Part shown: piece by piece, positions 1 to 64,000 of the stretch
Layout of the letters: every line of letters starts with the position of its first letter
How positions within the stretch are numbered: position 1 is the first letter of the stretch
DNA from: Gordius sp. MW1
Taxonomy: Eukaryota; Nematomorpha; Gordioida; Gordea; Gordiidae
Assembly: GCA_964036665.1 (NCBI GenBank)
Contig: OZ038529.1
Location: 15,818,060-15,882,059, forward strand
Reading direction: 5' to 3'
Length of the DNA: 64,000 nt
The notes under the pieces: model-generated
Databases searched by the model: none
What the model saw: the letters and a program-made list of their open reading frames with translations, nothing else
What the model was told of the DNA's origin: nothing
Made by a program: the position numbers and the translations under genes

Positions 1-290
1 TATTTTTACCTCAAAATTTTTCACATATTTTTCTTTGAACCGTATTCATCCGATGAAAGTTGTCGTTTTCAGACGTGGTTTCTATGATCCCAAGTAAAAA
101 TTTATCAGAATCAGAAAAATACTACTTTGAAATCATGAACGCATAGTGCATTTTTGAAATATTAAGCACTCACGTTGCGATACAACAAACTAATCGCAAC
201 AATAAAACGTTGTCTTTTGTCAAAATGATAGTTCTCGCAGCTTAAAACCTCTTTTCGGAAGTCAATCTAGGATAATAGGATTCTCAAATT
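1..290 (+). repeat. Partial monomer at left edge (class B)
   Basis: With the phase set at GGCTTAC, the window opens inside a monomer, at the A/T-tract segment. The remainder is complete and carries the B core AGTGCATTTTTG near 145, with GAAATATT in place of GAAAAATT. The missing first part shows that the array continues to the left of the window. Confidence 0.9.
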
Positions 291-634
291 GGCTTACTTT
301 TATATATTTTTTTATGCTCTTTCACATAGAATTGAAAAAAATAAATATTTTTACCTCAAAATTTTTCACATATTTTTCTTTGAACCGTATTCATCCGATG
401 AAAGTTGTCGTTTTCAGACGTGGTTTCTATGATCCCAAGTAAAAATTTATCAGAAGCTGAAAACTATTACTTTGAAATCATGATCGCATAGAGCCATTTT
501 CAAAAATTAAGCATCACGTTGCGATACAACAAACTAATCGCAACAATAAAACGTTGTCTTTTGTCAAAATGATAGTTCTCGCAGCTTAAAACCTCTTTTC
601 GGAAGTCAATCGAGGATAATAGGATTCTCAAATT
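291..634 (+). repeat. Reference monomer, class A (344 bp)
   Basis: A clear class A unit. It contains AACCGTATTCATCC, CTATGATCCCAAG, GAAAACTATTAC, then the diagnostic AGAGCCATTTTCAAAAATT and AAGCATCACG. A hand count gives 59 C and 46 G in 344 bp (30.5% G+C) and 12 CpG. Class A alternates with class B over most of the first 16 kb and recurs up to about 35 kb. Compared with B, the core is GAGCCATTTTC rather than GTGCATTTTTG, and GCATCACG lacks one C relative to GCACTCACG. The B-type dyad is therefore not formed in this class. Confidence 0.93.
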
Positions 635-979
635 GGCTTACTTTTATATATTTTTTCATGCTCTTTCACATAGAATCGAAAAAAATAAATATTTTTACCT
701 CAAAATTTTTCACATATTTTCCTTTGAACCGTATTCATCCGATGAAAGTTGTCGTTTTCAGACGTGGTTTCTATGATCCCAAGTAAAAATTTATCAGAAT
801 CAGAAAAATATTACTTTGAAATCATGATCGCATAGTGCATTTTTGAAAAATTAAGCACTCACGTTGCGAAACAACAAACTAATCGCAACAATAAAACGTT
901 GTCTTTTGTCAAAATGATAGTTCTCGCAGCTTAAAACCTCTTTTCGGAAGTCAATCGAGGATAATAGGATTCTCAAATT
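635..979 (+). repeat. Reference monomer, class B (345 bp)
   Basis: A class B unit, recognised by AGTGCATTTTTGAAAAATT followed by AAGCACTCACG. It often has CAGAAAAATATTAC where class A has CTGAAAACTATTAC. With class A it forms an A-B dimer of about 690 bp, the lowest-level higher-order unit in the left part of the array. This copy has GCGAAAC instead of GCGATAC in the conserved dyad, one of the rare arm changes. Confidence 0.92.
679..720 (+). other. Regularly spaced A/T tracts within the monomer
   Basis: Four homopolymer tracts follow each other: A7 at 679-685, T5 at 692-696, A4T5 at 702-710 and T4 at 717-720. Their centres lie about 12 bp apart. The pattern is present in essentially every monomer (T5 is usual for the last tract). 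Spaced A-tracts are known to bend DNA, and satellites often carry such segments. A 12-bp spacing is a little over one helical turn, so any bend would be partly superhelical; that effect is inference. Many of the small indels that distinguish monomer classes fall in or beside this segment. Confidence 0.65.
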
Positions 980-2011
980 GGCTTACTTTTATATATTTTT
1001 CATGCTCTTTCACATAGAATTGAAAAAAATAAATATTTTTACCTCAAAATTTTTCACATATTTTTCCTTGAACCGTATTCATCCGATGAAAGTTGTCGTT
1101 TTCAGACGTGGTTTCTATGATCCCAAGTAAAAATTTATCAGAATCTGAAAACTATTACTTTGAAATCATAATCGCATAGAGCCATTTTCAAAAATTAAGC
1201 ATCACGTTGCGATACAACAAACTAATCGCAACAATAAAACGTTGTCTTTTGTCAAAATGATAGTTCTCGCAGCTTAAAACCTCTTTTCGGAAGTGAATCG
1301 AGGATAATAGGATTCTCAAATTGGCTTACTTTTATATATTTTTTCATGCTCTTTCACATAGAATCGACAAATATAAATATTTTTACCTATAAATTTTTCC
1401 ATATTTTTCTTTGATCAGTATGCATCCGATAAAAGTTGTCGTTTTCAGACGTGGTTTCTATGATCCCAAGTAATAATTTATCAGAATCAGAAAAATATTA
1501 CTTTGAAATCATGATCGCATAGTGTATTTTTGAAAAATTAAGCACTCACGTTGCGATACAACAAACTAATCGCAACAATAAAACGTTGTCTTTTGTCAAA
1601 ATGATAGTTCTCGCAGCTTAAAACCTCTTTTCGGAAGTCAATCGAGGATAATAGGATTCTCAAATTGGCTTACTTTTATATATTTTTTCATGCTCTTTCA
1701 CATAGAATTGAAAAAAATAAATATTTTTACCTCAAAATTTTTCACATATTTTTCTTTGAACCGTATTCATCCGATGAAAGTTGTCGTTTTCAGACGTGGT
1801 TTCTAGTATCCCAAGTAAAAATTTATCAGAATCTGAAAACTACTAATTTGAAATCATGATCGCATAAGAGCCATTTTCAAAAATTAAGCATCACCTTGCG
1901 ATACAACAAACTAATCGCAACAATAAAACGTTGTCTTTTGTCAAACTGATAGTTCTCGTAGCTTAAAACCTCTTTTCGGAAGTCAATCGAGGATAATAGG
2001 ATTCTCAAATT

Positions 2012-2101
2012 GGCTTACACGTTGTCTTTTGTCAAATGATAGTTCTCGCAGCTTAAAACCTCTTTTCGGAAGTCAATCGAGGATAATAGGATTCTCAAAT
2101 T
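2012..2101 (+). repeat. Truncated 90-bp monomer
   Basis: GGCTTAC at 2012-2018 joins directly to ACGTTGTC, skipping about 250 bp of the normal unit, and the next GGCTTAC is at 2102. The fragment keeps only the first few bases and the last ~85 bp of a monomer. The join shows about 2 bp of shared sequence (AC). It is best read as a deletion or unequal exchange between misaligned monomers. It is the shortest unit I found in the window. Confidence 0.9.
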
Positions 2102-5100
2102 GGCTTACTTTTATATGTTTTTTCATGCTCTTTCACATAAAATCGAAAAAAATAAATATTTTTACCTCAAAATTTTTCACATATTTTTCTTTGAACCGTA
2201 TTCATCTGATGAAAGTTGTCGTTTTCAGACGTGGTTTCTATGATCCCAAGTAAAAATTTATCAGAATCTGAAAACTATTACTTTGAAATCATGATCGCAT
2301 AGTGCATTTTTGAAAATTAAGCACTCACGTTGCGATACAACAAACTAATCGCACCAATAAAACGTTGTCTTTTGTCAAAATGATAGTTCTCGCAGCTTAA
2401 AACCTCTTTTCGGAAGTCAATCGAGGATAATAGGATTCTCAAATTTTTTCATGCTCTTTCACATAGAATTGAAAAAAATAAATATTTTTACCTCAAAATT
2501 TTTCACATATTTTTCTTTGAACCGTATTCATCCGATGAAAGTTGTCGTTTTCAGACGTGGTTTCTATGATCCCAAGTAAAAATTTATCAGAATCTTAAAA
2601 CTATTACTTTAAAATCATGATCGCATAGAGCCATTTTCAAAAATTAAGCATCACGTTGCGATACAACAAACTAATCGCAACAATAAAACGTTGTCTTTTG
2701 TCAAAATGATAGTTCTCGCAGCTTAAAACCTCTTTTCGGAAGTCAATCGAGGATAATAGGATTCTCAAATTGGCTTACTTTTATCTATTTTTTCATGCTC
2801 TTTCAAATAGAATCGAAAAAAATAAATATTTTTACCTCGAAATTTTTCACATATTTTTCTTTGAACCGTATTCACCCGATGAAAGTTGTCGTTTTCAGAC
2901 GTGGTTTCTATGATCCCAAGTAAAAATTTATCAGAATCAGAAAAATATTACTTTGAAATCATGAACGCATAGTGCATTTTTGAAATATTAAGCACTCACG
3001 TTGCGATACAACAAACTAATCGCAACAATAAAACGTTGTCTTTTGTCAAAATGATAGTTCTCGCAGCTTAAAACCTCTTTTCGGAAGTCAATCGAGGATA
3101 ATAGGATTCTCAAATTGGCTTACTTTTATCTATTTTTTCATGCTCTTTCACATAGAATCGAAAAAAATAAATATTTTTACCTCGAAATTTTTCACATATT
3201 TTTCTTTGAACCGTATTCATCCGATGAAAGTTGTCGTTTTCAGACGTGGTTTCTATGATCCCAAGTAAAAATTTATCAGAATCAGAAAAATGTTACTTTG
3301 AAATCATGATCGCATAGTGCATTTTTGAAAAATTAAGCATCACGTTGCGATACAGCAAACTAATCGCAACAATAAAACGTTGTCTTTTGTCAAAATGATA
3401 GTTCTCGCAGCTTAAAACCTCTTTTCGGAAGTCAATCGAGGATAATAGGATTCTCAAATTGGCTTATATATATTTTTTCATGCTCTACATAGAATCGAAA
3501 AAAATAAATATTTTTACCTCAAAATTTTTCACATATTTTTCTTTGAACCGTATTCATCCGATGAAAGTTGTCGTTTTCCGACGTGGTTTCTATGATCCCA
3601 AGTAAAAATTTATCAGAAGCTGAAAACTATTACTTTGAAATCATGATCGCATAGAGCCATTTTCAAAAATTAAGCATCACGTTGCGATACAACAAACTAA
3701 TCGCAACAATAAAACGTTGTCTTTTGTCAAAATGATAGTTCTCGCAGCTTAAAACCTCTTTTCGGAAGTCAATCGAGGATAATAGGATTCTCAAATTGGC
3801 TTACTTTTATATATTTTTTCATGCTCTTTCACATAGAATTTAAAAAAATAAATATTTTTACCTCAAAATTTTTCACATATTTTTCTTTGAACCGTATTGA
3901 TCCGATGAAAGTTGTCGTTTTCAGACGTGGTTTCTATGATCCCAAGTAAAAGTTTATCAGAATCAGAAAAATATTACTTTGAAACGATGATCGCATAGTG
4001 CATTTTGGAAAAATTAAGCACTCACGTTGCGATACAAACTAATCGCAACAATAAAAAGTTGTCTTTTGTCAAATGATAGTTCTCGCAGCTTAAAACCTCT
4101 TTTCGGAAGTCAATCGAGGATAATTGGATTCTCAAATTGGCTTACTTTTATATATTTTTTTATGCTCTTTCACATAGAATCGAAAAAAATAAATATTTTT
4201 ACCTCAAAACTTTTCACATATTTTTCTTTGAACCGTATTCATCCGATGAAAGTTGTCGTTTTCAGACGTGGTTTCTATGATCCCAAGTAAAAATTTATCA
4301 GAATCAGAAAAATATTACTTTGAAATCATGATCGCATAGTGCATTTTTGAAAAATTAAGCACTCACGTTGCGATACAAACTAATCGCAACAATAAAACGT
4401 TGTCTTTTGTCAAAATGATAGTTCTCGCAGCTTAAAACCTCTTTTCGGAAGTCAATCGAGGATAATAGGATTCTCAAATTGGCTTACTTTTATATATTTT
4501 TTCATGCTTTTTCACATAGAAATCGAAAAAAATAAATATTTTTACCTCAAAATTTTTCACATATTTTTCTTTGAACTGTATTCATCTGATGAAAGTTGTC
4601 GTTTTCAGACGTGGTTTCTATGATCCCAAGTAAAAATTTATCAGAACTTGAAAACTATTACTTTGAAATCATGATCGCATAGTGCATTTTTGAAAAATTA
4701 AGCACTCACGTTTCGATACAACAAACTAATCGCAACAATAAAACGTTGTCTTTTGTCAAAATGATAGTTCTCGCAGCTTAAAACCTCTTTTCGGAAGTCA
4801 ATCGAGGATAATAGGATTCTCAAATTTTTTCATGCTCTTTCACATAGAATTGAAAAAAATAAATATTTTTACCTCAAAATTTTTCACATATTTTTCTTTG
4901 AACCGTATTCATCCGATGAAAGTTGTCGTTTTCAGACGTGGTTTCTATGATCCCAAGTAAAAATTTATCAGAATCAGAAAAATATTACTTTGAAATCATG
5001 ATCGCATAGTGAATTTTTGAAAAATTAAGAATCACGTTGCGATACAACAAACTAATCGCAACAATAAAACGTTGTCTTTTGTCAAAATGATAGTTCTCGC

Positions 5101-5350
5101 AGCTTAAAACCTCTTTTCGGAAGTCAATCGAGGATAATAGGATTCTCAAATTGGCTTACTTTTATATATTTTTTTATGCTCTTTCACATAGAATCGAAAA
5201 AAATAAATATTTTTACCTTAAAATTTTTCACATATTTTTCTTTGAACAGTATTCATCTGATGAAAGTTGTCGTTTTCAGACGTGGTCTTTATGATCCCAA
5301 GTAAAAATTTATCAGAATCTGAAAACTATTACTTTGAAAAATGATCGCAT

Positions 5351-5376
5351 AGTGCATTTTTGAAAAATTAAGCACT
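5351..5376. other. Class B dyad: two-part inverted repeat
   Basis: A representative B monomer. The outer arms AGTGC (5351-5355) and GCACT (5372-5376) are reverse complements. The inner arms ATTTTT (5356-5361) and AAAAAT (5363-5368) are too, around a single G. A 3-bp TAA bulge on the right side separates inner and outer arms, giving 11 pairs in all. Class C has ATGC/GCAT in place of GTGC/GCAC and keeps four outer pairs. Class A breaks the outer arms. Hairpin or cruciform formation is inference; in AT-rich DNA the inner arm alone would be weak evidence. Confidence 0.75.
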
Positions 5377-5379
5377 CAC

Positions 5380-5406
5380 GTTGCGATACAACAAACTAAT
5401 CGCAAC
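5380..5406. other. Conserved dyad GTTGCGAT / ATCGCAAC
   Basis: GTTGCGAT (5380-5387) and ATCGCAAC (5399-5406) are perfect 8-bp reverse complements with an 11-bp gap. The element is intact in the great majority of monomers of classes A, B, D, E, F and G. Only scattered copies break an arm, for example CGTTTCGATAC near 4710, TTGTGATAC near 38720, TTTGCGATAC near 61758 and GTTCCGATAC near 62102. The arms are half G+C, against about 30% for the monomer. Two half-sites roughly two helical turns apart would suit a dimeric DNA-binding protein, but no protein is known from this window, so the function is inference. Confidence 0.8.
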
Positions 5407-5420
5407 AATAAAACGTTGTC

Positions 5421-5431
5421 TTTTGTCAAAA
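5421..5431. other. Short palindrome TTTTG-T-CAAAA
   Basis: Reverse-complementary 5-bp arms around one T, 14 bp after the conserved dyad and present in nearly every monomer. Class C copies from about 31930, 36010 and 42880 have CATTTGTCAAAA, which shortens the left arm. It is short and AT-rich, so it may have no role. It is recorded because it lies in the most constant part of the monomer. Confidence 0.45.
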
Positions 5432-7190
5432 TGATAGTTCTCGCAGCTTAAAACCTCTTTTCGGAAGTCAATCGGAAATAATAGGATTCTCAAATTGGCT
5501 TACTTTTATCTATTTTTTCATGCTCTTTCACATAGAATCGAAAAAATTAAATATTTTTACCTCGAAATTTTTCACATATTTTTCTTTGAACCGTATTCAT
5601 CCGATGAAAGTTGTCGTTTTCAGACGTGGTTTCTATGATCCCAAGTAAAAATTTATCAGAATCAGAAAAATATTACTTTGAAATCATGATCGCATAGTGC
5701 ATTTTTGAAAAATTAAGCATCACGTTGCGATACAACAAACTAATCGCAACAATAAAACGTTGTCTTTTGTCAAAATGATAGTTCTCGCAGCTTAAAACCT
5801 CTTTTCGGAAGTCAATCGAGGATAATAGGATTCTCAAATTTGCTTATATATATTTTTTCATGCTCTTTCACATAGAATCGAAAAAAATAAATATTTTTAC
5901 CTCAAAATTTTTCACATATTTTTCTTTGAACCGTATTCATCCAATGAAAGTTGTCGTTTTCAGACGTGGTTTCTATGATCCCAAGTAAAAATTTATCAGA
6001 ATCTGAAAACTATTACTTTGAAATCATGATCGCATAGAGCCATTTTCAAAAATTAAGCATCACGTTGCGATACAACAAACTAATCGCAACAATAAAACGT
6101 TGTCTTTTGTCAAAATGATAGTTCTCGCAGCTTAAAACCTCTTTTCGGAAGTCAATCGAGGATAATAGGATTCTCAAATTTTTTCATGCTCTTTCACATA
6201 GAATTGAAAAAAATAAATATTTTTACCTCAAAATTTTTCACATATTTTTCTTTGAACCGTATTGATCCGATGAAAGTTGTCGTTTTCAGACGTGGTTTCT
6301 ATGATCCCAAGTAAAAATTTATCAGAATCTGAAAACTATTACTTTGAAATCATGATCGCATAGAGCCATTTTTAAAAATTAAGCATCACGTTGCGATACA
6401 ACAAACTAATCGCAACAATAAAACGTTGTCTTTTGTCAAAATGATAGTTCTCGCAGCTTAAAACCTCTTTTCGGAAGTCAATCGAGGATAATAGGATTCT
6501 CAAATTGGCTTACTTTTATCTATTTCTTCATGCTCTTTCACATAGAATCGAAAAAAATAAATATTTTTACCGCGAAATTTTTCACCTATTTTTATTTGAA
6601 CCGTATTCATCCGATGAAAGTTGTCGTTTTCAGACGTGGTTTCTATGATCCCAAGTAAAAATTTATCAGAATCAGAAAAATATTACTTTGAAATCATGAT
6701 CGCATAGTGCATTTTTGAAAAATTAAGCATCACGTTGCGATACAACAAACTAATCGCAACAATAAAACGTTGTCTTTTGTCAAAATGATAGTTCTCGCAG
6801 CTTAAAACCTCTTTTCGGAAGTCAATCGAGGATAATAGGATTCTCAAATTGGCTTATATATATTTTTTCATGCTCTTTCACATAGAATCGAAAAAAATAA
6901 ATATTTTTACCTCAAAATTTTTCACATATTTTTCTTTGAACAGTATTCATCCGATGAAAGATGTCGTTTTCAGACGTGGTTTCTATGATCCCAAGTAAAA
7001 ATTTATCAGAATCTGAAAACTATTACTTTGAAATCATGATCGCATAGAGCCATTTTCAAAAATTAAGCATCACGTTGCGATACAACAAACTAATCGCAAC
7101 AATAAAACGTTGTCTTTTGTCAAAATGATAGTTCTCGCAGCTTAAAACCTCTTTTCGGAAGTCAATCGAGGATAATAGGATTCTCAAATT

Positions 7191-10100
7191 GGCTTATATA
7201 TATTTTTTCATGCTCTTTCACATAGAATCGAAAAAAATAAATATTTTTACCTCAAAATTTTTCACATATTTTTCTTTGAACCGTATTCATCCGATGAAAG
7301 TTGTCGTTTTCAGACGTGGTTTCTATGATCCCAAGTAAAAATTTATGAATCAGAAAAATATTACTTTGAAATCATGATCGCATAGTGCATTTTTGAAAAA
7401 TTAAGCACTCACGTTGCGATACAAACTAATCGCAACAATAAAACGTTGTCTTTTGTCAAAATGATAGTTCTCGCAGCTTAAAACCTCTTTTCGGCGGTCA
7501 ATCGAGGATAATAGGATTCTCAAATTGGCTTACTTTTATATATTTTTTGATGCTCTTTCACATAGAATCGAAAAAAATAAATATTTTTACCTTAAAATTT
7601 TTCACATATTTTTCTTTGAACCGTCATCTGATGAAAGTTGTCGTTTTCAGACGTGTTCTCTATGATCCCAAGTAAAAATTTATCAGAATCTGAAAACTAT
7701 TACTTTGAAAAATGATCGCATAGTGCATTTTTGAAAAATTAAGCACTCACGTTGCGATACAACAAACTAATCGCAACAATAAAACGTTGTCTTTTGTCAA
7801 AATGATAGTTCTCGCAGCTTAAAACCTCTTTTCGGAAGTCAATCGAGGATAATAGGATTCTCAAATTTTTTCATGCTCTTTCACATAGAATTGAAAAAAA
7901 TAAATATTTTTACCTCAAAATTTTTCACATATTTTTCTTTGAACCGAATTGATCCGATAAAAGTTGTCGTTTTCAGACGTGGTTTCTATGATCCCAAGTA
8001 AAAATTTATCAGAATCTGAAAACTATTACTTTGAAATCATGATCGCATAGAGCCATTTTCAAAAATTAAGCATCACGTTGCGATACAACAAACTAATCGC
8101 AACAATAAAACGTTGTCTTTTGTCAAAATGATAGTTCTCGCAGCTTAAAACCTCTTTTCGGAAGTCAATCGAGGATAATAGGATTCTCAAATTGGCTTAC
8201 TTTTATCTATTTTTTCATGCTCTTCACATAGAATCGAAAAAAATAAATATTTTTACCTCGAAATTTCTCACCTATTTTTCTTTGAACCGTATTCATCCGA
8301 TGAAAGTTGTCGTTTTCAGACGTGGTTTCTATGATCCCAAGTAAAAATTTATCAGAATCAGAAAAATATTACTTTGAAATCATGATCGCATAGTGCATTT
8401 TTGAAAAATTAAGCATCACGTTGCGATACAACAAACTAATCGCAACAATAAAACGTTGTCTTTTGTCAAAATGATAGTTCTCGCAGCTTAAAACCTCTTT
8501 TCGGAAGTCAATCGAGGATAATAGGATTCTCAAATTGGCTTATATATATTTTTTCATGCTCTTTCACATAGAATCGAAAAAAATAAATATTTTTACCTCA
8601 AAATTTTTCACATATTTTTCTTTGAACCGTATTCATCCGATGAAAGTTGTCGTTTTCAGACGTGGTTTCTATGATCCCAAGTAAAAATTTATCAGAATCT
8701 GAAAACTATTACTTTGAAATCATGATCGCATAGAGCCATTTTCAAAAATTAAGCATCACGTTGCGATACAACAAACTAATCGCAACAATAAAACGTTGTC
8801 TTTTGTCAAAATGATAGTTCTCGCAGCTTAAAACCTCTTTTCGGAAGTCAATCGAGGATAATAGGATTCTCAAATTGGCTTACTTTTATATATTTTTTTA
8901 TGCTCTTTCACATAGAATCGAAAAAAATAAATATTTTTACCTCAAAATTTCACATATTTTTCTTTCAACCGTATGCATCCGATGAAAGTTGCGTTTTCAG
9001 ACGTGGTTTCTATGATCCCAAGTAAAAATTTATCAGAATCAGAAAACTATTACTTTGAAATCATGATCGCATAGTGCATTTTTGAAAAATTAAGCACTCA
9101 CGTTGCGATACAACAAACTAATCGCAACAATAAAACGTTGTCTTTTGTCAAAATGATAGTTCTCGCAGCTTAAAACCTCTTTTCGGAAGTCAATCGAGGA
9201 TAATAGGATTCTCAAATTTTTTCATGCTCTTTCACATAGAATTGAAAAAAATAAATATTTTTACCACAAAATTTTTCACATATTTTTCTTTGAACCGTAT
9301 TCATCCGATGAAAGTTGTCGTTTTCAGACGTGGTTTCTATGATCCCAAGTAAAAATTTGTCAGAATCTGTAAACTATTACTTTGAAATCATGATCGCATA
9401 GAGCCATTTTCAAAAATTAAGCATCACGTTGCGATACAACAAACTAATCGCAACAATAAAACGTTGTCTTTTGTCAAAATGATAGTTCTCGCAGCTTAAA
9501 ACCTCTTTTCGGAAATCAATCGAGGATAATAGGATTCTCAAATTGGCTTACTTTTATATATTTTTTCATGCTCTTTCACATAGAATCGAAAAAAATAAAT
9601 ATTTTTACCTCAAAATTTTTCACATATTTTTCTTTCAACCGTATGCATCCGATGAAAGTTGTCGTTTTCAGACGTGGTTTCTATGATCCCAAGTAAAAAT
9701 TTATCAGAATCAGAAAACTATTACTTTGAAATCATGATCGAATAATGCCTTTTTGAAAAATTAAGCACTCACGTTGCGATACAACAAACTAATCGCAACA
9801 ATAAAACGTTGTCTTTTGTCAAAATGTTAGTTCTCGCAGCTTAAAACCTCTTTGCGGAAGTCAATCGAGGATAATAGGATTCTCAAATTGGCTTACTTTT
9901 ATATATTTTTTTACGCTCTTTCAAATCGAAAAAAATAAATATTTTTACCTCAAAATTTTTCACATATTTTTCTTTGGACCGTATTCATCCGATGAAAGTT
10001 GTCGTTTTCAGACGTGGTTTCTATGATCCCAAGTAATAATTTATCAGAATCTGAAAACTATTACTTTGAAATCATGATCGCAGAATGCATTTTTGAAAAA

Positions 10101-10228
10101 TTAAGCATCACGTTGCGATGCAACAAACTAATCGCAACAATAAAACGTTGTCTTTTGTCAAAATGATAGTTCTCGCAGCTTAAAACCTCTTTTCGGAAGT
10201 CAATCGAGGATAATAGGATTCTCAAATT
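7191..10228 (+). repeat. 9-monomer higher-order block, copy 1 (3038 bp)
   Basis: Nine monomers with a recognisable series of marks: a short ATTTATGAATCAG variant at 7341, TTTTTTGATGC, GAAAAATGATCG, an 18-bp-deleted unit near 7861, a CTCTTCACATAG unit at 8220, TTGCGTTTTC near 8990, then a D-like unit and a C-like unit. The same series returns in the next 3 kb. Anchor ATTTATGAATCAG lies at 7341, 10379 and 13397. Relative to copy 2, this copy has CCGTCATCTG (3 bp shorter) near 7621 and GGCGGTC near 7494. Confidence 0.93.
9217..9542 (+). repeat. Example of the 18-bp-deleted monomer (326 bp)
   Basis: CTCAAA joins straight to TTTTTTCATG; the 18 bp TTGGCTTACTTTTATATA are missing. The deletion sits between AAATT and ATATT, similar A/T words that could support slippage or misaligned exchange. 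I find the same junction at about 2441, 4821, 6174, 7861, 9211, 10901, 12251, 13921, 14931, 16291, 18335, 25181, 28601, 33371 and 34726, and none after that. It is followed by GAATTG rather than GAATCG, so it marks one lineage of monomer and is not a recurrent accident. Confidence 0.9.
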
Positions 10229-13200
10229 GGCTTCTATATATTTTTTCATGCTCTTTCACATAGAATCGAAAAAAATAAATATTTTTACCTCAAAATTTTT
10301 CACATATTTTTCTTTGAACCGTATTCATCCGATGAAAGTTGTCGTTTTCAGACGTGGTTTCTATGATCCCAAGTAAAAATTTATGAATCAGAAAAATATT
10401 ACTTTGAAATCATGATCGCATAGTGCATTTTTGAAAAATTAAGCACTCACGTTGCGATACAAACTAATCGCAACAATAAAACGTTGTCTTTTGTCAAAAT
10501 GATAGTTCTCGCAGCTTAAAACCTCTTTTCGGAAGTCAATCGAGGATAATAGGATTCTCAAATTGGCTTACTTTTATATATTTTTTGATGCTCTTTCACA
10601 TAGAATCGAAAAAAATAAATATTTTTACCTTAAAATTTTTCACATATTTTTCTTTGAACCGTATTCATCTGATGAAAGTTGTCGTTTTCAGACGTGGTCT
10701 CTATGATCCCAAGTAAAAATTTATCAGAATCTGAAAACTATTACTTTGAAAAATGATCGCATAGTGCATTTTTGAAAAATTAAGCACTCACGTTGCGATA
10801 CAACAAACTAATCGCAACAATAAAACGTTGTCTTTTGTCAAAATGATAGTTCTCGCAGCTTAAAACCTCTTTTCGGAAGTCAATCGAGGATAATAGGATT
10901 CTCAAATTTTTTCATGCTCTTTCACATAGAATTGAAAAAAATAAATATTTTTACCTCAAAATTTTTCACATATTTTTCTTTGAACCGAATTGATCCGATA
11001 AAAGTTGTCGTTTTCAGACGTGGTTTCTATGATCCCAAGTAAAAATTTATCAGAATCTGAAAACTATTACTTTGAAATCATGATCGCATAGAGCCATTTT
11101 CAAAAATTAAGCATCACGTTGCGATACAACAAACTAATCGCAACAATAAAACGTTGTCTTTTGTCAAAATGATAGTTCTCGCAGCTTAAAACCTCTTTTC
11201 GGAAGTCAATCGAGGATAATAGGATTCTCAAATTGGCTTACTTTTATCTATTTTTTCATGCTCTTCACATAGAATCGAAAAAAATAAATATTTTTACCTC
11301 GAAATTTCTCACCTATTTTTCTTTGAACCGTATTCATCCGATGAAAGTTGTCGTTTTCAGACGTGGTTTCTATGATCCCAAGTAAAAATTTATCAGAATC
11401 AGAAAAATATTACTTTGAAATCATGATCGCATAGTGCATTTTTGAAAAATTAAGCATCACGTTGCGATACAACAAACTAATCGCAACAATAAAACGTTGT
11501 CTTTTGTCAAAATGATAGTTCTCGCAGCTTAAAACCTCTTTTCGGAAGTCAATCGAGGATAATAGGATTCTCAAATTGGCTTATATATATTTTTTCATGC
11601 TCTTTCACATAGAATCGAAAAAAATAAATATTTTTACCTCAAAATTTTTCACATATTTTTCTTTGAACCGTATTCATCCGATGAAAGTTGTCGTTTTCAG
11701 ACGTGGTTTCTATGATCCCAAGTAAAAATTTATCAGAATCTGAAAACTATTACTTTGAAATCATGATCGCATAGAGCCATTTTCAAAAATTAAGCATCAC
11801 GTTGCGATACAACAAACTAATCGCAACAATAAAACGTTGTCTTTTGTCAAAATGATAGTTCTCGCAGCTTAAAACCTCTTTTCGGAAGTCAATCGAGGAT
11901 AATAGGATTCTCAAATTGGCTTACTTTTATCTATTTTTTCATGCTCTTCACTCGAAAAAAATAAATATTTTTACCTCGAAATTTCTCACCTATTTTTCTT
12001 TCAACCGTATGCATCCGATGAAAGTTGCGTTTTCAGACGTGGTTTCTATGATCCCAAGTAAAAATTTATCAGAATCAGAAAACTATTACTTTGAAATCAT
12101 GATCGCATAGTGCATTTTTGAAAAATTAAGCACTCACGTTGCGATACAACAAACTAATCGCAACAATAAAACGTTGTCTTTTGTCAAAATGATAGTTCTC
12201 GCAGCTTAAAACCTCTTTTCGGAAGTCAATCGAGGATAATAGGATTCTCAAATTTTTTCATGCTCTTTCACATAGAATTGAAAAAAATAAATATTTTTAC
12301 CACAAAATTTTTCACATATTTTTCTTTGAACCGTATTCATCCGATGAAAGTTGTCGTTTTCAGACGTGGTTTCTATGATCCCAAGTAAAAATTTTTCAGA
12401 ATCTGAAAACTATTACTTTGAAATCATGATCGCATAGAGCCATTTTCAAAAATTAAGCATCACGTTGCGATACAACAAACTAATCGCAACAATAAAACGT
12501 TGTCTTTTGTCAAAATGATAGTTCTCGCAGCTTAAAACCTCTTTTCGGAAATCAATCGAGGATAATAGGATTCTCAAATTGGCTTACTTTTATATATTTT
12601 TTCATGCTCTTTCACATAGAATCGACCTCAAAATTTTTCACATATTTTTCTTTCAACCGTATGCATCCGATGAAAGTTGTCGTTTTCAGACGTGGTTTCT
12701 ATGATCCCAAGTAAAAATTTATCAGAATCAGAAAACTATTACTTTGAAATCATGATCGCATAATGCCTTTTTGAAAAATTAAGCACTCACGTTGCGATAC
12801 AACAAACTAATCGCAACAATAAAACGTTGTCTTTTGTCAAAATGTTAGTTCTCGCAGCTTAAAACCTCTTTGCGGAAGTCAATCGAGGATAATAGGATTC
12901 TCAAATTGGCTTACTTTTATATATTTTTTTACGCTCTTTCAAATCGAAAAAAATAAATATTTTTACCTCAAAATTTTTCACATATTTTTCTTTGGACCGT
13001 ATTCATCCGATGAAAGTTGTCGTTTTCAGACGTGGTTTCTATGATCCCAAGTAATAATTTATCAGAATCTGAAAACTATTACTTTGAAATCATGATCGCA
13101 GAATGCATTTTTGAAAAATTAAGCATCACGTTGCGATGCAACAAACTAATCGCAACAATAAAACGTTGTCTTTTGTCAAAATGATAGTTCTCGCAGCTTA

Positions 13201-13246
13201 AAACCTCTTTTCGGAAGTCAATCGAGGATAATAGGATTCTCAAATT
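10229..13246 (+). repeat. 9-monomer higher-order block, copy 2 (3018 bp)
   Basis: Direct tandem repeat of 7191-10228 with the same ordered variants. Two differences stand out. A monomer at about 11922-12040 is a mosaic of two neighbours. A unit near 12625 has lost about 18 bp (ATCGACCTC instead of the A7 tract and what follows). Open frames of 62 codons on the minus strand at 10061-10249 and 13079-13267 are identical simply because the DNA is duplicated. The repeated class C unit reads through there because it lacks the usual stop. Confidence 0.93.
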
Positions 13247-14108
13247 GGCTTCTATATATTTTTTCATGCTCTTTCACATAGAATCGAAAAAAATAAATAT
13301 TTTTACCTCAAAATTTTTCACATATTTTTCTTTGAACCGTATTCATCCGATGAAAGTTGTCGTTTTCAGACGTGGTTTCTATGATCCCAAGTAAAAATTT
13401 ATGAATCAGAAAAATATTACTTTGAAATCATGATCGCATAGTGCATTTTTGAAAAATTAAGCACTCACGTTGCGATACAAACTAATCGCAACAATAAAAC
13501 GTTGTCTTTTGTCAAAATGATAGTTCTCGCAGCTTAAAACCTCTTTTCGGAAGTCAATCGAGGATAATAGGATTCTCAAATTGGCTTACTTTTATATATT
13601 TTTTGATGCTCTTTCACATAGAATCGAAAAAAATAAATATTTTTACCTTAAAATTTTTCACATATTTTTCTTTGAACCGTATTCATCTGATGAAAGTTGT
13701 CGTTTTCAGACGTGGTCTCTATGATCCCAAGTAAAAATTTATCAGAATCTGAAAACTATTACTTTGAAAAATGATCGCATAGTGCATTTTTGAAAAATTA
13801 ACCACTCACGTTGCGATACAACAAACTAATCGCAACAATAAAACGTTGTCTTTTGTCAAAATGATAGTTCTCGCAGCTTAAAACCTCTTTTCGGAAGTCA
13901 ATCGAGGATAATAGGATTCTCAAATTTTTTCATGCTCTTTCACATAGAATTGAAAAAAATAAATATTTTTACCTCAAAATTTTTCACATATTTTTCTTTG
14001 AACCGAATTGATCCGATAAAAGTTGTCGTTTTCAGACGTGGTTTCTATGATCCCAAGTAAAAATTTATCAGAATCTGAAAACTATTACTTTGAAATCATG
14101 ATCGCATA
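13247..14108 (+). repeat. 9-monomer block, partial copy 3
   Basis: The start of the 9-monomer series returns (ATTTATGAATCAG at 13397, TTTTTTGATGC near 13600, GAAAAATGATCG near 13767, deleted unit near 13921) and then stops matching near 14109, where copy 2 has AGAGCC and this copy has AGTGC. Part of the series (TTTTTTGATGC to the deleted unit) appears again about 1015 bp later, from about 14616 to 15230. The block was therefore broken up by later exchanges. Confidence 0.85.
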
Positions 14109-15951
14109 GTGCATTTTTGAAAAATTAAGCACTCACGTTGCGATACAACAAACTAATCGCAACAATAAAACGTTGTCTTTTGTCAAAATGTTAGTTCTCG
14201 CAGCTTAAAACCTCTTTGCGGAAGTCAATCGAGGATAATAGGATTCTCAAATTGGCTTACTTTTATATATTTTTTTACGCTCTTTCACATAGAATCGAAA
14301 AAAATAAATATTTTTACCTCAAAATTTTTCACATATTTTTCTTTGAACAGTATTCATCCGATGAAAGTTGTCGTTTTCAGACGTGGTTTCTATGATCCCA
14401 AGTAAAAATTTATCAGAATCTGAAAACTATTACTTTGAAATCATGATCGCATAGAGCCATTTTCAAAAATTAAGCATCACGTTGCGATACAACAAACTAA
14501 TCGCAACAATAAAACGTTGTCTTTTGTCAAAATGATAGTTCTCGCAGCTTAAAACCTCTTTTCGGAAGTCAATCGAGGATAATAGGATTCTCAAATTGGC
14601 TTACTTTTATATATTTTTTGATGCTCTTTCACATAGAATCGAAAAAAATAAATATTTTTACCTTAAAATTTTTCACATATTTTTCTTTGAACCGTATTCA
14701 TCTGATGAAAGTTGTCGTTTTCAGACGTGGTCTCTATGATCCCAAGTAAAAATTTATCAGAATCTGAAAACTATTACTTTGAAAAATGATCGCATAGTGC
14801 ATTTTTGAAAAATTAAGCACTCACGTTGCGATACAACAAAATAATCGCAACAATAAAACGTTGTCTTTTGTCAAAATGATAGTTCTCGCAGCTTCAAACC
14901 TCTTTTCGGAAGTCAATCGAGGATAATAGGATTCTCAAATTTTTTCATGCTCTTTCACATAGAATTGAAAAAAATAAATATTTTTACCTCAAAATTTTTC
15001 ACATATTTTTCTTTGAACCGAATTGATCCGATAAAAGTTGTCGCTTTCAGACGTGGTTTCTATGATCCCAAGTAAAAATTTATCAGAATCTGAAAACTAT
15101 TACTTTGAAATCATGATCGCATAGAGCCATTTTCAAAAATTAAGCATCACGTTGCGATACAACAAACTAATCGCAACAATAAAACGTTGTCTTTTGTCAA
15201 AATGATAGTTCTCGCAGCTTAAAACCTCTTTTCGGAAGTCAATCGAGGATAATAGGATTCTCAAATTGGCTTACTTTTATCTATTTTTTCATGCTCTTCA
15301 CATAGAATCGAAAAAAATAAATATTTTTAACTCGAAATTTTTCACCTATTTTTCTTTGAACCGTATTCATCCGATGAAAGTTGTCGTTTTCAGACGTGGT
15401 TTCTATGATCCCAAGTAAAAATTTATCAGAATCAGAAAAATATTACTTTGAAATCATGATCGCATAGTGCATTTTTGAAAAATTAAGCATCACGTTGCGA
15501 TACAACAAACTAATCGCAACAATAAAACGTTGTCTTTTGTCAAAATGATAGTTCTCGCAGCTTAAAACCTCTTTTCGGAAGTCAATCGAGGATAATAGGA
15601 TTCTCAAATTGGCTTATATATATTTTTTCATGGTCTTTCACATAGAATCGAAAAAAATAAATATTTTTACCTCAAAATTTTTCACATATTTTTCTTTGAA
15701 CCGTATTCATCCGATGAAAGTTGTCGTTTTCAGACGTGGTTTCTATGATCCCAAGTAAAAATTTATCAGAATCTGAAAACTATTACTTTGAAATTTTGAT
15801 CGCATAGAGCCATTTTCAAAAATTAAGCATCACGTTGCGATACAACAAACTAATCGCAACAATAAAACGTTGTCTTTTGTCAAAATGATAGTTCTCGCAG
15901 CTTAAAACCAGTTTTTCGGAAGTCAATCGAGGATAATAGGATTCTCAAATT

Positions 15952-17995
15952 GGCTTACTTTTATATATTTTTTCATGCTCTTTCACATAGAATCGAAAAA
16001 AATAAATATTTTTTCCTCAAAATTTTTCACATATTTTTCTTTAAACCGTATTCATCTGATGAAAGTTGTCGTTTTCAGACGTGGTTTCTATGATCCCAAG
16101 TAAAAATTTATCAGAATCTGAAAACTATTACTTTGAAATCATGATCGCATGGTGCATTTTTGAAAAATTAAGCACTCACGTTGCGATACAACAAACTAAT
16201 CGCAACAATAAAACGTTGTCTTTTGTCAAAATGATAGTTCTCGCAGCTTAAAACCTCTTTTCGGAAGTCAATCGAGGATAATAGGATTCTCAAATTTTTT
16301 CATGCTCTTTCACATAGAATTGAAAAAAATAAATATTTTTACCACAAAATTTTTCACATATTTTTCTTTGAACCGTATTCATCCGATGAAAGTTGTCGTT
16401 TTCAGACGTGGTTTCTATGATCCCAAGTAAAAATTTATCAGAATCTGAAAACTATTACTTTGAAATCATGATCGCATAGAGCCATTTTCAAAAATTAAGC
16501 ATCACGTTGCGATACAACAAACTAATCGCAACAATAAAACGTTGTCTTTTGTCAAAATGATAGTTCTCGCAGCTTAAAACCTCTTTTCGGAAGTCAATCG
16601 AGGATAATAGGATTCTCAAATTGGCTTACTTTTATATATTTTTTCATGCTCTTTCACATAGAATCGAAAAAAATAAATATTTTTACCACAAAATTTTTCA
16701 CATATTTTTCTTTCAACCGTATGCATCCGATGAAAGTTGTCGTTTTCAGACGTGGTTTCTATGATCCCTAGTAAAAATTTATCAGAATCAGAAAACTATT
16801 ACTTTGAAATCATGATCGCATAATGCCTTTTTGAAAAATTAAGCACTCACGTTGCGATACAACAAACTAATCGCAACAATAAAACGTTGTCTTTTGTCAA
16901 AATGTTAGTTCTCGCAGCTTAAAACCTCTTTGCGGAAGTCAATCGAGGATAATAGGATTCTCAAATTGGCTTACTTTTATATATTTTTTTACGCTCTTTC
17001 AAATCGAAAAAAATAAATATTTTTACCTCAAAAGTTTTCACATATTTTTCTTTGGACCGTATTCATCCGATGAAAGTTGTCGTTTTCAGACGTGGTTTCT
17101 ATGATCCCAAGTAATAATTTATCAGAATCTGAAAACTATTACTTTGAAATCATGATCGCAGAATGCATTTTTGAAAAATTAAGCATCACGTTGCGATGCA
17201 ACAAACTAATCGCAACAATAAAACGTTGTCTTTTGTCAAAATGATAGTTCTCGCAGCTTAAAACCTCTTTTCGGAAGTCAATCGAGGATAATAGGATTCT
17301 CAAATTGGCTTACTTTTATATATTTTTTCATGCTCTTTCACATGGAATCGAAAAAAATAAATATTTTTACCTCAAAATTTTTCACATATTTTTCTTTAAA
17401 CCGTATTCATCTGATGAAAGTTGTCGTTTTCAGACGTGGTTTCTATGATCCCAAGTAAAAATTTATCAGAATCTGAAAACTATTACTTTGAAATCATGAT
17501 CGCATAGTGCATTTTTGAAAAATTAAGCACTCACGTTGCGATACAACAAACTAATCGCAACAATAAAACGTTGTCTTTTGTCAAAATGTTAGTTCTCGCA
17601 GCTTAAAACCTCTTTGCGGAAGTCAATCGAGGATAATAGGATTCTCAAATTGGCTTACTTTTATATATTTTTTTACGCTCTTTCACATAGAATCGAAAAA
17701 AATAAATATTTTTACCTCAAAATTTTTCACATATTTTTCTTTGGACCGTATTCATCCGATGAAAGTTGTCGTTTTCAGACGTGGTTTCTATGATCCCAAG
17801 TAATAATTTATCAGAATCTGAAAACTATTACTTTGAAATCATGATCGCAGAATGCATTTTTGAAAAATTAAGCATCACGATGCGATGCAACAAACTAATC
17901 GCAACAATAAAACGTTGTCTTTTGTCAAAATGATAGTTCTCGCAGCTTAAAACCTCTTTTCGGAAGTCAATCGAGGATAATAGGATTCTCAAATT
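15952..17995 (+). repeat. 6-monomer higher-order block, copy 1 (2044 bp)
   Basis: Six monomers starting with a CTTTAAACCG unit, then an 18-bp-deleted A unit, a D unit with the rare ATCCCTAG at 16767, a C unit with CAAAAGTTTTC near 17030, another CTTTAAACCG unit and a GGACCG class C unit with CGATGCGATGC. The same order follows immediately at a constant offset of about 2044 bp. One B-like monomer in this copy has GCATGGTGC, which removes a TAG and opens a 61-codon frame at 16066-16251. I do not read that as a gene. Confidence 0.92.
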
Positions 17996-20039
17996 GGCTT
18001 ACTTTTATATATTTTTTCATGCTCTTTCACATAGAATCGAAAAAAATAAATATTTTTACCTCAAAATTTTTCACATATTTTTCTTTAAACCGTATTCATC
18101 TGATGAAAGTTGTCGTTTTCAGACGTGGTTTCTATGATCCCAAGTAAAAATTTATCAGAATCTGAAAACTATTACTTTGAAATCATGATCGCATAGTGCA
18201 TTTTTGAAAAATTAAGCACTCACGTTGCGATACAACAAACTAATCGCAACAATAAAACGTTGTCTTTTGTCAAAATGATAGTTCTCGCAGCTTAAAACCT
18301 CTTTTCGGAAGTCAATCGAGGATAATAGGATTCTCAAATTTTTTCATGCTCTTTCACATAGAATTGAAAAAAATAAATATTTTTACCACAAAATTTTTCA
18401 CATATTTTTCTTTGAACCGTATTCATCCGATGAAAGTTGTCGTTTTCAGACGTGGTTTCTATGATCCCAAGTAAAAATTTATCAGAATCTGAAAACTATT
18501 ACTTTGAAATCATGATCGCATAGAGCCATTTTCAAAAATTAAGCATCACGTTGCGATACAACAAACTAATCGCAACAATAAAACGTTGTCTTTTGTCAAA
18601 ATGATAGTTCTCGCAGCTTAAAACCTCTTTTCGGAAGTCAATCGAGGATAATAGGATTCTCAAATTGGCTTACTTTTATATATTTTTTCATGCTCTTTCA
18701 CATAGAATCGAAAAAAATAAATATTTTTACCTCAAAATTTTTCACATATTTTTCTTTCAACCGTATGCATCCGATGAAAGTTGTCGTTTTCAGACGTGGT
18801 TTCTATGATCCCTAGTAAAAATTTATCAGAATCAGAAAACTATTACTTTGAAATCATGATCGCATAATGCCTTTTTGAAAAATTAAGCACTCACGTTGCG
18901 ATACAACAAACTAATCGCAACAATAAAACGTTGTCTTTTGTCAAAATGTTAGTTCTCGCAGCTTAAAACCTCTTTGCGGAAGTCAATCGAGGATAATAGG
19001 ATTCTCAAATTGGCTTACTTTTATATATTTTTTTACGCTCTTTCAAATCGAAAAAAATAAATATTTTTACCTCAAAAGTTTTCACATATTTTTCTTTGGA
19101 CCGTATTCATCCGATGAAAGTTGTCGTTTTCAGACGTGGTTTCTATGAGCCCAAGTAATAATTTATCAGAATCTGAAAACTATTACTTTGAAATCATGAT
19201 CGCAGAATGCATTTTTGAAAAATTAAGCATCACGTTGCGATGCAACAAACTAATCGCAACAATAAAACGTTGTCTTTTGTCAAAATGATAGTTCTCGCAG
19301 CTTAAAACCTCTTTTCGGAAGTCAATCGAGGATAATAGGATTCTCAAATTGGCTTACTTTTATATATTTTTTCATGCTCTTTCACATAGAATCGAAAAAA
19401 ATAAATATTTTTACCTCAAAATTTTTCACATATTTTTCTTTAAACCGTATTCATCTGATGAAAGTTGTCGTTTTCAGACGTGGTTTCTATGATCCCAAGT
19501 AAAAATTTATCAGAATCTGAAAACTATTACTTTGAAATCATGATCGCATAGTGCATTTTTGAAAAATTAAGCACTCACGTTGCGATACAACAAACTAATC
19601 GCAACAATAAAACGTTGTCTTTTGTCAAAATGTTAGTTCTCGCAGCTTAAAACCTCTTTGCGGAAGTCAATCGAGGATAATAGGATTCTCAAATTGCCTT
19701 ACTTTTATATATTTTTTTACGCTCTTTCACATAGAATTGAAAAAAATAAATATTTTTACCTCAAAATTTTTCACATATTTTTCTTTGGACCGTATTCATC
19801 CGATGAAAGTTGTCGTTTTCAGACGTGGTTTCTATGATCCCAAGTAATAATTTATCAGAATCTGAAAACTATTACTTTGAAATCATGATCGCAGAATGCA
19901 TTTTTGAAAAATTAAGCATCACGATGCGATGCAACAAACTAATCGCAACAATAAAACGTTGTCTTTTGTCAAAATGATAGTTCTCGCAGCTTAAAACCTC
20001 TTTTCGGAAGTCAATCGAGGATAATAGGATTCTCAAATT
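17996..20039 (+). repeat. 6-monomer higher-order block, copy 2 (2044 bp)
   Basis: Tandem copy of 15952-17995. The anchors match: CAAATTTTTT at 16291 and 18335, ATCCCTAG at 16767 and 18810, CAAAAGTTTTC at 17030 and 19074. The few differences include ATGAGCCCAAG near 19147 and TTGCCTTAC near 19695. Sequence continuing from 20040 has similar units in a different order, so the regular 6-monomer period ends there. Confidence 0.92.
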
Positions 20040-21784
20040 GGCTTACTTTTATATATTTTTTCATGCTCTTTCACATAGAATCGAAAAAAATAAATATTTT
20101 TACCTCAAAATTTTTCACATATTTTTCTTTAAACCGTATTCATCTGATGAAAGTTGTCGTTTTCAGACGTGGTTTCTATGATCCCAAGTAAAAACTTATC
20201 AGAATCTGAAAACTATTACTTTGAAATCATGATCGCATAGTGCATTTTTGAAAAATTAAGCATCACGTTGCGATGCAACAAACTAATCGCAACAATAAAA
20301 CGTTGTCTTTTGTCAAAATGATAGTTCTCGCAGCTTAAAACCTCTTTTCGGAAGTCAATCGAGGATAATAGGATTCTCAAATTGGCTTACTTTTATATAT
20401 TTTTTCATGCTCTTTCACATAGAATCGAAAAAAATAAATATTTTTACCTCAAAATTTTTCACATATTTTTCTTTGGACCGTATTCATCCGATGAAAGTTG
20501 TCGTTTTCAGACGTGGTTTCTATGATCCCAAGTAATAATTTATCAGAATCTGAAAACTATTACTTTGAAATCATGATCGCAGAATGCATTTTTGAAAAAT
20601 TAAGCATCACGATGCGATGCAACAAACTAATCGCAACAATAAAACGTTGTCTTTTGTCAAAATGATAGTTCTCGCAGCTTAAAACCTCTTTTCGGAAGTC
20701 AATCGAGGATAATAGGATTCTCAAATTGGCTTACTTTTATATATTTTTTCATGCTCTTTCACATAGAATTGAAAAAAATAAATATTTTTACCACAAAATT
20801 TTTCACATATTTTTCTTTGAACCGTATTCATCCGATGAAAGTTGTCGTTTTCAGACGTGGTTTCTATGATCCCAAGTAAAAATTTATCAGAATCTGAAAA
20901 CTATTACTTTGAAATCATGATCGCATAGAGCCATTTTCAAAAATTAAGCATCACGTTGCGATACAACAAACTAATCGCTACAATAAAACGTTGTCTTTTG
21001 TCAAAATGTTAGTTCTCGCAGCTTAAAACCTCTTTTCGGAAGTCAATCGAGGATAATAGGATTCTCAAATTGGCTTACTTTTATATATTTTTTCATGCTC
21101 TTTCACATAGAATCGAAAAAAATAAATATTTTTACCTCAAAATTTTTCACATATTTTTCTTTGGACCGTATTCATCCGATGAAAGTTGTCGTTTTCAGAC
21201 GTGGTTTCTATGATCCCAAGTAATAATTTATCAGAATCTGAAAACTATTACTTTGAAATCATGATCGCAGAATGCATTTTTGAAAAATTAAGCATCACGA
21301 TGCGATGCAACAAACTAATCGCAACAATAAAACGTTGTCTTTTGTCAAAATGATAGTTCTCGCAGCTTAAAACCTCTTTTCGGAAGTCAATCGAGGATAA
21401 TAGGATTCTCAAATTGGCTTACTTTTATATATTTTTTCATGCTCTTTCACATAGAATTGAAAAAAATAAATATTTTTACCACAAAATTTTTCACATATTT
21501 TTCTTTGAACCGTATTCATCCGATGAAAGTTGTCGTTTTCAGACGTGGTTTCTATGATCCCAAGTAAAAATTTATCAGAATCAGAAAACTATTACTTTGA
21601 AATCATGATCGCATAATGCCTTTTTGAAAAATTAAGCACTCACGTTGCGATACAACAAACTAATCGCAACAATAAAACGTTGTCTTTTGTCAAAATGTTA
21701 GTTCTCGCAGCTTAAAACCTCTTTGCGGAAGTCAATCGAGGATAATAGGATTCTCAAATTGGCTTACTTTTATATATTTTTTTA

Positions 21785-23500
21785 CGCTCCTTCAAATCGA
21801 AAAAAATAAATATTTTTACCTCAAAAGTTTTCACATATTTTTCTTTGGACCGTATTCATCCGATGAAAGTTGTCGTTTTCAGACGTGGTTTCTATGATCC
21901 CAAGTAATAATTTATCAGAATCTGAAAACTATTACTTTGAAATCATGATCGCAGAATGCATTTTTGAAAAATTAAGCATCACGTTGCGATGCAACAAACT
22001 AATCGCAACAATAAAACGTTGTCTTTTGTCAAAATGATAGTTCTCGCAGCTTAAAACCTCTTTTCGGAAGTCAATCGAGGATAATAGGATTCTCAAATTG
22101 GCTTACTTTTATATATTTTTTCATGCTCTTTCACATAGAATCGAAAAAAATAAATATTTTTACCTCAAAATTTTTCACATATTTTTCTTTAAACCGTATT
22201 CATCTGATGAAAGTTGTCGTTTTCAGACGTGGTTTCTATGATCCCAAGTAAAAACTTATCAGAATCTGAAAACTATTACTTTGAAATCATGATCGCATAG
22301 TGCATTTTTGAAAAATTAAGCATCACGTTGCGATGCAACAAACTAATCGCAACAATAAAACGTTGTCTTTTGTCAAAATGATAGTTCTCGCAGCTTAAAA
22401 CCTCTTTTCGGAAGTCAATCGAGGATAATAGGATTCTCAAATTGGCTTACTTTTATATATTTTTTCATGCTCTTTCACATAGAATCGAAAAAAATAAATA
22501 TTTTTACCTCAAAATTTTTCACATATTTTTCTTTGGACCGTATTCATCCGATGAAAGTTGTCGTTTTCAGACGTGGTTTCTATGATCCCAAGTAATAATT
22601 TATCAGAATCTGAAAACTATTACTTTGAAATCATGATCGCAGAATGCATTTTTGAAAAATTAAGCATCACGTTGCGATGCAACAAACTAATCGCAACAAT
22701 AAAACGTTGTCTTTTGTCAAAATGATAGTTCTCGCAGCTTAAAACCTCTTTTCGGAAGTCAATCGAGGATAATAGGATTCTCAAATTGGCTTACTTTTAT
22801 ATATTTTTTCATGCTCTTTCACATAGAATCGAAAAAAATAAATATTTTTACCTCAAAATTTTTCACATATTTTTCTTTGGACCGTATTCATCCGATGAAA
22901 GTTGTCGTTTTCAGACGTGGTTTCTATGATCCCAAGTAATAATTTATCAGAATCTGAAAACTATTACTTTGAAATCATGATCGCAGAATGCATTTTTGAA
23001 AAATTAAGCATCACGATGCGATGCAACAAACTAATCGCAACAATAAAACGTTGTCTTTTGTCAAAATGATAGTTCTCGCAGCTTAAAACCTCTTTTCGGA
23101 AGTCAATCGAGGATAATAGGATTCTCAAATTGGCTTACTTTTATATATTTTTTCATGCTCTTTCACATAGAATTGAAAAAAATAAATATTTTTACCACAA
23201 AATTTTTCACATATTTTTCTTTGAACCGTATTCATCCGATGAAAGTTGTCGTTTTCAGACGTGGTTTCTATGATCCCAAGTAAAAATTTATCAGAATCTG
23301 AAAACTATTACTTTGAAATCATGATCGCATAATGCCTTTTTGAAAAATTAAGCACTCACGTTGCGATACAACAAACTAATCGCAACAATAAAACGTTGTC
23401 TTTTGTCAAAATGTTAGTTCTCGCAGCTTAAAACCTCTTTGCGGAAGTCAATCGAGGATAATAGGATTCTCAAATTGGCTTACTTTTATATATTTTTTTA
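21785..23500 (+). repeat. 5-monomer repeat interval (1716 bp)
   Basis: The rare ACGCTCCTTCAAATCG variant occurs at 21785, 23501 and 26917. Between the first two lie five monomers: two GGACCG C types, a CTTTAAACCG unit with TAAAAACTTATC, and further C and D-type units. After 23501 the first three monomers repeat in the same order, and then the sequence switches to a TTACCTTAAAA unit near 24566. The 1716-bp and 3416-bp spacings show that the same segment was amplified twice with different partners. Confidence 0.8.
22444..22787 (+). repeat. Reference monomer, class C (344 bp)
   Basis: Diagnostic marks are TTTGGACCGT, CCCAAGTAATAATT, GATCGCAGAATGC and GTTGCGATGCAAC. Class C keeps the second dyad in altered form: ATGC/GCAT outer arms around ATTTTTGAAAAAT. 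GATGCAAC also creates a small palindrome, GTTGC-GAT-GCAAC. Several C copies carry CACGATGCGATGC instead, which makes GCATC-AC-GATGC. Classes C and D are commonest between about 16 and 31 kb. Confidence 0.92.
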
Positions 23501-25966
23501 CGCTCCTTCAAATCGAAAAAAATAAATATTTTTACCTCAAAAGTTTTCACATATTTTTCTTTGGACCGTATTCATCCGATGAAAGTTGTCGTTTTCAGAC
23601 GTGGTTTCTATGATCCCAAGTAATAATTTATCAGAATCTGAAAACTATTACTTTGAAATCATGATCGCAGAATGCATTTTTGAAAAATTAAGCATCACGT
23701 TGCGATGCAACAAACTAATCGCAACAATAAAACGTTGTCTTTTGTCAAAATGATAGTTCTCGCAGCTTAAAACCTCTTTTCGGAAGTCAATCGAGGATAA
23801 TAGGATTCTCAAATTGGCTTACTTTTATATATTTTTTCATGCTCTTTCACATAGAATCGAAAAAAATAAATATTTTTACCTCAAAATTTTTCACATATTT
23901 TTCTTTAAACCGTATTCATCTGATGAAAGTTGTCGTTTTCAGACGTGGTTTCTATGATCCCAAGTAAAAATTTATCAGAATCTGAAAACTATTACTTTGA
24001 AATCATGATCGCATAGTGCATTTTTGAAAAATTAAGCATCACGTTGCGATGCAACAAACTAATCGCAACAATAAAACGTTGTCTTTTGTCAAAATGATAG
24101 TTCTCGCAGCTTAAAACCTCTTTTCGGAAGTCAATCGAGGATAATAGGATTCTCAAATTGGCTTACTTTTATATATTTTTTCATGCTCTTTCACATAGAA
24201 TCGAAAAAAATAAATATTTTTACCTCAAAATTTTTCACATATTTTTCTTTGGACCGTATTCATCCGATGAAAGTTGTCGTTTTCAGACGTGGTTTCTATG
24301 ATCCCAAGTAATAATTTATCAGAATCTGAAAACTATTACTTTGAAATCATGATCGCAGAATGCATTTTTGAAAAATTAAGCATCACGATGCGATGCAACA
24401 AACTAATCGCAACAATAAAACGTTGTCTTTTGTCAAAATGATAGTTCTCGCAGCTTAAAACCTCTTTTCGGAAGTCAATCGAGGATAATAGGATTCTCAA
24501 ATTGGCTTACTTTTATATATTTTTTCATGCTCTTTCACATAGAATCGAAAAAAATAAATATTTTTACCTTAAAATTTTTCACATATTTTCCTTTCAACCG
24601 TATGCATCCGATGAAAGTTGTCGTTTTCAGACGTGGTTTCTATGATCCCAAGTAAAAATTTATCAGAATCAGAAAACTATTACTTTGAAAAATGATCGCA
24701 TAGTGCATTTTTGAAAATTAAGCATCACGTTGCGATACAACAAACTAATCGCAACAATAAAACGTTGTCTTTTGTCAAAATGATAGTTCTCGCTGCTTAA
24801 AACCTCTTTTCGGAAGTCAATCGAGGATAATAGGATTCTCAAATTGGCTTACTTTTATATATTTTTTCATGCTCTTTCACATAGAATCGAAAAAAATAAA
24901 TATTTTTACCTTAAAATTTTTCACATATTTTTCTTTGAACCGTATTCATCTGATGAAAGTTGTCGTTTTCAGACGTGGTCTCTATGATCCCAAGTAAAAA
25001 TTTATCAGAATCTGAAAACTATTACTTTGAAAAATGATCGCATAGTGCATTTTTGAAAAATTAAGCACTCACGTTGCGATACAACAAACTAATCGCAACA
25101 ATAAAACGTTGTCTTTTGTCAAAATGATAGTTCTCGCAGCTTAAAACCTCTTTTCGGAAGTCAATCGAGGATAATAGGATTCTCAAATTTTTTCATGCTC
25201 TTTCACATAGAATTGAAAAAAAAAATATTTTTACCTCAAAATTTTTCACATATTTTTCTTTGAACCGTATTGATCCGATGAAAGTTGTCGTTTTCAGACG
25301 TGGTTTCTATGATCCCAAGTAAAAATTTATCAGAATCTGAAAACTATTACTTTGAAATCATGATCGCATAGAGCCATTTTCAAAAATTAAGCATCACGTT
25401 GCGATACAACAAACTAATCGCAACAATAAAACGTTGTCTTTTGTCAAAATGATAGTTCTCGCAGCTTAAAACCTCTTTTCGGAAGTCAATCGAGGATAAC
25501 AGGATTCTCAAATTGGCTTACTTTTATCTATTTTTTCATGCTCTTTCACATAGAATCGAAAAAAATAAATATTTTTACCTCGAAATTTTTCACATATTTT
25601 TCTTTGAACCGTATTCATCCGATGAAAGTTGTCGTTTTCAGAAGTGGTTTGTATGATCCCAAGTAAAAATTTATCAGAATCTGAAAACTATTACTTTGAA
25701 ATCATGATCGCATAGAGCCATTTTCAAAAATTAAGCATCACGTTGCGATACAACAAACTAATCGCAACAATAAAACGTTGTCTTTTGTCAAAATGATAGT
25801 TCTCGCAGCTTAAAACCTCTTTTCGGAAGTCAATCGAGGATAATAGGATTCTCAAATTGGCTTACTTTTATCTATTTTTTCATGCTCTTTCACATAGAAT
25901 CGAAAAAAATAAATATTTTTACCTCGAAATTTTTCACATATTTTTCTTTGAACCGTATTCATCCGA
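23326..25966 (+). repeat. 10-monomer-offset block, copy 1
   Basis: About eight monomers that return at a constant offset of 3416 bp (ten monomers). Shared rare marks are CGCTCC at 23501, TTACCTTAAAATT near 24566 followed by ATTTTCCTTTC, CTCGCTGC near 24790, an A10-like run in AATTGAAAAAAAAAA at 25211, GATAACAGG near 25495 and CAGAAGTGGTTTG near 25640. The left edge is placed where this copy has a D core next to an ACCACA upstream half, unlike copy 2. The right edge is placed at GATGAAAG versus GATAAAAG. Confidence 0.92.
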
Positions 25967-26546
25967 TGAAAGTTGTCGTTTTCAGACGTGGTTTCTATGA
26001 TCCCAAGTAATAATTTATCAGAATCTGAAAACTATTACTTTGAAATCATGATCGCAGAATGCATTTTTGAAAAATTAAGCATCACGATGCGATGCAACAA
26101 ACTAATCGCAACAATAAAACGTTGTCTTTTGTCAAAATGATAGTTCTCGCAGCTTAAAACCTCTTTTCGGAAGTCAATCGAGGATAATAGGATTCTCAAA
26201 TTGGCTTACTTTTATATATTTTTTCATGCTCTTTCACATAGAATTGAAAAAAATAAATATTTTTACCACAAAATTTTTCACATATTTTTCTTTGAACCGT
26301 ATTCATCCGATGAAAGTTGTCGTTTTCAGACGTGGTTTCTATGATCCCAAGTAAAAATTTATCAGAATCTGAAAACTATTACTTTGAAATCATGATCGCA
26401 TAGAGCCATTTTCAAAAATTAAGCATCACGTTGCGATACAACAAACTAATCGCAACAATAAAACGTTGTCTTTTGTCAAAATGATAGTTCTCGCAGCTTA
26501 AAACCTCTTTTCGGAAGTCAATCGAGGATAATAGGATTCTCAAATT

Positions 26547-26892
26547 GGCTTACTTTTATATATTTTTTCATGCTCTTTCACATAGAATCGAAAAAAATAA
26601 ATATTTTTACCTCAAAATTTTGTCACATATTTTTCTTTCAACCGTATGCATCCGATGAAAGTTGTCGTTTTCAGACGTGGTTTCTATGATCCCTAGTAAA
26701 AATTTATCAGAATCAGAAAACTATTACTTTGAAATCATGATCGCATAATGCCTTTTTGAAAAATTAAGCACTCACGTTGCGATACAACAAACTAATCGCA
26801 ACAATAAAACGTTGTCTTTTGTCAAAATGTTAGTTCTCGCAGCTTAAAACCTCTTTGCGGAAGTCAATCGAGGATAATAGGATTCTCAAATT
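26547..26892 (+). repeat. Reference monomer, class D (346 bp)
   Basis: Marks found together: TTTCAACCGTATGC, GCATAATGCCTTTTTG, AAAATGTTAG and CTCTTTGCGGAAG. The following monomer nearly always starts with TTTTTTTACGCTC and is of class C. D and C are therefore transmitted as a dimer, with diagnostic changes on both sides of the monomer boundary. This copy also has ATTTTGTCAC, one extra base, and the ATCCCTAG variant shared with 16767 and 18810. Confidence 0.9.
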
Positions 26893-29382
26893 GGCTTACT
26901 TTTATATATTTTTTTACGCTCCTTCAAATCGAAAAAAATAAATATTTTTACCTCAAAAGTTTTCACATATTTTTCTTTGGACCGTATTCATCCGATGAAA
27001 GTTGTCGTTTTCAGACGTGGTTTCTATGATCCCAAGTAATAATTTATCAGAATCTGAAAACTATTACTTTGAAATCATGATCGCAGAATGCATTTTTGAA
27101 AAATTAAGCATCACGTTGCGATGCAACAAACTAATCGCAACAATAAAACGTTGTCTTTTGTCAAAATGATAGTTCTCGCAGCTTAAAACCTCTTTTCGGA
27201 AGTCAATCGAGGATAATAGGATTCTCAAATTGGCTTACTTTTATATATTTTTTCATGCTCTTTCACATAGAATCGAAAAAAATAAATATTTTTACCTCAA
27301 AATTTTTCACATATTTTTCTTTAAACCGTATTCATCTGATGAAAGTTGTCGTTTTCAGACGTGGTTTCTATGATCCCAAGTAAAAATTTATCAGAATCTG
27401 AAAACTATTACTTTGAAATCATGATCGCATAGTGCATTTTTGAAAAATTAAGCATCACGTTGCGATGCAACAAACTAATCGCAACAATAAAACGTTGTCT
27501 TTTGTCAAAATGATAGTTCTCGCAGCTTAAAACCTCTTTTCGGAAGTCAATCGAGGATAATAGGATTCTCAAATTGGCTTACTTTTATATATTTTTTCAT
27601 GCTCTTTCACATAGAATCGAAAAAAATAAATATTTTTACCTCAAAATTTTTCACATATTTTTCTTTGGACCGTATTCATCCGATGAAAGTTGTCGTTTTC
27701 AGACGTGGTTTCTATGATCCCAAGTAATAATTTATCAGAATCTGAAAACTATTACTTTGAAATCATGATCGCAGAATGCATTTTTGAAAAATTAAGCATC
27801 ACGATGCGATGCAACAAACTAATCGCAACAATAAAACGTTGTCTTTTGTCAAAATGATAGTTCTCGCAGCTTAAAACCTCTTTTCGGAAGTCAATCGAGG
27901 ATAATAGGATTCTCAAATTGGCTTACTTTTATATATTTTTTCATGCTCTTTCACATAGAATCGAAAAAAATAAATATTTTTACCTTAAAATTTTTCACAT
28001 ATTTTCCTTTCAACCGTATGCATCCGATGAAAGTTGTCGTTTTCAGACGTGGTTTCTATGATCCCAAGTAAAAATTTATCAGAATCAGAAAACTATTACT
28101 TTGAAAAATGATCGCATAGTGCATTTTTGAAAATTAAGCATCACGTTGCGATACAACAAACTAATCGCAACAATAAAACGTTGTCTTTTGTCAAAATGAT
28201 AGTTCTCGCTGCTTAAAACCTCTTTTCGGAAGTCAATCGAGGATAATAGGATTCTCAAATTGGCTTACTTTTATATATTTTTTCATGCTCTTTCACATAG
28301 AATCGAAAAAAATAAATATTTTTACCTTAAAATTTTTCACATATTTTTCTTTGAACCGTATTCATCTGATGAAAGTTGTCGTTTTCAGACGTGGTCTCTA
28401 TGATCCCAAGTAAAAATTTATCAGAATCTGAAAACTATTACTTTGAAAAATGATCGCATAGTGCATTTTTGAAAAATTAAGCACTCACGTTGCGATACAA
28501 CAAACTAATCGCAACAATAAAACGTTGTCTTTTGTCAAAATGATAGTTCTCGCAGCTTAAAACCTCTTTTCGGAAGTCAATCGAGGATAATAGGATTCTC
28601 AAATTTTTTCATGCTCTTTCACATAGAATTGAAAAAAAAAATATTTTTACCTCAAAATTTTTCACATATTTTTCTTTGAACCGTATTGATCCGATGAAAG
28701 TTGTCGTTTTCAGACGTGGTTTCTATGATCCCAAGTAAAAATTTATCAGAATCTGAAAACTATTACTTTGAAATCATGATCGCATAGAGCCATTTTCAAA
28801 AATTAAGCATCACGTTGCGATACAACAAACTAATCGCAACAATAAAACGTTGTCTTTTGTCAAAATGATAGTTCTCGCAGCTTAAAACCTCTTTTCGGAA
28901 GTCAATCGAGGATAACAGGATTCTCAAATTGGCTTACTTTTATCTATTTTTTCATGCTCTTTCACATAGAATCGAAAAAAATAAATATTTTTACCTCGAA
29001 ATTTTTCACATATTTTTCTTTGAACCGTATTCATCCGATGAAAGTTGTCGTTTTCAGAAGTGGTTTGTATGATTCCAAGTAAAAATTTATCAGAATCTGA
29101 AAACTATTACTTTGAAATCATGATCGCATAGAGCCATTTTCAAAAATTAAGCATCACGTTGCGATACAACAAACTAATCGCAACAATAAAACGTTGTCTT
29201 TTGTCAAAATGATAGTTCTCGCAGCTTAAAACCTCTTTTCGGAAGTCAATCGAGGATAATAGGATTCTCAAATTGGCTTACTTTTATCTATTTTTTCATG
29301 CTCTTTCACATAGAATCGAAAAAAATAAATATTTTTACCTCGAAATTTTTCACATATTTTTCTTTGAACCGTATTCATCCGA
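26742..29382 (+). repeat. 10-monomer-offset block, copy 2
   Basis: Counterpart of 23326-25966 at +3416 bp. The marks recur at 26917, 27982, 28627 and about 28911. The only difference I noticed by eye is GATTCC for GATCCC near 29071. Such similarity over 2.6 kb, against the larger differences between neighbouring monomers, means the block moved as one piece and recently. Confidence 0.92.
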
Positions 29383-30699
29383 TAAAAGTTGTCGTTTTCA
29401 GACGTGGTTTCTATGATCCCAAGTAAAAATTTATCAGAATCTGAAAACTATTACTTTGAAATCATGATCGCATAGAGCCATTTTCAAAAATTAAGCATCA
29501 CGTTGCGATACAACAAACTAATCGCAACAATAAAACGTTGTCTTTTGTCAAAATGATAGTTCTCGCAGCTTAAAACCTCTTTTCGGAAGTCAATTGAGGA
29601 TAATAGGATTCTCAAATTGGCTTACTTTTATATATTTTTTCATGCTCTTTCACATAGAATCGAAAAAAATAAATATTTTTACCTCAAAATTTTTCACATA
29701 TTTTTCTTTGAACCGTATTCATCCGATGAAAGATGTCGTTTTCAGACGTGGTTTCTATGATCCCAAGTAAAAATTAGAATCTGAAAACTATTACTTTGAA
29801 ATCATGATCGCATAGAGCCATTTTCAAAAATTAAGCATCACGTTGCGATACAACAAACTAATCGCAACAATAAAACGTTGTCTTTTGTCAAAATGATAGT
29901 TCTCGCAGCTTAAAACCTCTTTTCGGAAGTCAATCGAGGATAATAGGATTCTCAAATTGGCTTACTTTTATCTATTTTTTCATGCTCTTTCACATAGAAT
30001 CGAAAAAAATAAATATTTTTACCTCGAAATTTTTCACATATTTTTCTTTGAACCGTATTCATCCGATGAAAGTTGTCGTTTTCAGACGTGGTTTCTATGA
30101 TCCCAAGTAAAAATTTATCAGAATCAGAAAAATATTACTTTGAAATCATGATCGCATAGTGCATTTTTGAAAATTAAGCATCACGTTGCGATACAACAAA
30201 CTAATCGCAACAATAAAACGTTGTCTTTTGTCAAAATGATATTTCTCGCAGCTTAAAACCTCTTTTCGGAAGTTAATCGAGGATAATAGGATTCTCAAAT
30301 TGGCTTAATATTTTTTCATGCTCTTTCACATAGAATCGAAAAAAATAAATATTTTTACCAGAAAATTTTTCACATATTTTTCTTTGAACCGTATTCATCC
30401 GATAAAAGTTGTCGTTTTCAGACGTGGTTTCTATGATCCCAAGTAAAAATTTATCAGAATCTGAAAACTATTACTTTGAAATCATGATCGCATAGAGCCA
30501 TTTTCAAAAATTAAGCATCACGTTGCGATACAACAAACTAATCGCAACAATAAAACGTTGTCTTTTGTCAAAATGATAGTTCTCGCAGCTTAAAACCTCT
30601 TTTCGGAAGTCAATTGAGGATAATAGGATTCTCAAATTGGCTTACTTTTATATATTTTTTCATGCTCTTTCACATAGAATCGAAAAAAATAAATATTTT

Positions 30700-33600
30700 T
30701 ACCAGAAAATTTTTCACATATTTTTCTTTGAACCGTATTCATCCGATAAAAGTTGTCGTTTTCAGACGTGGTTTCTATGATCCCAAGTAAAAATTTATCA
30801 GAATCAGAAAACTATTACTTTGAAATCATGATCGCATAATGCCTTTTTGAAAAATTAAGCACTCACGTTGCGATACAACAAACTAATCGCAACAATAAAC
30901 CGTTGTCTTTTGTCAAAATGTTAGTTCTCGCAGCTTAAAACCTCTTTGCGGAAGTCAATCGAGGATAATAGGATTTTCAAATGGCTTACTTTTATATATT
31001 TTTTTACGCTCTTTCACATAGAATCGAAAAAAATAAATATTTTTACCTCAAAATTTTTCACATATTTTTCTTTGGACCGTATTCATCCGATGAAAGTTGT
31101 CGTTTTCAGACGTGGTTTCTATGATCCCAAGTAAAAATTTATCAGAATCAGAAAACTATTACTTTGAAATCATGATCGCATAATGCCTTTTTGAAAAATT
31201 AAGCACTCACGTTGCGATACAACAAACTAATCGCAACAATAAACCGTTGTCTTTTGTCAAAATGTTAGTTAGCGCAGCTTAAAACCTCTCTGCGGAAGTC
31301 AATCGAGGATAATAGTATTTTCAAATGGCTTACTTTTATATATTTTTTTACGCTCTTTCACATAGAATCGAAAAAAATAAATATTTTTACCTCAAAATTT
31401 TTCACATATTTTTCTTTGGACCGTATTCATCCGATGAAAGTTGTCGTTTTCAGACGTGGTTTCTATGATCCCAAGTAATAATTTATCAGAATCTGAAAAC
31501 TATTACTTTGAAATCATGATCGCAGAATGCATTTTTGAAAAATTAAGCATCACGTTGCGATGCAACAAACTAATCGCAACAATAAAACGTTGTCTTTTGT
31601 CAAAATGATAGTTCTCGCAGCTTAAAACCTCTTTTCGGAAGTCAATCGAGGATAATAGGATTCTCAAATTGGCTTACTTTTATATATTTTTTCATGCTCT
31701 TTCACATAGAATCGGAAAATATAAATATTTTTACCTCAAAATTTTTCACATATTTTTCTTTAAACCGTATTCATCTGATGAAAGTTGTCGTTTTCAGACG
31801 TGGTTTCTATGATCCCAAGTAAAAATTTATCAGAATCTGAAAACTATTACTTTAAAATCATGATCGCAGAATGCATTTTTGAAAAATTAAGCATCACGTT
31901 GCGATGCAACAAACTAATCGCAACAATAAAACGTTGTCATTTGTCAAAATGATAGTTCTCGCAGCTTAAAACCTCTTTTCGGAAGTCAATCGAGGATAAT
32001 AGGATTCTCAAATTGGCTTACTTTTATATATTTTTTTATGCTCTTTCACATAGAATCGAAAAAAATAAATATTTTTACCTCAAAATTTTTCACATATTTT
32101 TCTTTGAACCGTATTCATCCGATGAAAGATGTCGTTTTCAGACGTGGTTTCTATGATCCCAAGTAAAAATTAGAATCTGAAAACTATTACTTTGAAATCA
32201 TGATCGCATAGAGCTATTTTCATAAATTAAGCACTCACGTTGCGATACAACAAACTAATCGCAACAATAAAACGTTGTTTTTTGTCAAAATGATAGTTCT
32301 CGCAGCTTAAAACCTCTTTGAAGTCAATCGAGGATAATAGGATTCTCAAATTGGCTTACTTTTATAAATTTTTTCATGCTCTTTCACATAGAATCGAAAA
32401 AAATAAATATTTTTACCTCAAAATTTTTCACATATTTTTCTTTGAACCGTATTCATCCGATGAAAGCTGTCGTTTTCAGACGTGGTTTTATGATCCCAAG
32501 TAAAAATTAGAATCTGAAAACTATTACTTTGAAATCATGATCGCATAGAGCTATTTTCATAAATTAAGCACTCACGTTGCGATACAACAAACTAATCGCA
32601 ACAATAAAACGTTGTCTTTTGTCAAAATGATAGTTCTCGCAGCTTAAAACCTCTTTTCGGAAGTCAATCGAGGATAATAGGATTCTCAAATTGGCTTACT
32701 TTTATATATTTTTTCATGCTCTTTCACATAGAATCGAAAAAAATAAATATTTTTACCTCAAAATTTTTCACATATTTTTCTTTCAACCGTATGCATCCGA
32801 TGAAAGTTGTCGTTTTCAGACGTGGTTTCGATGATAAAAAGTAAAAATTTATCAGAATCAGAAAACTATTACTTTAAAATCATGATCGCATAATGCATTT
32901 TTGAAAAATTAAGCAATCACGTTGCGATACAACAAACTAATCGCAACAATAAAACGTTGTCTTTTGTCAAAATGATAGTTCTCGCAGCTTAAAACCTCTT
33001 ATGGAAGTCAATCGAGGATAATAGGATTCTCAAATTGGCTTACTTTTATATATTTTTTTATGCTCTTTCACTAGAATCGAAAAAAATAAATATTTTTACC
33101 TCAAAATTTTTCACATATTTTTCTTTGAACCGTATTCATCTGATGAAAGTTGTCGTTTTCAGACGTGGTCTCTATGATCCCAAGTAAAAATTTATCAGAA
33201 TCTGAAAACTATTACTTTGAAAAATGATCGCATAGTGCATTTTTGAAAAATTAAGCACTCACGTTGCGATACAACAAACTAATCGCAACAATAAAACGTT
33301 GTCTTTTGTCAAAATGATAGTTCTCGCAGCTTAAAACCTCTTTTCGGAAGTCAATCGAGGATAATAGGATTCTCAAATTTTTTCATGCTCTTTCACATAG
33401 AATTGAAAAAAAAAATATTTTTACCTCAAAATTTTTCACATATTTTTCTTTGAACCGTATTGATCCGATGAAAGTTGTCGTTTTCAGACGTGGTTTCTAT
33501 GATCCCAAGTAAAAATTTATCAGAATCTGAAAACTATTACTTTGAAATCATGATCGCATAGAGCCATTTTCAAAAATTAAGCATCACGTTGCGATACAAC

Positions 33601-36430
33601 AAACTAATCGCAACAATAAAACGTTGTCTTTTGTCAAAATGATAGTTCTCGCAGCTTAAAACCTCTTTTCGGAAGTCAATCGAGGATAATAATATTCTCA
33701 AATTGGCTTACTTTTATCTATTTTTTCATGCTCTTTCACATAGAATCGAAAAAAATAAATATTTTTACCTCAAAATTTTTCACATATTTTTCTTTGAACC
33801 GTATTCATCCGATGAAAGTTGTCGTTTTCAGACGTGGTTTGTATGATCCCAAGTAAAAATTTATCAGAATCTGAAAACTATTACTTTGAAATCATGATCG
33901 CATAGAGCCATTTTCAAAAATTAAGCATCACGTTGCGATACAACAAACTAATCGCAACAATAAAACGTTGTCTTTTGTCAAAATGATAGTTCTCGCAGCT
34001 TAAAACCTCTTTTCGGAAGTCAATCGAGGATAATAGGATTCTCAAATTGGCTTACTTTTATCTATTTTTTCATGCTCTTTCACATAGAATCGAAAAAAAT
34101 AAATATTTTTACCTCGAAATTTTTCACATATTTTTCTTTGAACCGTATTCATCCGATGAAAGTTGTCGTTTTCAGACGTGGTTTCTATGATCCCAAGTAA
34201 AAATTTATCAGAATCAGAAAAATATTACTTTGAAATCATGATCGCATAGTGCATTTTTGAAAATTAAGCATCACGTTGCGATACAACAAACTAATCGCAA
34301 CAATAAAACGTTGTCTTTTGTCAAAATGATATTTCTCGCAGCTTAAAACCTCTTTTCGGAAGTTAATCGAGGATAATAGGATTCTCAAATTGGCTTATAT
34401 ATATTTTTTCATGCTCTTTCACATAGAATCGAAAAAAATAAATATTTTTACCTCAAAATTTTTCACATATTTTTCTTTGAACCGTATTCATCCGATGAAA
34501 GTTGTCGTTTTCAGACGTGGTTTCTATGATCCCAAGTAAAAATTTATCAGAATCTGAAAACTATTACTTTGAAATCATGATCGCATAGTGCATTTTTGAA
34601 AAATTAAGCACTCACGTTGCGATACAACAAACTAATCGCAACAATAAAACGTTGTCTTTTGTCAAAATGATAGTTCTCGCAGCTTAAAACCTCTTTTCGG
34701 AAGTCAATCGAGGATAATAGGATTCTCAAATTTTTTCATGCTCTTTCACATAGAATTGAAAAAAATAAATATTTTTACCAGAAAATTTTTCACATATTTT
34801 TCTTTGAACCTTATTCATCCGATAAAAGTTGTCGTTTTCAGACGTGGTTTCTATGATCCCAAGTAAAAATTTATCAGAATCTGAAAACTATTACTTTGAA
34901 ATCATGATCGCATAGAGCCATTTTCAAAAATTAAGCATCACGTTGCGATACAACAAACTAATCGCAACAATAAAACGTTGTCTTTTGTCAAAATGATAGT
35001 TCTCGCAGCTTAAAACCTCTTTTCGGAAGTCAATCGAGGATAATAGGATTCTCAAATTGGCTTACTTTTATATATTTTTTCATGCTCTTTCACATAGAAT
35101 CGAAAAAAATAAATATTTTTACCTCAAAATTTTTCACATATTTTCCTTTCAACCGTATGCATCCGATGAAAGTTGTCGTTTTCAGACGTGGTTTCTATGA
35201 TCCCAAGTAAAAATTTATCAGAATCAGAAAACTATTACTTTGAAATCATGATCGCATAATGCCTTTTTGAAAAATTAAGCACTCACGTTGCGATACAACA
35301 AACTAATCGCAACAATAAACCGTTGTCTTTTGTCAAAATGTTAGTTCTCGCAGCTTAAAACCTCTTTGCGGAAGTCAATCGAGGATAATAGGATTCTCAA
35401 ATGGCTTACTTTTATATATTTTTGTACGCTCTTTCACATAGAGTCGAAAAAAATAAATATTTTTACCTCAAAATTTTTCACATATTTTTCTTTGGACCGT
35501 ATTCATCCGATGAAAGTTGTCGTTTTCAGACGTGGTTTCTATGATCCCAAGTAATAATTTATCAGAATCTGAAAACTATTACTTTGAAATCATGATCGCA
35601 GAATGCATTTTTGAAAAATTAAGCATCACGTTGCGATGCAACAAACTAATCGCAACAATAAAACGTTGTCTTTTGTCAAAATGATAGTTCTCGCAGCTTA
35701 AAACCTCTTTTCGGAAGTCAATCGAGGATAATAGGATTCTCAAATTGGCTTACTTTTATATATTTTTTCATGCTCTTTCACATAGAATCGGAAAATATAA
35801 ATATTTTTACCTCAAAATTTTTCACATATTTTTCTTTAAACCGTATTCATCTGATGAAAGTTGTCGTTTTCAGACGTGGTTTCTATGATCCCAAGTAAAA
35901 ATTTATCAGAATCTGAAAACTATTACTTTGAAATCATGATCGCAGAATGCATTTTTGAAAAATTAAGCATCACGTTGCGATGCAACAAACTAATCGCAAC
36001 AATAAAACGTTGTCATTTGTCAAAATGATAGTTCTCGCAGCTTAAAACCTCTTTTCGGAAGTCAATCGAGGATAATAGGATTCTCAAATTGGCTTACTTT
36101 TATATATTTTTTTATGCTCTTTCACATAGAATCGAAAAAAATAAATATTTTTACCTCAAAATTTTTCACATATTTTTCTTTGAACCGTATTCATCCGATG
36201 AAAGATGTCGTTTTCAGACGTGGTTTTATGATCCCAAGTAAAAATTAGAATCTGAAAACTATTACTTTGAAATCATGATCGCATAGAGCTATTTTCATAA
36301 ATTAAGCACTCACGTTGCGATACAACAAACTAATCGCAACAATAAAACGTTGTCTTTTGTCAAAATGATAGTTCTCGCAGCTTAAAACCTCTTTTCGGAA
36401 GTCAATCGAGGATAATAGGATTCTCAAATT
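30700..36430 (+). repeat. Array subdomain III: transition zone between left-half and right-half classes
   Basis: Left-half classes (A, the 18-bp-deleted units, C, D) and the first right-half units occur together. GATGATAAAAAG first appears near 32830, and the last 18-bp-deleted junction is near 34726. A short variant AAAAATTAGAATC (4 bp lost from AAAAATTTATCAGAATC) with AGAGCTATTTTCATAAA starts near 29772/32170 and continues to the right. Block relations of 4076 and 4420 bp link about 30900-32250 with 35300-36310. Sequence at about 42340-43300 is a further copy of the latter with one monomer removed. Confidence 0.8.
30946..31663 (+). repeat. Adjacent duplicated D-type monomers with CAAATGGCTTAC
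   Basis: Two neighbouring units share AATAAACCGTTG, ATGTTAG, a D core and TTTTCAAATGGC, where one T is lost from the usual CAAATTGG. The related segment near 35300-35700 has only one such unit, so one monomer was gained here or lost there. Offsets confirm this: AATAAACCG is at +4420 bp but ATCGGAAAATATAA is at +4076 bp. The one-base loss of T opens a 62-codon frame at 30946-31134 and again at 35366-35554. I reject both as genes. Confidence 0.8.
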
Positions 36431-39400
36431 GGCTTACTTTTATATATTTTTTCATGCTCTTTCACATAGAATCGAAAAAAATAAATATTTTTACCTCGAA
36501 ATTTTTCACATATTTTTCTTTCAACCGTATGCATCCGATGAAAGTTGTCGTTTTCAGACGTGGTTTCGATGATAAAAAGTAAAAATTTATCAGAATCAGA
36601 AAACTATTACTTTAAAATCATGATCGCATAGTGCATTTTTGAAAAATTAAGCTCTCACGTTGCGATACAACAAACTAATCGCAACAATAAAACGTTGTCT
36701 TTTGTCAAAATGATAGTTCTCGCAGCTTAAAACCTCTTTTCGGAAGTCAATCGAGGATAATAGGATTCTCAAATTGGCTTACTTTTATATATTTTTTTAT
36801 GCTCTTTCACATAAAATCGAAAAAAATAAATATTTTTACCTCAAAATTTTTAACAAATTTTTCTTTGAACCGTATTCATCCGATGAAAGATGTCGTTTTC
36901 AGACGTGGTTTCTATGATCCCAAGTAAAAATTAGAATCTGAAAACTATTACTTTGAAATCATGATCGCATAGAGCTATTTTCATAAATTAAGCACCCACG
37001 TTGCGATACAACAAACTAATCGCAACAATAAAACGTTTTCTTTTGTCAAAATGATAGTTCTCGCAGCTTAAAACCTCTTTTCGGAAGTCAATCGAGGATA
37101 ATAGGATTCTCATATTGGCTTACTTTTATATATTTTTTCATGCTCTTTCACATAGAATCGATAAAAATAAATATTTTTACCTCGAAATTTTTTACATATT
37201 TTTCTTTGAACCGTATGCATCCGATGAAAGTTGTCGTTTTCAGACCTGGTTTCGATGATAAAAAGTAAAAATTTATCAGAATCAGAAAACTATTACTTTA
37301 AAATCATGATCGCATAGTGCATTTTTGAAAAATTAAGCACTCACGTTGCGATACAACAAACTAATCGCAACAATAAAACGTTGTCTTTTGTCAAAATGAT
37401 AGTTCTCGCAGCTTAAAACCTCTTTTCGGAAGTCAATCGAGGATAATAGGATTCTCAAATTGGCTTACTTTTATATATTTTTTTATGCTCTTTCACATAG
37501 AATCGAAAAAAATAAATATTTTTACCTCAAAATTTTTCACAAATTTTTCTTTGAACCGTATTCATCCGATGAAAGATGTCGTTTTCAGACGTGGTTTCTA
37601 TGATCCCAAGTAAAAATTAGAATCTGAAAACTATTACTTTAAAATCATGATCGCATAGTGCATTTTTGAAAAATTAAGCACTAAGGTTGCGATACAACAA
37701 ACTAATCGCAACAATAAAACGTTGTCTTTTGTCAAAATGATAGTTCTCGCAGCTTAAAACCTCTTTTCGGAAGTCAATCGAGGATAATAGGATTCTCAAA
37801 TTGGCTTACTTTTATATATTTTTTCATGCTCTTTCACATAGAATCGAAAAAAATAAATATTTTACCTCAAAATTTTTCACATATTTTTCTTTCAACCGTA
37901 TGCATCCGATGAAAGTTGTCGTTTTCAGACGTGGTTTCGATGATAAAAAGTAAAAATTCATCAGAATTAGAAAACTATTACTTTAAAATCATGATCGCAT
38001 AGTGCATTTTTGAAAAATTCAGCACTCACGTTGCGATACAACAAACTAATCGCAACAATAAAACGTTGTCTTTTGTCAAAATGAATAGTTCTGGCAGCTT
38101 AAAACCTCTTTTCGGAGTAAATCGAGGATAATAGGATTCTCAAATTGGCTTACTTTTATATATTTTTTCATGCTCTTTCACATAGAATCGAAAAAAATAA
38201 ATATTTTTACCTCAAAATTTTTCACATATTTTTCTTTCAACCGTATGCATCCGATGAAAGTTGTCGTTTTCAGACGTGGTTTCGATGATAAAAAGTAAAA
38301 ATTTATCAGAATCAGAAAACTATTACTTTAAAATCATGATCGCATAGTGCATTTTTGAAAAATTAAGCTCTCACGTTGCGATACAACAAACTAATCGCAA
38401 CAATAAAACGTTGTCTTTTGTCAAAATGATAGTTCTCGCAGCTTAAAACCTCTTTTCGGAAGTCAATCGAGGATAATAGGATTCTCAAATTGGCTTACTT
38501 TTATATATTTTTTCATGCTCTTTCACATAGAATCGAAAAAAATAAATATTTTAACTCAAAATTTTTCACATATTTTTCTTTCAACCGTATGCATCCGATG
38601 AAAGTTGTCGTTTTCAGACGTGGTTTCGATGATAAAAAGTAAAAATTCATCAGAATTAGAAAACTATTACTTTAAAATCATGATCGCATAGTGCATTTTT
38701 GAAAAATTCAGCACTCACGTTGTGATACAACAAACTAATCGCAACAATAAAACGTTGTCTTTTGTCAAAATGAATAGTTCTGGCAACTTAAAACCTCTTT
38801 TCGGAGTAAATCGAGGATAATAGGATTCTCAAATTGGCTTACTTTTATATATTTTTTCATGCTCTTTCACATAGAATCGAAAAAAATAAATATTTTTACC
38901 TCAAAATTTTTCACATATTTTTCTTTCAACCGTATGCATCCGATGAAAGTTGTCGTTTTCAGACGTGGTTTCGATGATAAAAAGTAAAAATTTATCAGAA
39001 TCAGAAAACTTTTACTTTAAAATCATGATCGCATAGTGCATTTTTGAAAAATTAAGCACTCACGTTGCGATACAACAAACTAATCGCAACAATAAAACGT
39101 TGTCTTTTGTCAAAATGCTAGTTCTCGCAGCTTAAAACCTCTTTTCGTAAGTCAATCGAGGATAATAGGATTCTCAAATTGGCTTACTTTTATATATTTT
39201 TTCATGCCCTTTCACATAGAATCGAAAAAAATAAATATTTTTACCTCAAAATTTTTCACATATTTTTCTTTGAACCGTATTCATCCGATGAAAGATGTCG
39301 TTTTCAGACGTGGTTCTATGATCCCAAGTAAAAATTTTAAAGAATCTGAAAACTATTACTTTGAAATCATAATCGCATAGAGCCATTTTCATAAATTAAG

Positions 39401-42318
39401 CACTCACGTTGCGATACAACAAACTAATCGCAACAATAAAACGTTGTCTTTTGTCAAAATGATAGTTCTCGCAGCTTAAAACCTCTTTTCGGAAGTCAAT
39501 CGAGGATAATAGGATTCTCAAATTGGCTTACTTTTATATATTTTTTCATGCTCTTTTACATAGAATCGAAAAAAATAAATATTTTTACCTCAAAATTTTT
39601 CACATATTTTTCCTTCAACCGTATGCATCCGATGAAAGTTGTCGTTTTCAGACGTGGTTTCGATGATAAAAGTAAAAATTTATCAGAATCAGAAAACTAT
39701 TACTTTAAAATCATGATCGCATAGAGCCATTTTCATAAATTAAGCACTCACGTTGCGATACAAGAAACTAATCGCAACAATAAAACGTTGTCTTTTGTCA
39801 AAATGATAGTTCTCGCCGCTTAAAACCTCTTTTCGGAAGTCAATCGAGGATAATAGGATTCCAAATTGGCTTACTTTTATATATTTTTTCATGCTCTTTC
39901 ACATAGAATCGAAAAAAATAAATATTTTTACCTCGAAATTTTTCACATATTTTTCTTTGAACCGTATGCATCCGATGAAAGTTGTCGTTTTCAGACGTGG
40001 TTTCGATGATAAAAAGTAAAAATTTATCAGAATCAGAAAACTACTACTTTAAAATCATGATCGCATCGTGCATTTTTGAAAAATTAAGCACTCACGTTGC
40101 GATACAACAAACTAATCGCAACAATAAAACGTTGTCTTTTGTCAAAATGATAGTTCTCGCAGCTTAAAACCTCTTTTCGGAAGTCAATCGAGGATAATAG
40201 GATTCTCAAATTGGCTTACTTTTATATATTTTTTCATGCTCTTTCACATAGAATCGAAAAAAATAAATATTTTTACCTCAAAATTTTTCACATATTTTTC
40301 TTTCAACCGTATGCATCCGATGAAAGTTGTCGTTTTCAGACGTGGTTTCGATGATAAAAAGTAAAAATTTATCAGAATTAGAAAACTATTACTTTAAAAT
40401 CATGATCGCATAGTGCATTTTTGAAAAATTCAGCACTCACGTTGCGATACAACAAACTAATCGCAACACTAAAACGTTGTCTTTTGTCAAAATGAATAGT
40501 TCTGGCAACTTAAAACCTCTTTTCGGAAGTAAATCGAGGATAATAGGATTCTCAAATTGGCTTACTTTTATATATTTTTTCATGCTCTTTCACATAGAAT
40601 CGAAAAAAATAAATATTTTTACCTCAAAATCTTTCACATATTTTTCTTTCAACCGTATGCATCCGATGAAAGTTGTCGTTTTCAGACGTGGTTTCGATGA
40701 TAAAAAGTAAAAATTTATCAGAATCAGAAAACTATTACTTTAAAATCATGATCGCATAGTGCATTTTTGAAATATTAAGCACTCACGTTGCGATACAACA
40801 AACTAATCGCAACAATAAAACGTTGTCTTTTGTCAAAATGAATAGTTCTGGCAGCTTAAAACCTCTTTTTGGAAGTAAATCGAGGATAATAGGATTCTCA
40901 AATTGGCTTACTTTTATATATTTTTTCATGCTCTTTCACATAGAATCGAAAAAAATAAATATTTTTACCTCAAAATTTTTCACATCTTTTTCTTTCAACC
41001 GTATGCATCCGATGAAAGTTGTCGTTTTCAGACGTGGTTTCGATGATAAAAAGTAAAAATTTATCAGAATCAGAAAACTATTACTTTGAAATCATAATCG
41101 CATAGAGCTATTTTCATAAATTAAGCACTCACGTTGCGATACAACAAACTAATCGCAACAATAAAACGTTGTCTTTTGTCAAAATGATAGTTCTCACAGC
41201 TTAAAACCTCTCTTCGGAAGTCAATCGAGAATAATAGGATTCTCAAATTGGCTTACTTTTATATATTTTTTCATGCTCTTTTACATAGAATCGAAAAAAA
41301 TAAATATTTTTACCTCAAAATTTTTCACATATTTTTCCTTCAACCGTATGCATCCGATGAAAGTTGTCGTTTTCAGACGTGGTTTCGATGATAAAAAGTA
41401 AAAATTTATCAGAATCAGAAAACTATTACTTTAAAATCATGATCGTATAGAGCCATATTTATAAATTAAGCACTCACGTTGCGATACAAGAAACTAATCG
41501 CAACAATAAAACGTTGTCTTTTGTCAAAATGATAGTTCTCGCAGCTTAAAACCTCTTTTCGGAAGTCAATCGAGGATAATAGGATTCTCAAATTGGCTTA
41601 CTTTTATATATTTTTTCATGCTCTTTCACATAGAATCGAAAAAAATAAATATTTTTACCTCGAAATTTTTCACATATTTTTCTTTGAACCGTATGCATCC
41701 GATGAAAGTTGTCGTTTTCAGACGTGGTTTCGATGATAAAAAGTAAAAATATATCAGAATCAGAAAACTACTACTTTAAAATCATGATCGCATGGTGCAT
41801 TTTTGAAAAATTAAGCACTCACGTTGCGATACAACAAACTAATCGCAACAATAAAACGTTGTCTTTTGTCAAAATGATAGTTCTCGCAGCTTAAAACCTC
41901 TTTTCGGAAGTCAATCGAGGATAATAGGATTCTCAAATTGGCTTACTTTTATATATTTTTTCATGCTCCACATAGAATCGTAAATATTTTTACCTCGAAA
42001 TTTTTCACATATTTTTCTTTGAACCGTATGCATCCGATGAAAGTTGTCGTTTTCAGACGTGGTTTCGATGATAAAAAGTAAAAATTTATCAGAATCAGAA
42101 AACTACTACTTTAAAATCATGATCGCATGGTGCATTTTTGAAAAATTAAGCACTCACGTTGCGATACAACAAACTAATCGCAACAATAAAACGTTGTCTT
42201 TTGTCAAAATGATAGTTCTCGCAGCTTAAAACCTCTTTTCGGAAGTCAATCGAGGATAATAGGATTCTCAAATTGGCTTACTTTTATATATTTTTTCATG
42301 CTCTTTCACATAGAATCG
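36431..42318 (+). repeat. Dispersed 17-monomer block, copy 1
   Basis: This stretch of about 5.9 kb returns 18.9 kb to the right at 55333-61222. The anchors ACGTTTTCTTTTG (37033/55935), TTCACAAATTT (37538/56440), ATGCTAG (39115/58017) and GGCTTAC (36431/55333) all give 18902 bp. Later 1-2 bp indels shift the offset to 18904. Between about 40275 and 41100 the two copies differ in monomer content, so exchange has reshuffled one of them. Most units are classes F, G and E. Confidence 0.9.
39181..39524 (+). repeat. Reference monomer, class E (344 bp)
   Basis: Carries GATGTCGTTTTC, GGTTCTATGATCCC, AAAAATTTTAAAGAATC, CATAATCGCATAG and AGAGCCATTTTCATAAATT followed by AAGCACTCACG. It combines an A-like core with a B-like GCACTCACG end. 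It is scattered from about 39 kb to the right edge, including 44 kb, 51 kb, 58 kb, 60 kb and 62-63.9 kb. Confidence 0.88.
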
Positions 42319-45300
42319 TAAATATTTTTACCTCGAAATTTTTTACATATTTTCCTTTCAACCGTATGCATCCGATGAAAGTTGTCGTTTTCAGACGTGG
42401 TTTCTATGATCCCAAGTAAAAATTTATCAGAATCAGAAAACTATTACTTTGAAATCATGATCGCATAATGCCTTTTTGAAAAATTAAGCACTCACGTTGC
42501 GATACAACAAACTAATCGCAACAATAAACCGTTGTCTTTTGTCAAAATGTTAGTTCTCGCAGCTTAAAACCTCTTTGCGGAAGTCAATCGAGGATAATAG
42601 GATTCTCAAATTGGCTTACTTTTATATATTTTTTCATGCTCTTTCACATAGAATCGGAAAATATAAATATTTTTACCTCAAAATTTTTCACATATTTTTC
42701 TTTAAACCGTATTCATCTGATGAAAGTTGTCGTTTTCAGACGTGGTTTCTATGATCCCAAGTAAAAATTTATCAGAATCTGAAAACTATTACTTTGAAAT
42801 CATGATCGCAGAATGCATTTTTGAAAAATTAAGCATCACGTTGCGATGCAACAAACTAATCGCAACAATAAAACGTTGTCATTTGTCAAAATGATAGTTC
42901 TCGCAGCTTAAAACCTCTTTTCGGAAGTCAATCGAGGATAATAGGATTCTCAAATTGGCTTACTTTTATATATTTTTTTATGCTCTTTCACATAGAATCG
43001 AAAAAAATAAATATTTTTACCTCAAAATTTTTCACATATTTTTCTTTGAACCGTATTCATCCGATGAAAGATGTCGTTTTCAGACGTGGTTTTATGATCC
43101 CAAGTAAAAATTAGAATCTGAAAACTATTACTTTGAAATCATGATCGCATAGAGCTATTTTCATAAATTAAGCACTCACGTTGCGATACAACAAACTAAT
43201 CGCAACAATAAAACGTTGTCTTTTGTCAAAATGATAGTTCTCGCAGCTTAAAACCTCTTTTCGGAAGTCAATCGAGGATAATAGGATTCTCAAATTGGCT
43301 TACTTTTATATATTCTTTCATGCTCTTTCACATAGAATCGAAAAAAATAAATATTTTTACCTCAAATTTCACATATTTTTCTTTCAACCGTATGCATCCG
43401 ATGAAAGTTGTCGTTTTCAGACGTGGTTTCGATGATAAAAAGTAAAAATTTATCAGAATCAGAAAACTATTACTTTAAAATCATGATCGCATAGTGCATT
43501 TTTGAAAAATTAAGCAATCACGTTGCGATACAACAAACTAATCGCAACAATAAAACGTTGTCTTTTGTCAAAATGATAGTTCTCGCAGCTTAAAACCTCT
43601 TATGGAAGTCAATCGAGGATAATAGGATTCTCAAATTGGCTTACTTTTATATATTTTTTTATGCTCTTTCACATAGAATCGAAAAAAATAAATATTTTTA
43701 CCTCAAAATTTTTCACATATTTTTCTTTGAACCGTATTCATCCGATGAAAGATGTCGTTTTCAGACGTGGTTTCTACGATCCCAAGTAAAAATTAGAATC
43801 TGAAAACTATTACTTTAAAATCATGATTGCATAGAGCTATTTTCATAAATTAAGCACTCACGTTGCGATACAACAAACTAATCGCAACAATAAAACGTTG
43901 TCTTTTGTCAAAATGATAGTTCTCGCAGCTTAAAACCTCTTTTCGGAAGTCAATCGAGGATAATAGGATTCTCAAATTGGCTTTCTTTTATATATTTTTT
44001 CATGCTCTTTCACATAGAATCGAAAAAAATAAATATTTTTACCTCAAAATTTTTCACATATTTTTCTTTCAACCGTATGCATACGATGAAAGTTGTCGTT
44101 TTCAGACGTGGTTTCGATGATAAAAAGTAAAAATTTATCAGAATCAGAAAACTATTACTTTAAAATCATGATCGCATAAAGCCATTTTCATAAATTAAGC
44201 ACTCACGTTGCGATACAACAAACTAATCGCAACATTAAAACGTTGTCTTTTGTCAAAATGATAGTTCTCGCAGCTTAAAACCTCTTTTCGAAAGTCAATC
44301 GAGGATAATAGGATTCTCAAATTGGCTTACTTTTATATATTTTTTCATGCTCTTTCACATAGAATCGAAAAAAATAAATATTTTTACCTCAAAATTTTTC
44401 ACATATTTTTCTTTGAACCGTATTCATCCGATGAAAGATGTCGTTTTCAGACGTGGTTTCTATGATCCCAAGTAATAATTTTAAAGAATCTGAAAACTAT
44501 TACTTTGAAATCATAATCGCATAGAGCCATTTTCATAAATTAAGCACTCACGTTGCGATACAACAAACTAATCGCAACAATAAAACGTTGTCTTTTGTCA
44601 AAATGATAGTTCTCGCAGCTTAAAACCTCTTTTCGGAAGTCAATCGAGGATAATAGGATTCTCAAATTGGCTTACTTTTATATATTTTTTCATGCTCTTT
44701 CACATATAATCGAAAAAAATAAATATTTTTACCTCAAAATTTTTCACATATTTTTCTTTGAACCGTATTCATCCGATAAAGATGTCGTTTTCAGACGTGG
44801 TTTCTATGATCCCAAGTAAAAATTTTAAAGAATCTTAAAACTATTACTTTGAAATCATGATCGCATAGATCCATTTTCATAAATTAAGCACTCACGTTGC
44901 GATACAACAAACTAATCGCAACAATAAAACGTTGTCTTTTGTCAAAATGATAGTTCTCGCAGCTTAAAACCTCTTTTCGGAAGTCAATCGAGGATAATAG
45001 GATTCTCAAATTGGCTTACTTTTATATATTTTTTTATGCTCTTTCACATAGAATCGAAAAAAATAAATATTTTTACCTCAAAATTGTTCACAAATTTTTC
45101 TTTGAACCGTATTCATCCGATGAAAGATGTCGTTTTCAGACGTGGTTTCTATGATCCCAAGTAAAAATTAGAATCTGAAAACTATTACTTTAAAATCATG
45201 ATCGCATAGTGCATTTTTGAAAAATTAAGCACTAAGGTTGCGATACAACAAACTAATCGCAACAATAAAACGTTGTCTTTTGTCAAAATGATAGTTCTCG

Positions 45301-45353
45301 CAGCTTAAAACCTCTTTTCGGAAGTCAATCGAGGATAATAGGATTCTCAAATT

Positions 45354-45697
45354 GGCTTACTTTTATATATTTTTTCATGCTCTTTCACATAGAATCGAAA
45401 AAAATAAATATTTTACCTCAAAATTTTTCACATATTTTTCTTTCAACCGTATGCATCCGATGAAAGTTGTCGTTTTCAGACGTGGTTTCGATGATAAAAA
45501 GTAAAAATTCATCAGAATTAGAAAACTATTACTTTAAAATCATGATCGCATAGTGCATTTTTGAAAAATTCAGCACTCACGTTGCGATACAACAAACTAA
45601 TCGCAACAATAAAACGTTGTCTTTTGTCAAAATGAATAGTTCTGGCAGCTTAAAACCTCTTTTCGGAGTAAATCGAGGATAATAGGATTCTCAAATT
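45354..45697 (+). repeat. Reference monomer, class G (344 bp)
   Basis: Marks are AAATATTTTACC (one T fewer), GATGATAAAAAG, AATTCATCAGAATTAG, GAAAAATTCAGCAC, AAAATGAATAGTTCTGGC and TTTTCGGAGTAAATC. It is confined to the right half of the array. The inserted A in ATGAATAG shifts the frame and, in some copies with GGAAGTAAATC, leaves a 77-codon frame (40477-40710, 40823-41056, 59380-59613, 61447-61680). This is a by-product of indels and not a coding unit. Confidence 0.88.
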
Positions 45698-47766
45698 GGC
45701 TTACTTTTATATATTTTTTCATGCTCTTTCACATAGAATCGAAAAAAATAAATATTTTTACCTCAAAATTTTTCACATATTTTTCTTTCAACCGTATTCA
45801 TCCGATGAAAGTTGTCGTTTTCAGACGTGGTTTCGATGATAAAAAGTAAAAATTCATCAGAATTAGAAAACTATTACTTTAAAATCATGATCGCATAGTG
45901 CATTTTTGAAAAATTAAGCACTCACGTTGCGATACAACAAACTAATCGCAACAATAAAACGTTGTCTTTTGTCAAAATGAATAGTTCTGGCAGCTTAAAA
46001 CCTGTTTTCGGAGTAAATCGAGGATAATAGGATTCTCAAATTGGCTTACTTTTATATATTTTTTCATGCTCTTTCACATAGAATCGAAAAAAATAAATAT
46101 TTTTACCTCAAAATTGTTCACAAATTTTTCTTTGAACCGTATTCATCCGATGAAAGATGTCGTTTTCAGACGTGGTTTCTATGATCCCAAGTAAAAATTA
46201 GAATCTGAAAACTATTACTTTAAAATCATGATCGCATAGTGCATTTTTGAAAAATTAAGCACTAAGGTTGCGATACAACAAACTAATCGCAACAATAAAA
46301 CGTTGTCTTTTGTCAAAATGATAGTTCTCGCAGCTTAAAACCTCTTTTCGGAAGTCAATCGAGGATAATAGGATTCTCAAATTGGCTTACTTTTATATAT
46401 TTTTTCATGCTCTTTCACATAGAATCGAAAAAAATAAATATTTTACCTCAAAATTTTTCACATATTTTTCTTTCAACCGTATGCATCCGATGAAAGTTGT
46501 CGTTTTCAGACGTGGTTTCGATGATAAAAAGTAAAAATTTATCAGAATCAGAAAACTATTACTTTAAAATCATGATCGCATAAAGCCATTTTCATAAATT
46601 AAGCACTCACGTTGCGATACAACAAACTAATCGCAACATTAAAACGTTGTCTTTTGTCAAAATGATAGTTCTCGCAGCTTAAAACCTCTTTTCGGAAGTC
46701 AATCGAGGATAATAGGATTCTCAAATTGGCTTACTTTTATATATTTTTTCATGCTCTTTCACATAGAATCGAAAAAAATAAATATTTTTACCTCAAAATT
46801 TTTCACATATTTTTCTTTCAACCGTATGCATCCGATGAAAGTTGTCGTTTTCAGACGTGGTTTCGATGATAAAAAGTAAAAATTCATCAGAATTAGAAAA
46901 CTATTACTTTAAAATCATGATCGCATAGTGCATTTTTGAAAAATTAAGCACTCACGTTGCGATACAACAAACTAATCGCAACAATAAAACGTTGTCTTTT
47001 GTCAAAATGAATAGTTCTGGCAGCTTAAAACCTCTTTTCGGAGTAAATCGAGGATAATAGGATTCTCAAATTGGCTTACTTTTATATATTTTTTCATGCT
47101 CTTTCACATAGAATCGAAAAAAATAAATATTTTTACCTCAAACTTTTTCACATATTTTTCTTTCAACCGTATGCATCCGATGAAAGTTGTCGTTTTCAGA
47201 CGTGGTTTCGATGATAAAAAGTAAAAATTTATCAGAATCAGAAAACTATTACTTTAAAATCATGATCGCATAGAGCCATTTTCATAAATTAAGCACTCAC
47301 GTTGCGATACAACAAACTAATCGCAACAATAAAACGTTGTCTTTTGTCAAAATGATAGTTCTCGCAGCTTAAAACCTCTTTTCGGAAGTCAATCGAGGAT
47401 AATAGGATTCTCAAATTGGCTTACTTTTATATATTTTTTCATGCTCTTTCACATAGAATCGAAAAAAATAAATATTTTTACCTCGAAATTTTTCACATAT
47501 TTTTCTTTGAACCGTATGCATCCGAAGAAAGTTGTCGTTTTCAGACGTGGTTTCGATGATAAAAAGTAAAAATTTATCAGAATCAGAAAACTATTACTTT
47601 AAAATCATGATCGCATAGTGAGTGCATTTTTGAAAAATTAAGCACTCACGTTGCGATACAACAAACTAATCGCAACAATAAAACGTTGTCTTTTGTCAAA
47701 ATGATAGTTCTCGCAGCTTAAAACCTCTTTTCGGAAGTCAATCGAGGATAATAGGATTCTCAAATT

Positions 47767-48111
47767 GGCTTACTTTTATATATTTTTTCATGCTCTTTCA
47801 CATAGAATCGAAAAAAATAAATATTTTTACCTCGAAATTTTTCACATATTTTTCTTTGAACCGTATGCATCCGATGAAAGTTGTCGTTTTCAGACGTGGT
47901 TTCGATGATAAAAAGTAAAAATTTATCAGAATCAGAAAACTATTACTTTAAAATCATGATCGCATAGTGCATTTTTGAAAAATTAAGCTCTCACGTTGCG
48001 ATACAACAAACTAATCGCAACAATAAAACGTTGTCTTTTGTCAAAATGATAGTTCTCGCAGCTTAAAACCTCTTTTCGGAAGTCAATCGAGGATAATAGG
48101 ATCCTCAAATT
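47767..48111 (+). repeat. Reference monomer, class F (345 bp)
   Basis: Diagnostic marks are CTCGAAATT, GAACCGTATGCATCC, GGTTTCGATGATAAAAAG (against CTATGATCCCAAG elsewhere), TACTTTAAAATC and AGTGCATTTTTG. This copy has AAGCTCTCACG in the place of AAGCACTCACG, which spoils one outer pair of the second dyad. F is the commonest unit in the right half. The variant GCATGGTGC or GCATCGTGC replaces TAG in some F copies and yields repeated 61-codon frames. Confidence 0.9.
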
Positions 48112-50236
48112 GGCTTACTTTTATAAATTTTTTTATGCTCTTTCACATAGAATCGAAAAAAATAAATATTTTTACCTCAAAATTTTTCACATATTTTTCT
48201 TTCAACCGTATGCATCCGATGAAAGTTGTCGTTTTCAGACGTGGTTTCGATGATAAAAAGTATAAATTTATCAGAATTAGAAAACTATTACTTTAAAATC
48301 ATGATCGCATAGTGCATTTTTGAAAAATTCAGCACTCACGTTGCGATACAACAAACTAATCGCAATAATAAAACGTTGTCTTTTGTCAAAATGATAGTTA
48401 TCGCAGCTTAAAACCTCTTTTCGGAAGTCAATCGAGGATAATAGGATTCTCAAATTGGCTTACTTTTATATATTTTTTCATGCTCTTTCACATAGAATCG
48501 AAAAAAATAAATATTTTTACCTCGAAATTTTTCACATATTTTTCTTTGAACCGTATGCATCCGATGAAAGTTGTCGTTTTCAGACGTGGTTTCGATGATA
48601 AAAAGTAAAAATTTATCAGAATCAGAAAACTATTACTTTAAAATCATGATCGCATAGTGCATTTTTGAAAAATTAAGCTCTCACGTTGCGATACAACAAA
48701 CTAATCGCAACAATAAAACGTTGTCTTTTGTCAAAATGATAGTTCTCGCAGCTTAAAACCTCTTTTCGGAAGTCAATCGAGGATAATAGGATTCTCAAAT
48801 TGGCTTACTTTTATATATTTTTTTATGCTCTTTCACATAAAATCGAAAAAAATAAATATTTTTACCTCAAAATTTTTCACAAATTTTTCTTTGAACCGTA
48901 TTCATCCGATGAAAGATGTCGTTTTCAGACGTGGTTTCTATGATCCCAAGTAAAAATTAGAATCTGAAAACTATTACTTTGAAATCATGATCGCATAGAG
49001 CTATTTTCATAAATTAAGCACTCACGTTGCGATACAACAAACTAATCGCAACAATAAAACGTTTTCTTTTGTCAAAATGATAGTTCTCGCAGCTTAAAAC
49101 CTCTTTTCGGAAGTCAATCGAGGATAATAGGATTCTCATATTGGCTTACTTTTATATATTTTTTCATGCTCTTTCACATAGAATCGATAAAAATAAATAT
49201 TTTTACCTCGAAATTTTTTACATATTTTTCTTTGAACCGTATGCATCCGATGAAAGTTGTCGTTTTCAGACCTGGTTTCGATGATAAAAAGTAAAAATTT
49301 ATCAGAATCAGAAAACTATTACTTTAAAATCATGATCGCATAGTGCATTTTTGAAAAATTAAGCACTCACGTTGCGATACAACAAACTAATCGCAACAAT
49401 AAAACGTTGTCTTTTGTCAAAATGATAGTTCTCGCAGCTTAAAACCTCTTTTCGGAAGTCAATCGAGGATAATAGGATTCTCAAATTGGCTTACTTTTAT
49501 ATATTTTTTTATGCTCTTTCACATAGAATCGAAAAAAATAAATATTTTTACCTCAAAATTTTTCACAAATTTTTCTTTGAACCGTATTCATCCGATGAAA
49601 GATGTCGTTTTCAGACGTGGTTTCTATGATCCCAAGTAAAAATTAGAATCTGAAAACTATTACTTTAAAATCATGATCGCATAGTGCATTTTTGAAAAAT
49701 TAAGCACTAAGGTTGCGATACAACAAACTAATCGCAACAATAAAACGTTGTCTTTTGTCAAAATGATAGTTCTCGCAGCTTAAAACCTCTTTTCGGAAGT
49801 CAATCGAGGATAATAGGATTCTCAAATTGGCTTACTTTTATATATTTTTTCATGCTCTTTCACATAGAATCGAAAAAAATAAATATTTTACCTCAAAATT
49901 TTTCACATATTTTTCTTTCAACCGTATGCATCCGATGAAAGTTGTCGTTTTCAGACGTGGTTTCGATGATAAAAAGTAAAAATTCATCAGAATTAGAAAA
50001 CTATTACTTTAAAATCATGATCGCATAGTGCATTTTTGAAAAATTCAGCACTCACGTTGCGATACAACAAACTAATCGCAACAATAAAACGTTGTCTTTT
50101 GTCAAAATGAATAGTTCTGGCAGCTTAAAACCTCTTTTCGGAGTAAATCGAGGATAATAGGATTCTCAAATTGGCTTACTTTTATATATTTTTTCATGCT
50201 CTTTCACATAGAATCGAAAAAAATAAATATTTTTAC

Positions 50237-53200
50237 CTCAAATTTCACATATTTTTCTTTCAACCGTATGCATCCGATGAAAGTTGTCGTTTTCAGACGT
50301 GGTTTCGATGATAAAAAGTAAAAATTTATCAGAATCAGAAAACTATTACTTTAAAATCATGATCGCATAGTGCATTTTTGAAAAATTAAGCAATCACGTT
50401 GCGATACAACAAACTAATCGCAACAATAAAACGTTGTCTTTTGTCAAAATGATAGTTCTCGCAGCTTAAAACCTCTTATGGAAGTCAATCGAGGATAATA
50501 GGATTCTCAAATTGGCTTACTTTTATATATTTTTTTATGCTCTTTCACATAGAATCGAAAAAAATAAATATTTTTACCTCAAAATTTTTCACATATTTTT
50601 CTTTGAACCGTATTCATCCGATGAAAGATGTCGTTTTCAGACGTGGTTTCTACGATCCCAAGTAAAAATTAGAATCTGAAAACTATTACTTTAAAATCAT
50701 GATTGCATAGAGCTATTTTCATAAATTAAGCACTCACGTTGCGATACAACAAACTAATCGCAACAATAAAACGTTGTCTTTTGTCAAAATGATAGTTCTC
50801 GCAGCTTAAAACCTCTTTTCGGAAGTCAATCGAGGATAATAGGATTCTCAAATTGGCTTTCTTTTATATATTTTTTCATGCTCTTTCACATAGAATCGAA
50901 AAAAATAAATATTTTTACCTCAAAATTTTTCACATATTTTTCTTTCAACCGTATGCATACGATGAAAGTTGTCGTTTTCAGACGTGGTTTCGATGATAAA
51001 AAGTAAAAATTTATCAGAATCAGAAAACTATTACTTTAAAATCATGATCGCATAAAGCCATTTTCATAAATTAAGCACTCACGTTGCGATACAACAAACT
51101 AATCGCAACATTAAAACGTTGTCTTTTGTCAAAATGATAGTTCTCGCAGCTTAAAACCTCTTTTCGAAAGTCAATCGAGGATAATAGGATTCTCAAATTG
51201 GCTTACTTTTATATATTTTTTCATGCTCTTTCACATAGAATCGAAAAAAATAAATATTTTTACCTCAAAATTTTTCACATATTTTTCTTTGAACCGTATT
51301 CATCCGATGAAAGATGTCGTTTTCAGACGTGGTTTCTATGATCCCAAGTAATAATTTTAAAGAATCTGAAAACTATTACTTTGAAATCATAATCGCATAG
51401 AGCCATTTTCATAAATTAAGCACTCACGTTGCGATACAACAAACTAATCGCAACAATAAAACGTTGTCTTTTGTCAAAATGATAGTTCTCGCAGCTTAAA
51501 ACCTCTTTTCGGAAGTCAATCGAGGATAATAGGATTCTCAAATTGGCTTACTTTTATATATTTTTTCATGCTCTTTCACATATAATCGAAAAAAATAAAT
51601 ATTTTTACCTCAAAATTTTTCACATATTTTTCTTTGAACCGTATTCATCCGATAAAGATGTCGTTTTCAGACGTGGTTTCTATGATCCCAAGTAAAAATT
51701 TTAAAGAATCTTAAAACTATTACTTTGAAATCATGATCGCATAGATCCATTTTCATAAATTAAGCACTCACGTTGCGATACAACAAACTAATCGCAACAA
51801 TAAAACGTTGTCTTTTGTCAAAATGATAGTTCTCGCAGCTTAAAACCTCTTTTCGGAAGTCAATCGAGGATAATAGGATTCTCAAATTGGCTTACTTTTA
51901 TATATTTTTTTATGCTCTTTCACATAGAATCGAAAAAAATAAATATTTTTACCTCAAAATTGTTCACAAATTTTTCTTTGAACCGTATTCATCCGATGAA
52001 AGATGTCGTTTTCAGACGTGGTTTCTATGATCCCAAGTAAAAATTAGAATCTGAAAACTATTACTTTAAAATCATGATCGCATAGTGCATTTTTGAAAAA
52101 TTAAGCACTAAGGTTGCGATACAACAAACTAATCGCAACAATAAAACGTTGTCTTTTGTCAAAATGATAGTTCTCGCAGCTTAAAACCTCTTTTCGGAAG
52201 TCAATCGAGGATAATAGGATTCTCAAATTGGCTTACTTTTATATATTTTTTCATGCTCTTTCACATAGAATCGAAAAAAATAAATATTTTACCTCAAAAT
52301 TTTTCACATATTTTTCTTTCAACCGTATGCATCCGATGAAAGTTGTCGTTTTCAGACGTGGTTTCGATGATAAAAAGTAAAAATTCATCAGAATTAGAAA
52401 ACTATTACTTTAAAATCATGATCGCATAGTGCATTTTTGAAAAATTCAGCACTCACGTTGCGATACAACAAACTAATCGCAACAATAAAACGTTGTCTTT
52501 TGTCAAAATGAATAGTTCTGGCAGCTTAAAACCTCTTTTCGGAGTAAATCGAGGATAATAGGATTCTCAAATTGGCTTACTTTTATATATTTTTTCATGC
52601 TCTTTCACATAGAATCGAAAAAAATAAATATTTTTACCTCAAAATTTTTCACATATTTTTCTTTCAACCGTATTCATCCGATGAAAGTTGTCGTTTTCAG
52701 ACGTGGTTTCGATGATAAAAAGTAAAAATTCATCAGAATTAGAAAACTATTACTTTAAAATCATGATCGCATAGTGCATTTTTGAAAAATTAAGCACTCA
52801 CGTTGCGATACAACAAACTAATCGCAACAATAAAACGTTGTCTTTTGTCAAAATGAATAGTTCTGGCAGCTTAAAACCTGTTTTCGGAGTAAATCGAGGA
52901 TAATAGGATTCTCAAATTGGCTTACTTTTATATATTTTTTCATGCTCTTTCACATAGAATCGAAAAAAATAAATATTTTTACCTCAAAATTGTTCACAAA
53001 TTTTTCTTTGAACCGTATTCATCCGATGAAAGATGTCGTTTTCAGACGTGGTTTCTATGATCCCAAGTAAAAATTAGAATCTGAAAACTATTACTTTAAA
53101 ATCATGATCGCATAGTGCATTTTTGAAAAATTAAGCACTAAGGTTGCGATACAACAAACTAATCGCAACAATAAAACGTTGTCTTTTGTCAAAATGATAG

Positions 53201-56200
53201 TTCTCGCAGCTTAAAACCTCTTTTCGGAAGTCAATCGAGGATAATAGGATTCTCAAATTGGCTTACTTTTATATATTTTTTCATGCTCTTTCACATAGAA
53301 TCGAAAAAAATAAATATTTTACCTCAAAATTTTTCACATATTTTTCTTTCAACCGTATGCATCCGATGAAAGTTGTCGTTTTCAGACGTGGTTTCGATGA
53401 TAAAAAGTAAAAATTTATCAGAATCAGAAAACTATTACTTTAAAATCATGATCGCATAAAGCCATTTTCATAAATTAAGCACTCACGTTGCGATACAACA
53501 AACTAATCGCAACATTAAAACGTTGTCTTTTGTCAAAATGATAGTTCTCGCAGCTTAAAACCTCTTTTCGGAAGTCAATCGAGGATAATAGGATTCTCAA
53601 ATTGGCTTACTTTTATATATTTTTTCATGCTCTTTCACATAGAATCGAAAAAAATAAATATTTTTACCTCAAAATTTTTCACATATTTTTCTTTCAACCG
53701 TATGCATCCGATGAAAGTTGTCGTTTTCAGACGTGGTTTCGATGATAAAAAGTAAAAATTCATCAGAATTAGAAAACTATTACTTTAAAATCATGATCGC
53801 ATAGTGCATTTTTGAAAAATTAAGCACTCACGTTGCGATACAACAAACTAATCGCAACAATAAAACGTTGTCTTTTGTCAAAATGAATAGTTCTGGCAGC
53901 TTAAAACCTCTTTTCGGAGTAAATCGAGGATAATAGGATTCTCAAATTGGCTTACTTTTATATATTTTTTCATGCTCTTTCACATAGAATCGAAAAAAAT
54001 AAATATTTTTACCTCAAACTTTTTCACATATTTTTCTTTCAACCGTATGCATCCGATGAAAGTTGTCGTTTTCAGACGTGGTTTCGATGATAAAAAGTAA
54101 AAATTTATCAGAATCAGAAAACTATTACTTTAAAATCATGATCGCATAGAGCCATTTTCATAAATTAAGCACTCACGTTGCGATACAACAAACTAATCGC
54201 AACAATAAAACGTTGTCTTTTGTCAAAATGATAGTTCTCGCAGCTTAAAACCTCTTTTCGGAAGTCAATCGAGGATAATAGGATTCTCAAATTGGCTTAC
54301 TTTTATATATTTTTTCATGCTCTTTCACATAGAATCGAAAAAAATAAATATTTTTACCTCGAAATTTTTCACATATTTTTCTTTGAACCGTATGCATCCG
54401 AAGAAAGTTGTCGTTTTCAGACGTGGTTTCGATGATAAAAAGTAAAAATTTATCAGAATCAGAAAACTATTACTTTAAAATCATGATCGCATAGTGAGTG
54501 CATTTTTGAAAAATTAAGCACTCACGTTGCGATACAACAAACTAATCGCAACAATAAAACGTTGTCTTTTGTCAAAATGATAGTTCTCGCAGCTTAAAAC
54601 CTCTTTTCGGAAGTCAATCGAGGATAATAGGATTCTCAAATTGGCTTACTTTTATATATTTTTTCATGCTCTTTCACATAGAATCGAAAAAAATAAATAT
54701 TTTTACCTCGAAATTTTTCACATATTTTTCTTTGAACCGTATGCATCCGATGAAAGTTGTCGTTTTCAGACGTGGTTTCGATGATAAAAAGTAAAAATTT
54801 ATCAGAATCAGAAAACTATTACTTTAAAATCATGATCGCATAGTGCATTTTTGAAAAATTAAGCTCTCACGTTGCGATACAACAAACTAATCGCAACAAT
54901 AAAACGTTGTCTTTTGTCAAAATGATAGTTCTCGCAGCTTAAAACCTCTTTTCGGAAGTCAATCGAGGATAATAGGATCCTCAAATTGGCTTACTTTTAT
55001 AAATTTTTTTATGCTCTTTCACATAGAATCGAAAAAAATAAATATTTTTACCTCAAAATTTTTCACATATTTTTCTTTCAACCGTATGCATCCGATGAAA
55101 GTTGTCGTTTTCAGACGTGGTTTCGATGATAAAAAGTATAAATTTATCAGAATTAGAAAACTATTACTTTAAAATCATGATCGCATAGTGCATTTTTGAA
55201 AAATTCAGCACTCACGTTGCGATACAACAAACTAATCGCAATAATAAAACGTTGTCTTTTGTCAAAATGATAGTTATCGCAGCTTAAAACCTCTTTTCGG
55301 AAGTCAATCGAGGATAATAGGATTCTCAAATTGGCTTACTTTTATATATTTTTTCATGCTCTTTCACATAGAATCGAAAAAAATAAATATTTTTACCTCG
55401 AAATTTTTCACATATTTTTCTTTGAACCGTATGCATCCGATGAAAGTTGTCGTTTTCAGACGTGGTTTCGATGATAAAAAGTAAAAATTTATCAGAATCA
55501 GAAAACTATTACTTTAAAATCATGATCGCATAGTGCATTTTTGAAAAATTAAGCTCTCACGTTGCGATACAACAAACTAATCGCAACAATAAAACGTTGT
55601 CTTTTGTCAAAATGATAGTTCTCGCAGCTTAAAACCTCTTTTCGGAAGTCAATCGAGGATAATAGGATTCTCAAATTGGCTTACTTTTATATATTTTTTT
55701 ATGCTCTTTCACATAAAATCGAAAAAAATAAATATTTTTACCTCAAAATTTTTCACAAATTTTTCTTTGAACCGTATTCATCCGATGAAAGATGTCGTTT
55801 TCAGACGTGGTTTCTATGATCCCAAGTAAAAATTAGAATCTGAAAACTATTACTTTGAAATCATGATCGCATAGAGCTATTTTCATAAATTAAGCACTCA
55901 CGTTGCGATACAACAAACTAATCGCAACAATAAAACGTTTTCTTTTGTCAAAATGATAGTTCTCGCAGCTTAAAACCTCTTTTCGGAAGTCAATCGAGGA
56001 TAATAGGATTCTCATATTGGCTTACTTTTATATATTTTTTCATGCTCTTTCACATAGAATCGATAAAAATAAATATTTTTACCTCGAAATTTTTTACATA
56101 TTTTTCTTTGAACCGTATGCATCCGATGAAAGTTGTCGTTTTCAGACCTGGTTTCGATGATAAAAAGTAAAAATTTATCAGAATCAGAAAACTATTACTT

Positions 56201-57112
56201 TAAAATCATGATCGCATAGTGCATTTTTGAAAAATTAAGCACTCACGTTGCGATACAACAAACTAATCGCAACAATAAAACGTTGTCTTTTGTCAAAATG
56301 ATAGTTCTCGCAGCTTAAAACCTCTTTTCGGAAGTCAATCGAGGATAATAGGATTCTCAAATTGGCTTACTTTTATATATTTTTTTATGCTCTTTCACAT
56401 AGAATCGAAAAAAATAAATATTTTTACCTCAAAATTTTTCACAAATTTTTCTTTGAACCGTATTCATCCGATGAAAGATGTCGTTTTCAGACGTGGTTTC
56501 TATGATCCCAAGTAAAAATTAGAATCTGAAAACTATTACTTTAAAATCATGATCGCATAGTGCATTTTTGAAAAATTAAGCACTAAGGTTGCGATACAAC
56601 AAACTAATCGCAACAATAAAACGTTGTCTTTTGTCAAAATGATAGTTCTCGCAGCTTAAAACCTCTTTTCGGAAGTCAATCGAGGATAATAGGATTCTCA
56701 AATTGGCTTACTTTTATATATTTTTTCATGCTCTTTCACATAGAATCGAAAAAAATAAATATTTTACCTCAAAATTTTTCACATATTTTTCTTTCAACCG
56801 TATGCATCCGATGAAAGTTGTCGTTTTCAGACGTGGTTTCGATGATAAAAAGTAAAAATTCATCAGAATTAGAAAACTATTACTTTAAAATCATGATCGC
56901 ATAGTGCATTTTTGAAAAATTCAGCACTCACGTTGCGATACAACAAACTAATCGCAACAATAAAACGTTGTCTTTTGTCAAAATGAATAGTTCTGGCAGC
57001 TTAAAACCTCTTTTCGGAGTAAATCGAGGATAATAGGATTCTCAAATTGGCTTACTTTTATATATTTTTTCATGCTCTTTCACATAGAATCGAAAAAAAT
57101 AAATATTTTTAC
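50237..57112 (+). repeat. 20-monomer tandem duplication, copy 2 (6876 bp)
   Basis: Direct head-to-tail copy of 43361-50236. It ends where copy 3 would begin: at 57113 the sequence reads ACCTCAAAATTTTTCAC rather than ACCTCAAATTTCAC and continues with a different series. The last ~1.8 kb (55333-57112) is also the start of the second dispersed block, so 36431-38200, about 48457-50236 and 55333-57112 are three related copies. The near identity implies a very recent event or an assembly duplication; sequence alone cannot separate these. Confidence 0.93.
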
Positions 57113-60100
57113 CTCAAAATTTTTCACATATTTTTCTTTCAACCGTATGCATCCGATGAAAGTTGTCGTTTTCAGACGTGGTTTCGATGATAAAAAGTAA
57201 AAATTTATCAGAATCAGAAAACTATTACTTTAAAATCATGATCGCATAGTGCATTTTTGAAAAATTAAGCTCTCACGTTGCGATACAACAAACTAATCGC
57301 AACAATAAAACGTTGTCTTTTGTCAAAATGATAGTTCTCGCAGCTTAAAACCTCTTTTCGGAAGTCAATCGAGGATAATAGGATTCTCAAATTGGCTTAC
57401 TTTTATATATTTTTTCATGCTCTTTCACATAGAATCGAAAAAAATAAATATTTTACCTCAAAATTTTTCACATATTTTTCTTTCAACCGTATGCATCCGA
57501 TGAAAGTTGTCGTTTTCAGACGTGGTTTCGATGATAAAAAGTAAAAATTCATCAGAATTAGAAAACTATTACTTTAAAATCATGATCGCATAGTGCATTT
57601 TTGAAAAATTCAGCACTCACGTTGCGATACAACAAACTAATCGCAACAATAAAACGTTGTCTTTTGTCAAAATGAATAGTTCTGGCAACTTAAAACCTCT
57701 TTTCGGAGTAAATCGAGGATAATAGGATTCTCAAATTGGCTTACTTTTATATATTTTTTCATGCTCTTTCACATAGAATCGAAAAAAATAAATATTTTTA
57801 CCTCAAAATTTTTCACATATTTTTCTTTCAACCGTATGCATCCGATGAAAGTTGTCGTTTTCAGACGTGGTTTCGATGATAAAAAGTAAAAATTTATCAG
57901 AATCAGAAAACTTTTACTTTAAAATCATGATCGCATAGTGCATTTTTGAAAAATTAAGCACTCACGTTGCGATACAACAAACTAATCGCAACAATAAAAC
58001 GTTGTCTTTTGTCAAAATGCTAGTTCTCGCAGCTTAAAACCTCTTTTCGTAAGTCAATCGAGGATAATAGGATTCTCAAATTGGCTTACTTTTATATATT
58101 TTTTCATGCCCTTTCACATAGAATCGAAAAAAATAAATATTTTTACCTCAAAATTTTTCACATATTTTTCTTTGAACCGTATTCATCCGATGAAAGATGT
58201 CGTTTTCAGACGTGGTTCTATGATCCCAAGTAAAAATTTTAAAGAATCTGAAAACTATTACTTTGAAATCATAATCGCATAGAGCCATTTTCATAAATTA
58301 AGCACTCACGTTGCGATACAACAAACTAATCGCAACAATAAAACGTTGTCTTTTGTCAAAATGATAGTTCTCGCAGCTTAAAACCTCTTTTCGGAAGTCA
58401 ATCGAGGATAATAGGATTCTCAAATTGGCTTACTTTTATATATTTTTTCATGCTCTTTTACATAGAATCGAAAAAAATAAATATTTTTACCTCAAAATTT
58501 TTCACATATTTTTCCTTCAACCGTATGCATCCGATGAAAGTTGTCGTTTTCAGACGTGGTTTCGATGATAAAAAGTAAAAATTTATCAGAATCAGAAAAC
58601 TATTACTTTAAAATCATGATCGCATAGAGCCATTTTCATAAATTAAGCACTCACGTTGCGATACAAGAAACTAATCGCAACAATAAAACGTTGTCTTTTG
58701 TCAAAATGATAGTTCTCGCCGCTTAAAACCTCTTTTCGGAAGTCAATCGAGGATAATAGGATTCCAAATTGGCTTACTTTTATATATTTTTTCATGCTCT
58801 TTCAGATAGAATCGAAAAAAATAAATATTTTTACCTCGAAATTTTTCACATATTTTTCTTTGAACCGTATGCATCCGATGAAAGTTGTCGTTTTCAGACG
58901 TGGTTTCGATGATAAAAAGTAAAAATTTATCAGAATCAGAAAACTACTACTTTAAAATCATGATCGCATCGTGCATTTTTGAAAAATTAAGCACTCACGT
59001 TGCGATACAACAAACTAATCGCAACAATAAAACGTTGTCTTTTGTCAAAATGATAGTTCTCGCAGCTTAAAACCTCTTTTCGGAAGTCAATCAAGGATAA
59101 TAGGATTCTCAAATTGGCTTACTTTTATATATTTTTTCATGCTCTTTCACATAGAATCGAAAAAAATAAATATTTTTACCTCAAAATTTTTCACATATTT
59201 TTCTTTCAACCGTATGCATCCGATGAAAGTTGTCGTTTTCAGACGTGGTTTCGATGATAAAAAGTAAAAATTTATCAGAATCAGAAAACTATTACTTTAA
59301 AATCATGATCGCATAGTGCATTTTTGAAATATTAAGCACTCACGTTGCGATACAACAAACTAATCGCAACAATAAAACGTTGTCTTTTGTCAAAATGAAT
59401 AGTTCTGGCAGCTTAAAACCTCTTTTTGGAAGTAAATCGAGGATAATAGGATTCTCAAATTGGCTTACTTTTATATATTTTTTCATGCTCTTTCACATAG
59501 AATCGAAAAAAATAAATATTTTTACCTCAAAATCTTTCACATATTTTTCTTTCAACCGTATGCATCCGATGAAAGTTGTCTTTTTCAGACGTGGTTTCGA
59601 TGATAAAAAGTAAAAATTTATCAGAATCAGAAAACTATTACTTTAAAATCATGATCGCATAGTGCATTTTTGAAAAATTAAGCACTCACGTTGCGATACA
59701 ACAAACTAATCGCAACAATAAAACGTTGTCTTTTGTCAAAATGATAGTTCTCGCAGCTTAAAACCTCTTTTCGGAAGTCAATCGAGGATAATAGGATTCT
59801 CAAATTGGCTTACTTTTATATATTTTTTCATGCTCTTTCACATAGAATCGAAAAAAATAAATATTTTTACCTCAAAATTTTTCACATATTTTTCTTTGAA
59901 CCGTATTCATCCGATGAAAGATGTCGTTTTCAGACGTGGTTCTATGATCCCAAGTAAAAATTTTAAAGAATCTGAAAACTATTACTTTGAAATCATAATC
60001 GCATAGAGCTATTTTCATAAATTAAGCACTCACGTTGCGATACAACAAACTAATCGCAACAATAAAACGTTGTCTTTTGTCAAAATGATAGTTCTCACAG

Positions 60101-61222
60101 CTTAAAACCTCTCTTCGGAAGTCAATCGAGAATAATAGGATTCTCAAATTGGCTTACTTTTATATATTTTTTCATGCTCTTTTACATAGAATCGAAAAAA
60201 ATAAATATTTTTACCTCAAAATTTTTCACATATTTTTCCTTCAACCGTATGCATCCGATGAAAGTTGTCGTTTTCAGACGTGGTTTCGATGATAAAAAGT
60301 AAAAATTTATCAGAATCAGAAAACTATTACTTTAAAATCATGATCGCATAGAGCCATATTTATAAATTAAGCACTCACGTTGCGATACAAGAAACTAATC
60401 GCAACAATAAAACGTTGTCTTTTGTCAAAATGATAGTTCTCGCAGCTTAAAACCTCTTTTCGGAAGTCAATCGAGGATAATAGGATTCTCAAATTGGCTT
60501 ACTTTTATATATTTTTTCATGCTCTTTCACATAGAATCGAAAAAAATAAATATTTTTACCTCGAAATTTTTCACATATTTTTCTTTGAACCGTATGCATC
60601 CGATGAAAGTTGTCGTTTTCAGACGTGGTTTCGATGATAAAAAGTAAAAATATATCAGAATCAGAAAACTACTACTTTAAAATCATGATCGCATGGTGCA
60701 TTTTTGAAAAATTAAGCACTCACGTTGCGATACAACAAACTAATCGCAACAATAAAACGTTGTCTTTTGTCAAAATGATAGTTCTCGCAGCTTAAAACCT
60801 CTTTTCGGAAGTCAATCGAGGATAATAGGATTCTCAAATTGGCTTACTTTTATATATTTTTTCATGCTCTTTCACATAGAATCGTAAATATTTTTACCTC
60901 GAAATTTTTCACATATTTTTCTTTGAACCGTATGCATCCGATGAAAGTTGTCGTTTTCAGACGTGGTTTCGATGATAAAAAGTAAAAATTTATCAGAATC
61001 AGAAAACTACTACTTTAAAATCATGATCGCATGGTGCATTTTTGAAAAATTAAGCACTCACGTTGCGATACAACAAACTAATCGCAACAATAAAACGTTG
61101 TCTTTTGTCAAAATGATAGTTCTCGCAGCTTAAAACCTCTTTTCGGAAGTCAATCGAGGATAATAGGATTCTCAAATTGGCTTACTTTTATATATTTTTT
61201 CATGCTCTTTCACATAGAATCG
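55333..61222 (+). repeat. Dispersed 17-monomer block, copy 2
   Basis: Counterpart of 36431-42318 at about +18902 bp. Shared rare marks are CATGCCCTTTC (39206/58107), GGTTCTATGATCC, GGATTCCAAATTGG (about 39858/58760) and ATCGTAAATATT near 42316 and 60884. It differs in the 59.2-60.0 kb part, where the GAAATATT and AATCTTTCAC marks are combined differently from copy 1. Copy 1 also has CATGCTCCACATAG near 41965, where this copy has the normal CTCTTTCACATAG. Confidence 0.9.
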
Positions 61223-63942
61223 AAAAAAATAAATATTTTTACCTCAAAATTTTTCACATATTTTTCTTTCAACCAACCGTATGCATCCGATGAAAGTTGT
61301 CGTTTTCAGACGTGGTTTCGATGATAAAAAGTAAAAATTTATCAGAATTAGAAAACTATTACTTTAAAATCATGATCGCATAGTGCATTTTTGAAAAATT
61401 CAGCACTCACGTTGCGATACAACAAACTAATCGCAACAATAAAACGTTGTCTTTTGTCAAAATGAATAGTTCTGGCAACTTAAAACCTCTTTTCGGAAGT
61501 AAATCGAGGATAATAGGATTCTCAAATTGGCTTACTTTTATATATTTTTTCATGCTCTTTCACATAGAATCGAAAAAAATAAATATTTTTACCTCAAAAT
61601 CTTTCACATATTTTTCTTTCAACCGTATGCATCCGAGGAAAGTTGTCGTTTTCAGACGTGGTTTCGATGATAAAAAGTAAAAATTTATCAGAATCAGAAA
61701 ACTATTACTTTAAAATCATGATCGCATAGTGCATTTTTGAAAAATTAAGCACTCACTTTGCGATACAACAAACTAATCGCAACAATAAAACGTTGTCTTT
61801 TGTCAAAATGCTAGTTCTCGCAGCTTAAAACCTCTTTTCGGAAGTCAATCGCTGATAATAGGATTCTCAAATTGGCTTACTTTTATATATTTTTTCATGC
61901 TCTTTCACATAGAATTGAAAAAAATAAATATTTTTACCTCAAAATCTTTCACATATTTTTCTTTCAACCGTATGCATCCGATGAAAGTTGTCGTTTTCAG
62001 ACGTGGTTTCGATGATAAAAAGTAAAAATTTATCAGAATCAGAAAACTATTACTTTAAAATCATGATCGTATAGTGCATTTTTGAAAAATTAAGCACTCA
62101 CGTTCCGATACAACAAACTAATCGCAACAATAAAACGTTGTCTTTTGTCAAAATGCTAGTTCTCGCAGCTTAAAACCTCTTTTCGGAAGTCAATCGCTGA
62201 TAATAGGATTCTCAAATTGGCTTACTTTTAAATATTTTTTTATGCTCTTTCACATAGAATCGAAAAAAATAAATATTTTTACCTCAAAATTTTTCACATA
62301 TTTTTCTTTGAACCGTATTCATCCGATGAAAGATGTCGTTTTCAGACGTGGTTTCTATGATCCCAAGTAAAAATTTTAAAGAATCTGAAAACTATTACTT
62401 TGAAATCATAATCGCATAGAGCCATTTTCATAAATTAAGCACTCACGTTGCGATACAACAAACTAATCGCAACAATAAAACGTTGTCTTTTGTCAAAATG
62501 ATAGTTCTCACAGCTTAAAACCTCTTTTCGGAAGTCAATCGAATATAATAGGATTCTCAAATTGGCTTACTTTTATATATTTTTTCATGCTCTTTCACAT
62601 AGAATCGAAAAAAATAAATATTTTTACCTCAAAATTTTTCACATATTTTTCTTTGAACCGTATTCATCCGATGAAAGATGTCGTTTTCAGACGTGGTTTC
62701 TATGATCCCAAGTAAAAATTTTAAAGAATCTGGAAACTATTACTTTGAAATCATGATCGCATAGAGCCATTTTCATAAATTAAGCACTCACGTTGCGATA
62801 CAACAAACTAATCGCAACAATAAAACGTTGTCTTTTGTCAAAATGATAGTTCTCGCAGCTTAAAACATCTTTTCGGAAGTCAATCGAGGATAATAGGATT
62901 CTCAAATTGGCTTACTTTTATATATTTTTTCATGCTCTTTTACATAGAATCGAAAAAAATAAATATTTTTACCTCAAAATTTTTCACATATTTTTCCTTC
63001 AACCGTATGCATCCGATGAAAGTTGTCGTTTTCAGACGTGGTTTCGATGATAAAAAGTAAAAATTTATCAGAATCAGAAAACTATTACTTTAAAATCATG
63101 ATCGCATAGAGCCATTTTCATAAATTAAGCACTCACGTTGCGATACAAGAAACTAATCGCAACAATAAAACGTTGTCTTTTGTCAAAATGATAGTTCTCG
63201 CAGCTTAAAACCTCTTTTCGGAAGTCAATCGAGGATAATAGGATTCTCAAATTGGCTTACTTTTATATATTTTTTCATGCTCTTTCACATAGAATCGAAA
63301 AAAATAAATATTTTTACCTCGAAATTTTCACATATTTTTCTTTGAACCGTATGCATCCGATGAAAGTTGTCGTTTTCAGACGTGGTTTCGATGATAAAAA
63401 GTAAAAATTTATCAGAATCAGAAAACTACTACTTTAAAATCATTATCGCATGGTGCATTTTTGAAAAATTAAGCACTCACGTTGCGATACAACAAACTAA
63501 TCGCAACAATAAAACGTTGTCTTTTGTCAAAATGATAGTTCTCGCAGCTTAAAACCTCTTTTCGGAAGTCAATCGAGGATAATAGGATTCTCAAATTGGC
63601 TTACTTTTATATATTTTTTCATGCTCTTTCACATAGAATCGAAAAAAATAAATATTTTTACCTCAAAATTTTTCACATATTTTTCTTTCAACCGTATGCA
63701 TCCGATGAAAGTTGTCGTTTTCAGACGTGGTTTCTATGATCCCAAGTAAAAATTTTAAAGAATCTGAAAACGATTACTTTGAAATCATAATCGCATAGAG
63801 CCATTTTCATAAAATAAGCACTCACGTTGCGATACAACAAACTAATCGCAACAATAAAACGTTGTCTTTTGTCAAAATGATAGTTCTCACAGCTTAAAAC
63901 CTCTTTTCGGAAGTCAATCGAGGATAATAGGATTCTCAAATT
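61223..63942 (+). repeat. Array subdomain to the right of the dispersed block: F, G and E units
   Basis: Eight further monomers. The first has a 4-bp tandem duplication (TTTCAACCAACCGTATG near 61270) and, with the next, resembles 40275-40710. Units near 61850 and 62200 carry the private ATCGCTGATAATAGG. Three E units with TTTTAAAGAATC follow (62380, 62730, 63755), separated by F units, the last with GCATGGTGC. No new sequence type appears. Confidence 0.85.
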
Positions 63943-64000
63943 GGCTTACTTTTATATATTTTTTCATGCTCTTTCACATAGAATCGAAAAAAATAAATAT
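63943..64000 (+). repeat. Partial monomer at right edge
   Basis: GGCTTAC at 63943 starts another monomer, which is cut by the window end in the A/T tract segment (AAAAAAATAAATAT). The array therefore continues to the right. Confidence 0.93.

Follow-up and report, generated by a model that had tools for sequence, protein, structure and literature searches.

An exact 6,876-bp, 20-monomer tandem duplication in a satellite array of Gordius sp. MW1, probably produced by out-of-register homologous exchange

Unequal exchange and break-induced replication (BIR) are the models of satellite growth discussed in a review (PMC8997354). Changes of this kind have been followed directly in human pedigrees, where 13 of the 18 de novo centromeric SVs described in PMC12240836 were located in alpha-satellite HOR arrays, and all 13 of these were integer changes of 680-12,228 bp. 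A preprint (PMC12746033) describes human germline insertions of ~1.2-7.5 kb and one of 56 kb. The same preprint reports that most centromeric arrays are transmitted unchanged, which weighs against the proposal made below.

The window analysed here is a stretch of 64,000 nucleotides from Gordius sp. MW1, located mid-contig at C3:15818060-15882059. The contig C3 is 25.86 Mb long and belongs to an assembly of 211.8 Mb in 12 contigs. The whole window is made of an AT-rich ~344-bp satellite, for which TRF gave a period of 344 over 1-64000. The 187 monomer anchors have modal spacings of 344 and 345 bp, and adjacent monomers differ on average at 20.0 columns (lag 1, 185 pairs). The window is a long head-to-tail array of similar units and qualifies as satellite DNA.

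1..64000, plus strand: satellite array of ~187 head-to-tail monomers of ~344-345 bp, adjacent copies with 93% matches (TRF, anchors).

A sequence-only reading of the window had described a near-identical tandem duplication of 6876 bp comprising a block of 20 monomers, and proposed the alignment of 43361-50236 with 50237-57112. This alignment contains 0 differences in 6,876 bp, and the maximal exact run at lag 6,876 is longer, with 6,927 bp (43316-50242 versus 50192-57118), so that the description was correct and slightly understated. The block is formed by monomers 126-145 (0-based, in the phase of this analysis), whose lengths sum to 6,876 bp.

43316..50242, plus strand: first copy, a maximal exact repeat of 20 monomers plus the 51-bp junction overlap.
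50192..57118, plus strand: second copy, exact across 6,927 bp.

The private marks that were claimed to recur exactly 6876 bp apart do recur. The 12-mers of the first block that are present exactly twice in the window number 204, in 21 clusters, and 204/204 are found again at +6,876, as is implied by the exact identity. The mark cited as a 4-bp insertion, GTGAGTGC, occurs on the plus strand of the window at 47618 and 54494 only, at the spacing of 6,876 bp. Neighbouring monomers within a copy are more divergent, as was also claimed: the 19 adjacent pairs of the block have 4 to 30 differing aligned columns each, with a mean of 17.5. Against 0 differences between the two blocks, this divergence excludes their chance similarity.

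The exact run exceeds the lag by 51 bp, which constitute the junction.

50192..50242, plus strand: exchange tract, 51 bp common to both parental boundaries; phase 45-95 of monomer 146.

The border monomer shares its variants with the right boundary to the left of 50192 (among them GGAGTAAATC and TATATTTTTTC) and with the left boundary to the right of 50242 (the shortened CTCAAATTTCAC). It is a chimera of the two boundary monomers, joined by an in-register exchange. When monomer pairs and an in-register point within them were drawn at random 3,000 times, the exact tract around the point had a median length of 39 bp, and in 37.5% of the draws it reached at least 51 bp; therefore, a 51-bp tract is ordinary for homologous exchange in this array. 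Of the 43 matches listed for a 261-bp query spanning the border, the only one at 100% was the border itself, and the other 42 were at 93-99%. This search scored 40 of 1217 candidates and indicates that the chimeric border is likely to be unique. The features expected from homologous unequal exchange or BIR, which are an integer number of monomers, a chimeric junction in register and local homology, are all present. The integer, in-register chimeric junction is thus compatible with both unequal exchange and BIR, and proves neither of them.

Duplications of other sizes were identified by scanning the window for the best run per lag, at lags of 60-20,000. Full exact tandem duplications were found at two lags only, 6,876 and 344.

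22301..23015, plus strand: exact single-monomer tandem duplication, lag 344, run of 371 bp.
23300..29073, plus strand: another block copied at lag 3,416 (10 monomers), where the exact repeat of 2,358 bp falls short of the lag.
60024..64000, plus strand: beginning of a tandem duplication of 18 monomers at lag 6,209, which has 14 mismatches in 6,248 bp and extends past the right end of the window.

The 18-monomer duplication, with 0.2% mismatches, begins 3 kb to the right of the second copy of the 20-monomer block. A further copy, at lag 6,496, has an exact run of 4,968 bp, short of a full unit. A wider scan covered 264 kb of the array, which included the window and 100 kb on either side, and yielded 14 rows with an exact run of at least 0.9 of the lag. 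The rows at lags 4132 and 1370 were set aside, since each is a multiple of another row at the same location. Three of the 14 rows are shorter than one lag: a single-monomer row, a 4-monomer row with one mismatch, and the row at lag 2,324, which lies inside a retroelement-like interval and is no satellite duplication. The nine exact full tandem duplications in the 264 kb have units of 1, 1, 2, 3, 6, 6, 7, 7 and 20 monomers. Two exact runs are multi-copy, one of them a 2-monomer unit in 4.42 copies and the other a 6-monomer unit.

C3:15967472-15976059: 2,066-bp unit of 6 monomers, repeated exactly in tandem over 4.16 copies, ~92 kb to the right of the second copy.

The junction overlaps measure 27-184 bp in the seven exact rows with fewer than 2.4 copies, including that of the 20-monomer duplication. 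The earlier claim that large blocks and not single monomers are amplified agrees with the 20-monomer block and with the 18-monomer and lag-6,496 copies, but is contradicted by the single monomer duplicated at 22301. Since single monomers and small blocks are also duplicated, the contrast does not hold for the array.

The 750 anchors of the 264 kb are all on one strand, with 0 on the other, and their series has five irregular gaps of 434, 671, 680, 680 and 6,165 bp. A 90-bp sub-monomer tandem duplication with copies 97% alike is located at window positions 1928-2108, beside the 434-bp anchor spacing. The 6.2-kb interval between satellite anchors at C3:15919538-15925702 includes ~5.8 kb of non-satellite sequence, in which a ~1.17-kb repeat, a ~1.16-kb spacer, a repeat, a spacer and a repeat follow each other, with copies 99.3-99.8% alike. 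Its one frame of at least 80 residues is partly satellite. The interval resembles an insertion into the array of a non-coding LTR-type element that carries a tandem LTR-internal duplication.

Based on the exactness of the copies and the structure of their border, a mechanism of the duplication can be proposed. Out-of-register homologous exchange between monomers 20 units apart very probably duplicated the 6,876-bp block in a single step, presumably in the germline. Two satellite monomers 20 units apart would pair out of register, and the exchange, in register within the monomer, would be resolved inside the 51-bp stretch identical in both parents. The product would be one chimeric border monomer and two copies as yet without mutation. 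The exchange may have occurred by unequal exchange between sister chromatids or homologues, or by BIR re-starting behind the fork. The two routes yield the same product, and the sequence cannot separate them. The proposal is supported by the 264 kb, where eight further tandem duplications with units of 1 to 7 monomers are both full and exact. It is weighed against by the size of the unit, which is nearly three times that of the next exact unit in the 264 kb (7 monomers, ~2.4 kb), though the 18-monomer neighbour adjoins.

The perfect identity over 6.9 kb would equally be produced by a false duplication, in which the assembler added the second copy without a genomic basis or joined two haplotypes. 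However, a specific chimeric monomer forms the border, none of the other 42 matches listed for it reaches 100%, and the exact sequence common to its two sides is only 51 bp long. Long-read assemblers rely on overlaps far above 51 bp, and typical long reads exceed 6.9 kb, though the read type of this assembly may differ. Because so little sequence is shared at the border, reads carrying the junction probably existed, and we regard an assembly artefact as quite improbable. A miscount of copies would concern copy number only and overlaps with the main explanation: the duplication would be real, with at least three copies in the genome represented by two in the assembly. The nearby multi-copy exact runs, with 4.16 copies of the 6-monomer unit and 4.42 copies of the 2-monomer unit, lend this some plausibility, and we consider such a collapse unlikely.

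The identity of the copies might also have been maintained in an older duplication by gene conversion between them, a process that is accepted as a homogeniser of satellites (PMC8997354). However, the identity is complete over 6.9 kb, whereas the 18-monomer neighbour of similar size has its 14 mismatches, and other tracts in the window retain 0.04-1.2% differences. A single event is simpler than gene conversion, for which there is very little probability here. Single-step out-of-register exchange is therefore the explanation that we prefer.

The absence of differences sets only an upper bound on the age of the duplication. The 95% upper bound on the divergence between the copies is 4.4e-4 (0 differences in 6,876 bp), which would correspond to at most ~73,000 to 22,000 generations if rates between 3e-9 and 1e-8 per site per generation are assumed. 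At the human centromeric mutation rate of 4.94e-8 given in PMC12240836, the bound would be ~4,400 generations, although this rate is human and may not apply to this organism. The divergence of the five longest other tracts was compared with 0/6,876, with equal rates assumed and P uncorrected. Four of the tracts are more diverged than the 20-monomer duplication: those at lag 5 (3 differences in 1,716 bp, P = 0.008), lag 55 (7 differences in 3,782 bp, P = 0.0007), lag 6 (10 differences in 2,389 bp, P = 1e-6) and lag 9 (42 differences in 3,382 bp, with two monomers accounting for 35, P = 6e-21). The lag-10 tract, with 1 difference in 2,382 bp, is indistinguishable from it (P = 0.26), and so are the other exact duplications nearby in the 264 kb. 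The duplication is thus more recent than four of the five tracts, and the claim that it is the youngest event visible is not established. The lag-35 tract was left out of the comparison because it belongs to the same older copy as the lag-55 tract.

36405..40186, plus strand: more diverged tract, 11 monomers matching 55307-59089 (lag 55).

At lag 35, the match of this tract to the first copy (48431-50146) ends after 5 monomers, at the junction, and the lag-55 match continues past the end of the second copy and reaches the flank. The geometry of the two matches would allow either order of events. The 7 differences in the lag-55 tract favour the 20-monomer duplication as the later event.

Identical monomer pairs are most numerous in the window at lag 20, where they make up 21 of 166 pairs, 19 of them in the block; the other lags from 1 to 69 have at most 7 identical pairs each. 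The 20-monomer unit is present in two copies only, and the window does not classify as a HOR array. Monomer comparisons at lags from 1 to 69 rule out a fixed 20-monomer higher-order unit throughout the window. We tentatively speculate that no higher-order unit is preferred in the growth of the array, which would proceed by single-step duplications ranging from 1 to 20 monomers and would keep the array monomeric in appearance while renewing all of it. The 20-monomer block and its 18-monomer neighbour might then be recent cases of the way in which a new higher-order unit may arise.

The mid-contig position of the window and the matches of the border query on C2, C3, C5, C6 and C7 (among the matches listed) fit a centromeric or pericentromeric satellite, which this satellite is likely to be. 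C3 begins with a CCCTAA repeat. The samples of C3 taken at 12.8, 13.4, 13.9 and 15.1 Mb contain the satellite on the minus strand, and from ~15.11 to 16.8 Mb it is on the plus strand among the matches listed. The samples at 14.3 and 14.7 Mb (C3:14300001-14302000 and 14700001-14702000), which lie between places with the 344-bp satellite, contain 351- and 352-bp tandem repeats, respectively, and these did not match the 344-bp monomer. The sample at 17.0 Mb contained no tandem repeat. Immediately left of C3:15102000-15108631 the satellite runs on the minus strand, and immediately right of this interval it runs on the plus strand; therefore, the orientation switches within the interval. Together with the minus arrays further left, this looks like a large inverted (dyad-like) arrangement. 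The CENP-B-box motif, TTCGNNNNANNCGGG, had 0 matches in the window with at most 1 mismatch, compared with 5.19 expected by chance, and the window does not qualify as a CENP-B-box satellite. A scan of the window against Rfam at gathering thresholds gave no match. Elsewhere in the assembly, histone gene arrays with unit spacings of ~5.2 and 6.3 kb are located at C2:12985957-13214431 and 15175767-15284061, and the array at C2:12985957-13214431 switches orientation twice. A 14.8-kb contig encodes a cytochrome b C-terminal domain (table 5) and has rRNA-like matches on the other strand, some of them under the gathering cut-off; ARAGORN detected no tRNA on it.

The presence of both orientations on one contig is shared with the macro-dyad (inverted) satellite described for Tribolium madens in PMC13081366, which has another period, whereas the orientation on C3 is known from coarse sampling only. 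The locus described here provides the clean junction of one large satellite duplication, with the exchange tract mapped to 51 bp, and offers a test case both for checking assemblies and for compiling the size spectra of satellite duplications. It leaves the prevailing understanding of satellite evolution unchanged. As in the unequal-exchange and BIR models covered in PMC8997354, the duplication is out of register and its homologous junction is in register. As in the de novo integer-HOR changes of human alpha-satellite, a kilobase-long change of whole units is located inside a satellite array, and its 6.9 kb falls within the sizes reported in PMC12240836 and PMC12746033. The human changes affect another satellite in another organism and were observed in pedigrees, whereas the event in Gordius sp. 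MW1 is deduced from one assembly and took place in an array that has no fixed higher-order unit. The duplication most likely represents ordinary satellite turnover, probably recent, of the same kind as the changes seen in human centromeres.
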